Origin: an uncultured Bacteroidales bacterium
GTDB lineage: Bacteria > Bacteroidota > Bacteroidia > Bacteroidales > UBA932
NCBI GenBank assembly: GCA_946403855.1
Contig: CAMJBH010000007.1
Coordinates: 43,835 to 107,834 of the forward strand
Direction: 5' to 3'
DNA: 64,000 bases
The notes under the pieces were generated by a model, which did no database searches, was not told the origin of the DNA, and worked only from the letters and a program-made list of their open reading frames with translations. Below, in pieces: positions 1 through 64,000 of the stretch (the first letter of the stretch is position 1; the number at the start of each line of letters is the position of its first letter). The translations under genes were made by a program, and so were the position numbers.

Positions 1-18
1 GGGTATGGAATTCCGTTT

Positions 19-1410
19 CTAGCCCCTAAGAAGCATTTTCTTCGCCAGCTTGAACATTCCGTACGGCATGTAACGGAATTTGAGGTCTATGCTTGTGGGC
101 GTTACGAGCACGGAGCGTTCGTGGCTGAAAGCCAGGAAACTGCGCTCGCTGTGGTAGCAGCCCATGCCGGAGTTGCCCACGCCGCCGAACGGAATCTTGC
201 TGTTGGCAATGTGCATTATGACATCGTTGATGCAGGCGCCGCCGGAGCTGGTGTGCGACAGTATGTCCCAGCCGTCGGCTTTCTTGCCGAAGTAGTAGAA
301 GGCCAGCGGTTTTTCCCTGCTGCAGACGAATTGTTCCACCTCGCTGCGCTCGCGGAAGGTCATGACCGGGAAAATGGGGCCGAAGATTTCTTCTTGCATC
401 ACTGGGGCCTGTGGGCTCACACCGTCGAGCAGGGTGGGCTCGAACCAGCGTGTCGCGGGGTCTGTGTGGCCTCCGGCAATCACGGTGCCGTCTTTCAGAT
501 ATGAGCTTAGGCGTGCGAAGGCGCGGTCGTGGACGATATGTACGTAGTGTTTTGCGTCTTTGGTGCCGTCGGGATACAGGCTGGCAAGCTCCTGCTTGAA
601 CGCCTCCACGAAGGCGTCCTTGGTGTCTTCGTGCAGGAACAGGTAGTCGGGAGCGATGCAGGTCTGGCCGCTGTTGAGGCACTTTCCCCAGGCGATGCGG
701 CGGGCGGCGATCTGTATGTCGGCATCTTTGTCCACTATACAGGGGCTCTTGCCTCCGAGTTCCAGCACCAAGGGCGTGAGGTACTTGGCCTGGGCTTCCA
801 TCACCACCTTTCCGAGGGCAGGGCTGCCGGTGAAGAACACCATGTCGTATCTTTGGCTGAACAGGGCACCGTTGACCTCGCGGTTGCCCTGCACCACGGC
901 AATGTACCTGGATTCGAAAGTCTCTTCGATCATCTGCTGGAGCGCGACGGACACGTTCGGAACGTAGGGCGAGGGCTTGAGGATGGCTGTGCAGCCGGCG
1001 GCGATGGCTCCTACCAGAGGGCTCAGGAGCAGCTGTACGGGATAGTTCCATGGCGATACGATGAGCGCGCATCCCAGGGGCTCGCGTATGATGTAGCTGC
1101 TCGACGGAATGCCGGTGAGTGGAGTGTGGCGCTTGCGGCGGCGGGCCCATTTGCCCACGTGCTTCAGGGCATCTGATATTTCACCGTGCACAAGGCCGAT
1201 CTCGGTCATGAAGGCCTCCTCGTAGGACTTGTGCAAGTCGGTCCAAAGGGCGTCGCACAGAGGTTTTTCCCATTTCTGGAGGGCACTGCGAAGGGCCTTT
1301 AGCTGCTGTTTACGGAATGAGATGTCGCGGGTTGTGCCGCTGGCGAAGAAGGCGCGCTGCTCTGCATTGAGTGCCTCGATACGGGCCACTGTGGTGTTGG
1401 TGATGGTCAT
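19..1410 (-). CDS. NAD(P)-dependent aldehyde dehydrogenase
   Basis: 463 aa; motifs SPWNYP, LELGGKSPCIV, GQTCIAPDY, EEIFGP typical of the ALDH superfamily. Confidence 0.95.
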   Translation of the reverse strand: MTITNTTVARIEALNAEQRAFFASGTTRDISFRKQQLKALRSALQKWEKPLCDALWTDLHKSYEEAFMTEIGLVHGEISDALKHVGKWARRRKRHTPLTGIPSSSYIIREPLGCALIVSPWNYPVQLLLSPLVGAIAAGCTAILKPSPYVPNVSVALQQMIEETFESRYIAVVQGNREVNGALFSQRYDMVFFTGSPALGKVVMEAQAKYLTPLVLELGGKSPCIVDKDADIQIAARRIAWGKCLNSGQTCIAPDYLFLHEDTKDAFVEAFKQELASLYPDGTKDAKHYVHIVHDRAFARLSSYLKDGTVIAGGHTDPATRWFEPTLLDGVSPQAPVMQEEIFGPIFPVMTFRERSEVEQFVCSREKPLAFYYFGKKADGWDILSHTSSGGACINDVIMHIANSKIPFGGVGNSGMGCYHSERSFLAFSHERSVLVTPTSIDLKFRYMPYGMFKLAKKMLLRG

Positions 1411-1521
1411 ATTGTTTGTTTCAATATGCGAATATAAGGATTGTTTACCACATTTTGTCTTTGAGTTTTAAGCTAATCTATCGTTTTTAGGGGTGCACTG
1501 CTCTGGACCACTAGGAACGAA

Positions 1522-1575
1522 AATAGGCGAAAACGACGCTAGGGGTACATCTATAGGCACCCCTAGCGTCGCTGC
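1522..1575 (-). terminator. hairpin terminator downstream of the 1597-2130 gene
   Basis: perfect inverted repeat cgacgctaggggt ... acccctagcgtcg just 3' of the minus-strand stop. Confidence 0.75.
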
Positions 1576-1596
1576 TTTGTTAATCTTTTTGGCAGG

Positions 1597-2130
1597 TTAA
1601 AACTCGAATGTAAATGCTACTTTGGGAATTACTATGCTCTGGCTAATGCCTTTATTCTTTCCGAAAGGAAATGTGATATTGGCGCTTGCTGCCAGGGAGA
1701 AGCCATGTCCGGACTTGAACATCCAGTTCCAGCCGATCGACGGCTCTAACATCACGCCATTCTCAAATGAGTATGCATGATCAAATCCTCTGAATTGTTT
1801 CCCGAAGCCAAGTGCATGAATGTATCCTACTTTAAGCCCGGAAATCGGAGTGCTCTTCCTGTCCAGAATGTAGGCATTGTAGTCCAAGAATGCATTTGCA
1901 AAAGCAGGATAGTCGCTCCCGTTGGGGAAGATGTAGGCACCAGCCCCGGCACCTAAATATATATTCCGGTTGAGCATAATTCCATGCGAGGTTTCAAGCC
2001 CTACAAAAACCCCAATTTGATCGGTCAAAGAAACATTACCTTTATAGCCTGGCGACCTGAAGTCCTTACTTTGAGCCATGATCAACGGCCCAATGCAGGC
2101 TAATACCGAAACAATAAAAAATTTCTTCAT
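1597..2130 (-). CDS. small exported outer-membrane beta-barrel-like protein, paralogue of 5612-6133
   Basis: signal peptide MKKFFIVSVLACIGPLIMAQ; shares GY.G...TDQ.GVFVG.ETSHG ... FEF C-terminus with 5612-6133. Confidence 0.8.
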   Translation of the reverse strand: MKKFFIVSVLACIGPLIMAQSKDFRSPGYKGNVSLTDQIGVFVGLETSHGIMLNRNIYLGAGAGAYIFPNGSDYPAFANAFLDYNAYILDRKSTPISGLKVGYIHALGFGKQFRGFDHAYSFENGVMLEPSIGWNWMFKSGHGFSLAASANITFPFGKNKGISQSIVIPKVAFTFEF

Positions 2131-2167
2131 AGTAAAAACTTTGTATTAATAATAATGAACACTTTGG

Positions 2168-2256
2168 CAAAAGTAATGCCGCATAAGCATAAGAATAAAT
2201 CAAAGTTGGTGAACCCGACATTTTAGGGTGTGAACCTGACATTTTGGGGTGTGAAC
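2168..2256 (-). promoter_or_regulatory. promoter of 1597-2130 with 21-bp-period direct repeats (putative LytTR-regulator site A)
   Basis: on the minus strand: GTTCAC half-sites at 21-bp period (2209-2256), 4 bp, TTTG (2201-2204), N25, TACTTTTG (2168-2175). Confidence 0.75.
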
Positions 2257-2298
2257 AATTTTTGGCTGGTTCTTTTTAGTGGCTTCTTTGGCTTGAAG

Positions 2299-2394
2299 TC
2301 CGGCGTCAAAAAAGGTAGTAAAATGCTGCCGGGAGGTCCTGCTGATGCCGTCCGGCGTCAAAATGGGTAGTAAACTGCTGCCGGGAGTAAGTGC
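2299..2394. repeat. 52-bp minisatellite array A (2 units)
   Basis: units tccggcgtcaaaa..gtagtaaa.tgctgccggga; same unit at 3268-3519 and 6183-6331. Confidence 0.9.
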
Positions 2395-2607
2395 GTGAAG
2401 TCTTCGGAGTCCTGGTCATCGCTGTCTGCGTCCAGCATTATATCGCGCCCTACAATTTCTTCTGCGTCGGCCAGGTTGTCAACACCGGTCAGGTGTACAA
2501 TGGCCTTCGAAGAGCCGCGGGGCGAAAGTTTTTCGATAAAAAATGGAACCGGCAGTCCATCGAATTCGATGAATACCGGTTCCTCGGTGTTGATTTCCTC
2601 AGCGTCT
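2395..2607 (-). pseudogene. rimM internal fragment (copy A)
   Basis: nearly identical to 6524-6736 inside rimM; lacks rimM 5' and 3' ends. Confidence 0.92.
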
Positions 2608-2649
2608 ACCTTGTTTTTTTCAGACTATCTGGGAGCCCCTCTTTTTGGA

Positions 2650-3072
2650 TTATTTTGCAAAGGACTTCATTTTATAGTCGATAGACAAGGTATATAAGAG
2701 TGGATGTTCTTGCGAAAATGAGATGTATTCTTGGAGACAGTTCTCCCGTTCAAGATTCTCTTTTTCTCCGAGCATTAATGATGATCCATATAAGTGAATA
2801 CAACGTCCATCGCTGAATGAAACAAGGACAGAATCACAGTGCGAAAATTTCATATCCCCTAAATCGAAGTGCGAATGTGGCCTAAGTCTAAGATCTATAA
2901 TACTTGCCTTGCTGGAGAAATAGAAGTTAGCGGAGGTGTCTTCTACAAGATTGTTGCTAATTATGCTTTTTTCAGGGCCCCAATCTGGATCCACACAAAG
3001 GTCTTTTGTACAGGACGCAAAGAAAACCGAAGCGATAATACAAAAGTTGATAAATAAAAAACGTTTATTCAT
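2650..3072 (-). CDS. small lipoprotein of unknown function
   Basis: 140 aa, lipobox FFASC; its promoter carries the same 21-bp repeats as site A. Confidence 0.75.
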   Translation of the reverse strand: MNKRFLFINFCIIASVFFASCTKDLCVDPDWGPEKSIISNNLVEDTSANFYFSSKASIIDLRLRPHSHFDLGDMKFSHCDSVLVSFSDGRCIHLYGSSLMLGEKENLERENCLQEYISFSQEHPLLYTLSIDYKMKSFAK

Positions 3073-3136
3073 AACTAGATGTTCCGTTAGACCAAAAATG
3101 GAAGGCTTTTATAATTATTCATAATAATATTTTCGG

Positions 3137-3225
3137 CAAAGGTTAGGATTTTAAACAATAAGAACAAATCAAAGTTGGTGAACCCGACATTTTAGGGTGT
3201 GAACCTGACATTTTGGGGTGTGAAC
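3137..3225 (-). promoter_or_regulatory. promoter of 2650-3072 with 21-bp-period direct repeats (site B)
   Basis: GTTCAC half-sites 3178-3225, CAAA 3170-3173, N25, CAAAGGTT 3137-3144; same spacing as site A, -7 degenerate (AACCTTTG). Confidence 0.7.
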
Positions 3226-3267
3226 AATTTTTGGCCGGTTCTTTTTAATGGCTTCTTTGGCTTGAAG

Positions 3268-3519
3268 TCCGGCGTCAAAAAGGGGTGTGTTTTGCTGCCG
3301 GGAGGTCCTGCTGAGGCCGTCCGGCGTCAAAATGGGTAGTAAAATGCTGCCGGAAGGTCCTGCTGATGCCGTTCGGTGTCAAAAAAGGTAGTAAATTGCT
3401 GCTGGGAGGTCCTGCTGATGCCGTCCGGCGTCAAAAAGGGGTGTGTTTTGCTGCCGGGAGGTCCTGCTGAGGCCGTCCGGCGTCAAAATAGATAGTAAAT
3501 TGCTGCCGGGAGCAAGTGC
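3268..3519. repeat. 52-bp minisatellite array B (5 units)
   Basis: five imperfect tccggcgtcaaaa...ctgccggg units. Confidence 0.9.
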
Positions 3520-3634
3520 GTGAAGTCTTCGGATTCCTGGTCATCGCTGTCGGCGTCCAGCATTATATCGCGACCAACTATCTCTTCTGCGTTGGCGGAG
3601 ATATCGACACCAGTCAAGTAGACAATGGCCTTCA
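3520..3634 (-). pseudogene. rimM internal fragment (copy B, more diverged)
   Basis: aligns to 6524-6638 of rimM and starts at the same junction (agtgc|gtgaagtcttcgga) as copy A. Confidence 0.88.
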
Positions 3635-3640
3635 ATCCGA

Positions 3641-3718
3641 AAAATGTCGGTTTCAGCCTCTAAATTGTAAGGTTCACGATATTTGATTTTTTCATGCAAG
3701 ACAAAATGACTACTTTTG
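3641..3718 (+). promoter_or_regulatory. promoter of the histidine kinase operon with 21-bp-period repeat (site C)
   Basis: AAAATGTCGGTTTCAGCCTCTAAATTGTAAGGTTCACG (3641-3678), 4 bp, TTTG (3682-3685), N25, TACTTTTG (3711-3718). Confidence 0.75.
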
Positions 3719-3735
3719 CCGCGTAAACACTATTT

Positions 3736-4851
3736 ATGAGCTACTTCAGCATATTCGACACATCTTCCACTCCTGTCAAGGACCGCAAAAAGCGTTACCT
3801 CTTCCTGTTGATAAACGCAATAGTCTTGAGCTGGGCCATCTGGTGTATCGTTAACTTCCGAAACTATGCGGCTTTGCCCAAAGATGAGGTCCTCAAGGAA
3901 GTCCTGGTGGATATGCTGGAAAGCGTCATTGAGGTCACTGTGCTTGTGTCCTTGTCTATATTGTACTGCAAAATAATCTTCCGGATTTTTTGGGGGAACG
4001 AAAGGACACTTAGCAAGCTGTTTTCCCAGGTCATTATCCTGACCTTGTTGAATGCTTTGACCTCGTTGGCAATCGGATGGCTGTACAGCGTACTGTATCC
4101 TTCGGATGAAGGAATCATGCTTCGTATATTCATATCCGATTTTACGGTCGTGTCCATCCTTTCAACGACTTATTTCGTTTCCTTCCTAATGAGCCGACAC
4201 CGCGATGAAAAGGAAGCCAGGCTGCTTGCCGAGAAGAAGGCAGCGGAAGAAAAACTGACTGCGGCCCAGGCGAAGCTTGACAAACTCGCCTTGCAGACGA
4301 ACAATCATTTCATATTCAATAGTTTCAGCACATTGGGAGGAATGATCAAGACCCAGCCGGATGATGCAGAGCAATTCCTCCAGGGGCTTTCTGCCATGTA
4401 CCGGTATCTTGTCCGCAACACCGACAGGCACCTGATTCCTCTCAAGGACGAAATCCAATTTACGGAGAACTACGCCACGCTCGTCCACTACCGTTACGAC
4501 GGAGTCAGGATCAAGATAGACGACGCCCTGCGGAAAACGGATGCGCTCGTGATGCCGGTCTCCATCCAGCAGCTAGTGGAGAATGCCGTGAAACACAACC
4601 GCCACGGCGATAAAGACCTTCTTTTGGTGGAAGTTGTTCGGGACGGGGATTTTGTGATGGTGAAAAATAATATTTTGGAACGTGTTGACCATGATACAGT
4701 TGGAACGGGATCCGGACTTAAAAACCTCGCGGACAGGATCCGTTTGATTGCGGGAAAGGATATAATCGTAAATAACGACGGGGCGACTTTCACCGTGCGC
4801 GTCCCGTTGATTTATGAAGAGGATCTGAAAGATGAAAGTATGGATTATTGA
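3736..4851 (+). CDS. LytS/YehU-type membrane sensor histidine kinase
   Basis: several N-terminal TM segments; LQTNNHFIFNSFSTLGGMIK H-box of the His_kinase family; overlaps the next gene. Confidence 0.92.
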   Translation: MSYFSIFDTSSTPVKDRKKRYLFLLINAIVLSWAIWCIVNFRNYAALPKDEVLKEVLVDMLESVIEVTVLVSLSILYCKIIFRIFWGNERTLSKLFSQVIILTLLNALTSLAIGWLYSVLYPSDEGIMLRIFISDFTVVSILSTTYFVSFLMSRHRDEKEARLLAEKKAAEEKLTAAQAKLDKLALQTNNHFIFNSFSTLGGMIKTQPDDAEQFLQGLSAMYRYLVRNTDRHLIPLKDEIQFTENYATLVHYRYDGVRIKIDDALRKTDALVMPVSIQQLVENAVKHNRHGDKDLLLVEVVRDGDFVMVKNNILERVDHDTVGTGSGLKNLADRIRLIAGKDIIVNNDGATFTVRVPLIYEEDLKDESMDY

Positions 4852-5590
4852 AGATGAAAGGGCGCTTTCAAAGGCGCTCTCGGAGCAGTTGAGGCGGCTA
4901 CGGCCGGAAATCGAAATCGTAGGAATATCGACAGGGGTAAAGAATACTCTTGCGGCTCTGCGGGGCCATGATGACTTGGACATCATTTTTGCCGATATCA
5001 AGATTGACGACGGGCTGTCATTCTCCATTTTCGACAAATTGGAGACCGGAGCCATGGTGGTATTCACTACGGCCTATGACGAATATGCGCTGAAGGCTTT
5101 CGACTACAACTGCGCCGATTACCTGCTGAAGCCAATCAGCGACGAGGCTCTGGAAAAAGCGCTCATCCGTTGTGAAAAGCACCTTTCCCGAATGAGCGGG
5201 GCCCAGGTCCGGGAGATGTCCGGAGAGATTGTCCGCCGCGAAGTCAAATACAGGAAACGTCTCTTTCTTGATTATGGTCAGGGGACATTGATATGCCCCG
5301 TATCCGAACTGGCCTATGTTTTTACCGAGAGGGGCTACACTCGTGTTTTTATGGATGATGGGAGGTACGGATTGACGGATAATTCTTTAAGCATTTTGAC
5401 TGAAAGCCTTGACCCGACTCAGTTTCTTCGCGTGAACCGCCAGGCCATCGTCAATATCGACTTTGTGGATGCAATCGAGCGCGGGCCGGGACGGGATTTC
5501 ATCGCAAAACTTCGGGCGCCTTTCCAGGATGTTGAATTCGCCATGACTGCGGACAAGATGAAGCAACTGAGAATGCTCCTGGATGAATAA
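4832..5590 (+). CDS. LytTR-family response regulator
   Basis: receiver domain (FADIKIDDG, FTTAYDEYALKAF..LLKPI) plus C-terminal LytTR domain (FLRVNRQAIVNIDFV). Confidence 0.95.
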   Translation: MKVWIIEDERALSKALSEQLRRLRPEIEIVGISTGVKNTLAALRGHDDLDIIFADIKIDDGLSFSIFDKLETGAMVVFTTAYDEYALKAFDYNCADYLLKPISDEALEKALIRCEKHLSRMSGAQVREMSGEIVRREVKYRKRLFLDYGQGTLICPVSELAYVFTERGYTRVFMDDGRYGLTDNSLSILTESLDPTQFLRVNRQAIVNIDFVDAIERGPGRDFIAKLRAPFQDVEFAMTADKMKQLRMLLDE

Positions 5591-5611
5591 ATATTTATAA
5601 CCTACATTAGT

Positions 5612-6133
5612 ATGAAAACAAAACTTATTATTTCAACACTAGCTTTTTTATTTTTAATCAGTTCTTCGGTTTTTGCGCAAAACGGTATTGGCCGTTCGCG
5701 GGGTTATCATGGCAGCATAGCAGTTACAGACCAACTTGGTGTATTCGTCGGCGCCGAAACTTCGCATGGCTATATGTTCGACAGCCATAATTATATTGGC
5801 CTGGGCATTGGCGGCTTTATTCTTCCGAATGACAGTCTCCCCATATACATGAATACTTTTATCGATTATCACAATTACTTGAGAGAGAAAAACACGTTCG
5901 TTTTAGGGCTGAAGGCCGGCTGGTCCCATGCCTTCAATTATCTCGAAGACAGCGGGATACAATATCAGAATGGGGTTTTGTTCGAACCGAATGCCGGGTG
6001 GTCATGGAGACTCAAGTCCGGTAATGGTTTATGCCTCGGGCTTGGAGCTTCCATGATTCTGCCCCTTGGCAATTCAAGGACATCGAGAAAAATACTTCCA
6101 TTGCCAAAAATTTCTTTTGGCTTTGAGTTTTAA
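5612..6133 (+). CDS. small exported outer-membrane beta-barrel-like protein
   Basis: signal peptide; paralogue of 1597-2130; directly downstream of the LytTR regulator. Confidence 0.8.
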   Translation: MKTKLIISTLAFLFLISSSVFAQNGIGRSRGYHGSIAVTDQLGVFVGAETSHGYMFDSHNYIGLGIGGFILPNDSLPIYMNTFIDYHNYLREKNTFVLGLKAGWSHAFNYLEDSGIQYQNGVLFEPNAGWSWRLKSGNGLCLGLGASMILPLGNSRTSRKILPLPKISFGFEF

Positions 6134-6182
6134 GCACGAACATTTTTGGGCCGGCTCTTTTTAGTCCCTTTTCCGGCTTTGA

Positions 6183-6331
6183 GTCCGGCGTCAAAAAGGG
6201 TAGCAAAATGCTGCCGGAAGGTCCTGCTGATGCCGTCCGGCGTCAAAAAGGGTAGTAAATTGCTGCCGGAAGGTCCTGCTGAGGCCGTCCGGCGTCAAAA
6301 AGGGTAGTAAATTGCTGCCGGGAGTAAGTGC
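6183..6331. repeat. 52-bp minisatellite array C (3 units)
   Basis: three units of the same 52-bp repeat, 3' of rimM. Confidence 0.9.
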
Positions 6332-6342
6332 AGTCTCGGAAT

Positions 6343-6807
6343 CTACACCAACCCTTCGGGCAGATTCATCACCAGGATGTGATTGACGGGGTCGGCTTCG
6401 ACAAGAAAAACCTCATGGAGAGGTATGAGGGTGTCACCGACCTCAAGGCAAGGATTGCCCGGGATGTCTTCCAGGCCCGTAATTTCGCCCACCAGGTTTT
6501 CGCCGTTATAGAGGAGCCAACCCGTGAAGTCTTCGGAGTCCTGGTCATCGCTGTCGGCGTTCAGCATTATATCGCGCCCTACAATCTCTTCTGCGTCGGC
6601 CAGGTTGTCAACACCGGTCAGGTGTACAATGGCCTTCGAAGAGCCGCGGGGCGAAAGTTTTTCGATAAAAAATGGAACCGGCAGTCCATCGAATTCGATG
6701 AATACCGGTTCCTCGGTGTTGATTTCCTCGGCATCGATTCCAATCAGTCCGATAAGGACGTCTCCCTCGATGCCATTGGATTTCTGAATTTTGGCAATGC
6801 TGAGCAT
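6343..6807 (-). CDS. rimM: 16S rRNA processing protein RimM
   Basis: 154 aa, downstream of rpsP with TAATG overlap; KSNGIEGDVLI and the PRC-barrel-like C-terminal half fit RimM. Confidence 0.9.
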   Translation of the reverse strand: MLSIAKIQKSNGIEGDVLIGLIGIDAEEINTEEPVFIEFDGLPVPFFIEKLSPRGSSKAIVHLTGVDNLADAEEIVGRDIMLNADSDDQDSEDFTGWLLYNGENLVGEITGLEDIPGNPCLEVGDTLIPLHEVFLVEADPVNHILVMNLPEGLV

Positions 6808-7355
6808 TATGCCTCTGCAGGGGTTTCCTCTGCAGGTGCAGCTTCCTCTGCGGGAGCCTCAGCGGCAGCCTTGGCAGCAGCCTCTGCAGCTGCGAGCTCG
6901 GCGGCCTTCTTGGCCAGAGCCTCTGCGCGGGCCTCGTTGACCTTGGCCTCTTCGGCCTTGGCGGCCTTGCGGGCCTCGATGGCGGCGTTCTTCAGACCGG
7001 TCTTCTTGGCCTCGATCTTGGCATCCCTGCCAGCCTTCCAGTCGTTCCACTTCTTGTCTGCAACTTCCTGAGTCAGAGCTCCCTTGGCGACACCACCGTC
7101 GAGGTGATGACGAAGGAGAACACCCTCGTAGGAGAGAATGCGGCGAGCGGTAAGGGTGGGTTCTGCACCGACCTTGATCCATGCCAGGGCGCGCTCGAAG
7201 TTCAGAGCGATGGAGGCAGGATTGGTGTTGGGGTTGTAGGAACCGATTTCCTCGATGTAACGACCGTCACGCGGGGAGCGTGAATCTGCCACAACAATGT
7301 GGAAGAATGCGAAATTCTTCTTTCCGTGGCGCTGTAAACGAATCTTAACAGCCAT
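6807..7355 (-). CDS. rpsP: 30S ribosomal protein bS16 with Ala/Glu-rich C-terminal tail
   Basis: [42 protein letters not shown]. Confidence 0.97.
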
Positions 7356-7448
7356 TGTGAATCTGTTTGTTTATAATGTTTTACTTAAAAGTCCGCCCTA
7401 CCCGAGAGCGGACTGCAAAGGTAATAAAACTTTGAGAATTAACAAACT

Positions 7449-7841
7449 TTATTTCTCCCAGTCCCTGACTTTAAGCCCCGGAATTCTCGAAAAGTGCTTG
7501 GTGTTGTGGGTGATCAGGGTCAGTTTCCCGTTCATGGCGGTGGATGCAATCAGAAGATCGAAGCCGTCCAAAGGCGTTCCTTGCTTTTCCATTGAGGCGC
7601 ACAGCCTGGCAAATGTTTCCAGCGCTGAACCGACGGGCAGGATTTCGAAATTATCCTTCAAAAACTGGATTTCGTGTGCATGCCTCTCTATCCCGCCTTT
7701 GTATGCTCCGGTCAGGAGCTCTGCAAGAGTGATTTCACTAACCGCGCAATTGCTAATGCCGGCCTTCAGGATTGCCTCCCTTATGCCGTGCTGGCCGCGG
7801 AACATTGCCACAAGGACGTTTGTGTCCAGAAGGTATTTCAT
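7449..7841 (-). CDS. PIN-domain toxin (VapC family)
   Basis: MKYLLDTNVLVAMFRGQHGIREAI ... LLIASTAMNGKLTLITHNTKHFSRIPGLKVRDW; start re-assigned from 7925. Confidence 0.92.
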   Translation of the reverse strand: MKYLLDTNVLVAMFRGQHGIREAILKAGISNCAVSEITLAELLTGAYKGGIERHAHEIQFLKDNFEILPVGSALETFARLCASMEKQGTPLDGFDLLIASTAMNGKLTLITHNTKHFSRIPGLKVRDWEK

Positions 7842-8179
7842 AGTTCGACAGGTTCTCTGGTTGTGATGCGCCAGGTGTTTAATTCTTCGCTGATTTGGTG
7901 TGAGTCGCGTGGATCGTTGAACCATCCGCCTTTGGATATTGAGGCAAATGGATCTTTTGCACTTGCCGCAGGGGAGACTATCAGCCGTCCGTTCTCTATT
8001 TCCAGTTGTACGCAGTCGTGCAAGTCCATGTTCATCCTGCCAAGAAGTTTGGCGGGAATGACAATACCGCGGCTGTTGCCGATTTTAATGATGTTGGTTT
8101 TCAAGATTCCAAGAATTTTTGCAAATGTAATAATAATTCTTGGTATTTCTCTGATTGTTATTACGGTTTGAGTTTTCAC
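7838..8179 (-). CDS. AbrB/MazE-type antitoxin (start uncertain)
   Basis: LKTNIIKIGNSRGIVIPAKLLGRM swapped-hairpin AbrB motif; 4-bp overlap with the PIN toxin. Confidence 0.88.
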   Translation of the reverse strand: MKTQTVITIREIPRIIITFAKILGILKTNIIKIGNSRGIVIPAKLLGRMNMDLHDCVQLEIENGRLIVSPAASAKDPFASISKGGWFNDPRDSHQISEELNTWRITTREPVEL

Positions 8180-8298
8180 AGGTGCTGTTTTTTCTGCAAT
8201 ATAATGCTTTGGCAGCGTAGTAAAGGTGTTCTGTGGCTGAGTAAAATAAGATATTTACGATTTTTATAGAATTTGTTGTTTTTTATTATCGTAAAAAA

Positions 8299-8331
8299 AA
8301 TCCTGCACCGAAATCTGCTTCGGTACAGGAT
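8299..8331 (-). terminator. pgk terminator hairpin
   Basis: atcctgcaccgaa atctgc ttcggtacaggat downstream of the pgk stop. Confidence 0.8.
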
Positions 8332-8351
8332 AATATAGGTGTGCAAAAAAA

Positions 8352-9606
8352 TTATTTGCGGATTGCTGCGATGCCGGGGAGCTCTTTGCCTTCCAGTGCT
8401 TCGAGCATTGCGCCGCCGCCGGTGGAGACGTAGCTGACCTTGTTGGCATAACCCATCTGGGTCACTGCTGCAACGGAGTCGCCGCCGCCCACGAGGGTGT
8501 AAGCACCCTTTTCGGTGGCCTGAGCCAGGAATTCTGCGATTCTGAGCGTGCCCTTGGCAAAAGGAGCAATCTCAAAAACGCCCACGGGGCCGTTCCACAG
8601 GATGGTCTTGGAGTCGAGGATAACCTTTCCCCAACGCTCCTGGGACTCGGGACCTGCATCTACGCCTTCCCAACCGTCGGGAATCTGATGCGAAGGAACC
8701 AGCTGTGTATGGGCATCGGCGCTGAAGTCGTCGGCGACGAGAGTCTGGACGGAGAGGTAGATGTTCACGCCCTTCTCCTTGGTCTTGGCCATGATCTCCT
8801 GAGCCTTAGGGATGAGTTCGTCCTCGTGCAGGGAATTACCGATCTTGCCTCCTTCTGCCTTGATGAAGGTGTAACCCATGCCGCCGCCAATGATGAGGTT
8901 GTCCACCTTTTCGAGCATGTTCTCAAGCACTGCGAGTTTGCTGGAAACCTTGCTGCCGCCGATGATTGCGGTGAAAGGATGCTTGGCGTTCTTGAGCACG
9001 TTGTCGATGGCCTTGATCTCGCCTTCCATGAGGTAGCCGAACATCTTGTCGTTGGGGAAGTAGTCGGCGATGAGGGCGGTAGATGCGTGTGCACGGTGTG
9101 CGGTGCCGAATGCGTCGTTGATGTAGCAGTCGGCGTAGGAGGCGAGGGTCTTCACGAAGGCCTTCTGGGACTCCTTGACAGCCGCTTTGGCTGCTTTCTT
9201 CTCTTCGTCGGAGGCATCTTCTGCGAGCCCGCGGGGCTTGCCTTCCTCTTCGGCGTAGAAGCGGAGGTTCTCGAGCAGCAGGGCCTCGCCGGGCTTCAGG
9301 GCTGCAACTTCGGCCTGAGCCTTCTGGCAGTCGGGGGCAAACTTGACGTCCACTCCGAGGCACTCGGAAACGTGGGCGAGGATGTGCTTGAGTGAGAACT
9401 TCTCTGCCACTCCCTTGGGCCTGCCAAGGTGGGACATTATGATGAGGGAACCGCCTCCGGCGAGAACCTTCTTGAGAGTGGGCATCGCTGCACGGATGCG
9501 GGTGTCGTCTGTAATTTCGAATTGTTCATTGAGGGGGACGTTGAAATCAACGCGTACGATGGCTTTTTTGCCGGTGAAATCGTAAGAATCAATGTGCTGT
9601 TGCATA
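8352..9606 (-). CDS. pgk: phosphoglycerate kinase
   Basis: [33 protein letters not shown]-terminal extension of the supplied ORF (to 9893) judged spurious. Confidence 0.97.
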
Positions 9607-9659
9607 GTCTTATATGAATAATCTCGCAAATTTAACAAAAATATCGATATCTTTGCGCT

Positions 9660-10550
9660 ATGATTGAGTTTCCCGCAAGTAAATGGACAGATTATGAGCT
9701 GCTCGACAGCGGCTCCGGAGAGAAGTTGGAACGTTTTGGCCCCTATGTGCTTTGGCGTCCTGAGCCCAAAGCGCTGTGGGACAAGAGTCTGCCGCTGAGT
9801 GAATGGAGCCGTCTGGCGCATACTCGCTTCAAGCCCGGCGCGGGCTTTGGCAAAGCGGGAAAGGAGGACAGCGGCACTTGGGAGCGGCTTCATAAGATGG
9901 ACGACCAGTGGTGGATTCGGTTCTCTTCATTCAACCTGCGCCTCGGGCTCACATCTTTCAAGCATGTGGGGGTGTTTCCGGAGCAGGCTCCCAACTGGGA
10001 GTTTATTAGCCGGAAGTGCGCTGGCATGGACCATCCCAAGGTGCTGAATCTCTTTGCATATACGGGTGCCGCGTCGCTTGCGGCCCTGGCGGCGGGAGCG
10101 GAGGTGACTCACCTCGACTCGGTGAAGCAGGTGGTGACCTGGGCCCGCCAGAATATGGAACGTAGCGGTATGGACGGCATCCGCTGGATAGTCGAAGATG
10201 CCATGAAGTTCGCCCGCAGGGAGGCTCGCCGCGGCAACCTGTACGACGGGATAATCCTGGATCCGCCGGCTTATGGGCACGGGCCCGATGGAGAAAAGTG
10301 GAAGCTTGATGAGTGTCTTTTCGAGATGTTGCGTACGGTGGCTTCTATTCTTAAGCCGAGCAATTCTTTTATGGTGCTGAACCTCTATTCCAACGGCTAC
10401 AGCGCCGCCCTTGGAGAAACCCTTGTCCGCGAAGCTTTCGGGATAAAAAGCAGTTCTCCTGACATGAATCTCACGTCAGGAGAACTGGCTTTAAACGACA
10501 GCTTCGGAAAAGTCCTTCCGCTGTCTATAGTTGTAAGGCTCGAAAGATAA
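9660..10550 (+). CDS. class I SAM-dependent methyltransferase (RlmI-like)
   Basis: [50 protein letters not shown]. Confidence 0.88.
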
Positions 10551-12515
10551 CTACTCTGCGAGCCAGGCGGTATTGGCCTTGAGGGTCGAACCGCTGAAAT
10601 TTCCGAACACAGCCATCGAGGAACTGCTCTCGCCGGAGAGTACCCTGCAGGTGCCGGACGGCTTGCTGCAGTCGACGAGGGTGCCCTTGAGCAGGTTGCC
10701 GCCCACATTGACCCTGGCTTTTCCGTCCACATCTGCGCCGCGGCCGTTGAATGCATAAGTGGTGTTGGCCGAACCCTTAACCAGAACGGCAGTGTTCTTG
10801 GGCAATACGTTTCCGGGATATACCGGCACCAAAGATGCGTATCCGCAGGCAGCCTTATTAACATAGTACACAGTCACTCCAGAAGGAACAAGCGCGTCGT
10901 AGCTAAGGTACAAAGTGGCCCAGCCGGATGCATCGGTTTTGACATTGTAGAGGTTATAGACCATTTCGATGTCGTCGATGTAAAGCCTGTCCGCTTTGGT
11001 CACGTCGGAGGAATTCTTTTCTGCATTTCCTCCGCCGGGATAAGAATTTGTGGCTATGTTGATGAGTGCGTAGCTTGGATTGGAGGAGTTGCTATAAGTA
11101 AACGGTAGCGAAAGCCTCTTCCAGGCGCCGTTGGTCTTTTGTAGCTGTTGCTCTCCGGCCTCGCCTATTACTGTTCCTCCGGTGCAGTCGGAGGCGTTAT
11201 ATCCTCTCTGGTAGTTGTTGTTGTCGTGTAGGAAAGCTTCTACCTTTGCATAGGGATGAGATGAATCGGTGCCGTAGGGAATGAATTTCACCCAGACGGC
11301 AAGCGAATCGGGACGGCCGGTGAATGTGGAATAAAGGGGATTGCCTGTAGCCTTGTGCGTCTGGCCACGGTTGGTCATGTTGTAATTGCCAGTGCCGGAG
11401 GCTGTCATATTGCCGGCAATTACCTGTCCTGTGGTCAGATTGCCCTGTGCAACAACATCGATTGAAGTAAATATCAGATTGATATAAATCCTTCTGGACC
11501 AAATAAGACAGGAATAATTGCCGCTTGTACCAGGGCGAGTGTCCGACTCTCTTCTCACCTGCCGGTTGTTCTTGTCGTATCCGCTGCTGGCAAGACTGCC
11601 ACCTGCTGTCTGGAAGGAATTCCAGTTATTAGGAAGGTTTGCGCCGTCCACAGTCCAGGTCTCGAAGTCGCCGTTGGTGATCTGAGGCTTGGAAGGCTGC
11701 GTGGCAGCCGAATAAGACTGAGCGGAGGTGGCGGAGCTGAGGAGGGCTACATCGCTGAAGCTCAGGCTCGACGGCACGCTTCCGAGGTCTTTGATGCGGC
11801 CTGCGGTGGCGCCGGAGGTCAGGTTCTTGCTAATCAGGGCCATCTTTCCGCGACCGTTGGTAAGAATCATTTCCAACTTGGTCGAAGACGCGGGAAGCAT
11901 GCTCACGAACACCTCGCCGCTGAGAGTCGATCCGGTGGAAACCGAAACGCTGCCCGCTGCGTCGGAAGCAGCGCTGAGGACCATGGTGCCGGTGTTGAGC
12001 GAGGCCTTGCCGCTCGCGGGGGCCTCGCGCAGAATCTCAACCTTGCGTATATCGAGGGACGAAGGAATGTTGAGCTTGACGACACTCAGAAGGTTCTGGA
12101 AATTGAAACTTTCTCCTGCCGTAGCGGCCATGACTGCGTTTGCAGCTTTTCCGTCCTGTTCGGAGGGAATATTGATGGTGACGGTGCTGCCGGACATGCT
12201 CACGGCTGCGTCGTACGGGTACACGGCTACTCCGAGGGTGGAGCCGTCAGGCTTGCTGCCGCTGAATGTTGCACTCTGCGAGCCACCGTCAGTGGTGCTG
12301 AAAGCCGGGCAAAGTGTGCCGTCGGTGGTGAACACGGCAATCTTGTCTCCGCTCTGCCACTTGGGGCTTACACCGTCGATGGCGACTTTGGTATCGGGGA
12401 GTGATGCACTTATGGTCACGGGTATCATTCCGTCAGAATCAGCAAATTCTTTTTGGCATGATGCGGCGCATGCGAGAGCTGCCGCACACAAAAGTGTGAA
12501 AGTCAACTGTTTCAT
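10551..12515 (-). CDS. secreted lipoprotein with fimbrillin-like N-terminal part and carbohydrate-binding-like (PCMD-type) C-terminal part
   Basis: lipobox AASC; VTISASLPDTKVAIDGVSPKWQSGDKIAVFTTDG; NGDFETW...NNWNSFQTAGG. Confidence 0.65.
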   Translation of the reverse strand: MKQLTFTLLCAAALACAASCQKEFADSDGMIPVTISASLPDTKVAIDGVSPKWQSGDKIAVFTTDGTLCPAFSTTDGGSQSATFSGSKPDGSTLGVAVYPYDAAVSMSGSTVTINIPSEQDGKAANAVMAATAGESFNFQNLLSVVKLNIPSSLDIRKVEILREAPASGKASLNTGTMVLSAASDAAGSVSVSTGSTLSGEVFVSMLPASSTKLEMILTNGRGKMALISKNLTSGATAGRIKDLGSVPSSLSFSDVALLSSATSAQSYSAATQPSKPQITNGDFETWTVDGANLPNNWNSFQTAGGSLASSGYDKNNRQVRRESDTRPGTSGNYSCLIWSRRIYINLIFTSIDVVAQGNLTTGQVIAGNMTASGTGNYNMTNRGQTHKATGNPLYSTFTGRPDSLAVWVKFIPYGTDSSHPYAKVEAFLHDNNNYQRGYNASDCTGGTVIGEAGEQQLQKTNGAWKRLSLPFTYSNSSNPSYALINIATNSYPGGGNAEKNSSDVTKADRLYIDDIEMVYNLYNVKTDASGWATLYLSYDALVPSGVTVYYVNKAACGYASLVPVYPGNVLPKNTAVLVKGSANTTYAFNGRGADVDGKARVNVGGNLLKGTLVDCSKPSGTCRVLSGESSSSMAVFGNFSGSTLKANTAWLAE

Positions 12516-12652
12516 AGGCCGCTGAAGAAATTAGTTTCGTCGTCTAAATTATAATCAGAAAGATTGCCGTCTCTGTCGGAGGTGGCGCAAAGATAATTGT
12601 CCGGAAGGAAGTCATAGCTTTCTATCTCGGGCCTAAGATATGTTTTAGTCAT
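12512..12652 (-). CDS. 46-aa small ORF MTKTYLRPEIESYDFLPDNYLCATSDRDGNLSDYNLDDETNFFSGL
   Basis: not in the ORF track; ATGA overlap with the 12515 start; resembles short Bacteroidota peptides of the MKKTYxxPEIE type. Confidence 0.6.
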   Translation of the reverse strand: MTKTYLRPEIESYDFLPDNYLCATSDRDGNLSDYNLDDETNFFSGL

Positions 12653-12733
12653 TCTATTCTAACTCAAATAAGCTCGCAAAGTTACAAAAATCTGCAGAAT
12701 AATTATGATTAGCAAAATAAATATATAAACTTG

Positions 12734-12813
12734 ACAGCAGTCTGCCCAATATGCTCCCAGGGCCCTTTTCCCATGTTTTATGGGCCCTGGGAGCATATTG
12801 GGCAGACTGCTGT
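12734..12813 (-). terminator. long hairpin 1: 32-bp perfect stem, 16-nt loop
   Basis: acagcagtctgcccaatatgctcccagggccc / exact reverse complement at 12782-12813. Confidence 0.85.
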
Positions 12814-12852
12814 GTTGCTATTGATAAAAGATTATCAGACGAATGATAATCT

Positions 12853-14238
12853 TTATCTGGATGTGTAAGGTCCGGAGATCTTTTTCACGGCCTTCTTGCC
12901 GTCCGAATCGGTCAAGGTATAAATAAAATAGCGCTTTCCGCCTTTTTCTACCCTCACAACAATATGTCCGTCGCTGCCTTTTACCCGGCTCCAACGAGCG
13001 TAGGAATACATGTCGGAGTTGGAATTGGTGATGAACACGTCCATCCCCTGTGCATAACCTGTAACTCCTTCAAACACAGGCTGGCGCGGGTGACCGTCAG
13101 TCCAGCTGTTGATAATCCAGCAACGGGGGTCGAGATATTTCATGGCTTCGCACACGTGGCCGTTCTTGGCAACGAAACCATGACCGTTGGTGTTGGTCAC
13201 GCCGTGGTGGTCGGCCTTCATGACGTCCACTTTCCCGCTGGCCTTGGCCACGGCGGTCTCCATGTCCTTCCATGCAAATGTGGAGCAGCCGTCGTACTGG
13301 GCGTCGCCTCCGTGGAAGAAGTCGAAGGTTCCGTAGCTAAGCTTGAACACAGTGGTACAGTGGTTCTCTTCGGGGCAGCAGTCCGCATTGCCTACGCTGG
13401 CGGGATTGGCTACTTTTATATCCTTGAGTGCTGGGAATGTGGCGGTGAAGCCGCTCTGCGATCCGTCCCAGATGTTGCCGTTGACGGCTATGTTACGCAC
13501 CGAAAAATCGCTGTAGGCGCCCGGATTTCGCAGCATCACAATCTGGTCGGCAGCGCCGGCCCGGAACATCTCAGCCTTAAGCCCCCTGTTGGCTACGTGC
13601 CACTTGACTGCTGTTACATAATTCTTTATGGCAGAGGCGTTTGAAGCCTTTGTTTGCATGTCGAAGGGATAGTCGTACGAAGGCCATCCGCGGTCCATTA
13701 GCAAGCCGACCGGCAGCAAGTCGAGCACTTCGGGAAGGCTCTGCTTGCGGTAAGTCGTAGAAAGGTCCGAGACCGGCATGGACGTGTTGTAACCACCGAA
13801 ATGGTCGGCGTGGAAATGGGTGTCAATCACGTAATCGAGCTTGCTGTTTCCTGTCCAGGCCATGCAGTCCTTGATGTAATCCGCAATGAACTTGCCCGCC
13901 CTGAAAGAAGGGTCCACGGTAGGGTCCCAGCGCTTGCGGATGCCGGTGTTGGTCGTGCTGCCCACTGCTCCTGTGGCGGAAATGGACCCGGCGGCGTCCA
14001 CCAGCATCTGAGTACCGTCGGGGAAAATCAAGAAGGTGCTTTCCCCGGTTGTGGTGTTGATAAAGTGTATGTCCAGGTACCCTTCCTGCCAGGCCGGAAG
14101 AGCCTGTCCTATCTTTGCATCAACTGCCGGATCGAGAGTCTCTTTCTCGGTTTTCCCTCCGGGAGTCGGGGGAGTATAAGCTTCTTCGCAGGAGAAAAGC
14201 AACAGCAGAGCGGGAAGAATTAGCAATATTTTTTTCAT
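12853..14238 (-). CDS. lipoprotein with ComEC-like metallo-beta-lactamase fold (MBL-1)
   Basis: lipobox LLFSC; LDIHFINTTTGESTFLIFPDGTQMLVDAAG, DTHFHADHFGG, FHGGDAQYDG, MKADHHG. Confidence 0.88.
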   Translation of the reverse strand: MKKILLILPALLLLFSCEEAYTPPTPGGKTEKETLDPAVDAKIGQALPAWQEGYLDIHFINTTTGESTFLIFPDGTQMLVDAAGSISATGAVGSTTNTGIRKRWDPTVDPSFRAGKFIADYIKDCMAWTGNSKLDYVIDTHFHADHFGGYNTSMPVSDLSTTYRKQSLPEVLDLLPVGLLMDRGWPSYDYPFDMQTKASNASAIKNYVTAVKWHVANRGLKAEMFRAGAADQIVMLRNPGAYSDFSVRNIAVNGNIWDGSQSGFTATFPALKDIKVANPASVGNADCCPEENHCTTVFKLSYGTFDFFHGGDAQYDGCSTFAWKDMETAVAKASGKVDVMKADHHGVTNTNGHGFVAKNGHVCEAMKYLDPRCWIINSWTDGHPRQPVFEGVTGYAQGMDVFITNSNSDMYSYARWSRVKGSDGHIVVRVEKGGKRYFIYTLTDSDGKKAVKKISGPYTSR

Positions 14239-15627
14239 CTACCTTGCCGTAAACGGGCCGAGTTTAGATTTGACTTTGTACTGTTCGTTGCTGTCGTCCA
14301 GCACGTAGATGTAGTACTTGTTGCCTCCGGGCAGCACCCTCACCACGACATGGCCGCCGGTGGTGGCAAAGTTGGCGGGGTTGATGCCGGCGTCATTCAA
14401 CGTTGCTACATTGCTGGACGCCAGGTTGGTGGCGAAAATGCGGGTGTTGGGATTGGCGTCATACACCCTCTGGAGCGTGGCAGGATTGGGTTGTACGTCT
14501 CTCCACACGCCTGCAATATAGAAGTCGGGCTTGAGCACGCCGAGCAGTTCTGCGCCGTTGGTATTGGCGGTGCTGTGGTGGCTGGCCTTCATGCCTTCAA
14601 CCTTTTTGACGACCTTCGAGATGGGCTTCTCGATGTCTTTCCAGGCATAAGTGCTCTTGCCGGAGTACTGAATGTCGCCGCCGCTGAAGAAGTCGAAACT
14701 GCCGTACTTCAGCATGAAGACACAGGAAAGAATGTTTTCACTGATGTCATAGGCGACATGGTTTTTGTCGCATTCTTCAGTGCTTGGAAGGTATGTGGTA
14801 TTCACCGCTGTGCCGCTTCCCGTCCATATGTCTCCTCCGGAGGCAATGGTACGCAGGCTGAAACTGCTGTACTTGGAGGGCTCGTGCTTGAGCACCACCT
14901 GGTCGTCATAACCTATCTTCAGGGTCTCGCGCACGGTGCCGTTCTTGCGGGCTGCGTAGTCGAGGTAATTGACATACAGCTGGTAACGCTTCTTGCCGCC
15001 GGCATCGTAGTAGTCGGCACTGGGACGCGAAGCCCAGTCGCCGCGGTCGAACACCTTGTCGATGGGGATGGACAGGCCGACTTCGGCTATGCCGTTGAGC
15101 AGGAAGCCGCCTGCATTGAGATTAACCGTCGATACCTTGTTGCCGTCCTTGTCGAAAGGAGTCCAGCCGAATTTAAGATAGTTGTCTCTCCACGAGCCTA
15201 TGTGGTCGCCGTGGTAGTGCGAGCTCATGAAATAGTCCAGTCGGCCGTTCGCCACGGCGGGAGCAAAGTGCTTTATGTAATTGACTATCACTGCGCCGCT
15301 GTTTACGGACACGCTGGGCTTGGAGGGCACGCCCTGGGAATCGCTGTACTTGTGCAGTTCAGTGGGCGGGGCACCGGCGGCGTCGCACAGCATGGTGGTT
15401 CCGTCGGGGAAAATGTAGTAAAAAGCTTCGCCGCGTCCGCCGTTTATGCTGTGTATGTCGAGGTAGCCTTCCTGCCATGCCGGAAGAACGTCTCCGACTT
15501 TGACGTCAATTGCCGGATCGAGGTTTTCTGGTTCTTTTTTGCCTCCCGGGGTCGGGGGTGTATAAGGCTCCTCGCAGCCGTAAAGTGCAGCTGCGAGGAA
15601 CGCTATAACTAAGAGCTTCTTTCTCAT
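14239..15627 (-). CDS. lipoprotein with ComEC-like metallo-beta-lactamase fold (MBL-2)
   Basis: lipobox ALYGC; SSHYHGDHIGSW, FSGGDIQYSG, MKASHHSTANTNG; paralogous to MBL-1. Confidence 0.88.
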   Translation of the reverse strand: MRKKLLVIAFLAAALYGCEEPYTPPTPGGKKEPENLDPAIDVKVGDVLPAWQEGYLDIHSINGGRGEAFYYIFPDGTTMLCDAAGAPPTELHKYSDSQGVPSKPSVSVNSGAVIVNYIKHFAPAVANGRLDYFMSSHYHGDHIGSWRDNYLKFGWTPFDKDGNKVSTVNLNAGGFLLNGIAEVGLSIPIDKVFDRGDWASRPSADYYDAGGKKRYQLYVNYLDYAARKNGTVRETLKIGYDDQVVLKHEPSKYSSFSLRTIASGGDIWTGSGTAVNTTYLPSTEECDKNHVAYDISENILSCVFMLKYGSFDFFSGGDIQYSGKSTYAWKDIEKPISKVVKKVEGMKASHHSTANTNGAELLGVLKPDFYIAGVWRDVQPNPATLQRVYDANPNTRIFATNLASSNVATLNDAGINPANFATTGGHVVVRVLPGGNKYYIYVLDDSNEQYKVKSKLGPFTAR

Positions 15628-15750
15628 TTGATAATTTCAATTCTCATATGCTCCTCCACGGGGTGTGCGCCGCCGCTGTTGGAGTCCTTGCCGGCAAACC
15701 GTACCACGGAGTTCTGGGCCTTGGCAGCGGAAGACTCGCCGGGACATAAT
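15626..15750 (-). pseudogene. C-terminal remnant of a BACON-lipoprotein-like gene between susD and MBL-2
   Basis: frame directly after the SusD stop reads QLCPGESSAAKAQNSVVRFAGKDSNSGGAHPVEEHMRIEIIK*, matching the 17484-18893 C-terminus (LRFAGEDCNANTPHYSVKEHPMIKVVE). Confidence 0.7.
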
Positions 15751-15752
15751 TG

Positions 15753-17471
15753 CTAATATCCTGGATTCTGGGTCAGGTTAGGACATACCACCCTCTCGTT
15801 TTCGGGGATAGGGAAGAGGTATTCACGAGGCACAAAAGCACCACGCTGATTGATGGTAAAGTATTCTTTGTAGTTTTCGATGTCCGCAATGCTGATGGCG
15901 GAACTTGCCGTCATGTGCGGACGGAAATCCTTGGGCCAGGGCCAGTAGCCGGTAGCCTCGTTCTTGGCACTCTGTTCGTTGCCGGGCAGACCGTAAATGG
16001 GCATGGTGAAGCACTCTTCGGCCATTCTCCAGCGCATGACATCGAACCAGCGGCGGTTTTCCCACGCGAGCTCGCAGCGGCGCTCGTTGCGGATAATCTT
16101 ACGCAGGGCCGTCTGGTTGGTCTCGGTGATGGCGGGATACTTCGAGGTTTCTTCGACCTTGCATTTGTAGGCACGTGCGCGGATGCTGTTCACGGCGTTG
16201 AAAAGGCTGGCGTCGATCTCGCCGAGCTCCATCTTGGATTCGGCATACATGAGCAGCACGTCTCCGTAGCGGATGATGCGCATGGGAGTGTCCGTCAGAC
16301 GGTCGTCTATCCATTCCTCATCAATGCCCTTCTTGAGCACCAGTCCGTTGTAGGAGCAGTCCTTGGACACGGGCTTGGTGTCGTTGTTCTTGACCATCTT
16401 GCCGGTAGAGACCTGCAGGGTCTGGGTGGCGCTGGGACGGGGGTTGTAGACATAGTCCATGAACTCGGAGTCGAAGGGAACGATGAGCTCGCTCAGGCGG
16501 GGATCCCTGTTGGCGAAGGGATGGGCTGGGTCGTACAGAGGGGAATCCTCCACGTTCTTGCCGTCCGTGCAGGTGTAGGCAAAGAACAGCTGCCATGTGG
16601 GCTGGGCCACGGAGGTGCCGCCGTTGTTGCGGGGATAGAAGCTTCTGGTGGCAGCCTCGTCGTAGGAGTGGATGCCGAGCTCGTTGGATGCAGGCAGCAC
16701 GAAGATGAATTCGGGGCTCGTCTTGGTCTTGGAAAGGAAGAGCTCGCGGTAGTCTTCATGCAGGGAATATACTCCCAGGTCCATGCAGGCCTTGGCCGCG
16801 TCGGCGCAGGTGCGCCAGTCGTTCATGAACAGGGCTGCGCGAGCCTTCATTGCAAGAGCTGCGCCCTTGGTGGCGCGCTGGGCCTTAGTGTAAGAAACCG
16901 GGAGAGCGTCGGCAGCGTCGTCGAAGTCCTTGTAAATCTGCTCCAGGATGTAGTTGCGGTCCGTACGTCCCATCTTGTAGGCGTCCTCCAGGGTGATGTA
17001 CTCATCGTAGTAAGGCACATCTCCGTAGAGGGTGATGAGATAGGTGTAGAACGACGCCCTGAAGAACTTGGCCTCGCCCTCATATTGGCGTATCTGATCA
17101 TCGGAGAGGTTCTCCTTGGCCTTGTCCAGGCTCTGTATGATAGTGTTGGCACGGGCTATGCCCTTGTAGTAGGCCGCCCAGTGCTTGGCGCCTTCGCCCC
17201 ATGTGGTGGAGATGGTGCCTCCAAGCCAGTCATAGGTCTGGGTACGCTGGTTCCAGTCGTCGGTCCAACGGTCGGTGGGCCAGAGGCGCCACGCCTCGGT
17301 GTACCACATGGAAGGGGAGTACAGGGCGTTGAGCGATACTTCGAGCTCCTGGGCCGTCGAGTACCAGTTCTCGCTGGAACCCTGGCTCTTGGGGCTGAGG
17401 TCGAGGTTCACGCAGGAACTCATCAGAGCTGCTGCAGCGAATGCGGTGAATATATATTTTTTCATTGTCAT
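15753..17471 (-). CDS. SusD/RagB-family nutrient-binding outer-membrane lipoprotein
   Basis: MKKYIFTAFAAAALMSSCVNLDLSP; RNERRCELAWENRRWFDVMRW; IPENERVVCPNLTQNPGY. Confidence 0.96.
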   Translation of the reverse strand: MTMKKYIFTAFAAAALMSSCVNLDLSPKSQGSSENWYSTAQELEVSLNALYSPSMWYTEAWRLWPTDRWTDDWNQRTQTYDWLGGTISTTWGEGAKHWAAYYKGIARANTIIQSLDKAKENLSDDQIRQYEGEAKFFRASFYTYLITLYGDVPYYDEYITLEDAYKMGRTDRNYILEQIYKDFDDAADALPVSYTKAQRATKGAALAMKARAALFMNDWRTCADAAKACMDLGVYSLHEDYRELFLSKTKTSPEFIFVLPASNELGIHSYDEAATRSFYPRNNGGTSVAQPTWQLFFAYTCTDGKNVEDSPLYDPAHPFANRDPRLSELIVPFDSEFMDYVYNPRPSATQTLQVSTGKMVKNNDTKPVSKDCSYNGLVLKKGIDEEWIDDRLTDTPMRIIRYGDVLLMYAESKMELGEIDASLFNAVNSIRARAYKCKVEETSKYPAITETNQTALRKIIRNERRCELAWENRRWFDVMRWRMAEECFTMPIYGLPGNEQSAKNEATGYWPWPKDFRPHMTASSAISIADIENYKEYFTINQRGAFVPREYLFPIPENERVVCPNLTQNPGY

Positions 17472-17483
17472 TGCTGTTAGAGA

Positions 17484-18893
17484 TTATTCTACAACCTTGA
17501 TCATAGGATGCTCCTTGACGGAGTAGTGAGGAGTGTTTGCGTTGCAGTCCTCGCCGGCGAAACGCAGGGCGTGGGATTTGTTGATCAGAGTCACGGGAGC
17601 GCCGTCCATGCAACCGGCATTGGATGTGGCCGTGATGCGGAATATCGCGGCCTCGGTGTCTTTGGAGAGCGTGACCACGGGGTTGATGACGGTGTTGGTC
17701 TGGTTGCCGGCCCCGTCGGCATAGGTAAGTTCGACGTTATACTTGAATCCGTCGCCTTCCTTGGCGGTTCCTGCCACTTTCCACTCGTCACCGTCGAGAT
17801 ACTCGACCAGCCAGTACTTCATGACAAAGAAGTTGTTGGGCCTGAGCACGAAGTAGAGCGAAAGCTTGGTGCCGGCGGCCAGGGGTGCCTCGTTCTCGGT
17901 GTACGCGGTCCAGAGGATGTAGTCGTCTTTGTAGGTACCGTACACGACCGGTTCGCCATAGCTTCCGATGGCCCTCTTGCAACGTTTGTGGGCCGCATCC
18001 AAAATGCCTGCGGCGGCCTTGTCGATGCCGTTGTAGTACTCCAGACGGCCCTTCCCGGACACGTTGGGCTCTACCCAAAGGCCTCCGTTGCCGGGAGCGT
18101 CCGCCAGATCGTCAGCCGTGGCTTCGTTGAAGTGCGCGGCCAGGATATCCACCTGGCTGGTGGCAAAGTACCACTCGGCGAGCACGGTGCCGGGAGCGGG
18201 CTTGATGGCCTCTTTCTCATCTTTCGCTGCCTCCTGGGTGAGTGTGATTGTGTAAGAATTGTTGCGAACCTCGGTTGAGGTGGTGCTCACGGTCAGCGTG
18301 GCGGAAACCTCCGTTTTTGCGGTATTGGCAGGGAATTTCACGGTCACGGTTGCATTGCCGCTGCCTGATGCCGGGTCGGGGACGAATGCCGTGTTGCTGC
18401 TGGTGATAGTCCAAGCAACTGCGTCGTCTGCTGTCACGCTGATGATTGCAGAAGTCTCTTTTGCCGCCACGGATAAGCTTTCGGGACCTGCAGAGAAGTC
18501 TTTATACACAATAGGTTCGGCATCTTTCTCGCTGCCGTCCTGCACCACGTCAAAGCTGGTGACAGAAATATTGAGCTCTTTGTCGATGACGGAAAGGCGA
18601 GCGGCGCGGGCCACTGCCGAAGGGTTGGCCTTGGCGGTTACGGTTACCACGCTGTCGGCCTGTGAGACGCTCAGCCAGTCGGCGGTCTTAGGCACCGACA
18701 CGGTGAATGCGGGGCTGCGGTGCACGGTGGCGGTGAGAGTACCTCCCTCGGCGGGGATCCTGTCCGTTGTGGACAGTTCCACGCTTGCCCGGCTGCCGGC
18801 ATATTCAGAGACCTCGTTTTCGGGGTTGATGGCCGGCGTGCAGGCGGCTAATGTAAGAGCCGCGCAGAGGAATATGCTAATATACTTTTTCAT
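17484..18893 (-). CDS. BACON-domain lipoprotein
   Basis: lipobox LAAC; repeats with IPAEGGTLTATVHRS..DWLSVSQADSVVTVTAKANPS..R.ARLSV pattern. Confidence 0.8.
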   Translation of the reverse strand: MKKYISIFLCAALTLAACTPAINPENEVSEYAGSRASVELSTTDRIPAEGGTLTATVHRSPAFTVSVPKTADWLSVSQADSVVTVTAKANPSAVARAARLSVIDKELNISVTSFDVVQDGSEKDAEPIVYKDFSAGPESLSVAAKETSAIISVTADDAVAWTITSSNTAFVPDPASGSGNATVTVKFPANTAKTEVSATLTVSTTSTEVRNNSYTITLTQEAAKDEKEAIKPAPGTVLAEWYFATSQVDILAAHFNEATADDLADAPGNGGLWVEPNVSGKGRLEYYNGIDKAAAGILDAAHKRCKRAIGSYGEPVVYGTYKDDYILWTAYTENEAPLAAGTKLSLYFVLRPNNFFVMKYWLVEYLDGDEWKVAGTAKEGDGFKYNVELTYADGAGNQTNTVINPVVTLSKDTEAAIFRITATSNAGCMDGAPVTLINKSHALRFAGEDCNANTPHYSVKEHPMIKVVE

Positions 18894-18904
18894 CTTATTC
18901 TCCG

Positions 18905-21900
18905 TTACTTAATGATACAAACAGCGACACGGTTGTCGGACGGGCTTGCGTTGGCATCCCTGTCGGTACCCGCGGCTTTGCACTCGATCCTGTCGGCGGA
19001 AATACCTGCGGCAGTAAGCATATTGGCCACTACGTCGGCGCGGTTCTCAGACAGGACCTTGTTGATTTCGGATGAACCGGTAGCGGAATCGGCATAGCCG
19101 GTTACGATAATCTTGGCTTCGGGATTATCCTTCAGTATCTGGCAGATACGGCCAAGTTTGAATGCTTCGTCAGGACGGATTTCGGATTTGCCGATGAGGA
19201 AGAACAGGTCGTCGGTGTATTCTCCCTTGAGCGAAGATACGGGAACTTCCACCTTCTTCTCCACCACTTTCTCAACTTCCTTCACAACCTCTTTGATGAC
19301 TTCCTTGACCTCAGGCTGAGCGGCCTTTACGGCCTTGGCTGCAGCAGCTGCGGCAGCAGGAGTTGCATAGGCAGCGCCGGCGGCGGAAGCTACCCTGGTG
19401 TCTCCTCCAAAGGTTACCTGCAGACCCAAAGTGAAGGTCCTGGTCATGTATGCGCTCAGGTTGGTGTAGGATTCAGGATCCCAGCCCTGGGGGAAGCGGT
19501 CGATGGAAAAAGGATCGGTGGCACTGGCATACACGCGGATGCGCTCCATGTTTATGGCCTTAACAATGCGCTCGGGGATGGTGTAGCTCAGGGTGATGTT
19601 CTTCATGCGGAAGTAACCGCCGTTGAAGAGCCAGTAGTCGGAGGTCTGCTCGTAGTCGTTCTTGGCAGAGTTGGTGAGAGTGGCGCGGGGATACAAGGCC
19701 TTGGCGTTCTGCTCGTCGGTCTTGTAGCGGCTCCAGTAGTGCTTGTCGTATTCCACGGGGAAGGTGTAGGCGTCACCGTCGCGGTAAACCATGGCCTGGC
19801 CCTTCCATGCGAGCACCTTGCCCACGCCCTGGAAAGTCATGGACAGATCCCAGTTCTTCCAGCCCAGGTTGATGTTGCCGCCGAACTGGTAATGGGGAGA
19901 CGAGCTTCCGAGGACTTCGCGGTCGTAGGTGGCATTGACGATTCCGTCGGGGACGGGATTGCCGGGGGTGCCTTCGGGACCGTTGAGGTCTTTGTATTCA
20001 ATGTTGCCGAGGCCTACGCTCGGGTAGAGTTTGGCGCTGGCAGCAAGCTGCTCGTCGGTGAGGTAAAGACCGTTGCTGCGGTAGCCGTACCATGCATTGT
20101 ATTCCACACCTTCTTTGATAATCTGGCTTCCGAGGCTCTGATAGCCGCCCAGGTTGCCCATGACGGAGGTGTAGTCGGACAGGTTGGCGCTGACGGCGTA
20201 GGTGAAGTCGCCCTTGCGGTCCTGCCAGCCGATCTGGATTTCCCAACCGTTGGTGTACATCTGGCCTATGTTGTCCTGAGGGTCGGAGTAGCCGAGCACA
20301 TCGGGGATCTTGCGGCTCAGGAGCATGCCGTAGGTGTCTTTATGATAGATGTCGCCTGTGAAGTTGAGGCGGTTGTTGAAGAAGCTCAGATCTACGCCCA
20401 AGTCCCATGTCTTGGTGGTCTCCCAGGTGATGTCGTAGATGGAGTATGCCGTCTGGGCCGCCGTCATGACGGAAGCGATGCTGGTGGGAGAGTCGTACAT
20501 AGGCACGGTGCCGAAGGCGATAAGGCTCTGGTAAGGATAGTTACCTATGCGCTCGTTACCAAGCGTACCATAAGATGCACGGATCTTAGCAAAGTTCAGT
20601 ACTCCTCCGCCCACGATTCTCTGCATCCAGGGCTCTTCGGTCACTACCCAGCCCAGGGACACCGAAGGGAAGAATCCTCCGCGGTACTCCTTGGCAAAGC
20701 GCGAAGACTGGTCGTAACGGGCGTTTAGCTGCAGGAGGTAACGGCCCTTGTAGTCATAGGTGATGCGGCCAAAGAATGAACGGTAGGCGTTCTCGGAGGC
20801 GTTGCCCTTGGGATAAACGATGTTACCGTCGGAATCGGTGCCGATGAGATAGTTCTTGTTGGCAAGATTGAGGTAGGGATAGCCTGCGAGTTCCATGCGG
20901 TCCGATCCGGCCACCAGGCTCTCGGTGAAGTTGTAGCTGTCTTCGTAGCCGAGCATGTAGGTGGTGTGGTGGTTCTCGCCGAAGTCGGCTTTGTAGTTGA
21001 GCAGCAACTGCTTGGTGATGGTCTTGGAGTCGGTGCGGCTCTCGGTCAGGGAGTTGTAGTTGCATCCGCTCAAGGGGTTCTCGCTCAGCACGCCGGGCTC
21101 GCGGTAGTAGTAGGCCTGCTTGACGTAATCCTTCTCCTTGCTGTTGCGCAGCGACGGGGCGAACACTCCGGTGATGGTGAAATTCTTGAACGGAGTGATG
21201 ATGAGGGAGGCCTTGCCGTAGAAGGCGTCGCGCTCTGTGTTGTCGAAGCCGCCGGCATGGATGCGGGCGTAGGTGTTGGTGCCGTTGTTGCCAGGGCCCA
21301 TGGTGCCGTCGGACCAGACTGCGGCATAGATGGGGTTGTACTTGAACGCGGCCTGCACAGGGTTGACCTGGTTGTTGTTCGACAGCTTGTGGTTGAAAGT
21401 CATGTCGAAGGACGCGCTGATGAAGTTGTTGATCTTGATGTCGTTGTTCAAGCGGGCGGTGTACTGCTCCACGTTGCGGCCCACATAGAGGGCGTCTTCG
21501 TTCTCATAGGAGAGCATGGCGCGGCTCTTGATGTTCTTGTTACCGTAGCTGATGCCCACGCGGTGCTTGTGCTGGGGAGCCCATTTTGCAATCATGAGGG
21601 CGTCCCAGTCGGTCAGAGGATAGCTGTCCGGATCGAGGGCGTGGTTAGCCATGTAGTTGTTCACGAAGTCCTCTTCGTACTGGAAGTAGTCGCGGCCCTC
21701 GGGGTTGCCTGCATCGTTCCACTGGGCTTCGTTCTGAAGTTCCATGAAGCGTGTTGGGCTCACCTGCTCGGGATGGCGGGTACGGGTCAGCACGGAGAAG
21801 CTTCCGTTGTAGTCTATGCTCATCTGGCCTTCCTTGGCGCGCTTGGTGGTGATGAGGATCACACCTGCACTTGCACGGGCGCCGTAGATGGAGGCGGATG

Positions 21901-22516
21901 CAGCGTCTTTCAGGACGGTGATATTCTCGATGGCGTCAACATCCACATCGTTAATGGTGCTCACGGGCACGCCGTCAACGATGATCAGAGGGTCGGAATC
22001 GCCGATGGTGGTGATACCGCGCACGCGGATAGTAGCGCCGGCACCAGGCAGGCCGCTGGTTCTGGTGACCTGCACGCCCGGCATGGAGCCTTGGAGGGCC
22101 TGGCTGAGGCCTACGCCCTGGATGGCGGAGAGTTTGCCGCCGTCCACGGCCGCAACTGCGCCGGTGAGATCTTTCTTCTTAACTGTACCGTAACCGATGA
22201 CCACAACCTCGTCCAGGAGTTTGTTGTCATCTTGCATGGTCAGGTCAATAATCTGGCGGGTGCCTACGGTTTGCTGCACGGCTTGGAAACCTATGCAGGT
22301 AAACTCGAGCACTGCGTTTTCCGATTTGACCGTCAGGGAGTACTTGCCGTCCACGTCTGTGGTGGTGCCGTTGGTGGTTCCTTTCTCCACTACTCCGGCC
22401 CCGATCACCGCCAGACCGTCTTTATCGACGACAGTACCCGAGACCCTGATCTGTGCATTGGCGGCGATTGCGCCCAATGCAAGGGTCAAGAGTGTGATCA
22501 GAATGTGTTTTTTCAT
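18905..22516 (-). CDS. SusC/RagA TonB-linked outer-membrane transporter fused to a C-terminal OmpA-like domain
   Basis: carboxypeptidase-D-like N-terminal domain, plug (VVIGYGTVKKKDLTGAV), SusC barrel; then Ala-rich/coiled linker and DDLFFLIGKSEIRPDEAFKLGRICQILKDNPEAKIIVTGYADSATGSSEINKVLSENRADVV. Confidence 0.93.
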   Translation of the reverse strand: MKKHILITLLTLALGAIAANAQIRVSGTVVDKDGLAVIGAGVVEKGTTNGTTTDVDGKYSLTVKSENAVLEFTCIGFQAVQQTVGTRQIIDLTMQDDNKLLDEVVVIGYGTVKKKDLTGAVAAVDGGKLSAIQGVGLSQALQGSMPGVQVTRTSGLPGAGATIRVRGITTIGDSDPLIIVDGVPVSTINDVDVDAIENITVLKDAASASIYGARASAGVILITTKRAKEGQMSIDYNGSFSVLTRTRHPEQVSPTRFMELQNEAQWNDAGNPEGRDYFQYEEDFVNNYMANHALDPDSYPLTDWDALMIAKWAPQHKHRVGISYGNKNIKSRAMLSYENEDALYVGRNVEQYTARLNNDIKINNFISASFDMTFNHKLSNNNQVNPVQAAFKYNPIYAAVWSDGTMGPGNNGTNTYARIHAGGFDNTERDAFYGKASLIITPFKNFTITGVFAPSLRNSKEKDYVKQAYYYREPGVLSENPLSGCNYNSLTESRTDSKTITKQLLLNYKADFGENHHTTYMLGYEDSYNFTESLVAGSDRMELAGYPYLNLANKNYLIGTDSDGNIVYPKGNASENAYRSFFGRITYDYKGRYLLQLNARYDQSSRFAKEYRGGFFPSVSLGWVVTEEPWMQRIVGGGVLNFAKIRASYGTLGNERIGNYPYQSLIAFGTVPMYDSPTSIASVMTAAQTAYSIYDITWETTKTWDLGVDLSFFNNRLNFTGDIYHKDTYGMLLSRKIPDVLGYSDPQDNIGQMYTNGWEIQIGWQDRKGDFTYAVSANLSDYTSVMGNLGGYQSLGSQIIKEGVEYNAWYGYRSNGLYLTDEQLAASAKLYPSVGLGNIEYKDLNGPEGTPGNPVPDGIVNATYDREVLGSSSPHYQFGGNINLGWKNWDLSMTFQGVGKVLAWKGQAMVYRDGDAYTFPVEYDKHYWSRYKTDEQNAKALYPRATLTNSAKNDYEQTSDYWLFNGGYFRMKNITLSYTIPERIVKAINMERIRVYASATDPFSIDRFPQGWDPESYTNLSAYMTRTFTLGLQVTFGGDTRVASAAGAAYATPAAAAAAAKAVKAAQPEVKEVIKEVVKEVEKVVEKKVEVPVSSLKGEYTDDLFFLIGKSEIRPDEAFKLGRICQILKDNPEAKIIVTGYADSATGSSEINKVLSENRADVVANMLTAAGISADRIECKAAGTDRDANASPSDNRVAVCIIK

Positions 22517-22545
22517 GCTGTTATAATTATGTTTGTTGTATGAGT

Positions 22546-24033
22546 TTATCCTAGGAAAGCTTTCTGTTCCAGCAGTATGCGGCGTACGTCCGAAGCTTCG
22601 ACGGCGCGGGGGGCGCATCCGCCTTTGACGGCCAGGGCAGCGGTTATTCCGGCGGCGTGTCCCATGGCCATGCACGGCGGCATGACCCTCACGGCTCCCG
22701 CCGCATCGGAAGTGGCGGATATGGCGCGTCCCGCCACGAGCAGGCCGTCCACCCGCTGAGGGATGAGACTGCGCAGGGGCAGGCCGTACCAGCGTCCTTT
22801 CTCTACCGTTTTGTATTCGGTGGTGTTGGCGCCGTTGCGGCCGTGTACGTCCACCGAGTTGGACGCCACGAGTATGGCGTCGTCCTGAACCACGCCCTGC
22901 AGCAGGTCGTCTGCCGTGAGGACGTATTCGCCCAAGACATGGCGGGATTCCCTTATTCCGAGGGTGGATGCCGAACTCTTGATGGTGGCGTTTTCGCAGC
23001 CGGGCACGTATTTGTGGAAGAAGTTCATGAGTTCCTGCACCTGCCTGCGGCCTTCTTTTTCTGCGGCGGACAGGCTCTCTGTGCTGGTGGCATCTACTTT
23101 AGCTATGCGGGTGCAGTTCACGGCCCATTCGTCCTCCCGCACGCCGCGGTAGATGTTCACGCTCTTGCGGGCAATGTCCCATTCGCCTGCGGCTTCGGCC
23201 TGTTCTACTCTCCAGTGGAGGGCTCTGTAGCTCACGCCGTTCACTTTGCGGAATTCGTGCAGGTGGGCTTCTATGTCGGCTGTGAGCCTGGGGGTGTCCA
23301 CGTTGTTGATGTGGAAGAAGAGGGTTGCAGGCTGCACCGTGCCAAGTTCGGGATTGCCGAAGGTGCAGGGGACGCCGGCTCTTGCCGACACGTCGCCGTC
23401 TCCGGTGGCATCTATGACCACCTTGGCGCCTATGCTGGCGAGGCCTTCCCTGCGCAGGACGCGTATTCCGGTGATTCTGTTGCCCTTGAGCATGGCATCC
23501 ACGAGCGTGGTATGGAACATGACTTTTACTCCCGCTTCATCGCACATCTGGTCCAGTACGAACTTCATGGTTTCGGGGTCGAAGGGGGTGAGATGGTCGT
23601 GGCCCTTGGTGATCCATGCGCTGAACGGGGTGCCGGCGCGGACTTCACGCGGGTGGATGGCGCCGCCCAGTGCAACCATGCGGTCCACTATTTCTTCGAA
23701 GATGCCGCGTATGATCATCTGTTCGCCGGTGGTGTCGTAGCATGTCATGAAAGGGGCTACGAGGCCTCTTGTGGCCATTCCGCCCAGGCAGTTGCCCTGT
23801 TCTACGATGAGGGTCTGCGCTCCGCAGCGGGCTGCGGCTATTGCCGCGCACACTCCTGCGGGACCTCCTCCGACCACGAGCACATCGGTGCTGCCAAGGT
23901 CGGACGCCGGATCCATGCCGGACAGGCACGATGTGGCCATGGGGCCCGTGGCACCCAGAAGGGCGCCTCCGGCAAGGGCAGCTCCGCCCGTCTTAAGAAA
24001 GTCTCTTCGTTTCATAGGTTTATCTGCATTCAA
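22546..24033 (-). CDS. FAD-dependent oxidoreductase, Tat/lipoprotein-like signal
   Basis: MKRRDFLKTGGAALAGGALLG; TDVLVVGGGPAGVCAAIAAARCGAQTLIVE; VVIDATGDGDVSARAG; start may be at 24015. Confidence 0.9.
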   Translation of the reverse strand: MNADKPMKRRDFLKTGGAALAGGALLGATGPMATSCLSGMDPASDLGSTDVLVVGGGPAGVCAAIAAARCGAQTLIVEQGNCLGGMATRGLVAPFMTCYDTTGEQMIIRGIFEEIVDRMVALGGAIHPREVRAGTPFSAWITKGHDHLTPFDPETMKFVLDQMCDEAGVKVMFHTTLVDAMLKGNRITGIRVLRREGLASIGAKVVIDATGDGDVSARAGVPCTFGNPELGTVQPATLFFHINNVDTPRLTADIEAHLHEFRKVNGVSYRALHWRVEQAEAAGEWDIARKSVNIYRGVREDEWAVNCTRIAKVDATSTESLSAAEKEGRRQVQELMNFFHKYVPGCENATIKSSASTLGIRESRHVLGEYVLTADDLLQGVVQDDAILVASNSVDVHGRNGANTTEYKTVEKGRWYGLPLRSLIPQRVDGLLVAGRAISATSDAAGAVRVMPPCMAMGHAAGITAALAVKGGCAPRAVEASDVRRILLEQKAFLG

Positions 24034-25249
24034 AAGGACCCCACTTGCAGGTGATATGGTAAGCAGGGTCTGTGTCGTCGATGGTATAGATAGTGTATGT
24101 TTTGCCGCCTTTTGCGACTCGCACTACGATGTGTCCGCTGGTGGAGGCGATACGGTCCAGGTAGTCCTTGATCAGGTTGCCTGGAGCCAGGTTGGTGAGG
24201 AATACCTTGCAGTCGGGGCTGGCGGCGAAAACAATGTCAAGAGTCTGAGGATTGGGCTGGACGTCGCGCCAAACATGGGCAAGCAGGGCGTCGGGGCGGA
24301 GCGCATTCAGCAGTTCCGGACCGTTGGCACCTTTGGTACAGTGGTGGTTGGCCTTCATCACTTCCACTTTATGGCAGACCCTGCTCACTGGCGTCTCGAT
24401 ATCAAAATAATCGTGTATGTCTTTATGGGACCACTGCAGGTCGCCACCGGAGTAGATGTCAAAGGGACCGTAGCTGAGGATGAAAGCGCAGCTCAGGGCG
24501 TTCTCGCCGGGGTAGGCTTTCGGATCTCCGATGGAGTCGAGAACGGCCTTCGAAGGCATGTCGGTAGCCCATTCGTGGCTGTCCATCGACAGGCGGTAGC
24601 GGCCGTTGGCGGCTATATTGTGCACACAGAAGCCGGGGATGTTTTTGTGCACCGGCACAATCTGGCTGTCGGAAGCCGGGTCGAAGAATTCGTAGCGTGT
24701 GCCGTTAACTTTTGCGCTCCAGTTGACGAATTTGGCAAAGTTGGCGATGTTGTCCCCGCGTGCGCTGTTGGAGGCCTTGACTTCTGTCGGGTCTCCGCGG
24801 CTAATCAGGCGTTTGTAGGGGAAGGCTGAACCCACTTCGCATAGGCTGGTGAGCCAGAAGTGGCCGTCGGGGTGCTGCGGAAGGCTTTTGGAACAGTCTC
24901 CCATGTGGTCGGTGTGATAATGGCTCAGGACGAAATAGTCGAGGCTGTCGGAAAAGTTCTTCGGCGCGAAATGCTTGATATAGTCAATGATCACCTTGCC
25001 TGAGGTGGACGTGCTGTCCGGCTTTGGGGCCGTGGGCATGTACTTGTGTTTCTTGAGCAGAGAACCTGCAGCGTCCACAAGCATGGTGGTACCGTCCGGG
25101 AACACAAAGAACATGCTTTCCCCCCGCCCTGTGTTGATGGCATGGATGTCAAGCACGCCTTCCTTCCACGGCGACAATTTTGCGGTAGGAGCGCAGGAGG
25201 CCGACAGCAAGAGTGCTGTACAAGCTATAACAAAGCTAAAATTCTTCAC
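24020..25249 (-). CDS. lipoprotein with ComEC-like metallo-beta-lactamase fold (MBL-3)
   Basis: lipobox LLSASC; LDIHAINTGRGESMFFVFPDGTTMLVDAAG, LSHYHTDHMGDC, YSGGDLQW, MKANHHC. Confidence 0.88.
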   Translation of the reverse strand: MKNFSFVIACTALLLSASCAPTAKLSPWKEGVLDIHAINTGRGESMFFVFPDGTTMLVDAAGSLLKKHKYMPTAPKPDSTSTSGKVIIDYIKHFAPKNFSDSLDYFVLSHYHTDHMGDCSKSLPQHPDGHFWLTSLCEVGSAFPYKRLISRGDPTEVKASNSARGDNIANFAKFVNWSAKVNGTRYEFFDPASDSQIVPVHKNIPGFCVHNIAANGRYRLSMDSHEWATDMPSKAVLDSIGDPKAYPGENALSCAFILSYGPFDIYSGGDLQWSHKDIHDYFDIETPVSRVCHKVEVMKANHHCTKGANGPELLNALRPDALLAHVWRDVQPNPQTLDIVFAASPDCKVFLTNLAPGNLIKDYLDRIASTSGHIVVRVAKGGKTYTIYTIDDTDPAYHITCKWGPFECR

Positions 25250-25295
25250 TTAACAGCTATATTAACAAACAAATGTAAAAAAAGTAAGGCAGAAA

Positions 25296-25368
25296 AGCAA
25301 AATAGTGCTGAACTCCGGGGCCCTTTTGCCCAAGTTTTATGGGCCCCGAAGTTCAGCATTATTTTGCT
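25296..25368 (-). terminator. long hairpin 2: 28-bp stem with two transitions, 17-nt loop
   Basis: agcaaaatagtgctgaactccggggccc / gggccccgaagttcagcattattttgct. Confidence 0.8.
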
Positions 25369-25409
25369 ATTAGTGTTTAATAACCGTTACTGAATAACCA
25401 CAGTTGTAC

Positions 25410-27035
25410 TTAGCGGTAGTCTCCTTCGAGTTTCTCGCCGGTGAGTCCCGGACTCAGGCGGAAAAAGGCGCAGCCGTGGGCGGGCACTTTGGTCTCGAAT
25501 CTTTCTTTCTGGGCTATTTTGGCAACATCTTTCTGGCGCCACAGGTCTCTGACAGTCTGGTCGCCGAGAAGGCCCAGTTTGTGGGGCACGAAGCCCAGCA
25601 CACGCTCGGTATCGCCCAAATTGAACAAAGCCACAGCGAGCGTTCCGTCCTCCAGGGGCTTGATGTAGGTGACATGTCCGTCTCCGGAGCCAAAACGTAC
25701 TCCCTGTATGCCCAGCGGATCCTGGTTCACGTCCAGTACCTCGTTGTTGGTCAAGAGACTGAGCGTGAAATCGTCGAGCAGCGCCATGTCGCATCCCAGC
25801 AGCATGGGCGAGGCCAGAATGGCCCAGAGGGTTATGTGCGTATATTGCTCCCATGGAGTGAGCTGGGTCCAATGCATTTTGCGGCCCCAGCCAACCTTGC
25901 CGAGTACCAGCATGTCGGCATCGGGCCAGTGTCCGGGGCCCCGGAAACCTGCCCAGCAGTCCTGCCCTTCGAAGCCTATGGTGGACATGCTTTCCCAGGT
26001 GTCGCGTATGTCGCCGGTGGTGCGCCAGCATTCGGCATATTTCAGCAGAGCCGGGCCCAGGGTGACGCGTGCGCGGTTGGATATGCTGTACACAATGTCG
26101 CGTCCGGTGGCGTTCAGGGCCTCCCGCATGTCGCGCAACCACCATTCGTCGTTGGGATTCCAGTCATACTTGAGGTAGTCCACACCCCAGTCGGCCCACT
26201 GCTTGGCGTCTGCAGCGGCGAAGGAGTATTTTCCGAAGATACGTATGGCCTCTTTGTCGAGTTTGCTCCTGTCGAGCTTGTAGTACTCGTCCACGAGTCC
26301 CTGTTCCACCCACCAATAGGTGCCGTCGGCGTTGTCGCAGGAACTGCCGATATGGGAGGCGTAGGTGGAGAGCCAGGGGCCGGAATATATGCCGAATTTG
26401 AAGCCTCGCTCATGCAGCGAGTCGCCAAGGGCCTTCATGTCCGGGAATTTCTTGTTGGGCTGTATGGCGTTGTATTTTCCGCCGCGCACACCCTGCCATC
26501 CGTCGTCTATGTTGATATAGCTCCAGCCGTAGTCGGCAAGGCCCTTTTCGTCCATGACCCGGGCCGATTCCAATATGAGTTTCTGACTCACGCTGTTGCC
26601 CCAGCAGTTCCAGGAATTCCATCCCAGCGGCGGCGTGAGGGCGATTTTGTCGCCTATCTCAAGGCGCAGCGTGCGGGTGTCGCTTCCGAGGGAATTGGTG
26701 GCAGTGACCTGCACTTTGTAGCTTCCTTTGCGCCGTGCCTTGCCGCGTATTATGCCAGTTGACGGGTCGAGTTTGAGCCCCCTGGGCAGACCTTTGGCAC
26801 TGAAGGACATGGGCCTGATGCCGGTGGCAGGTATGCGGAAGAGGAAGTCGGCCCCGGGTCTGGCTCCATAGACTCTGGGCCAGTTGATGCGGGGTGTGTT
26901 CGGGGCGGGCGGGGTGAGTATGTAGGCGCTGTAGTCGGGAACGGCGATGCCCTCTTCGCCGGGCAGCTGGGCCGCGGCTGTCAGGCACATTGTAAGGCAA
27001 GCCAAGAATAAACTGATATTTTTCATAATAACCAC
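25410..27035 (-). CDS. alpha-galactosidase (GH27-type) with N-terminal Ig-like region
   Basis: LTPPLGWNSWNCWG, YINIDDGWQG, WADWGVDYLKYDW, GPGHWPDADMLVLG. Confidence 0.95.
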   Translation of the reverse strand: MVIMKNISLFLACLTMCLTAAAQLPGEEGIAVPDYSAYILTPPAPNTPRINWPRVYGARPGADFLFRIPATGIRPMSFSAKGLPRGLKLDPSTGIIRGKARRKGSYKVQVTATNSLGSDTRTLRLEIGDKIALTPPLGWNSWNCWGNSVSQKLILESARVMDEKGLADYGWSYINIDDGWQGVRGGKYNAIQPNKKFPDMKALGDSLHERGFKFGIYSGPWLSTYASHIGSSCDNADGTYWWVEQGLVDEYYKLDRSKLDKEAIRIFGKYSFAAADAKQWADWGVDYLKYDWNPNDEWWLRDMREALNATGRDIVYSISNRARVTLGPALLKYAECWRTTGDIRDTWESMSTIGFEGQDCWAGFRGPGHWPDADMLVLGKVGWGRKMHWTQLTPWEQYTHITLWAILASPMLLGCDMALLDDFTLSLLTNNEVLDVNQDPLGIQGVRFGSGDGHVTYIKPLEDGTLAVALFNLGDTERVLGFVPHKLGLLGDQTVRDLWRQKDVAKIAQKERFETKVPAHGCAFFRLSPGLTGEKLEGDYR

Positions 27036-27078
27036 TTAAGCATCATATTAGTTTCAAATATAGTAACTATTTGAATTT

Positions 27079-27153
27079 TAATAATAAACTGATGCCCTCC
27101 GGCGCCCGTAAATGTTGGGTAAAAGGGCGCCGGAGGGCAGCAGTTTATTATTA
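27079..27153 (-). terminator. long hairpin 3: 29-bp stem with one mismatch, 17-nt loop, includes the upstream gene's stop codon
   Basis: taataataaactgatgccctccggcgccc / gggcgccggagggcagcagtttattatta. Confidence 0.8.
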
Positions 27154-29220
27154 CATGTCATTTATTGCTTCGCCATATTCAATGAACTTCGCGGCTGCGT
27201 TGAGGAAATGTGCAGTGATCCAGAAGACAGTCCAGCTTTCGGCGTAACCTCCACGCAACTTGTGCACGTCGGACATGTCTCCCCGCTGAGCAAAATTGGT
27301 ATGCTGGATCTGCTCCCCCTGGCTGCCGTAGGCGTCGGTAAGCTGGTAGCAGCTGCGGTACATTACTTTCGAAAGCTTCACCAGGCGTTCGTCCCCCAGC
27401 AGCCTGCCCATGCGGCAGACTTCCGGAGCGAACAGCACTCCGTACACATCCAGGTGCTGATTCTGGGGCGACACAACCGTCCAGCCCGTGGATTTGAATC
27501 CACGGTCCGAGAGGCGCCCGGCAGGAAGGGGAATGTCCCATACCGCCACATAGCTCAGGCACACGTCCATTGCGTGCCGCGCCCAGTCCAGATACTGCTT
27601 CTGACCGAAGCGCTCGTAGCACTCAAGGAAGCCCTGGAATGCAGCCCAGGCCCCTTCTTTGTCTTCGCAGGTGGCATCCAGGGTGCCTCCCCAATAGCAG
27701 CCGTCCATCTCCAGATGCCGCTCTGCAAAAAGCCCGGCAGCCTTCTGGGCGGCATTGCGGTACCGCGCCTTGCCGAACAGTTCGGACGCCGCCGCCAAAG
27801 GCGCAATGCAGAAAGCTTCGGCGGTGGAAAGCGGATTCCATTTGCAGGAAAGTATCCGGTCCGCAGTCTTGTCGCAGGCCGTTTTAAGGAATTTTTCCCA
27901 CTTGGAGACATCGTATGTCCCGGGGTGCCTGCGTGCGTATTCAATAGCCTTTGCAAAGTTATACATGGCCTGCCCGCATGAGACCGGATCGCCCTGGTCC
28001 CAGGCCCCTGTCTCGCAGTTGTAGCGTGTGCAGAACAGGCCGTCGTCGCGCCAGGAGCAATTGGTAAGGAAATCCAGGCTGCGCTGCACCCTGTCGCGTA
28101 TGTTTTCGGAGGTCCAAGGCCCGGAGCCGGAGACAAGCAGCGGCTCGAGTACCTGCATGGCGTAGCCGGGCGAAGCGGCCTGCCCGCACCAGCCCATCAC
28201 AATGTGCTTGCGGGAAGAGCGTGGATCGTACATGTTGAATCCACAGGCCTGTGGGCTTTCTGTCCATCGCGATGCTGCAAAGCGGGCCTTTCCCTCCACG
28301 ATCTTACCGAAACTCTCGAAGCGTTCGGCATCGTAGGGCTTGTAGCGGTCGAGACTTGCGTACAGGGGCCTTCGGAAGCCGCTGCCCTTGCGCTCTATGG
28401 CATATAGGTCGATGTAGAATTCCTTTTCGACAATGCGTCCGGGTTCCATGTCGATCCATGTGTCCGCATAGCGCATCGACTTCTTCTGGCGGGCCTTGGC
28501 CGTGCTGCGTACGCCGTTGTATCCTATCGGGCCGCTGTACATTACGAATTCGGTGCAGCCGTCGCAGGCCTCAGCTCCAAGCGACCACCATTGGTCGTTC
28601 AGCACTGCGCCTCTGACGGGCGAAGGAACCGTGTGCACGGCCGCTGCCCTAAGGTTCGCCGCATCTTCCAGCATCACGAAGGGCATGGGGTAGCGGTGGT
28701 CTTCGAATATGGCGAATTCTCCGGGCGCTCCGGTCCAGACCGGCACTGCCGAGGGATTTATGGATGCGCCGTTGGAGTTGCCGTAGTAGATGATGCCGGG
28801 GGCGAAGAGCGACAGCCCGGTGCCGTGCTTCTGCAGCCTCACCGAGAGCGTTGCGTGCCGCAGGGTATCGGGCCCCTGCCATTCAAAACGCCTGATGCAA
28901 TGGATCATGCCGTTCGCCGTGGCGGTGTAGGAGTCGCTCAGGAGCATTTTCCCTTGGGGCAGGTTCAGTTCGCCGTGCAGTACCGTCCATTTGCCGGAGG
29001 CTTCAACTGATTGGACGCCAGCATGTTGCCAGCCGGCGGGCCAGTCGTTGTGCCATTCGGTAGCAACGGACCATAAGCCTTCTGCGGGCGCCCTCAAAGT
29101 GTCGGTTCCGTCGGTAAAACACACCGACAGGCGCTCATCCGTCAGCAGGCGGGTCTGGGCGCCGGCAGACAGAACTGCCGTCAACAGGGCTGCAGATAAT
29201 ATGTATCTTTTAATCTTCAT
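27151..29220 (-). CDS. exported six-hairpin-glycosidase-like protein of uncertain family
   Basis: signal peptide; alpha-helical C-terminal region with WDQGDPVSCGQAMYNFAKAIEY, WAAFQGFLECYERFGQKQYLDWARHAMD. Confidence 0.6.
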   Translation of the reverse strand: MKIKRYILSAALLTAVLSAGAQTRLLTDERLSVCFTDGTDTLRAPAEGLWSVATEWHNDWPAGWQHAGVQSVEASGKWTVLHGELNLPQGKMLLSDSYTATANGMIHCIRRFEWQGPDTLRHATLSVRLQKHGTGLSLFAPGIIYYGNSNGASINPSAVPVWTGAPGEFAIFEDHRYPMPFVMLEDAANLRAAAVHTVPSPVRGAVLNDQWWSLGAEACDGCTEFVMYSGPIGYNGVRSTAKARQKKSMRYADTWIDMEPGRIVEKEFYIDLYAIERKGSGFRRPLYASLDRYKPYDAERFESFGKIVEGKARFAASRWTESPQACGFNMYDPRSSRKHIVMGWCGQAASPGYAMQVLEPLLVSGSGPWTSENIRDRVQRSLDFLTNCSWRDDGLFCTRYNCETGAWDQGDPVSCGQAMYNFAKAIEYARRHPGTYDVSKWEKFLKTACDKTADRILSCKWNPLSTAEAFCIAPLAAASELFGKARYRNAAQKAAGLFAERHLEMDGCYWGGTLDATCEDKEGAWAAFQGFLECYERFGQKQYLDWARHAMDVCLSYVAVWDIPLPAGRLSDRGFKSTGWTVVSPQNQHLDVYGVLFAPEVCRMGRLLGDERLVKLSKVMYRSCYQLTDAYGSQGEQIQHTNFAQRGDMSDVHKLRGGYAESWTVFWITAHFLNAAAKFIEYGEAINDM

Positions 29221-30778
29221 ATCGGGGAATGCTGAAGTTCATCTCAAAGTTGGGGTTTCCGCTCGGTACCGGGGCGTGCTCGGCTTCGATGATCTTCCAT
29301 AAACGCTGCACCGTCTGGGGGTGCTCAGCTGCGAGGTCCGTGCTTTCGCGCGGGTCGTCGTCCAGGTTGTAGAGTTCCATGCTGAACTCTCCTGTACGTA
29401 CATTTTTCACAAGTCCTTTCCATGGCCCTTCACGCACTGCAAGCCAGCCTTTCCCTCCCGGGAATTCCCAGTAGAGATATGGGTGCTGCGGCTGTTCCTT
29501 CCCTTTCAGGGTGGGGACGAAAGAAATGCCGTCGGTTTGCGGGGCTTCTGCGCTGGCAAGCTCGGCAAGTGTGGGCATAAGGTCCGTGAATTGTCCCATA
29601 TAGCCGCTCCGGCCTGGTTTTATGCGGGAGCCCCAGCTCACGATGAACGGCATCCTGATGCCGCCTTCGTGCAGGCTGCTCTTGCCCCAGCCCTTGCGGC
29701 ACTTGAAAGGTCCGCCGGATTTGAAATATTCGCCCGGAGAGTTGGAATTGGCCGCGGGGCCGTTGTCGGAGCTGATGATTATCAGGGTGTTGTCGTACAC
29801 GCCAAGATCTTTGAGCCTCTGCACCAGCTTGCCCACCTGGGTGTCTATGTGGGTGATCATGGCCGCATAGGCCGAGTGGGGGTAGAGCACCGGGTAGTAC
29901 CAGCCGCCGTCGGTTATCGGGGTCTTCTTTTCTTTCAGCTTGTCCACGTAGTACATCACTTCTTCTTCCGGGGCCTGTACGGTGCTGTGCGGCACTGTGG
30001 TGGTCCACATGAGGAAGAAGGGGCCTCCTGCATTGTCGCTTACCCATTTGTCCAGTTTGTCGAACATCAGGTCGCAGGAGTAATCCTTCTGGTTGAATTT
30101 GTCGTAGCTGCGCGGGTCGAGCGGGTCGGCGCCGGGGTCGAGCCTGCGGTTGACGGGCATGTAGGCGTTGCGGGTAAAGACCTTGGTGTCGTTTTCCCAC
30201 AGGTAGTCGGGATAATAGGAGTGGGCCAGCATCTGGCAGTTGAAGCCGTAGAAATAGTCAAAGCCGCAGTCGCCCGGGGCGGAGCCGGAGCCGGGACCGC
30301 CGAGGCCCCATTTGCCTATCATGGCGGTGCTGTAGCCTGCATCTTTGAGCATGGTGGCTATTGTGGTGGTGCCGGGGGCCAGCGGCCATTGGCCTTCGAG
30401 GTCGGGATTGTCGTGGATGGCGTCGAAGTACCAGTCGGCTTCCGAGAGCACCATGTTCGCGGGACGGGCCCAGCGCTCGTCGTTACCGCGTATCTGGCTG
30501 TGACCGCTGTGAAGACCGGTCATGATGCTGCACCGGGACGGCGCCGAAAGCGGGCATGCCGTGTACATGTCGGTGAATATCAAGCCTTTGGATGCCAGTG
30601 CGTCTATGTTCGGAGTCTCTATTGCGGTCTGCCCGTAGCAGCCCAGGTCGCCGTAACCCAAGTCGTCGAAAAGGAGAAAGATAATATTCGGACGCTCAGG
30701 CTGTTTGCCCTCACAGCCCGCGACCAGAGGCAATAGAGCGGCCGCTGCCGCACCGGGTGCTAGTCTTCTCATATTCAT
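29210..30778 (-). CDS. sulfatase, serine-type active site
   Basis: PNIIFLLFDDLGYGDLGCYGQ; PLSAPSRCSIMTG active-site motif; start trimmed from 30874. Confidence 0.93.
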   Translation of the reverse strand: MNMRRLAPGAAAAALLPLVAGCEGKQPERPNIIFLLFDDLGYGDLGCYGQTAIETPNIDALASKGLIFTDMYTACPLSAPSRCSIMTGLHSGHSQIRGNDERWARPANMVLSEADWYFDAIHDNPDLEGQWPLAPGTTTIATMLKDAGYSTAMIGKWGLGGPGSGSAPGDCGFDYFYGFNCQMLAHSYYPDYLWENDTKVFTRNAYMPVNRRLDPGADPLDPRSYDKFNQKDYSCDLMFDKLDKWVSDNAGGPFFLMWTTTVPHSTVQAPEEEVMYYVDKLKEKKTPITDGGWYYPVLYPHSAYAAMITHIDTQVGKLVQRLKDLGVYDNTLIIISSDNGPAANSNSPGEYFKSGGPFKCRKGWGKSSLHEGGIRMPFIVSWGSRIKPGRSGYMGQFTDLMPTLAELASAEAPQTDGISFVPTLKGKEQPQHPYLYWEFPGGKGWLAVREGPWKGLVKNVRTGEFSMELYNLDDDPRESTDLAAEHPQTVQRLWKIIEAEHAPVPSGNPNFEMNFSIPRYED

Positions 30779-30820
30779 GTTCAAAAATAGACAATTTGAA
30801 ACTAAAATCCAACAGCTTAA

Positions 30821-30903
30821 GCGAGGTGCTTCGGCTGGCACCCCCTGCTTCATATCGGGCCGATTTTGCGCCACCGGGTGCCTCTGTCTGCACCCCTTGA
30901 CAC
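30821..30903. repeat. pair of REP-like palindromes downstream of the RAYT
   Basis: gcgaggtgcttcggctggcaccccctgc and caccgggtgcctctgtctgcaccccttgacac. Confidence 0.7.
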
Positions 30904-30917
30904 GCCAGCTATGCCGG

Positions 30918-31778
30918 TTAATTGAAACCTTCCAGCATCAGAGCTACCTTGTCGTACGGCAGATTTGTAACTCGCGAGATTTGGTTGGCGTCGGCACTGA
31001 AGCGCCTCTGAATCTGACGAATTAATTCAGCGAGATTATCGGCGCTCAATGATTTGATGTTTTGGGCTCGGAAAAGAGACATGGAAAGGTCCTGAACTGC
31101 GTTTATCAGCACCTGATCCCTAAATGATGGAGCCGCATTCTTTTCAAGATGAAGTTTCGATTTGGATGATGAATTCAAAAACCATGTGTAGCGCTTAGGA
31201 TTTTGGTAGAGTTTTTCTACAAAGGTCACGGCCACGTAGCTTTGTGGAAGTATAAATCCTTCATTGCCAATCACATACTCATCGGGAAGCCGGACATGGC
31301 TGTGGAACAACGCCCTTTTCTGTCTCTCGGAATAGGAGGATAAATACGTCGTATATGGCTTTGTGAGGTTGAAAAAAGTGGCACCGGTGCCCCAAGGATA
31401 CAGACTTGGATGTGGCGTAATGTTAGCTGCGACACAGTTCATCTGCACGTAAGCTATTCCGCGCTGAAGAGATTCGTCTTTGATGCTAAGCTCGCGAATA
31501 TCAACCGGATGCTTTCTCAGAAACTCGCCAATTCCGTATTTCTTGCGATAATAGAAACTGTAAAGCATTTTGAAGTGATTGATAAAAGCTACGGATTGAT
31601 CATAACTGCACGCGAGCACAAAGTGCACGTGATTTGACATCAAAATGAAAGAAAGCACCGGGACATTAAGTACGAAGGAGGTGATAGCAATGAAGTTCAT
31701 CGCGGCCCTAAAATCGGCATCGTCACGGAAAAGGACATTGTCTGACAGATGGTCAGTAGTAACAAGGTGAAATTTCAT
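30918..31778 (-). mobile_element. REP-associated tyrosine transposase (RAYT / Y1_Tnp family)
   Basis: FILMSNHVHFVLAC HUH-type motif, QRGIAYVQMNCVAANITPHPSLYPWGTG; flanked by palindromic repeats. Confidence 0.85.
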
Positions 31779-31844
31779 AGTTTAAAGTTTTTAATAATTG
31801 TTTCTGCGAATGTAAAATAAAAAATGGACTCTTGCAAATTATGG

Positions 31845-31933
31845 CGTGCCAAGGGGTGCTGGCGAAGCCACCCTTTGGCACGATAGTGGCTGTTTTTGAA
31901 GCAAGGGGTGCCGGCCGGAGCACCCCCTGACAC
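31845..31933. repeat. pair of REP-like palindromes upstream of the RAYT
   Basis: cgtgccaaggggtgctggcgaagccaccctttggcacg and caaggggtgccggccggagcaccccctgacac. Confidence 0.75.
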
Positions 31934-31969
31934 CGCCGGTTGTTATAAACTTTTGCTATATTTGTGCTT

Positions 31970-32446
31970 ATGAAACGTTTTACGATACTTCTTGCTGCCG
32001 CTCTTATTAGTGTTGCGGCATGGTGCCAGAGCTCCAAAACCAGTGTGCTTAAAGTCCTTCCAAATGGCGAATTTTCAGAAGAAAAGGGATCTTTCGGCGA
32101 TTTTGCCGGCAAGGGCCAGTATGTCCTTGTGGATTTCTGGGCTTCCTGGTGCGGGCCTTGCCGCAAGGAGACTCCCAATGTGATCGCTGTGTATGAAAAA
32201 TACAAGGATAAGGGCCTAGTGGTGCTCGGAGTGCCTGTAAATGACAAGCTGGACGACACCAGAAAGGCCATCCGGGAGCTTGGAATAAGCTATCCGCAGC
32301 TGCTCGATCCTGACATGCAACTGGCCCGTCAGTATGGTGTAAAGGCCATTCCGCATCTTGTGCTGCTGGGGCCCGACGGGCGTCTGGTGGATGGAGGATT
32401 GAGAGGCCCTGCAATAGAAAAAGCTATAGAAAAAGTACTTAAATAA
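31970..32446 (+). CDS. TlpA/thioredoxin-like secreted oxidoreductase
   Basis: [20 protein letters not shown]. Confidence 0.92.
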
Positions 32447-33129
32447 TGATGGAAGAACTTAAAAAACAGGTGCTTGAGGCCAACCTGGAGCTGGTGCGCC
32501 AAGGTTTGGTGATATACACATGGGGCAATGCTTCCGGTATAGACCGGGAACGCGGACTTGTGGTAATCAAGCCAAGCGGAGTGAAATATGACACCATGAC
32601 CGAAGATGACCTGGTGGTCGTGGACCTGGACGGACATGTGGTGGGAGGCCATCTCAAGCCGTCTTCCGATACTCCGTCGCACCTTGCTCTCTATCGTGCT
32701 TTCCCGCAGCTTGGCGGCATTGTGCATACACATTCCACTTATGCGACGGCCTGGGCCCAGACCGGCCTGGACCTGCCCTGCCTGGGTACTACTCATGCCG
32801 ACTATTTCCATGGTCCTGTCCCGTGCACCGAGAGCCTGACCCCGGAGCAGGTCAAGGGAGAGTATGAACGTGAAACCGGCGAAGCAATAATCCGCCGCTT
32901 CAACGGACTGAATCCGGTTTATACACCCGGCGTGCTGGTCAAGAACCACGGCCCTTTCACCTGGGGAGCTTCCCCCTCAGAAGCGGCGTACCATGCGACA
33001 GTGCTCGAAGAAGTGGCCAAAATGGCTTATATCACACTTCAAATCAATCCTGATGCCTGCGGTGACGCAGCCTTGGAGGAGAAGCACTTCTTCCGTAAGC
33101 ACGGCCCTGGAGCCACCTACGGGCAATAA
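32446..33129 (+). CDS. araD: L-ribulose-5-phosphate 4-epimerase
   Basis: [48 protein letters not shown]. Confidence 0.92.
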
Positions 33130-33228
33130 AAATCAGCAATTTCTTTAAGAATCGTAAATTTGTGACGAAACGCCGGTGCCTGGGCATTGACGAGAAGTTT
33201 TTTTTGCTTCCTTTGCATAAAAAACGCT

Positions 33229-34428
33229 ATGAAAGCTTCTCCTTTGCTCCTTGCGCTGGCCGCTTTGTCGCCGGCATGTTCATTCTTAAGCCCCGAGTTG
33301 TCTCTGGGCACTCCGCGTTTTACTGAGCGGTCCTCAGGTGCGGCCCGCGCCGGCACTGACTCCAGCCTCTTACAGGGCGCTCCCGACACCCTTTTCTATA
33401 TATCCGCCGTCAGTTTCCCCCGGGATTATGATTGGCAAAAAGACAGCGCCTTCGGAGCGGTGAACTGTACGCTCAAGTTCTATCGCGGACAGGAAAAACT
33501 GCTTTCCGTGCCCGCCGGACCGGCCCAAAAAATCAGTGCACACCCCGACAAACACCATATAATCGAAACTTCGCTGTTTACTGAGTATTGCGACTCATAC
33601 GGCACCACGGTCAAGCGTGACGGCGAACTCCTGGCGAGCTGGCCCGAACCGGAGTTCCTGCAGGGCATCTGTATGAAGGACGGAGCTTTGTACACGATAG
33701 GCCGGGGAGTCGGAACAAAAGGCTTCAGCTACAGGCGTAACGGCGAAGTGCTTATGAAAATAGACAACGGGAGTGTGTTCGGGGGCTTCGACAAAGACAC
33801 CTACGGCGCCACTGGGGCTTTGTATCAGGACGGAGGTGCATTGTACTTTGCCTACAAAACCGAGGGCGGAGGCATGTGCACGGCTTATTTAGTCAAAGAC
33901 GGAGTGCCCGAAATGCTGTTTTCGAAGCCCTCTCTGGATATATTCGACATCAAAATATCAGGAGGCCGGACGGGCGCATTCTATTCCGAGAACGGAGTGC
34001 CTGTGTTCAGCTTCGGGGGCAAGCAGGTGAACGTCAGGGCCGCAGGCTCCGTTTTGTGGGACGACGGCGAGATTCTTCAGCTGGGCGGCGAACCTTGTGT
34101 AGTGGGGCATTTCAGGCGCAAGGCCAATGCTCCGCGAGGTTTCGGTCTGGGGCGCGAAGGCACGGTGAGCTATCTGTATGACGGGTCGGATTTCTTCTAC
34201 TTCGACGCATCCGGCGGAGAGTTTTTGTCTTTTAACCAGCCCGGCCGCGGGTGGGAAGATTACTACTTTTTCAATCGCCATTGCGCGTCTTTCATTGGGG
34301 GAGAGCTGGCGGCGGTCCTCACGCCCCGTGTGCACGGCTCCGGCGCGATGATGGTGTACCGCAGCGATACGCTTAAATATGAACTGCACGGCTTCCTGTC
34401 CGGTATAGCCGTAGAAATTGACGACTGA
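33229..34428 (+). CDS. hypothetical lipoprotein
   Basis: signal peptide with SPACSF lipobox; overlaps nothing else. Confidence 0.6.
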   Translation: MKASPLLLALAALSPACSFLSPELSLGTPRFTERSSGAARAGTDSSLLQGAPDTLFYISAVSFPRDYDWQKDSAFGAVNCTLKFYRGQEKLLSVPAGPAQKISAHPDKHHIIETSLFTEYCDSYGTTVKRDGELLASWPEPEFLQGICMKDGALYTIGRGVGTKGFSYRRNGEVLMKIDNGSVFGGFDKDTYGATGALYQDGGALYFAYKTEGGGMCTAYLVKDGVPEMLFSKPSLDIFDIKISGGRTGAFYSENGVPVFSFGGKQVNVRAAGSVLWDDGEILQLGGEPCVVGHFRRKANAPRGFGLGREGTVSYLYDGSDFFYFDASGGEFLSFNQPGRGWEDYYFFNRHCASFIGGELAAVLTPRVHGSGAMMVYRSDTLKYELHGFLSGIAVEIDD

Positions 34429-34429
34429 T

Positions 34430-36013
34430 ATGCTGATACGGATAATAGGCGCTAAATGCGTTGGAGTGGATGCCGTGCGGGTCACGGTGGAAGTGAGTAT
34501 CGACAGGGGAATAGGCATACACCTCGTCGGACTCGCGGATGTGGCAGTAAAGGAAAGCCTGCTGCGAACGACGACGGCCCTGCAGGCATTGGGGTACAGA
34601 ATTCCGGGCAAACGCATTGTCATAAACCTCGCGCCTGCCGATCTACACAAGAACGGCAGCGGCTACGACCTGCCCATTGCGATAGGTATCATCGCCGCTT
34701 CGGAGCAGTGCTCCATGCCTTTGACGGAGAGATTCCTGATCATGGGAGAGCTGGGTCTGGACGGCAGCGTGAGGGCGATTCCAGGGGGACTGCCATTCTC
34801 AGAACTGGCCCAGGAGGAAGGCTTGGACGGGGTAATACTGCCTGAAGCTTCGGCGCTGGAGGCAGCCGAACTGCGAGCCGGAGAGGTGTATGGAGTGAAA
34901 ACCCTGGACGACGTGGTGCGCATACTGTCGGGGGACATGTCCGACGATCTGCTGATTTGGAATTCTCCAGCTTACAACCAGCTGTTCAACGAAAAGGAGG
35001 GCGGCGGCAGGCGTCTTTCGGGAGTCCCTGATTTTGCTGAAATATTGGGGCAGGAAGGGGCGAAACGCGGTCTGGAGATAGCTGCGGCAGGCGGGCACAA
35101 CGTGGCCATGATAGGTCCCCCAGGCTCCGGAAAGAGTTCTCTGGCCAAAGCCCTTCCTGGGATACTTCCGCCCATGACGAGGGAAGAAAGCCTCATGACG
35201 TCCAAGATATTCAGCATCGCTGGGAAGGGTAATCTGCGCTACGGCCTGATGAATGAACGGCCGTTCAGGGCTCCGCATTATTCTGCCTCCCTTGCGGCGA
35301 TAATAGGTGGTGGCGCGGGAGACAACATAATCCCCGGGGAGGTGAGTCTGGCACACAACGGAGTGCTCTTTTGCGACGAAGCGGCACAGATGCCCAGGAG
35401 CGTTATCGAAGCCCTGCGGGGGCCGATAGAAGACAGGAAAGTGGTCATATCCCGCCTGAAAGCCAAACTGGAATACCCTTCGTCGTTTATGCTTGTACTG
35501 GCTTCGAACCCGTGCCCATGTGGTTACTGGGGTGTGGGGGACAGGTGTACATGCACACCTACCCAGCGCATCAATTATCTCTCCCGGCTTAGCGGGCCGA
35601 TAATGGATCGTATTGATATACAACTACTTGTTTCTAATATCTCGGCGTCGGAACTATCCCGTCTCCGCCAGAATGCAGGCGCATCGGGGCTCGAATCCAG
35701 CGCCGAAGTTGCCAAAAGGATAGCATCGGCAAGGGCAATGCAGGCCCGGCGCTTCGAGGGTACGGGCATCTTCACTAACGCCGAGATGGATAACAAGATG
35801 ATAGAGCGCTTCTGCCCGCTGGATCTTGCCTGCAGGGAACTGCTGGACACGCTCATGGAGAAGCTCAGCCTGTCGCTCAGGGCATATTTCCGCATCATCA
35901 AGGTGGCCCGTACCATCGCCGACCTCGAAGGCTGCACGGCCATCAAGCCTGAACACATTTCCGAAGCTGCAGCATACCGCTTCCTGGACCGTGTGCAGGG
36001 CAATCTTTGGTGA
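34430..36013 (+). CDS. YifB/ComM family Mg-chelatase-like AAA+ ATPase
   Basis: GIGIHLVGLADVAVKESLLR; GPPGSGKSSLAKALPGILPP; NPCPCGYWG. Confidence 0.95.
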   Translation: MLIRIIGAKCVGVDAVRVTVEVSIDRGIGIHLVGLADVAVKESLLRTTTALQALGYRIPGKRIVINLAPADLHKNGSGYDLPIAIGIIAASEQCSMPLTERFLIMGELGLDGSVRAIPGGLPFSELAQEEGLDGVILPEASALEAAELRAGEVYGVKTLDDVVRILSGDMSDDLLIWNSPAYNQLFNEKEGGGRRLSGVPDFAEILGQEGAKRGLEIAAAGGHNVAMIGPPGSGKSSLAKALPGILPPMTREESLMTSKIFSIAGKGNLRYGLMNERPFRAPHYSASLAAIIGGGAGDNIIPGEVSLAHNGVLFCDEAAQMPRSVIEALRGPIEDRKVVISRLKAKLEYPSSFMLVLASNPCPCGYWGVGDRCTCTPTQRINYLSRLSGPIMDRIDIQLLVSNISASELSRLRQNAGASGLESSAEVAKRIASARAMQARRFEGTGIFTNAEMDNKMIERFCPLDLACRELLDTLMEKLSLSLRAYFRIIKVARTIADLEGCTAIKPEHISEAAAYRFLDRVQGNLW

Positions 36014-36061
36014 TGCCTTTGTCTTATTTTTAGTATATTTGCGGCGAGAATTAAGACTCAA

Positions 36062-36487
36062 ATGCATCACGAAATAATAATCAGGAATCTAAGTGAATTG
36101 GATTCGGCCGCCAGACAGTTTCTGAAAGAAATCGGAAACCATAGCTTAGTGGCCTTTTATGCGCCCATGGGAGCCGGCAAAACAACTTTCACGACAGCGA
36201 TATGCAAAGCACTGGGAGTGCGCGAAGATGCGGTCAGTTCGCCGACTTTCGCCATCGTGAACGAGTACCGCGCCGCCTCTGGAGAGCCTGTCTATCATTT
36301 TGATTTTTATAGGATTACCAAAGAGGCTGAGGCCTTGGATATAGGCCTCTACGAATATCTCGACAGCGGCAGCCTCTGCCTTATGGAGTGGCCGGAAAAC
36401 ATCGAGAGCCTCCTTCCAGAGGAGACTCTCAATGTAAGTATTTCGGTTGGCCCGGGCGGCACTCGTACCGTATCCTGGGACGACTGA
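36062..36487 (+). CDS. tsaE: tRNA threonylcarbamoyladenosine biosynthesis protein TsaE
   Basis: APMGAGKTTFTTAICKALGV, SSPTFAIVNEY, HFDFYRI. Confidence 0.95.
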   Translation: MHHEIIIRNLSELDSAARQFLKEIGNHSLVAFYAPMGAGKTTFTTAICKALGVREDAVSSPTFAIVNEYRAASGEPVYHFDFYRITKEAEALDIGLYEYLDSGSLCLMEWPENIESLLPEETLNVSISVGPGGTRTVSWDD

Positions 36488-38032
36488 TTATTCTGCCTTT
36501 TCCGGGAAATTGATATCCAGCTTGAACTTTTCGATGTCATACACGGGGGCCTCGTGGCTGTTGCGTACGATGTCCCACATCTGTTTCACTATCTCGGGGT
36601 GCTCCGCCGACACGTCGGTGGTTTCGCGAGGGTCAGTGGAGAGATTGTAGAGCTCCATCTTGTTGTTGCCCTTGGCCACCTTCTGCAGAAGGCCCTTCCA
36701 TTCACCTATGCGCACAGCCACCCAACCTTTGGCTCCGGGGAATTCCCAGTACAGGTAGGGATGCTCCTGCTGCTTTGCCGGCTCGCCGTACAGCAGCGGT
36801 GCAAATGAGATACCGTCGTTCTCGGGAGCCTCGGTGCCGGCCAGCTCTGCGAATGTTGGCATAAGGTCGGCGAAAATGCCAATGTGAGAGCTCTTGGTGC
36901 CCTTGAGTCTGTCGCCCCAGGCCACCACGAACGGCATTCTGATGCCTCCCTCATGGAGTGAACTCTTGCCCCATCCGGCTGCGCAGCAGAAAGGTCCGCC
37001 GCTTTGGAAGTACTCCATAGGGGAGTTGCCGTTGTGGGCGGGGCCGTTGTCGGAAGTGACAATGAAGATGGTGTTGTCCCATATGCCGAGTTCCTTGAGT
37101 TTGGCTACGAGCTTGCCCACCTGGGTGTCGATGTGAGTGACCATGGCGGCATAGGATGCATGGGGGTAACGGCAGGGAAGGTACATTCCGCCGTCCACGC
37201 GAGGCTCCTCGTCGCCGAGCTTGTTCACGTAGTACATAACTTCATCCTTCGGTGCCTGCACTGCGCTGTGGGGCACTGTAGTGGTCCACATGGCGAAGAA
37301 AGGCCCGCCGGCGTTATCGACGATGAACTTCTCCAGCTTGTCGTACATGAGGTCGCAGCTGTAGTATTTGCCGCCGTAACGGTCGTAGCTGGCCGGATCC
37401 ATGGGGTCGAGGCCTTCGGGGAGCGGCTCGCCCTGCATCACGGTCTCGTTGCCGGTTGCAATCTTGACATCGTTCTCCCAGAGATGGGTGGGATAGTATG
37501 TGTGTGCCAGAGCCTGGCAGTTGAATCCGTAGAAGTAGTCGAATCCCATCTTGTTGGGAGTGGAATCGCTGTCGGGGAAGCCGAGACCCCATTTGCCTAC
37601 CATGGCCGTTTTGTAGCCGGCCTCCTGCATCATCTTGGCAATCGTGGGGGTGTCTGCGAGCATGGGCTGCTGGCCTTCCATCGTGTCGTCCAGGAAGAGG
37701 GCGTTCCAGCCGCGGCCGTCGGTGGGTACGAAATGCTCCTGGTTGTTGCGTATCTGGCTGTGTCCCATGTGCTTGCCGGTCATGATGCAGCAACGCGAAG
37801 GGGCAGACAGGGGAGCAGCCGTGTACATGTCTGTGAACAAAATACCTTGGCTGGCGAGGGCGTCTATGTTGGGAGTTTCAATCTTGGTCTGGCCATAGCA
37901 GCCGAGGTCTCCGTATCCAAGGTCGTCGAACATCAGATAGATAATGTTTGGCTTCTCCGGTGCTTTGTTGGAACCTGAGCATCCACAGGCAGCGGCTGCG
38001 GCAGCCGCAAGCAGTAGTTTGTTGGTCTTCAT
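36488..38032 (-). CDS. sulfatase, serine-type active site
   Basis: PNIIYLMFDDLGYGDLGCYGQ; PLSAPSRCCIMTG; close paralogue of 29210-30778. Confidence 0.95.
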   Translation of the reverse strand: MKTNKLLLAAAAAAACGCSGSNKAPEKPNIIYLMFDDLGYGDLGCYGQTKIETPNIDALASQGILFTDMYTAAPLSAPSRCCIMTGKHMGHSQIRNNQEHFVPTDGRGWNALFLDDTMEGQQPMLADTPTIAKMMQEAGYKTAMVGKWGLGFPDSDSTPNKMGFDYFYGFNCQALAHTYYPTHLWENDVKIATGNETVMQGEPLPEGLDPMDPASYDRYGGKYYSCDLMYDKLEKFIVDNAGGPFFAMWTTTVPHSAVQAPKDEVMYYVNKLGDEEPRVDGGMYLPCRYPHASYAAMVTHIDTQVGKLVAKLKELGIWDNTIFIVTSDNGPAHNGNSPMEYFQSGGPFCCAAGWGKSSLHEGGIRMPFVVAWGDRLKGTKSSHIGIFADLMPTFAELAGTEAPENDGISFAPLLYGEPAKQQEHPYLYWEFPGAKGWVAVRIGEWKGLLQKVAKGNNKMELYNLSTDPRETTDVSAEHPEIVKQMWDIVRNSHEAPVYDIEKFKLDINFPEKAE

Positions 38033-38106
38033 CTGGTTATTTTTTAGCAGGGCAATAATCGCAATTATTTGTCAAATCTGCAAATAATCGTTATTTTTGT
38101 TACATT

Positions 38107-39699
38107 ATGGCATTTATTGACTGGTTAATCGTAGCCCTTTTCCTTGGTGCGCTTGTCACCATAGGCTACCTGTTCTCTCACAAAAACAAAAACATTGAAG
38201 ATTACTTTGTGGCCGGACGCTCCATGCCGGGCTGGCTGGTGGCCATTGCGGCTACGGGCACTACCATCAGCGCAGGCACGTTTGTGGGCTCTCCCGAACT
38301 CGGCTTCAACACCAATCTGACCTACGTCCTAAACTTGCTGGGTTCCATTTTCGGTGGCATTTTGGTGGCGGCCCTCATATTGCCTAAACTATACAATGCC
38401 AAGACCATAACCATCTACGGCTTTATCGGAGACCGCTTCGGCGAGAGTTCCAAGCAGGCCAACTCGGTGATGTTCCTCATTGGTCAGCTGCTGACCAGCG
38501 GAAGCCGCCTTTTCATTGCGGCCATAGCCATCAGCGTCATCGCTTTCGGCAGCATACAGTTCCAGTTCATGGTGTGGAGCATCATCATCCTCGGTGTGGT
38601 TTCGACTTTCTACACCATGATGGGAGGCATCAAGGGACTTCTGTACATCGATACATTCCAGACTCTGCTCATGATTTTCACCGGAGTTGTGGGCCTTGTG
38701 CTTGTTGCCTGCGACCTTGGAGGCCTGAGCCTCAAGGAAGTATGGGAGACTCTTACCACCAACGGCATGGTCAAGTCGCCTGCCGCAGCGGGAGTGGCTC
38801 CCGGCCTTGCCGCCGACGGCACTCTCAACGGCTGGGTCCCGGGCAACAAGGTCCAGATGTTCGATCCCAGCATCGATTTCAGCAAGCCATATACCATTAT
38901 CGGCGGCATGATAGGTGTGGCCTTCTTCAAGATAGCGCAGTACACAACAGACCAGGAGTTCGTCCAGCGCCAGCTTGCCTGCAAGGACGTCAAGAAGGCC
39001 GGCAGTTCGCTGGTGGCTTCCCAGCTGCTGGCCCTGCCTGTGGTGCTTATATTCTTGAGCATAGGTCTGTTGCTCTATGTCAAGTACATCCATGATCCCC
39101 AGGCCGACGGAGCCCTGAGCGTAGCTTTCTTCAGCGATGCTCGCGACGTGTTCCCTCAGTACATCAAGAATCACATTCCTGTGGGTGTCCGCGGACTCAT
39201 GATCACGGGCCTGCTTGCAGCTGCGCTTTCCAGCTTTAACTCTGCCATCAACTCCATGGCTTCCAGCTTCGTAGCGGACCTTTACCTGCCGCTGCGGGCC
39301 AAGCGGGGTAAGGCTGTCCAGAGCGACAAAGAGCAGATAGCCTCGTCACGCTGGATGGTGGGCCTCATGGGCATGATGCTCACGGGCTTCGCAATTGTGA
39401 CTTGCGTCATGCAGCAGAGCAGCGGGCTCAATCTGGTCGATTTCGCCACCGGCATCATGTGCTTTGCCTATGCCGGCATGATAGGAGTGTTCCTTACCGC
39501 CATCTTCACCAAGCGCGGCAATGCCCGCAGCGTGCTGGCCGCCCTCATCGTTGGCGCCCTCATCATCATTCCGCTCATGTTCCAGAAGGAATTCTTCGGA
39601 CGTACATACATCGCATGGAGCTGGTGGTGCCCCATCGGAGGCCTCATCTCCACTCTGGTCTGCATGCTCGGCAAACCCAAGACATCCTTGAAAGCATAG
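38107..39699 (+). CDS. sodium:solute symporter family transporter
   Basis: multi-TM; NIEDYFVAGRSMPGWLVAIAATGTTISAGTFVG; LLAAALSSFNSAINSMASS. Confidence 0.93.
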   Translation: MAFIDWLIVALFLGALVTIGYLFSHKNKNIEDYFVAGRSMPGWLVAIAATGTTISAGTFVGSPELGFNTNLTYVLNLLGSIFGGILVAALILPKLYNAKTITIYGFIGDRFGESSKQANSVMFLIGQLLTSGSRLFIAAIAISVIAFGSIQFQFMVWSIIILGVVSTFYTMMGGIKGLLYIDTFQTLLMIFTGVVGLVLVACDLGGLSLKEVWETLTTNGMVKSPAAAGVAPGLAADGTLNGWVPGNKVQMFDPSIDFSKPYTIIGGMIGVAFFKIAQYTTDQEFVQRQLACKDVKKAGSSLVASQLLALPVVLIFLSIGLLLYVKYIHDPQADGALSVAFFSDARDVFPQYIKNHIPVGVRGLMITGLLAAALSSFNSAINSMASSFVADLYLPLRAKRGKAVQSDKEQIASSRWMVGLMGMMLTGFAIVTCVMQQSSGLNLVDFATGIMCFAYAGMIGVFLTAIFTKRGNARSVLAALIVGALIIIPLMFQKEFFGRTYIAWSWWCPIGGLISTLVCMLGKPKTSLKA

Positions 39700-39702
39700 A
39701 AT

Positions 39703-41346
39703 ATGAAACGATTGATAATCATAGCGTTGCTGGCGGCTGGCAGCCTCTTTGCCGCCCAAGGCGGAAACATTAACGGACGAGTAATTTGCAACGGCCAGCC
39801 GATGAACGGTGTTCCTGTATCCGACGGGACGACAATCGTACTGACCGATAAGAACGGGCGCTACAGCCTGGACTCCGACAAATCCGGAGGCTCGGTGTTC
39901 GTAATAACCCCTTCCGGTTATATAGCCCGCACCTTGGACGGTCTGCGTCCCGGATTCTGGCAGCCTCTATACCTGCCAGTCGAGCAGGATGAAATCCACG
40001 ATTTCGTGCTGGACAAGCAGAACCAGAGTCGCTATACCATGATACTGCTGGCCGACATGCACCTGTCGAACGATCCGGCGCGTGACGATTTGCGCCGCTT
40101 CAAAAATGTCGTTATGCCGGTCATCAGGCGTGAAGCGGCAGCCTCAAGAGGGCACGTGTACACTGCCAATCTGGGCGACACCACGCATGAAATCTACTGG
40201 GGCGAATTCAATTTCAACGAATCCGACGGCCTTCGCCTGTTGCAGGATATATGCTATCCCACCCCCATGTACAGCATCATGGGCAACCACGATCACGATC
40301 CTTCAATGGTTGGGGAAGATGTGGACCGCCGTGCAGGCTGGCGGGAGCGCGACTGCTGGGGCCCCGGGCAGTATTCAGTCAATATAGGCGACGATCACTG
40401 GGTGTTCCTGGACAATATCTATTATGTGAACGTGGAGGGCAAGGGCAAGAAGGCCCCTGGAGTCAAGGGCGACCGCTCGTACAAGCATATTCTCACCGAG
40501 CAGCAGTTCTCCTGGCTCGAACAGGACCTGTCGCTTGTCGATGAAGACACACGTATATTCATCTGTACTCATGCCCCAGTGCTTTATTCAGGCAAGTCCG
40601 ACGGCCTGCTGATGCCTGAAGAGCAGGTCCGCAGGCTCAATGAGCTTTGCAGCTGTTTCAGCCACGACGTGACCATTTTCTCGGGCCATACGCATAGGAC
40701 CGACATATGCGACCATCCTGACTTCCCGAGGCTTCACCAGCGTACCCTGCCGGCAACATCCGGCATCATGTGGACTACTCCCGTCGACTGGCCCATGTAC
40801 TCCAGCGGCGGCGAGGACGCCGGATTCTGGCTTGCTGCTTTCGAACCCGGGCAGGAGCCGCAATACCGTTTCGAGACCTATCTATATGGCCCGAAGTATT
40901 ATCGTTTCTACGATATGAATGCGGTGGGCGAGGCCTACCGCGGCAGCGAAGGTGTAAAGAAACAGCAGGAACTTTATGGTTCCACGCGCCTGGACTATGG
41001 CAATAAGAAATGGCGTAACTATGTGTTCCTGAACTACTGGGGCTGGGAACCCGGCGACAGGGTTGAAATGATTGAAAAAGGCCGTAAGCTCAAAGTTGAG
41101 GCCACTCGCTATGAAGATCCTTCCAAGAACTTTGCTTATGAGTTGCCGCGGGTCATGAGTCCATACAAGCACAGCAGCAAGTCCTCCAAAGATGTGACAT
41201 ATCACATGTTTGTAGCCAAGACTTCCTCGCCCAAGACAGACATCACCGTTCGCATCTATGGCTCCGACGGAAAACTGAAGCACGAGAGCGTGTTCTCACG
41301 CCCCCGTGCTTTCGACCCTTCAAAACCGGAAAAACAAACTATTTAA
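39703..41346 (+). CDS. calcineurin-like metallophosphoesterase, exported
   Basis: ILLADMHLS, NLGDTTHE, IMGNHDHD, FSGHTHR; N- and C-terminal accessory domains. Confidence 0.9.
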   Translation: MKRLIIIALLAAGSLFAAQGGNINGRVICNGQPMNGVPVSDGTTIVLTDKNGRYSLDSDKSGGSVFVITPSGYIARTLDGLRPGFWQPLYLPVEQDEIHDFVLDKQNQSRYTMILLADMHLSNDPARDDLRRFKNVVMPVIRREAAASRGHVYTANLGDTTHEIYWGEFNFNESDGLRLLQDICYPTPMYSIMGNHDHDPSMVGEDVDRRAGWRERDCWGPGQYSVNIGDDHWVFLDNIYYVNVEGKGKKAPGVKGDRSYKHILTEQQFSWLEQDLSLVDEDTRIFICTHAPVLYSGKSDGLLMPEEQVRRLNELCSCFSHDVTIFSGHTHRTDICDHPDFPRLHQRTLPATSGIMWTTPVDWPMYSSGGEDAGFWLAAFEPGQEPQYRFETYLYGPKYYRFYDMNAVGEAYRGSEGVKKQQELYGSTRLDYGNKKWRNYVFLNYWGWEPGDRVEMIEKGRKLKVEATRYEDPSKNFAYELPRVMSPYKHSSKSSKDVTYHMFVAKTSSPKTDITVRIYGSDGKLKHESVFSRPRAFDPSKPEKQTI

Positions 41347-42073
41347 GCCCGCTCCATTCGCCTTTTATGACTTTGCACTGCGAGTAGCATGCAGGGCAGT
41401 TGGACACTATGAACAAGTCTCCTTTCTCTTTGAGCTCGACTCCGCGCTGAGTGGTGTCCCAGCCTTCGGCGTAGATGTTCAGATAGAGGTACTCTCCCGT
41501 GTCCCTGGTGACACTTGGCATCATCTGCACGGTGTAGGGTTCATCGGGAGTATAGGAATTGTCAAAACGCGCTCCCTTGAGCAGGGCTGCGGGCAAGTAA
41601 CGCTGTACGTATTGGTCTTCGGCGGGTGAATATGAGGAACGGTACATTTTGGAATACAGTTCCCTGGTCACTGCGTCGGCGTTTGCTATTGAGCCGCAGA
41701 GCAGCTTGAGGCAGCGCTCGCCGGTTGCTTTGTTGCGTCCGTAGAGTTCCATGGCCATGGGAATCATAGCTGCTGCACCCATGGGAGATTTGCCCAGGAA
41801 CTGGGTATAGACGGTAGAAAACTCATTGTAACCTTCAGGATTGGCTGTAAAACTGACCCATGCTGTGGGCTCTTTAGGGCTGGGAGACAACAGCACGCCG
41901 TCTTTGTCGTATTCAAGCGCAGGTATGGAGCCTCGTACGGTGTATTCGTGCTCGCCCCATGTCATGGTGCCTCCGTCGATCTTCCATTCGCGTTTGGTTT
42001 CATCGACTCCGGTGAGCCCCTTGCAGCCGACAGCCATCACTATGGCCAAGGCGAATAATGCGAATCTTCTCAT
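41339..42073 (-). CDS. hypothetical lipoprotein
   Basis: lipobox AVGC; 8-bp tail-to-tail overlap with the metallophosphoesterase. Confidence 0.65.
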   Translation of the reverse strand: MRRFALFALAIVMAVGCKGLTGVDETKREWKIDGGTMTWGEHEYTVRGSIPALEYDKDGVLLSPSPKEPTAWVSFTANPEGYNEFSTVYTQFLGKSPMGAAAMIPMAMELYGRNKATGERCLKLLCGSIANADAVTRELYSKMYRSSYSPAEDQYVQRYLPAALLKGARFDNSYTPDEPYTVQMMPSVTRDTGEYLYLNIYAEGWDTTQRGVELKEKGDLFIVSNCPACYSQCKVIKGEWSGLK

Positions 42074-42116
42074 CTTGGTTGCTTTTTGTCAATAACGCAC
42101 AAATATAAAAAAACAG

Positions 42117-42142
42117 GGACGCTTTTGCAAGCGCCCCTGATT
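42117..42142 (-). terminator. terminator after rpsC
   Basis: cagggacgctt ttgc aagcgcccctg just downstream of the rpsC stop. Confidence 0.75.
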
Positions 42143-42162
42143 CATTTCTCTTGAGTGAAATT

Positions 42163-42921
42163 TTACTTCCTCTCTTCGCGGCGGTCACCACGGCCACGGC
42201 GGTCGCCACGGCCACGGCGGTCACCCCTGCGGTCGCCACCCCTCTGGCCTGCGGCCTGGGAGTTGGCTGCTGCAAGAGCTGCGGGAGTCAGATCTTGACG
42301 TCCGTATTTCTCGCCGTTGCAGATCCACACCTTGATACCGAGGGTACCGACTTTGGTGTTGGCAACTGCCAGAGCGTAGTCGATGTCTGCGCGGAAGGTG
42401 TGCAGAGGGGTACGACCCTCTTTGAACATCTCGCTGCGGGCCATTTCGGCGCCGCCCACGCGACCTGCGATCTGGATCTTGATGCCTTCTGCACCAACGC
42501 GCATGGTGTTGGCGATAGCCATCTTGATGGCGCGGCGATAGCTGACACGGCCTTCGATCTGGCGGGCGATGGAGTCCGCTACGATGTTGGCGTCAACCTC
42601 GGGGCGCTTGACCTCGTAAATGTTGATCTGAATGTCTTTGTTGGTGACTTTCTTAAGCTCTTCCTTGAGTTTGTCAACTTCCTGTCCGCCCTTGCCGATG
42701 ATGAAACCGGGACGTGCGGCATAGATGGTGACGGTGATGAGCTTAAGTGTACGCTCGATGACAATCTTGCTGAGGCTGGCCTTGGCAAGGCGGTTGCCGA
42801 GATACTCGCGGATCTTGTAGTCTTCAGCGATCTTCTCTGCATAGTTGCCACCACACCAGTTGGAGTCCCAACCACGGGTGATACCGATTCTGTTGCTGAT
42901 AGGATTAGTTTTCTGTCCCAT
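42163..42921 (-). CDS. rpsC: 30S ribosomal protein uS3 with RG-rich tail
   Basis: [40 protein letters not shown]. Confidence 0.97.
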
Positions 42922-42922
42922 A

Positions 42923-43339
42923 TTACTTATTCTCCACTGGTTGTTTTACATCGAGGATGACTGTCACGTGATTGGAACGCTTGCGAATGCGGCCCGCACG
43001 GCCCTGAGGGCACGGACGGATGCGCTTGAGTGTGCGGCCTTCGTCAACCATGATAGTCTTGACATACACGTTTCCGTTGTCCAGCTCCTTGGCCTGATCC
43101 TGGTTCTTTGCTTCCCAGTTGGCGATGGCGCTGCGGAGAAGTTTCTCCAGACGGATAGACGCCTCACGCTTGCTGAACTTCAGCAGGTCGAGTGCGTGGT
43201 TTACCTCCTTGCCGCGGATGGTATCTGCTACCAGACGCATCTTGCGGGGGGAAGTGGGGACATCATTCAGCTTTGCAATAGCTGTAACCTTCTTGGCCTC
43301 CTTGAGGCTTTCAGCCATAAGTCTTTTACGCTTTCCCAT
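42923..43339 (-). CDS. rplV: 50S ribosomal protein uL22
   Basis: [20 protein letters not shown]; position in S10 operon. Confidence 0.96.
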
Positions 43340-43344
43340 AGTGA

Positions 43345-43617
43345 TTACTTCTTATTGTTACCTGAATGACCTTTGAATGTGCGGGTGGGGGCAAACTCTC
43401 CGAGCTTGTGGCCGACCATCTGCTCAGTAACGTAAACAGGAATAAACTTGTTTCCATTATGAACGGCGATAGTATGGCCGATGAAGTCCGGGGAGATCAT
43501 GCTGGCGCGGGACCAGGTCTTGACCACCTCTTTCTTCTTGCTACCATCATTCATAGCAAGAACTCTCTTCTCCAGGGCTTCCTGGATGTAGGGACCTTTT
43601 CTAAGTGAACGACTCAT
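43345..43617 (-). CDS. rpsS: 30S ribosomal protein uS19
   Basis: [29 protein letters not shown]. Confidence 0.97.
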
Positions 43618-43638
43618 AAATCTCTAAGTATTATTCCG

Positions 43639-44463
43639 TTATTTCTTTCTTCTCTCAATAATGAACTTGTTGGACGTAGCCTTGGGGTTGCGAGTCTTGT
43701 AACCCTTTGCAGGCAATCCCTTGCGTGAGCGGGGATGACCGCCGGAAGCACGTCCTTCACCACCTCCCATAGGGTGATCGTGAGGGTTCATGACAACACC
43801 ACGGTTGTGAGGGCGCTTGCCGAGCCAGCGGCGGCGACCTGCCTTACCGTCAGATTCGAGGTTGTGGTCGGTATTGGACACGACACCGACGGTAGCGCGG
43901 CAGCTGACGAGAACCATGCGGGTTTCGCCGGAGGGCAGACGCAGAACTGCGTGGTTGCCTTCGCGGGCTGCGAGCTGTGCGCTGGTACCGGCGCTGCGGG
44001 CCATTGCGGCACCCTGGCCGGGACGGAGTTCGATGTTGTGAACAAGGGTACCGACGGGAATTTCACTCAGAGGGAGGCAGTTGCCGACCTCGGGAGCGAC
44101 GCCGCTACCGGATGCGACCACCTGACCTACCTTAATGCCGTCGGGAGCGATGATATACCTTTTCTCGCCGTCTTCGTACTGAACGAGAGCGATGCGTGCG
44201 CTGCGGTTCGGATCATACTCGATGGTCAGAACGGTGGCGGTGCACTCGTCTTTGTCGCGCAGGAAGTCGATGATGCGGTACATCCTCTTGTGACCGCCGC
44301 CAATGTAACGGACAGTCATCTGGCCGGTGTTGTTGCGGCCACCCGTGCTCTTGAGAGGCTCAAGCAATGATTTCTGAGGCTTCTTGGTAGTGATTTCGCT
44401 GAAAGTGCTTATCACTTTGTTCCTTTGACCGGGAGTTACCGGTTTGAATTTTCTTACTGCCAT
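43639..44463 (-). CDS. rplB: 50S ribosomal protein uL2
   Basis: VKPVTPGQR-like N-terminus; [18 protein letters not shown]. Confidence 0.97.
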
Positions 44464-44477
44464 AGCTTATTCCTCCC

Positions 44478-44768
44478 TTAGATGTTAGCGTAGAAGTCGA
44501 TCTTGTCTTCACCTGCGAGGGTGATGTACGCCTTCTTATAATGGTTGGCACGTCCGCGAAGAAGACCCGCCTTGGTGTAGCGGCTCTTACGCTTGCCGTG
44601 GTAGTTGGCTGTGTTGACAGCGGCGACGTTGACGTTGTACATCTTCTCCACCGCGTCTTTGATCTGAAGTTTGTTGGCCTTACGATCAACGATAAAGCCG
44701 TAACGGTTCAACTTTTCGCCCTGAGCCGTCAACTTCTCTGTAACGATTGGCTTAATAATGATTCCCAT
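44478..44768 (-). CDS. rplW: 50S ribosomal protein uL23
   Basis: IIIKPIVTEKLTAQGE; position in operon. Confidence 0.95.
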   Translation of the reverse strand: MGIIIKPIVTEKLTAQGEKLNRYGFIVDRKANKLQIKDAVEKMYNVNVAAVNTANYHGKRKSRYTKAGLLRGRANHYKKAYITLAGEDKIDFYANI

Positions 44769-44780
44769 CTTCTTGTGCTT

Positions 44781-45404
44781 TTAGGCCCTCTCCGCGAGAA
44801 TGTCCTGAACGCCGTCGATGAGCACCAGGGAATTGGCGTTCATGATTGCGTAGGTGTTGATCTCGTCAACGGTAATGACGTTGACCTGCTGGAGGTTGCG
44901 GGATGAAAGAAAGATATTGTCTGAATTCTGGGGAAGCACGATGAGTACCTTGCGGTCGCCAGCCTTGATGGCCTTTACGATGCCGAGGAGCTCCTTGGTC
45001 TTGGGGGCTTCCATCTTGAAGGGCTCGAGCATGATGATAGCGTTCTCCTGAGCCTTGTAGCTGAGAGCGGAGAAACGTGCAAGCTTCTTGACCTTCTTGT
45101 TCAGTTTGTTGTGATAGAAACGGGGGACGGGTCCGAAGACGCGGCCGCCGCCTACGAAGATATTGGCCTTGCGTGAGCCGTGACGTGCACCGCCGCCGCC
45201 TTTCTGGCGACCGAGTTTCTTGGTGCTGTATGCGGTCTCGCTGCGGTCCTTGGTCTTGGCATTGCCATGACGCTGGTTGGCAAGATACTGGATAACATCC
45301 AGATAGATGGCGTGGTCGTTGGGAGCGATGCCGAATACCTTCTCATCGAGGGTGACATTCTTTCCGGACTGGGTGCCGTCGATTTTCAATACTGCAAGTT
45401 CCAT
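44781..45404 (-). CDS. rplD: 50S ribosomal protein uL4
   Basis: GRQKGGGGARHGSRKANIFVGGGRVFGP. Confidence 0.96.
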   Translation of the reverse strand: MELAVLKIDGTQSGKNVTLDEKVFGIAPNDHAIYLDVIQYLANQRHGNAKTKDRSETAYSTKKLGRQKGGGGARHGSRKANIFVGGGRVFGPVPRFYHNKLNKKVKKLARFSALSYKAQENAIIMLEPFKMEAPKTKELLGIVKAIKAGDRKVLIVLPQNSDNIFLSSRNLQQVNVITVDEINTYAIMNANSLVLIDGVQDILAERA

Positions 45405-45408
45405 AATC

Positions 45409-46035
45409 TTAAGCCTCCAATAATACATAAGAACCTCTGGCTCCGGGGACGGAACCCTTGACTACGATAATGTTGTTCTCAGGAAGGACCTTGACAACCC
45501 TGAGGTTGAACACCTTTACACGGGCGTTGCCCATGTGTCCTGCCATGCGCATTCCGGGAAGAACGCGGGAAGGCCAGGAAGATGCTCCCATTGAACCGGG
45601 GTGACGAAGACGGTTGTGCTGACCGTGGGTCTTGCCGCCGACTCCTGCGAAGCCGTGGCGGTGCACAACGCCCTGGAAACCCTTACCTTTAGAAGTGCCG
45701 ACCACGTCCACGAAAGGAACCTCTTCCTTGAGGATGTCCCCTACGGTGATTACGTCGCCAAGCTTAAGCTCCCTTGAGAAATCTGCGGGGAACTCTACAA
45801 GCTTGCGCTTGGGGGTGGTGCCGGCCTTTTTGAAATGTCCCATAAGGGGCGCGCTGGCGTGCTTTTCGGTGGTTTCGTCATAGGCAAGCTGTACAGCCTC
45901 GTAACCGTCGGTCTCTACTGTACGGATCTGCGTGACAACGCACGGACCAGCCTCGATAACGGTGCACGGTATGTTCTTACCGTCGGCACCGAAAACGGAA
46001 GTCATTCCGATTTTCTTTCCAATTAATCCAGGCAT
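45409..46035 (-). CDS. rplC: 50S ribosomal protein uL3
   Basis: [34 protein letters not shown]. Confidence 0.97.
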
Positions 46036-46095
46036 TGGTTTGTTAATTAATTGATAATAAATACTTTAGTCTCCGCAACACAATTTTGCGGGCTG

Positions 46096-46142
46096 CAAAG
46101 ATACAACTAATTTTTTGATTTGCAAAGTATTATTTATCTTTG
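46096..46142. promoter_or_regulatory. divergent promoters for rplC (minus) and nadE (plus)
   Basis: TAnnTTTG -7 elements: CAAAGATA 46096-46103 (minus strand) and TATCTTTG 46135-46142 (plus strand). Confidence 0.65.
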
Positions 46143-46146
46143 CCTT

Positions 46147-46881
46147 ATGAAAAAACTCACTCAAGATTGTATTGCGTGGATACGCAACTGGTTCGATTCC
46201 AACGGCCATGAATGCACGGCCGTACTCGGTATGAGCGGCGGCAAAGACAGCACCGTGGCTGCCGCCCTGTGCGCCCGGGCCCTTGGTCCGGAAAGGGTTG
46301 TGGGCATCGCCATGCCCTCTGAAGGCCAGAGCCTCAATGAAGCCGACGAAATATGTAAGTATTTGGGAATACGCTATCTGTGCCTCCCGATTGGCCGTAT
46401 AGAAGCGGAATGTGATGCGCTTGGCTCCCTTATGCCAGGAGGTGTATTTTCTCTCCAGAGCATCCAGAACATCCCGCCCCGCATCCGCATGACGGTGCTT
46501 TACGCTGCGGCCCAGAGCCTTAACGGCATGGTTGCCAACACTTGCAACTACAGCGAAGACTATATAGGCTACGCTACGCTCTACGGCGACGCTGCCGGCT
46601 CCTTCGCCCCTTTGGGCGGCATGGTGGTGCGCGAGGTGCTGGAAGTGGGCGACGACCTGGGCCTGCCTGCCCGTTGGGTGCACAAGACACCCGACGACGG
46701 CCTGCCCGGTTCCTGCCCCGACGAGCAGAAGTTCGGTTTCAGTTATGCTACCCTGGACCGCTACATACGCGAAGGCGTTTGCGAGGATGCGGCAATAAAA
46801 GAAAAAATAGACCGCATGCACAGGCGCAATCTCTTCAAGACCGAAATCCTGCACATACCCCATTTCGTTCCGGAAATATGA
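46147..46881 (+). CDS. nadE: NAD+ synthase (ammonia-dependent type)
   Basis: AVLGMSGGKDSTVAAALCARALG; NTCNYSEDYIGY. Confidence 0.93.
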   Translation: MKKLTQDCIAWIRNWFDSNGHECTAVLGMSGGKDSTVAAALCARALGPERVVGIAMPSEGQSLNEADEICKYLGIRYLCLPIGRIEAECDALGSLMPGGVFSLQSIQNIPPRIRMTVLYAAAQSLNGMVANTCNYSEDYIGYATLYGDAAGSFAPLGGMVVREVLEVGDDLGLPARWVHKTPDDGLPGSCPDEQKFGFSYATLDRYIREGVCEDAAIKEKIDRMHRRNLFKTEILHIPHFVPEI

Positions 46882-48674
46882 ACTTATACGCCCAGAGAAT
46901 CGAGTCGCTTCGCGCCCTGATGCGGTCGCGGGACTGGGACGCCGTTATCCTCACAGGGTCCGATCCCCACGGCAGCGAGTACCCCGCCGAGCGCTACAAG
47001 CAGATACGCTGGCTCACAGGTTTTACCGGCGAGGCTGCCGACCTTGTGGTCACTGCCGACCATGCAGGCCTTTGGACCGACACCCGCTACTTCATTCAGG
47101 CGCTCAGAGAGCTGGAAGGCACGGGGGTAGAGCTTCACAAGACAAGGGTCCCCGACCAAGTGCTTATTCCTGAATGGCTTGCGTCGAGGTTCGACTCCGA
47201 AGCGGTGCTGGCCGTCGACGGACAGTGCATGACGCATGCGTTTGCAGCGGACATCATGGGCGCCTTCGCCGAAGCCGGCCATGAACCACTTATGGTGAGC
47301 GCGCCGGAGCTGATCAATGTCCTCTGGACCGACCGTCCCCCCATTCCGCAGACTCCTGTGTTCACGGTCGATTCGGGCCGTCCGCGCAGCGACAAGCTGG
47401 ACATGCTGCGGGAGTTCTGCCGCCGCGAGGCCTGCGACGGAATTCTGGTGTCAGCTCTGGACGAGATTGCCTGGACCTTGGATGCGCGAGCCTCGGACAT
47501 AGAGTACAACCCTTTGGTTATCAGCTATCTTCTTGTCACAGAAGATGCAGCCTCGTGGTTTGTTCTGAAAGACCGCATCGAAGATCCCGACAGCGAAAGG
47601 GCCTTCGAAGAGCTGTCGGCAGACGGAGTGTCCCTCGAGCGTTACGATTCGCTCCCGGAATTCCTATCCGAGTCGGGCGGCATGAGGATTTTCGTAGATG
47701 AGAATTCTCTTAACTACCAGTTATACAGCACTATGGAGCAGGCCGGAGTGATCCCTGTCGCAGGTCGCAGCCCCATCGCAAGGGCTAAGGCTGTCAAGAA
47801 TCCTTTCGAAATTGAAGGGATGCGCAGTGCCCATGTCAGGGACGGCGTGGCCATGGTGCAGTTCCTTTACTGGCTCGAAAAGTCGGTAAGGGCCGACCGC
47901 TGCATAAGCGAATGGGACGCGGCGGTAAAGCTCGGAGAGTTCCGTGCACAGGCGTCGTTGTACCAAGGGGACAGTTTCGAAACAATATCTGCCTACGGAC
48001 CGGGAGCCGCCCTGCCTCATTATGTGACCCCGCGCCAAAACGCCCCTCTGCTGGAAGCGCATGGGCTGTATCTGTGCGATTCCGGAGGTCAGTACCTTGA
48101 CGGCACTACCGACATAACCCGCACGGTTCCCCTCGGCGACCTGACTCCGCTCGAGAGGGAAGACTATACACTGGTGCTCAAAGGGCACATCGATTTGGCC
48201 ATGGCGCAGTTCCCGGCCCTCACTCCGGGCTGCCGCATCGATGCTCTGGCACGTGAGCCGCTGTGGCGGTACGGACGCAACTTCGGCCACGGCACGGGCC
48301 ACGGCGTAGGATGGTTCCTCGGTGTGCACGAAGGTCCCCAGGATGTGCGCCAGAACATGAATCCAGAGCCCCTGGAGCCCGGAATGATAGTGTCCGACGA
48401 GCCCGGAATCTACCGCGAGGGCATGCACGGGGTCCGTCACGAGAACCTGCTTCTCTGCGTGGACCGCGGTGCCAACGAATTCGGCAGCTGGCTGGGCTTC
48501 GAACCTCTGACTCTGTGCCCCTTCGACACCGCTGCACTGGACACAGAACTGCTCGACCGCCTCGAACTGGAATGGCTCAACGATTACCATCAGAAGGTAT
48601 GCAGGACACTTTCGCCGCTGCTTCCCGGCGACTTGGCCCGATGGTTGCAGCAGAAATGCAGGAAAATTTGCTAA
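46878..48674 (+). CDS. Xaa-Pro aminopeptidase (M24 family)
   Basis: YLCDSGGQYLDGTTDITRTVPLG; GHGTGHGVGWFLGVHEGP; SDEPGIYREG. Confidence 0.95.
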   Translation: MNLYAQRIESLRALMRSRDWDAVILTGSDPHGSEYPAERYKQIRWLTGFTGEAADLVVTADHAGLWTDTRYFIQALRELEGTGVELHKTRVPDQVLIPEWLASRFDSEAVLAVDGQCMTHAFAADIMGAFAEAGHEPLMVSAPELINVLWTDRPPIPQTPVFTVDSGRPRSDKLDMLREFCRREACDGILVSALDEIAWTLDARASDIEYNPLVISYLLVTEDAASWFVLKDRIEDPDSERAFEELSADGVSLERYDSLPEFLSESGGMRIFVDENSLNYQLYSTMEQAGVIPVAGRSPIARAKAVKNPFEIEGMRSAHVRDGVAMVQFLYWLEKSVRADRCISEWDAAVKLGEFRAQASLYQGDSFETISAYGPGAALPHYVTPRQNAPLLEAHGLYLCDSGGQYLDGTTDITRTVPLGDLTPLEREDYTLVLKGHIDLAMAQFPALTPGCRIDALAREPLWRYGRNFGHGTGHGVGWFLGVHEGPQDVRQNMNPEPLEPGMIVSDEPGIYREGMHGVRHENLLLCVDRGANEFGSWLGFEPLTLCPFDTAALDTELLDRLELEWLNDYHQKVCRTLSPLLPGDLARWLQQKCRKIC

Positions 48675-48699
48675 TTTTGCGAACTAATTGAACAAAACC

Positions 48700-49614
48700 A
48701 TGGAAAGAGAAGATCCCCTTGAGAGACTAGCCCGCAAGGAGCAGGAACGCAAGGCTAACGGCGGCGCCAAGACCGTCATGTATGCCATGATTGCCGTTGC
48801 CGTGCTTCTGGCAGGAGCTCTCGCCTACGTGCTGATTCAGAAAAACACTCTCGTAGGCCAGTTGAATATCGAAAAACAAGAGTTGACAGAGCAGATAGTA
48901 GCGCTCCAGGGCGACTACGAAGCTCTCTCGTCCGACTACGACACCATCAATCTGCAGCTTGATTCTTCCCGCGAAGAGGTTGCACAGCTGGTGGAACGCA
49001 TCAAAAAGACCGAAGCTACCAACCGCGTTAAAATGCGCCAGTACGAAAAGGAGCTCGGTACCCTGCGCTCAATCATGCGCGGCTACATTGTTCAGATCGA
49101 TTCACTCAACCAGCTGAACCATAAGCTCACCGTCGATGCTGCCAACGCCCGCAAAGACGCTGCCGAGCACCGTCGCATGAACGAAAAGCTCACTGCCCAG
49201 GTGGAAGACCTCTCGGGCAAAGTGGCCACCGGTTCGGTGCTGAAGGCCCGCGGCATGCGCCTGGAGGCCTACAACAACGCCGGCAAGGCTGTTGACCGCA
49301 GCAAGAACGTGGCCCGACTGATGGTGACCCTCAGCCTGGTTGAAAATGCACTTGCCGAGGCCGGTCCCGTGAGAGTTTATGTGCGCGTCAAAGATCCCAA
49401 CGGCAACTTGCTCGACGACGGCCGCGGAGCCAGCTTCACACTGGGAGACCAGACACTGCCTGCAACCGCTTCCCGCGAGGTTGATTATCAGGGACAGGAG
49501 GTGGAACTCAGTATCTACGTGAACAACATCCCGGCATACGAAAAGGGTATATACACCGCCGAGGCTTATACTTCGCAAGCCAAGCTCGGCAGCGCCGAAC
49601 TGATGTTGCGATAG
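48700..49614 (+). CDS. single-TM coiled-coil protein of unknown function
   Basis: TM segment VMYAMIAVAVLLAGALAYVLI followed by a long heptad-like region. Confidence 0.7.
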   Translation: MEREDPLERLARKEQERKANGGAKTVMYAMIAVAVLLAGALAYVLIQKNTLVGQLNIEKQELTEQIVALQGDYEALSSDYDTINLQLDSSREEVAQLVERIKKTEATNRVKMRQYEKELGTLRSIMRGYIVQIDSLNQLNHKLTVDAANARKDAAEHRRMNEKLTAQVEDLSGKVATGSVLKARGMRLEAYNNAGKAVDRSKNVARLMVTLSLVENALAEAGPVRVYVRVKDPNGNLLDDGRGASFTLGDQTLPATASREVDYQGQEVELSIYVNNIPAYEKGIYTAEAYTSQAKLGSAELMLR

Positions 49615-50598
49615 ATGCTTTACGTCCACGTGCCTTTTTGCAGGAGTTTCTGCACCTACTGTGATTTTTATTCTGAGCGGGAATGCCCGACACAGCGCTG
49701 GCTGGACGAAGTCTGTGCAGAGGCTCAGGCACGGAAGGATGAAATAGCGGCAAGTTCCGCAGTTGATACGCTCTATTTCGGAGGCGGCACCCCGTCGGTG
49801 CTGCCTCTTGAGTATATAGCCCGTATCGCCGACGCTTGCGGCGGACGCCGCTACAAAGAGTGGACGGTGGAAGTGAATCCGGACGACATCACGCCGGAAT
49901 ATGCTAGCGGCCTTAAGGAATTGGGAGTTAACCGTATAAGCATGGGCGTACAGTCGCTGGACGACGGTATGCTCCGCTGGATGAACCGCCGGCACAGCGC
50001 CGCCGGAGCCCGTAAAGCATACCGGGTGCTGAGGAATGCCGGATTCGGTAACATAAGCGTTGACATCATTTTCGGTGTGGCCGGAATGAGTTCGGAGATG
50101 CTCCGGGATACTGTGAGGGAGATTATCGGCTGGCGCCCCGAGCATATTTCTGCTTATCAGCTTTCGGTAGAAGAGGGGAGCGCCCTTGGCAAGATGACCC
50201 TCGAGGGGCGCTACTCCGAACTTTCGGACGAGGAGTGCAGCGCGCAGTATTATCTTGTCTGCCGTTTGCTTGCGGAGGCGGGGTATGAACACTATGAAAT
50301 ATCTAACTGGGCCCTCCCCGGCCGCCGTGCAGTGCACAACAGCGCCTATTGGACCCGTGCTCCTTATGTGGGCCTAGGGCCCGGGGCTCACAGCCTGCGC
50401 CGGAGTCCCGATGTGCGAAGCTGGAATTCGGAGGCCCTGACCGGCTGGACTTCGTCTTCGGAGACTTTGTCCCCGGACGAAATCCGCGAAGAGCAGATTA
50501 TGCTGGGCCTTCGTACCGCCGAGGGCATACCCGGCTACGGCCGCATCCCCGAGGACCGCTGGTTCACCGCCGACAGCATAATTGCAGGGATTATTTGA
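49615..50598 (+). CDS. hemW: HemW-like radical SAM protein
   Basis: MLYVHVPFCRSFCTYCDFYS; LYFGGGTPSVLP; MGVQSLDDGML. Confidence 0.93.
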   Translation: MLYVHVPFCRSFCTYCDFYSERECPTQRWLDEVCAEAQARKDEIAASSAVDTLYFGGGTPSVLPLEYIARIADACGGRRYKEWTVEVNPDDITPEYASGLKELGVNRISMGVQSLDDGMLRWMNRRHSAAGARKAYRVLRNAGFGNISVDIIFGVAGMSSEMLRDTVREIIGWRPEHISAYQLSVEEGSALGKMTLEGRYSELSDEECSAQYYLVCRLLAEAGYEHYEISNWALPGRRAVHNSAYWTRAPYVGLGPGAHSLRRSPDVRSWNSEALTGWTSSSETLSPDEIREEQIMLGLRTAEGIPGYGRIPEDRWFTADSIIAGII

Positions 50599-50645
50599 TC
50601 CGACCGGTTTAAACTGAGGCGTACTTTTTGCGTCTAATTGGCAGT

Positions 50646-51152
50646 ATGCAGGAGACTGAAAAATATTTCAAAGAATTGGTACAGAAGTACAGCGAACCGC
50701 TGTACTGGCATGTACGTACCATGGTCGGCAGCCACGAAGATGCCGACGATCTTCTGCAGGAAATCTTTGTGAAGGTTTGGAAGGCTCTCCCCGGGTTCAG
50801 GGGCGACGCAGACGTCTTTACTTGGTTGTGGAGAATAGCTACCAACGAGACGCTTAGCCATTTGCGAAAGGCTCGCGTGCGAGCCGCCTTGAGTTTTTCG
50901 CGCCTTGATGCAGAGGCCGAAAGGGTGTCCGATCCCGATCCTTATTTCGATGGCAATGCGGCCATGCTATCCCTGCGTAAAGCGATAGCAGCCCTTCCCG
51001 ACAAGCAAAGAATGGTGTTCACGATGCGCTATTATGAAGACCTTTCGTATGAGCGTATTTCTGAGATCACAGGCACGTCCGTGGGTGCTCTTAAAGCATC
51101 GTATCATATTGCATATGAGAAAGTAAAGCAGTTTTTGCTGGACTCCGATTAA
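50646..51152 (+). CDS. ECF-family RNA polymerase sigma factor
   Basis: DADDLLQEIFVKVWKALPGFRGDADVFTWLWRIATNETLSHLRK; region 4 SYERISEITGTSVGALKASYHIAYEKVK. Confidence 0.95.
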   Translation: MQETEKYFKELVQKYSEPLYWHVRTMVGSHEDADDLLQEIFVKVWKALPGFRGDADVFTWLWRIATNETLSHLRKARVRAALSFSRLDAEAERVSDPDPYFDGNAAMLSLRKAIAALPDKQRMVFTMRYYEDLSYERISEITGTSVGALKASYHIAYEKVKQFLLDSD

Positions 51153-51186
51153 ACCTTTTTATGAACAAAACGTCTAAACAAGCGAG

Positions 51187-51456
51187 ATGAACAAAAAATT
51201 ACCATATTCAACGCCTCCGGGATATTTTGATTCCCTACGTTCGCAGCTGTCCGGGATACCGGAAAGCAAGAGCAGGTTCAATTTTGTGCCTTATTTTGCT
51301 CTGGCGGTGAGTTTCGCCCTTTTGGTAATGTTGGGCAATTTTATTCTCACCAAATCCACGGCCAGCCAGCCGGCAAGCGACCAGGAGATTATCGAGTATC
51401 TCATCGACTCGGGCACAACTCTTGCCCAGTTGGAGAGCGCGGTGAACAATTATTAA
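51187..51456 (+). CDS. small single-TM protein, possible anti-sigma factor
   Basis: follows the ECF sigma gene; 89 aa with one TM. Confidence 0.5.
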   Translation: MNKKLPYSTPPGYFDSLRSQLSGIPESKSRFNFVPYFALAVSFALLVMLGNFILTKSTASQPASDQEIIEYLIDSGTTLAQLESAVNNY

Positions 51457-51468
51457 AACTGAACGGTT

Positions 51469-52011
51469 ATGAAAAAGTTGATTTCCTTTTTGCTGACAGT
51501 TAGCATTGCTACAGCAGCCCTTGCTCAACAGCAAGGTGCTCAGAAACCCAAGGGAGGCCATCAGGACTTTGAAAAAATCAGAGCGGAGATGGTGGCTTTC
51601 ATAACAAGCGAAGTGGGCCTTACCGCCCAGGAAGCCGAAAACTTTTGGCCTGTGTACAACAAGATCGACGCAGAACAGAAAGAACTGATGAAGTCTGAGC
51701 GGAAGGCTTACATGGCTCTTAACAAAGCCCTCTCAAGCGGAGAAGGCGATGTGCAGGCTCTGCTGAACGATTACCTCGATGCCAAAGCCAAAAACGTCAA
51801 CCTGCACGTTCTCAACGCCAAGGAGTACGGTAAGATTCTTCCGGTGGAGAAAGTAGCCAAGTTCTATACCTGCGAGGAGAAATTCCGCAGGCAGCAGATT
51901 GGCAAGCTGCAGGGACACGGAAGGCAAGGTCCCGGAGGTCCGGGAGGCAGGCCGAGAGGAGAAAGGCCGGCCAAAGATGGCAAAGCCCCCAAGGGACAGA
52001 AGAACAGTTGA
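51469..52011 (+). CDS. Spy/CpxP-like periplasmic protein
   Basis: signal peptide; VGLTAQEAENFWPVYNKIDAEQKEL; basic Gly/Arg tail. Confidence 0.65.
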   Translation: MKKLISFLLTVSIATAALAQQQGAQKPKGGHQDFEKIRAEMVAFITSEVGLTAQEAENFWPVYNKIDAEQKELMKSERKAYMALNKALSSGEGDVQALLNDYLDAKAKNVNLHVLNAKEYGKILPVEKVAKFYTCEEKFRRQQIGKLQGHGRQGPGGPGGRPRGERPAKDGKAPKGQKNS

Positions 52012-52089
52012 GCAAGACTGCAGAACAGATTTCCCCGAGCCGTGAGGTCCGGGGATTTTTGTATATTTGCGATTATGTGACAGTGAGTT

Positions 52090-53874
52090 TTAGCTGTCCA
52101 GCTTCAAAACCGCCATGAATGCGCTCTGGGGCACCTGAACAGTGCCTATCTGCCGCATGCGCTTCTTGCCTTCCTTTTGCTTTTCGAGGAGCTTGCGCTT
52201 GCGGGTCACGTCGCCGCCGTAGCACTTGGCAGTCACGTCCTTACGTACTTGCTTCACCGTCTCGCGGGCTATGATTTTGGCGCCGATGGCCGCCTGGATG
52301 GGGATGTCGAACTGCTGGCGTGGTATAAGGTCCTTAAGCTTCTCACACATTTTGCGGCCGAAGGTATAGGCGTTGTCTTCGTGGATCAGGGTGGACAGCG
52401 CATCTGCCGGCTCGCCGTTCAGCAGAATGTCCAGTTTGACGAGCTTCGCGGGGCGGTACTGAGTTATGTGGTAATCGAAAGATGCGTAGCCCTTGCTAAT
52501 GGTCTTGAGTTTGTCGTAGAAGTCGAAGACAATTTCGCTCAGCGGCATGTCGTAGTTCAGTTCCACACGGTCGGCGGTGATGTAATGCTGGCTCACCAAG
52601 GTGCCGCGACGGTCCAGGCACAGCTTCATGATGGGGCCGAAGAATTCGGTCTTGCTGATGATCTGGGCCCGTATGTACGGTTCTTCAATGTGGTCGATCA
52701 GCGTGGGTGCCGGGAGTCCTGAAGGGTTGTGCACGTCCAGCACCTCGCCTTGCATCGTATAGACCTTGTAGGACACGTTGGGAACGGTGGTTATGACGTC
52801 CATGTCGAATTCCCGGAACAGGCGCTCCTGGACTATTTCGAGGTGCAGGAGGCCCAGGAAGCCGCACCGGAAGCCGCTGCCGAGGGCAAGGGAACTTTCG
52901 GGCTCGTACACGAATGAGGCGTCGTTGAGCTGGAATTTCTCCAGCACGCTGCGCAGTTCTTCGAACTTGTCGGCCTGCACGGGGTACATGCCGGCGAAAA
53001 CCATGGGTTTGACTTCCTCGAATCCGGCGATGGCCTTCTCGCACGGTCTGACGGTGTGGGTGATTGTGTCGCCCACTTTGACCTCCACCGCGCTCTTGAT
53101 GCCGGTGATAATGTAGCCTACGTCGCCGCAGCCCACTTCGGTGCCGGGGACCAACTTCATCTTAAGAGAGCCCACCTCTTCTACCTCGTATTCCATGCCG
53201 GTAGCGAAGAACTTCACTTTGTCTCCTTTGCGTACGCAGCCGTTGCTTACTTTGAAATAGGCGATTACGCCACGGAACGAATTGAATACGGAGTCGAAGA
53301 TGAGGGCCTGCAGGGGAGCGTCGGGGTCTCCTTTAGGCGCGGGGATTTTCTCGACAATTGCGTCCAGGATAGGGGGAACGCCTTCTCCGGTGCGGGCAGA
53401 TACGCGGAATATGTCGTCTGGGTCGCAACCCAGCAGGTCGCAGATCTCATCGGCCACTATGTCTGGCTGGGCCGAATCCATGTCTATTTTGTTGAGGATG
53501 GGGATAATCTCCAGGCCGTGGTCTATGGCCATGTAGAGATTCGATATGGTCTGGGCCTGCACGCCCTGGGTGGCGTCCACCACCAGCAGGGCTCCTTCGC
53601 AGGCGGCTATGCTGCGGGAAACCTCATATGAGAAGTCCACGTGGCCGGGAGTGTCGATGAGGTTGAGCCGGTAGCCGTTGTAGCTCATCTGAATGGCGTG
53701 GCTCTTGATGGTGATGCCTTTCTCCCTTTCCAGGTCCATGTCGTCGAGCACCTGGTTTTCCATGTCGCGCGCTGACAGTGTGCTGGTAAGTTCCAGCAGG
53801 CGGTCGGCCAGGGTGCTCTTGCCGTGGTCTATGTGTGCAATTATGCAGAAATTGCGAATCCGGTTCATTTCCAT
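52090..53874 (-). CDS. lepA: elongation factor 4
   Basis: [46 protein letters not shown]. Confidence 0.98.
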
Positions 53875-53938
53875 ATCGGATGCAAAGATAATTATTTTTA
53901 GTATCTTTGTAAGCTTACAAAGAAATCAACTTTTTATT

Positions 53939-54778
53939 ATGGCAAATACTCAAGAATTAAGCAAAATTGCTTCCCAGGTACGCCGAGATATTGTGCGTAT
54001 GGTTTCTGCAGCCGGTTCAGGCCACCCGGGCGGCTCGCTGGGCATCACAGATGTAATGACCGCTCTGTATTTCAACGAAATGAAGCACGATCCGGCCACC
54101 TGGACGCGCAGCGCCAAGGGCCAGGACGCCTTCATTATTTCCGCCGGACATCTTGCTCCGGTCTATTATTCCGTTCTTGCCCGCGCCGGCTATTTCCCTG
54201 TGAATGAGCTGGGTACCCTCCGTAAGTTTGGAACTCGCCTGCAGGGTCATCCGTGCGTCACAGACAGCCTTCCCGGAGTGTTCCAGAGTTCCGGATCTCT
54301 TGGTCAGGGCCTTTCCTGCGCTGCTGGAATGGCGCTTGGCAAAAAGCTTGACGGCGAGAGCGAGCGCGTTTACTGCCTCTTAGGCGACGGCGAGAGTGAG
54401 GAAGGTCAGATTTGGGAGGCCGGCATGTGGGCCGCCCACCATCAGCTGGACAATCTTATCGCTTTCACCGACTGGAACGGCCAGCAGATCGACGGCCCTG
54501 TTGAGGCAGTGGGCGGAATTGGTGATCTTCGCGACAAATGGACGGCATTCGGTTGGTCGGTCATAGAAGCTGACGGCCACGATTTCGAGTCCATCCTCAA
54601 GGCTTTCGAGCTTGCACACGCCGCTGATGGAAAGCCCAAGATGATACTTTTCCGCACCGAGATGGGCCACGGAGTAGATTTCATGGCCGGAACCCACAAG
54701 TGGCACGGCAAAGCGCCCAACGCCGAGCAGTGTGCCCAAGCCCTCGCCCAGCTGGAAGAAACACTAGGAGATTATTAG
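53939..54778 (+). CDS. transketolase, N-terminal subunit
   Basis: SAAGSGHPGGSLGITDVMTALYF; LGDGESEEGQIWEAGM. Confidence 0.95.
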   Translation: MANTQELSKIASQVRRDIVRMVSAAGSGHPGGSLGITDVMTALYFNEMKHDPATWTRSAKGQDAFIISAGHLAPVYYSVLARAGYFPVNELGTLRKFGTRLQGHPCVTDSLPGVFQSSGSLGQGLSCAAGMALGKKLDGESERVYCLLGDGESEEGQIWEAGMWAAHHQLDNLIAFTDWNGQQIDGPVEAVGGIGDLRDKWTAFGWSVIEADGHDFESILKAFELAHAADGKPKMILFRTEMGHGVDFMAGTHKWHGKAPNAEQCAQALAQLEETLGDY

Positions 54779-54782
54779 AGAA

Positions 54783-55736
54783 ATGAAGAAATACACTGAC
54801 CAGGGTAAAGTCGATACCCGAAGCGGCTTCGGAGCGGGGCTCCTTGAAGCCGGACGCAAAGACAGCAGAGTCGTTGCAATGACTGCGGACCTCAAAGGTT
54901 CGCTCAAGATGGATGCTTTTGCCGCAGAATTTCCCGAGAGGTTCATTCAGTGCGGCATTGCTGAGGCCAACATGGTAGGTGCCGCCGCAGGCCTTGCCAT
55001 CACAGGCAAGGTGCCCTTCATCGGGTCCTTTGCAGAATTCGTGACAGGTCGTGTGTACGACCAGCTCCGTCAGGAGGTGGCTTACGGCCATACGAATGTG
55101 AAGATAGCATCGTCCCACGCCGGCATTACGCTTGGCGAAGACGGCGCCACGCATCAGACAATGGAAGATATAGCCCTGATGCGCGCACTGCCCGGCATGG
55201 CGGTTGTAGCGCCCTGCGACTTCAACCAGACCAAGCAGGCCACTATCGCCTCCGTAGATTGGGACGGTCCAGTGTACCTGCGCTTCGGACGCCCCGCCGT
55301 ACCAAATTTCACCGATCCCGACGAACCGTTCGAGATAGGAAAAACCTACGTCATGAACGAAGGCAAGGACGTAACTATCCTGACCTGCGGACATCTTGTA
55401 TGGGAAGCCCTGCAGGCCGCCGAAGCCCTTGAGGCTGAGGGAATAAGCGCCGAGGTGCTGAATGTTGCGACCATCAAACCGCTGGACGATGCCACAATAC
55501 TCGCTTCCATCGGAAAGACACGCTGCGCCGTGGTGGCCGAAGAGCACAACGCAGCCGGAGGCCTTGGAGAGGCTGTTGCAAGCCTTCTGGCAGCCAAGTG
55601 CCCGACTCCTATAGAGTTCGTCAACGGAGAAGACAAGTTCGGCCAGTCCGGCAAACCTGCCGAGCTCATGGCGGCATGGGGCTTTGACGCAGCTCACCTG
55701 GTTGAGGCCGCAAAACGCGCTCTTGCCCGCAAGTGA
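54783..55736 (+). CDS. transketolase, C-terminal subunit
   Basis: FIQCGIAEANMVGAAAGLA; SHAGITLGEDGATHQTMEDIALMRALPGM. Confidence 0.95.
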   Translation: MKKYTDQGKVDTRSGFGAGLLEAGRKDSRVVAMTADLKGSLKMDAFAAEFPERFIQCGIAEANMVGAAAGLAITGKVPFIGSFAEFVTGRVYDQLRQEVAYGHTNVKIASSHAGITLGEDGATHQTMEDIALMRALPGMAVVAPCDFNQTKQATIASVDWDGPVYLRFGRPAVPNFTDPDEPFEIGKTYVMNEGKDVTILTCGHLVWEALQAAEALEAEGISAEVLNVATIKPLDDATILASIGKTRCAVVAEEHNAAGGLGEAVASLLAAKCPTPIEFVNGEDKFGQSGKPAELMAAWGFDAAHLVEAAKRALARK

Positions 55737-56191
55737 TGCGCTACATTATACGTTCAGTCAAGTACTTCGTACAGCTTATGGTGATCCTGGCGCTCATCAT
55801 AGCTGTACTTGTACTTGCTAAGATAGTCCCCGGAGACATATCCAAGATTTTTGTAAACGGCTACGATTCCCTGTGGCAGATAGCTCTGCTCATGGCGGTC
55901 TTCGCAGCCATTTACCCTCGGCTGGGCTATGTGAAGCGACAGGCGGTAGTGCCCGGATCCGACGAAGAAACCCTTCCGGTGCTGGATTCGGTCATGCGTA
56001 CTCACGGATATGAAAAAGAGCAGCGCGCAGACGGCAAGTTGTGCTATCGCAAAAAGGCCCTCGGCGACCGCCTTACCCGCCTGTGGGAAGACCGCATAAG
56101 CGTTGAACGCAGTGTCACGGGTTATGAACTCGAAGGCATAGGGCGCGACGTCATCCGCCTTCTCAATGCTCTGAGAAGCAGGGAGTATTAA
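55736..56191 (+). CDS. hypothetical membrane protein
   Basis: two N-terminal TM segments; ATG overlaps the preceding stop. Confidence 0.65.
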   Translation: MRYIIRSVKYFVQLMVILALIIAVLVLAKIVPGDISKIFVNGYDSLWQIALLMAVFAAIYPRLGYVKRQAVVPGSDEETLPVLDSVMRTHGYEKEQRADGKLCYRKKALGDRLTRLWEDRISVERSVTGYELEGIGRDVIRLLNALRSREY

Positions 56192-56210
56192 CATTTCTTT
56201 AATCGATATT

Positions 56211-58808
56211 ATGAAGGGAATCATTCGTTTTTTTGTACTTGCAGCTTTTTCAGTTGCAACTCTTTACTCATGCTCTAAAACCTCAGAAGGCCCCGTAGGG
56301 GAGCTGTCCGACCCTCTTGACGGCAGTGCCTGGGAGTGCTCCCAGTGGATTTCCGCGGCCAATGCCCCTGTGGTCACGGGACCGGTGGGCGACAAGGAGA
56401 ACAACCGCGCAGCGGACGGAGCCAGTTGGTTCTTGTCCGAGCTCACCAATGGCCAGAAAGTAAAAAGTGCAAAATGGATGACCACCGGCCTGGGCGTTTA
56501 CGAACTTTACCTGAATGGCAAAGTCGTGGGCTCCGAGGTACTCAAGCCCGGTTTTACGCACTATAAAAAAACGAAGATTTCCTATACTTACGACATTACT
56601 GATGCCTTTGTCAAAGCAGAGGGCGCGAAGAACCAGCTTTCGGTCCAGGTGACTCCCGGCTGGTGGGCCGACAAAATCGTGACTCCTGCCAGGCGTGAGG
56701 GCATGCGTGGCAAGAAGTGCGCTTTCCGCGGGGTACTGGAACTGACCTACGCCGACGGTTCCAAACAACTGTTCGGCACCGACACTCTTGCCTGGAAGGC
56801 CGGAATCGCCGGTCCGGTCAAGCACGCCGCCATCTTCGACGGTGAGGAGTACGATGCCAGGGTCAAGCCCGGCTACGAAACTCCTGAATTGCTCGGTACC
56901 CCCGAAATCAACACCGAATTCCCCGGCGAAATAATACCCACCTGCGGTGCTGAGATTTATCTGCGTCCCGATATCACCCTGAAGCCAGTTCTTGCTTACA
57001 CTTGGAGCGGAGTCGAGGGCAAGACCGAAGATGCTTATGGCAAAGTGGTCATTACCAAAGAGTTCGCCCCCGGCGCCCCGATGCAGGTGGCTCCCGGCGA
57101 TACACTGGTGCTGGACTTCGGCCAGAACGCAGCCGCTGTGCCTTGCTTTGAGTTCCAGGCGGCCGAAGGGGTTGAGCTGACCTGCCTTCCCGGTGAGATG
57201 CTAAACGATGGAAACGGCGCCCTCAGCCGCGGTATGGACGGCCCCGAGGGCAGCGTGCACCGCGAGAATCTCCGCTGCCCCGAAAGCGGAATGATCCTGA
57301 AATATACTTTCGGACCTCAGGAGGGATTTGTTACCTACTATCCTCGTTGCACCTTCTTCGGTTACCGCTACGCATCCATAACTGCCACGGGCCCCGTGCA
57401 GATTAAATCGGTGGTTTCCATCCCTGTAAGCTCGATCTCCAAGGATATCGAAACAGGCCGCATAGAGACTGGGGACGAAAGTGTCAACAAGCTCATCTCC
57501 AATACCTTGTGGGGCCAGCGCTCCAACTATCTTTCTGTTCCTACCGACTGCCCGCAGCGCAACGAGCGCCTGGGCTGGACAGCAGACACGCAGGTGTTCA
57601 GCGAGACCGGAACCTTCTTTGCCAACACCGACGCATTCTTCCACAAATGGATGCGCGACATGCGCGATTCACGCAACGACGCGGGCGCCTTCCCCGGTGT
57701 GGCCCCTACAGCACAGTATGGCGGCAACATGTCGCGCCTCGGCTGGGCCGATGCCGGCGTGATAGTGCCCTGGACCATATGGAAACAGTTCGGAGACGTA
57801 TCAATAGTCAAGGAGAACTGGGAGGCCATGGAGCTCTGGATGAAGCACATAGCAGAAGTTAAATATGACCATACTGCGCTTGCGCAAGAGAACCGCAATT
57901 ACCAGTGGGCCGACTGGCTCAGCTACGAAGCTCTCGAGTCACACACAGACATTTATATCACCGACTCCAAGGGAGTCAAGTCGCTCCGTCCCGAGGTTGT
58001 AGAATACTGGAACTACCTTGGGGCATCGTACTGGGCCATCGATGCAGCGATGATGGAAGAAATGGCGCAGGTGGCAGGCGGCAGCGGTGAGGTCTATGCG
58101 CAGATGAAGAAAGACGCCGTCGAATACATCAAAGACACCTTCATGAATGAAGACGGTTCCTTCAAACTGGATACCCTCAATACTATGCAGACTCCGGCCT
58201 TGTTCGCCCTCAAAAACGAATTGCTCGAAGGAGAAGCCCGCGATGCCATGATTGCCCGTCTTCGCGAGAACTTCGCCGCCCATGGCGGCTGCCTGCAGAC
58301 CGGCTTCCTGGGTACTTCCATCCTGATGCAGACCCTTACGGAGAACGGCATGGCCGACATAGCCTGGGACCTGCTCTTCCAGCGCAAGAACCCCAGCTGG
58401 CTGTACTCGGTTGACAATGGCGCCACCACCATATGGGAGCGCTGGAACAGCTACATGATAGAAAATGGCATGGGCCCCAAAGGCATGAACAGCTTTAACC
58501 ACTATGCTTATGGTTGTGTCTGCCAGTGGATATGGGAGACCGCCGCAGGCATTTGCGCCGATACGGCAGACCCTGGTTTCCGGCACATCATCATGAAGCC
58601 GGTTCCTGACAAGCGTCTGGGCTGGATCAAGGCAGAGTATCCTTCGGCAGCCGGCCTTATCAAGAGCGAATGGAAGTACGAAGGTGACAGCTGGAAGTGG
58701 ACCTTCACCGTCCCTAAGGGCGCCACTGCCACCGTCACCCTTCCCGGCGAAACCGAATTCAAAGACTACAAAGCCGGGACTTATACGATCGTCAGGCAGC
58801 TGCCCTGA
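56211..58808 (+). CDS. alpha-L-rhamnosidase (GH78-type)
   Basis: PTDCPQRNERLGWTADTQVFSETGTFFAN; YSVDNGATTIWERWNSY; SFNHYAYG. Confidence 0.95.
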   Translation: MKGIIRFFVLAAFSVATLYSCSKTSEGPVGELSDPLDGSAWECSQWISAANAPVVTGPVGDKENNRAADGASWFLSELTNGQKVKSAKWMTTGLGVYELYLNGKVVGSEVLKPGFTHYKKTKISYTYDITDAFVKAEGAKNQLSVQVTPGWWADKIVTPARREGMRGKKCAFRGVLELTYADGSKQLFGTDTLAWKAGIAGPVKHAAIFDGEEYDARVKPGYETPELLGTPEINTEFPGEIIPTCGAEIYLRPDITLKPVLAYTWSGVEGKTEDAYGKVVITKEFAPGAPMQVAPGDTLVLDFGQNAAAVPCFEFQAAEGVELTCLPGEMLNDGNGALSRGMDGPEGSVHRENLRCPESGMILKYTFGPQEGFVTYYPRCTFFGYRYASITATGPVQIKSVVSIPVSSISKDIETGRIETGDESVNKLISNTLWGQRSNYLSVPTDCPQRNERLGWTADTQVFSETGTFFANTDAFFHKWMRDMRDSRNDAGAFPGVAPTAQYGGNMSRLGWADAGVIVPWTIWKQFGDVSIVKENWEAMELWMKHIAEVKYDHTALAQENRNYQWADWLSYEALESHTDIYITDSKGVKSLRPEVVEYWNYLGASYWAIDAAMMEEMAQVAGGSGEVYAQMKKDAVEYIKDTFMNEDGSFKLDTLNTMQTPALFALKNELLEGEARDAMIARLRENFAAHGGCLQTGFLGTSILMQTLTENGMADIAWDLLFQRKNPSWLYSVDNGATTIWERWNSYMIENGMGPKGMNSFNHYAYGCVCQWIWETAAGICADTADPGFRHIIMKPVPDKRLGWIKAEYPSAAGLIKSEWKYEGDSWKWTFTVPKGATATVTLPGETEFKDYKAGTYTIVRQLP

Positions 58809-58823
58809 GGCATTCACTTCATG

Positions 58824-58860
58824 CGGGCAAGGTGTCAAAAAAGGTAAGGTACCTTGCCCG
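58824..58860. terminator. hairpin terminator a
   Basis: cgggcaaggt / accttgcccg. Confidence 0.65.
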
Positions 58861-58895
58861 TCAATCCTCCTTGTAAAGCCCCCTACGGCCTCCAT

Positions 58896-58934
58896 GCGGG
58901 CAAGGTGTGCCACCAAAAAACACACCTTGCCCGC
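58896..58934. terminator. hairpin terminator b, related in sequence to a
   Basis: gcgggcaaggtgtg / cacaccttgcccgc, 14-bp perfect stem. Confidence 0.7.
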
Positions 58935-59260
58935 TCAGTCCTTGATTCCGTGCTCCCTGAGCTTGCCGAGGAACTCGGCCGGGGTGTAGACAGGCAGGGC
59001 GGTATAGGGCTCGAAATGCTTCTTGTTGCCAGTGACGATGACGTCACACTCCGTTTCGGCGGCTGCAATCTGCATTGCATCCTCAAAGTCGGGGCAGTCG
59101 GATTCCATGGCATCTGCGATGTCCATGCTGCACAGTGACAGGATTTTCCAATTGCTCCTCGACAAGCTTGTTGAGGCTGATGCTTTTCTGTCTGGCCTTG
59201 AGTTTGTGCCTTCTCACGAGGCCGTCGTCCAGCCTGAAAGCGGTTTGGATTTTTCTTGCA
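58935..59260 (-). pseudogene. decayed antitoxin-PIN toxin pair
   Basis: antitoxin-like peptide KIQTAFRLDDGLVRRHKLKARQKSISLNKLVEEQLE followed without an N-terminal PIN half by AAAETECDVIVTGNKKHFEPYTALPVYTPAEFL. Confidence 0.7.
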
Positions 59261-59296
59261 TTTTTTTCGTAACTTTGGAGAAAATACTATAACACG

Positions 59297-61348
59297 ATGA
59301 AACGAACACTGATTTTATCCATCCTGCTGCTCTGCACCACTCTGGCACAGGCACAGATCCAAATCACACGGGAAGATCGCGAGAGGGCGGAGGCCCTTGT
59401 GGAGCAAATGACCCTTGAAGAGAAGTGTGCCCTGATCACAGGTCAGGACGACGGCTTCCACACTGCTGCCATCGAGCGCCTCGGTATCCCGTCGGTGCGC
59501 ATGGCGGACGGTCCCCAGGGCGTGCGCAACAAAACTCACAGTACATATTATCCCTGTGGAATCAGCCTGGCCGCTTCGTTCAACCGTTCCATCGCCCACG
59601 GTGTGGGAACAGGTATAGGCTGGGACGCTTCGGCGCGCGGCGTGCGCATCATGCTGTGCCCCGGCGTGAATATCTATCGCTCACCTCTTTGCGGCCGCAA
59701 CTTTGAGTACTACGGAGAGGATCCTTACCTGGCATCAGAGACAGCCGTTCAGTACATTCGCGGCATCCAGGAGCAGAGGGTTATCGCCACCATCAAACAC
59801 TTTGCCCTGAACAACCAGGAGTTTGACCGCCACGGCACAGGTTCGGTCGCGGACGAAAGGACCATTAACGAGATTTATTTCCCCACCTTCCGCAAAGCGG
59901 TCGAACAGGCCCGAGTAGGAGCCGTCATGACCAGCTACAACCCTGTAAACGGAGTCCATGCCCCTGAGAACCAGTGGCTTCTGAACCAGCTGCGCGGCTG
60001 GGGCTACGACGGTATAGTCATGACCGACTGGACTTCTTCCTATACCACCCTCGGATGCCTCACAAGCAGTCTCGATCTCGAGATGCCCCAGGGCTATGTG
60101 CTTAACTATGAGGCGGTGAGCGAGCTTGTCAAGAACGGCACGGTGGAGGAATCGCTGGTGGATGAGAAGTGCTGCCGCATACTCCAGACTTTTGCCGCAT
60201 ACGGCCTGCTCGATCTTCCCATGAAGAACGAAAGCATTCCCGAGAACAACCCCGAATCGCGCGCCAAGGCATACGAGGCTGCGCTTGAGGGACCGGTGCT
60301 TCTCAAGAACGACGGCATCCTGCCCATCAAGGCCTCGAAGAAGAACAACATTGTGGTCCTTGGCCCCAATGCGGACATTATCCCTTACGGAGGCGGCTCC
60401 GGCCGTATGGACCCCATTGAGGGTACCACCACCACTCTCTGGCAGGGTATAGCCTCCCTCGGCAAGGGGTACAAAGCCAGCTTTATGGACTGGAAGAACA
60501 TCGACGAGGCCGCCATCCGCAAGGCCAGCGCCGTTATCGTTTCCGTCGGATTCAACCATGACACCGAGAAGGAAGGCGCCGACCGCACTTACTCCTTGCC
60601 CGCCGGACAGAATGAGCTCATTTCCAAAGTGGCGTCGCTCAATCCCAACGTGCTTGTCGTTGCCAACAGCGGCGGCGAGTTCGACGTCACACCTTGGATT
60701 GGCAACGTGAAAGGACTGCTGATGGCCTGGTACGCAGGCCAGGAAAGCGGCAGGGCCCTCGCGGCCATCATTTCCGGAGCTGTGTCACCTTCGGGCCGTC
60801 TGCCCTTCACTTTCTGGGGAACGGAAGACAAGAATCCGGCAGCCAAGTACTATCATGCTGTAGTTCCTGCAGTTAAGAAGCGCAGCAAGAACCGCGATCC
60901 GTACCCCAACGCCGAATACAAAGAGGGTATCTTCCTCGGATACAGGGGCGTTGAGCGTTTCGGCATCGAGCCTATGTATCCTTTCGGATATGGTTTGACC
61001 TACAGCGGCTTCGAGTATTCCGGAGGCAGCCTTGAGGTGCTTCCTTATGGCTACTGCGTCAAGTTTACAGTCAAGAATACCGGCAAGACGGCTGCTTCCG
61101 AAGTGGCCCAGGTCTATGTCTCCAAGGATAAATCCGCGGTGGCCCGTCCTTCCAGGGAACTCAAAGGCTACGAGAAGCTGTCGCTTGCTCCAGGTGAATC
61201 CAAGGAAGTAAGCATTCTCCTCACGACCGGTTCTTTCGCACGCTACAGCACTCCTCAGCATAACTGGGTTGTGGACAAGGGATCGTACAAAGTGATTGTC
61301 GGTTCTTCATCTGCTGATACCAAGATTGAACTCCCCGTGGAGTTATGA
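59297..61348 (+). CDS. glycoside hydrolase family 3 protein (beta-glucosidase-like)
   Basis: VRMADGPQGVR; TIKHFALNNQE; GIVMTDW; PFGYGLTYSGFEYS. Confidence 0.95.
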   Translation: MKRTLILSILLLCTTLAQAQIQITREDRERAEALVEQMTLEEKCALITGQDDGFHTAAIERLGIPSVRMADGPQGVRNKTHSTYYPCGISLAASFNRSIAHGVGTGIGWDASARGVRIMLCPGVNIYRSPLCGRNFEYYGEDPYLASETAVQYIRGIQEQRVIATIKHFALNNQEFDRHGTGSVADERTINEIYFPTFRKAVEQARVGAVMTSYNPVNGVHAPENQWLLNQLRGWGYDGIVMTDWTSSYTTLGCLTSSLDLEMPQGYVLNYEAVSELVKNGTVEESLVDEKCCRILQTFAAYGLLDLPMKNESIPENNPESRAKAYEAALEGPVLLKNDGILPIKASKKNNIVVLGPNADIIPYGGGSGRMDPIEGTTTTLWQGIASLGKGYKASFMDWKNIDEAAIRKASAVIVSVGFNHDTEKEGADRTYSLPAGQNELISKVASLNPNVLVVANSGGEFDVTPWIGNVKGLLMAWYAGQESGRALAAIISGAVSPSGRLPFTFWGTEDKNPAAKYYHAVVPAVKKRSKNRDPYPNAEYKEGIFLGYRGVERFGIEPMYPFGYGLTYSGFEYSGGSLEVLPYGYCVKFTVKNTGKTAASEVAQVYVSKDKSAVARPSRELKGYEKLSLAPGESKEVSILLTTGSFARYSTPQHNWVVDKGSYKVIVGSSSADTKIELPVEL

Positions 61349-63066
61349 GGCCTGCAACCAAATTGGCGCTGACAGCTGCGGCGGCTCTCCCTTTGGCGGC
61401 GGGCTGCCGCGAGCAGCGTCCTAACATAATCTTTTTCCTGATAGACGACAACGGCTGGACCGACAGCCAGGTGGCATACGGAGATGAGGTGTATCCTTAT
61501 AACTTAAGGTATGACACCCCCAACATGCTGCGCCTTTCGCAGAAAGGTGTAATCATGACCTCTGCTTATGCCTGTCCGCTGTCCACTCCCACGCGCACTG
61601 CCCTGATGAGCGGAATGCATGCCGCTCATGAGCGCATTACCACCTATGGTGCGTTGACCAAAGACACGCCCACGGACGCTGCAGGAGGCACGACCGGCAT
61701 CATCAATGACAATCCTGACGACCCGTTCGCCCGCAGCGACTGGAACTGGAACGGTATTCAGCCCTGCGAGGGCATCGATCACTCAGTGGCCGTGACTCCT
61801 CTGCCTGCGCTTCTGCGCGACGCCGGCTACCAGACCATCCATGTGGGCAAGGCTCACTGGGCTCCCGGAGGCACCCCTGGTGCATCGCCCTACAATATGG
61901 GCTTCAATGTCAATGTCGCCGGCTCCAACGCAGGCTATCCCCGCTCCCACCTTGGCGAGGACAACTACGGAAATACCAAGGAGTTGTGGCAGGGAAACGC
62001 AGTCATGAACCTCTCGGAATATTACGGTTCGCCGACTTTCCTCAGCGATGCCCTGACCCGTGAGGCCATCAAGACGCTGGAAGATCCCGTGCGCACCGGA
62101 CGTCCTTTCTTCTTGTACATGTCGCATTACGCAACGCACACGCCCATTCAGCCGGACGCTCGCTTCTATCAAAAGTACCGCGACCGCGGGATGGATGACG
62201 GGCAGGCCAAGTATGCCTCGATGTGCGAGAGCTGTGACGCCAGTCTGGGAGCCCTTATGGACTGGCTGGAAGCCAAGGGCGTGGCGGACAACACCGTCAT
62301 TATTCTTTATGCAGACAACGGCGGCCACAGCATCGACGCGCGCAAGGGTGGAGTGCCGCATACGCAGAATGCCCCTTTGCGTGAAGGGAAAGGCTCCTGC
62401 TACGAGGGAGGCATACGCGAGCCCCTGCTTGTGTATGTGCCCGGCAAGACCATAGGCGGCATGCGCATCAATACGCCCGTGGGTCCAGAAGATTTCTTCC
62501 CCACCATACTTGAGATGGCGGGAGTAGAGAGCTACAGCACAAAGCAGAAGGTTGACGGGCAGAGCTTCCTGAAATTGATTGCCGAGGGTTCCAAATTCGC
62601 TTCTTCGGCCCTCAAGCGAGGGGAGCTTCCCACGCAGAAGGATGCCAACCGTCTGGTGATTCCTGCCAGTATATCGGGGATGGACCCGATGCGCCCGATT
62701 ATATCGCACATGCCCCACCAATGGCGTATAGAGGATCAGCCGGACATCGACTTCATGAGTTCCGTGCGTTCAGGGGACTGGAAATTGATTTACCGTATGC
62801 ATAATATAATGGGCATGGAGTTCATACGCACAGGCGCATCCAAGGCGTACGCGGCTGCTCCCGGCGAAGCTGTTTCGTGCGGAGTGTTCGAGCTGTACAA
62901 TCTTGCCGACGACATTTCAGAGAGCCATGACTTGGCGGCGTCTGAGCCCGACAAGGTGGCGGCCCTGGCCAAGATGCTCGGCGGCAGGCTCAGGGAATGG
63001 GACGCCAACATGCCCGTGGTGCGCTCCACCGGCCGCAGGGTGCCTTGGCCGGACGAATTGCTCTAA
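61345..63066 (+). CDS. sulfatase, serine-type active site
   Basis: PNIIFFLIDDNGWTD; CPLSTPTRTALMSGMH; ATGA overlap with the GH3 gene. Confidence 0.94.
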   Translation: MRPATKLALTAAAALPLAAGCREQRPNIIFFLIDDNGWTDSQVAYGDEVYPYNLRYDTPNMLRLSQKGVIMTSAYACPLSTPTRTALMSGMHAAHERITTYGALTKDTPTDAAGGTTGIINDNPDDPFARSDWNWNGIQPCEGIDHSVAVTPLPALLRDAGYQTIHVGKAHWAPGGTPGASPYNMGFNVNVAGSNAGYPRSHLGEDNYGNTKELWQGNAVMNLSEYYGSPTFLSDALTREAIKTLEDPVRTGRPFFLYMSHYATHTPIQPDARFYQKYRDRGMDDGQAKYASMCESCDASLGALMDWLEAKGVADNTVIILYADNGGHSIDARKGGVPHTQNAPLREGKGSCYEGGIREPLLVYVPGKTIGGMRINTPVGPEDFFPTILEMAGVESYSTKQKVDGQSFLKLIAEGSKFASSALKRGELPTQKDANRLVIPASISGMDPMRPIISHMPHQWRIEDQPDIDFMSSVRSGDWKLIYRMHNIMGMEFIRTGASKAYAAAPGEAVSCGVFELYNLADDISESHDLAASEPDKVAALAKMLGGRLREWDANMPVVRSTGRRVPWPDELL

Positions 63067-63145
63067 GCTTCTTTTTACATATATAGGTATATGGCGGCCG
63101 TTTTGGTGCCGCCATTATTTTTTTTCGAAAAAAAAGCAGAAAAAA

Positions 63146-63176
63146 TTTGGTGGGTAAAAAAAAATGTGTACCTTTG
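63146..63176 (+). promoter_or_regulatory. promoter directly upstream of the 23S rRNA gene
   Basis: TTTG (63146-63149), N19, TACCTTTG (63169-63176): full Bacteroidota consensus. Confidence 0.8.
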
Positions 63177-63368
63177 CATCCCCTTCGGAAACGGAGGGAA
63201 ACAAAACAAAAAGTTCATTGACAATACTGAGAGAGATAACGAGGTAAAAGAGATTAATAGTCTGTAATAAATCGAAGTTTTTTCGAGTTGTTAGGGCTAC
63301 AATTTCAAAGGCAAACGAGTAAAACACGAGACGTTTAAGAAATTAAGTCGTCGCGTGATTCACAAGAA

Positions 63369-64000
<632 letters not shown>

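Follow-up and report, generated by a model that had tools for sequence, protein, structure and literature searches.

A SusC-type transporter that continues into an OmpA-like, putatively peptidoglycan-binding domain in uncultured Bacteroidales

Introduction

Outer membrane transporters of the SusC/RagA family (TIGR04056; solved, e.g., as 5t3r, 8aa4 and RagA 6sli) share a CTD-plug-barrel layout and a TIGR04057 signature and pair with SusD; the chains known so far stop with the final strand of the barrel. A C-terminal peptidoglycan-binding domain is a feature of other envelope proteins. In the OmpA/OprF-type porins of Bacteroidales, an 8-strand barrel is followed by a linker and a PF00691 domain; BT_0418 is a porin F ortholog of this type (PMC6222051). 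In Bacteroidetes, the same kind of domain closes the TPR-propeller-CTD-OmpA lipoprotein PorE (PMC12204202, PMC5053529), which has been proposed as a tether between outer membrane and peptidoglycan (PMC12204202). Pal, in which the domain is carried on a lipid anchor, is mobile and works with Tol. Bacteroidetes are without identifiable tol-pal loci (PMC12204202). The protein described here would bear on how Bacteroidetes attach their outer membrane to the cell wall.

This protein is encoded within a 64,000-nucleotide stretch of a draft genome from an uncultured Bacteroidales bacterium, referred to below as the window. It resembles SusC/RagA proteins in its CTD-plug-barrel layout, TIGR04057 signature and SusD pairing, but carries 167 residues more than they do. 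From the OmpA/OprF-type porins it shares the type of linker and the C-terminal domain, whereas a TonB-dependent transporter replaces their barrel. With PorE it has the C-terminal OmpA domain in common (structural match to 6top), although PorE is a lipoprotein with neither barrel nor transporter. The domain fold and binding residues are those of Pal, with anchorage by a barrel in place of a lipid. SusC-OmpA is a real, conserved and apparently undescribed architecture built of two well-known parts.

Architecture of the fusion

The fusion gene (18905 to 22516, minus strand) is a single uninterrupted frame of 1203 amino acids running from an ATG at 22516 (N-terminus MKKHILITLLTLALGAIAANAQ...) to a TAA at 18905-18907. 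This ATG was taken as the start, since a frame opened at the listed GTG (22675) would run into the upstream gene. All parts lie on the same strand. A signal peptide of about 22 residues, judged by eye from the sequence (22451-22516), precedes a CarbopepD_reg_2 domain (22199-22444; PF13715, E = 8.3e-16), a TonB-dependent receptor plug (21860-22180; PF07715, E = 2.5e-17) and a SusC beta-barrel (19409-21859) with the end ...TFTLGLQVTF. TIGR04056 was matched over positions 2-981 of 981 at 877 bits (cut-off 368), ending at the Phe of ...LGLQVTF, and the chains of the solved SusC homologues that align to the barrel end (5t3r, 6zlt, 6sm3) stop at that same residue. The TIGR04057 signature scored 54.4 against a cut-off of 46.2.

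Beyond the last barrel strand, the frame continues through a 61-residue linker (19226-19408), Ala-rich at first and then EVKEVIKEVVKEVEKVVEKKVEVPV, with KEV repeats, into a 106-residue OmpA C-terminal domain (18908-19225; PF00691, 60.8 bits against a cut-off of 27.2, E = 1.7e-16). An earlier sequence-only reading of the window had proposed that a SusC barrel runs on, in one ORF, into an OmpA-family domain past the point at which SusC proteins normally end; the profile matches and the solved chains bear out both statements, and the coordinates it gave were right, the tail lying at 18905-19408. The protein thus lacks the C-terminus at the last barrel strand that is usual for SusC, with its other SusC characteristics unaffected, and a SusC barrel stands where an OmpA porin would have its N-terminal 8-strand barrel.

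A profile search of the PDB with the tail matched the domains of OmpA, Pal, YiaD and PorE. A model of the tail built from nine sequences showed a beta-alpha-beta-alpha-beta-beta order, with a pLDDT of 58-89 in 10-residue blocks of the domain and below 50 in the linker, and Foldseek matched it to 9uu2, PorE 6top, Pal 1oap and 3td5 (E = 1.6e-7 to 3.1e-6, prob 1.00). The last of these is an OmpA domain with a peptidoglycan stem peptide, matched at E = 3.1e-6. A model of the full-length fusion reached a mean pLDDT of 44.7, so the linker path and exit point are not reliably modelled. By alignment, the Asp of GYAD (19088-19090) and the Arg of ENRAD (19040-19042) correspond to D271 and R286 of Acinetobacter baumannii OmpA, which bind diaminopimelate (PMC6572160), and both are also aligned with Pal residues. 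They were invariant in a 13-sequence alignment and are present in the remaining fusions too. The tail therefore belongs to the OmpA domain family by its PF00691 match, its conserved Asp and Arg and its fold.

Occurrence of SusC-OmpA fusions

When the family and GTDB genomes were searched, fusions of the window's type came to 20 in 10 Bacteroidales genomes, with one to four per genome. There was no stop codon at the join in any of the 20; 19 of them cover most or the whole of the barrel, and the other (L065) is cut by a contig end. Those fusion-bearing genomes that carry names are uncultured Bacteroidales MAGs, several of them from ruminants by title (RUG.210, RGIG7615 from water buffalo omasum, RUG13332, red deer and two SRR109125xx bins). 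In 19 loci SusD is the next gene or the one after that, and in the twentieth the contig ends first. Other neighbours vary among barrel groups (GH20, GH88, phosphoesterase, MBL-like), and no partner gene apart from SusD is common to all the fusions.

The window's own genome holds a second fusion on another contig, with a barrel 29% and a domain 79% identical to those of the first. Since only 2 of the 21 plug-bearing proteins in this genome carry the tail, it is not needed for SusC function. Of four PF00691 matches in the same genome, three above the cut-off, two are on SusC proteins. Ordinary OmpA proteins are also present in fusion-bearing genomes; the one in the window's genome (457 aa, L083:2530-3900) has an unusually long, Ala-rich, helical-looking linker of a class unlike the SusC tails.

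Queried with the tail, 4 of 200 genomes of the family yielded a fusion. In a 393-genome sample of the order, a frame longer than 1000 aa with a match at E = 1e-14 or better appeared only in the window's genome among the matches listed (about the best 150), in a search that could miss fusions whose OmpA domain is highly divergent. The large PF00691 frames checked in a survey of the family and phylum (L077, L080, L081 and L082, from about the best 150 matches) were PorE-like or other proteins, with no SusC among them. Across the genomes searched, the window's OmpA sub-type is found only on SusC frames: all matches below E = 1e-38 lie in frames of at least 1083 aa, except one cut by a contig end. 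No description of a SusC-OmpA fusion was found in the open-access literature, an absence that is weak evidence. The suggestion that the architecture is unusual therefore stands, as it was seen in one family and not in the other families of the order sample and is apparently undescribed; it recurs in 20 loci of 10 genomes without being common in that sample or already described in the papers searched.

Origin and exchange of the tail

The tail appears to have been added to a SusC protein that lacked it. Related genomes contain nineteen SusC homologues with 42-75% identity to the window's barrel; their frames measure 1017-1149 aa, and those that were read end at the last barrel strand. The nearest is a syntenic ortholog from the same genus (L106, 75% identity), in which the order oxidoreductase - SusC - BACON is that of the window and the SusC frame closes without a tail, at ...VKTFTVGAQITF-stop (...VGAQITF-stop), before the BACON gene. 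This copy has an in-frame TAG about halfway and may be broken or carry an assembly error; its 3' end is clear. Most simply, the window's lineage acquired the tail behind a barrel that had no such extension. Outside SusC, the closest relative of the tail (support 85/85, which is not strong) is L076, an OmpA protein of 390 aa whose KEV-type linker resembles its own, and the donor was probably an OmpA-type porin.

Barrels and tails tell different histories. The 20 barrels fall into nine groups that are 20-38% identical to one another, whereas the OmpA domains are 49-86% identical across those groups. Placed in a tree alongside 30 ordinary OmpA domains, all 20 tails from SusC proteins formed one clade (support 100/100) from which ordinary OmpA was excluded. 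AU tests rejected trees in which the tails of one barrel group were held together for group A (p = 0.0005), group B (p = 0.0001) and, marginally, group C (p = 0.044); for group D, with two rows, tail monophyly was not rejected. Tails belonging to groups A, B and C in one genome (G203) form a cluster that also takes in one from G204, at a support of 100/95. Inheritance of the tail with a single SusC lineage was therefore set aside, as the barrels are unrelated and the AU tests reject tail monophyly for three groups. Separate fusion of each SusC to the ordinary OmpA of its genome is likewise unsupported because the tails form one clade apart, though unsampled donors could exist.

A direct trace of exchange is provided by the same SusC in two genomes (L062 and L063), where the barrels are 94% identical and the OmpA domains 68%. 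In 150-base steps, DNA identity is 82-91% before the domain, 69-77% within it and 94-99% directly after it, and the L062 domain shares 79% identity with that of a different SusC from the same genome, against 68% with the domain of its ortholog. Such a pattern is expected if recombination between SusC genes replaced the tail. There was no sign of recent gene conversion with near-identical DNA: at the DNA level, tails within one genome reach an identity of just 62-80%, which makes the exchanges old. The single tail clade, the AU conflict, the L062/L063 comparison and the tail-less ortholog together point to a tail that, once acquired, was handed from one SusC gene to another. We propose that it was joined to a SusC that once ended at the last strand and subsequently moved between SusC genes by recombination, which would make it a clear example of a domain that changes places among paralogues whose barrels do not move.

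The SusC-OmpA combination has arisen at least twice. A second type, which occurs beside the first in two genomes (L069:1528-5376 in G203 and L070:7882-11730 in G204), is 1283 aa long, scores above the cut-off for both TIGR04056 and PF00691 and is followed by SusD. Its coiled-coil-like linker differs from that of the first type, and its OmpA domain falls elsewhere in the tree.

Putative function of the tail

We consider it probable (roughly 75%) that the tail serves as a non-covalent peptidoglycan anchor that would fix the transporter to the cell wall. The two termini of an outer-membrane barrel lie on the periplasmic side, so the tail would hang where peptidoglycan is; we infer its periplasmic exit from this general topology. 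Peptidoglycan binding is in turn suggested, though not proved, by the fold and by the two binding residues that are kept. The fusion putatively works as the SusC partner in a SusCD nutrient importer, with a C-terminus that leaves the last strand towards the periplasm and there runs on into the rear portion of an OmpA-type protein. Its domain would most likely hold meso-diaminopimelate stem peptides non-covalently through the Asp and Arg, as OmpA and Pal do, thereby pinning the transporter to the cell wall. Such fixation, as originally suggested, is the best-supported reading; the accompanying idea that the domain locates the transporter at TonB found no direct support.

The main role of the anchor may be that abundant transporters tether the outer membrane to the cell wall. 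The same tail occurs in nine SusC groups that are unrelated to one another and whose neighbouring enzymes differ, which argues for a general envelope job and not one tied to a single nutrient. Further roles may be superimposed. In Bacteroides thetaiotaomicron, a peptidoglycan-binding porin stays in the outer membrane, while some SusC-like proteins are found in both membrane and vesicles (PMC6222051); it is therefore possible that the tail keeps SusC in the cell and out of vesicles. The tail could also brace the barrel when TonB pulls the plug. ExbD of the Ton motor contacts peptidoglycan (PMC10771500). Bracing against the TonB pull, or placement near the Ton motor, is possible but unsupported. 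More tentatively still, and rather doubtfully, we speculate that an anchor module passed within genomes between unrelated transporters has turned chosen pumps into outer-membrane rivets that offer a fixed point for the TonB pull.

An alternative hypothesis is that the OmpA-like domain binds a protein partner in place of peptidoglycan, such as another SusC-OmpA tail in a dimer, a periplasmic enzyme or a part of the Ton machinery. OmpA-like domains also make protein contacts, with Pal-TolB and YfiB-YfiR among the structural matches, and the KEV-repeat linker, 48-71 residues long across the fusions, could be helical or coiled-coil. However, both peptidoglycan-contact residues are kept in every fusion even though the tails are only about 50-93% identical, and SusD remains the sole gene that accompanies them, making a protein partner an unlikely target. 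More improbable again is a tail without a function of its own that is spread by recombination and merely tolerated. Exchange between unrelated SusC genes would fit such a passenger, as would the lack of a tail on most SusC proteins of the window's genome and on its relatives as a rule, but the OmpA domain has a dN/dS of about 0.07-0.26 (nine pairs, simple counting method), which argues strongly that the tail is kept by selection, and the frames are open in 20 of 20 copies with invariant binding residues. Finally, the possibility that a sequencing or assembly error removed a stop codon and joined two neighbouring genes, which a draft genome (1.95 Mb, 82% complete, 32 contigs) might invite, can be dismissed almost entirely, as the same join recurs in 20 loci of 10 genomes on nine different barrel groups, the domain shows the dN/dS of a selected sequence, and a BACON or SusD gene, not the remainder of an ompA gene, lies downstream.

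If peptidoglycan anchoring is correct, a transporter with its own anchor would tie nutrient import directly to envelope architecture and would be relevant to the question of whether the outer membrane has to be braced for TonB-dependent transport. Nutrient pumps may double as rivets between outer membrane and cell wall in some uncultured Bacteroidales. The window's SusC and its tail-less ortholog offer a natural pair of SusC proteins, with and without the anchor, in the same syntenic operon.

Gene neighbourhood in the window

The fusion lies in an operon-like row on the minus strand. A FAD-dependent oxidoreductase with a TAT-type signal (22546-24033; PF12831) is 29 nt upstream, a BACON-domain protein with a lipoprotein-like N-terminus (17484-18893) 11 nt downstream, and the SusD partner (15753-17471; PF07980, E = 6.8e-49) a further 12 nt on. 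Two paralogous metallo-beta-lactamase-fold-like lipoproteins complete the row, one (14239-15627) with no Pfam match and an HxHxDH-like motif recognised by eye, the other (12853-14238) with a weak, below-cut-off match to PF00753. Both are conserved beside the fusion in two other loci (L029 and L030). With a related gene at 24020-25249, three such lipoproteins flank the SusCD genes, their Pfam matches being weak at most. Elsewhere in the window, an apparent N-terminal extension of the PGK gene (8352-9893) was discarded as a feature, since it looks like an over-long ORF start, and a weak, below-cut-off match to a Y1 (IS200-like) transposase lies at 30918-31778. Upstream on the same strand as the fusion are an alpha-galactosidase-like protein with a He_PIG domain (25410-27035) and a sulfatase (29210-30874), which are possibly part of a larger polysaccharide utilisation region.
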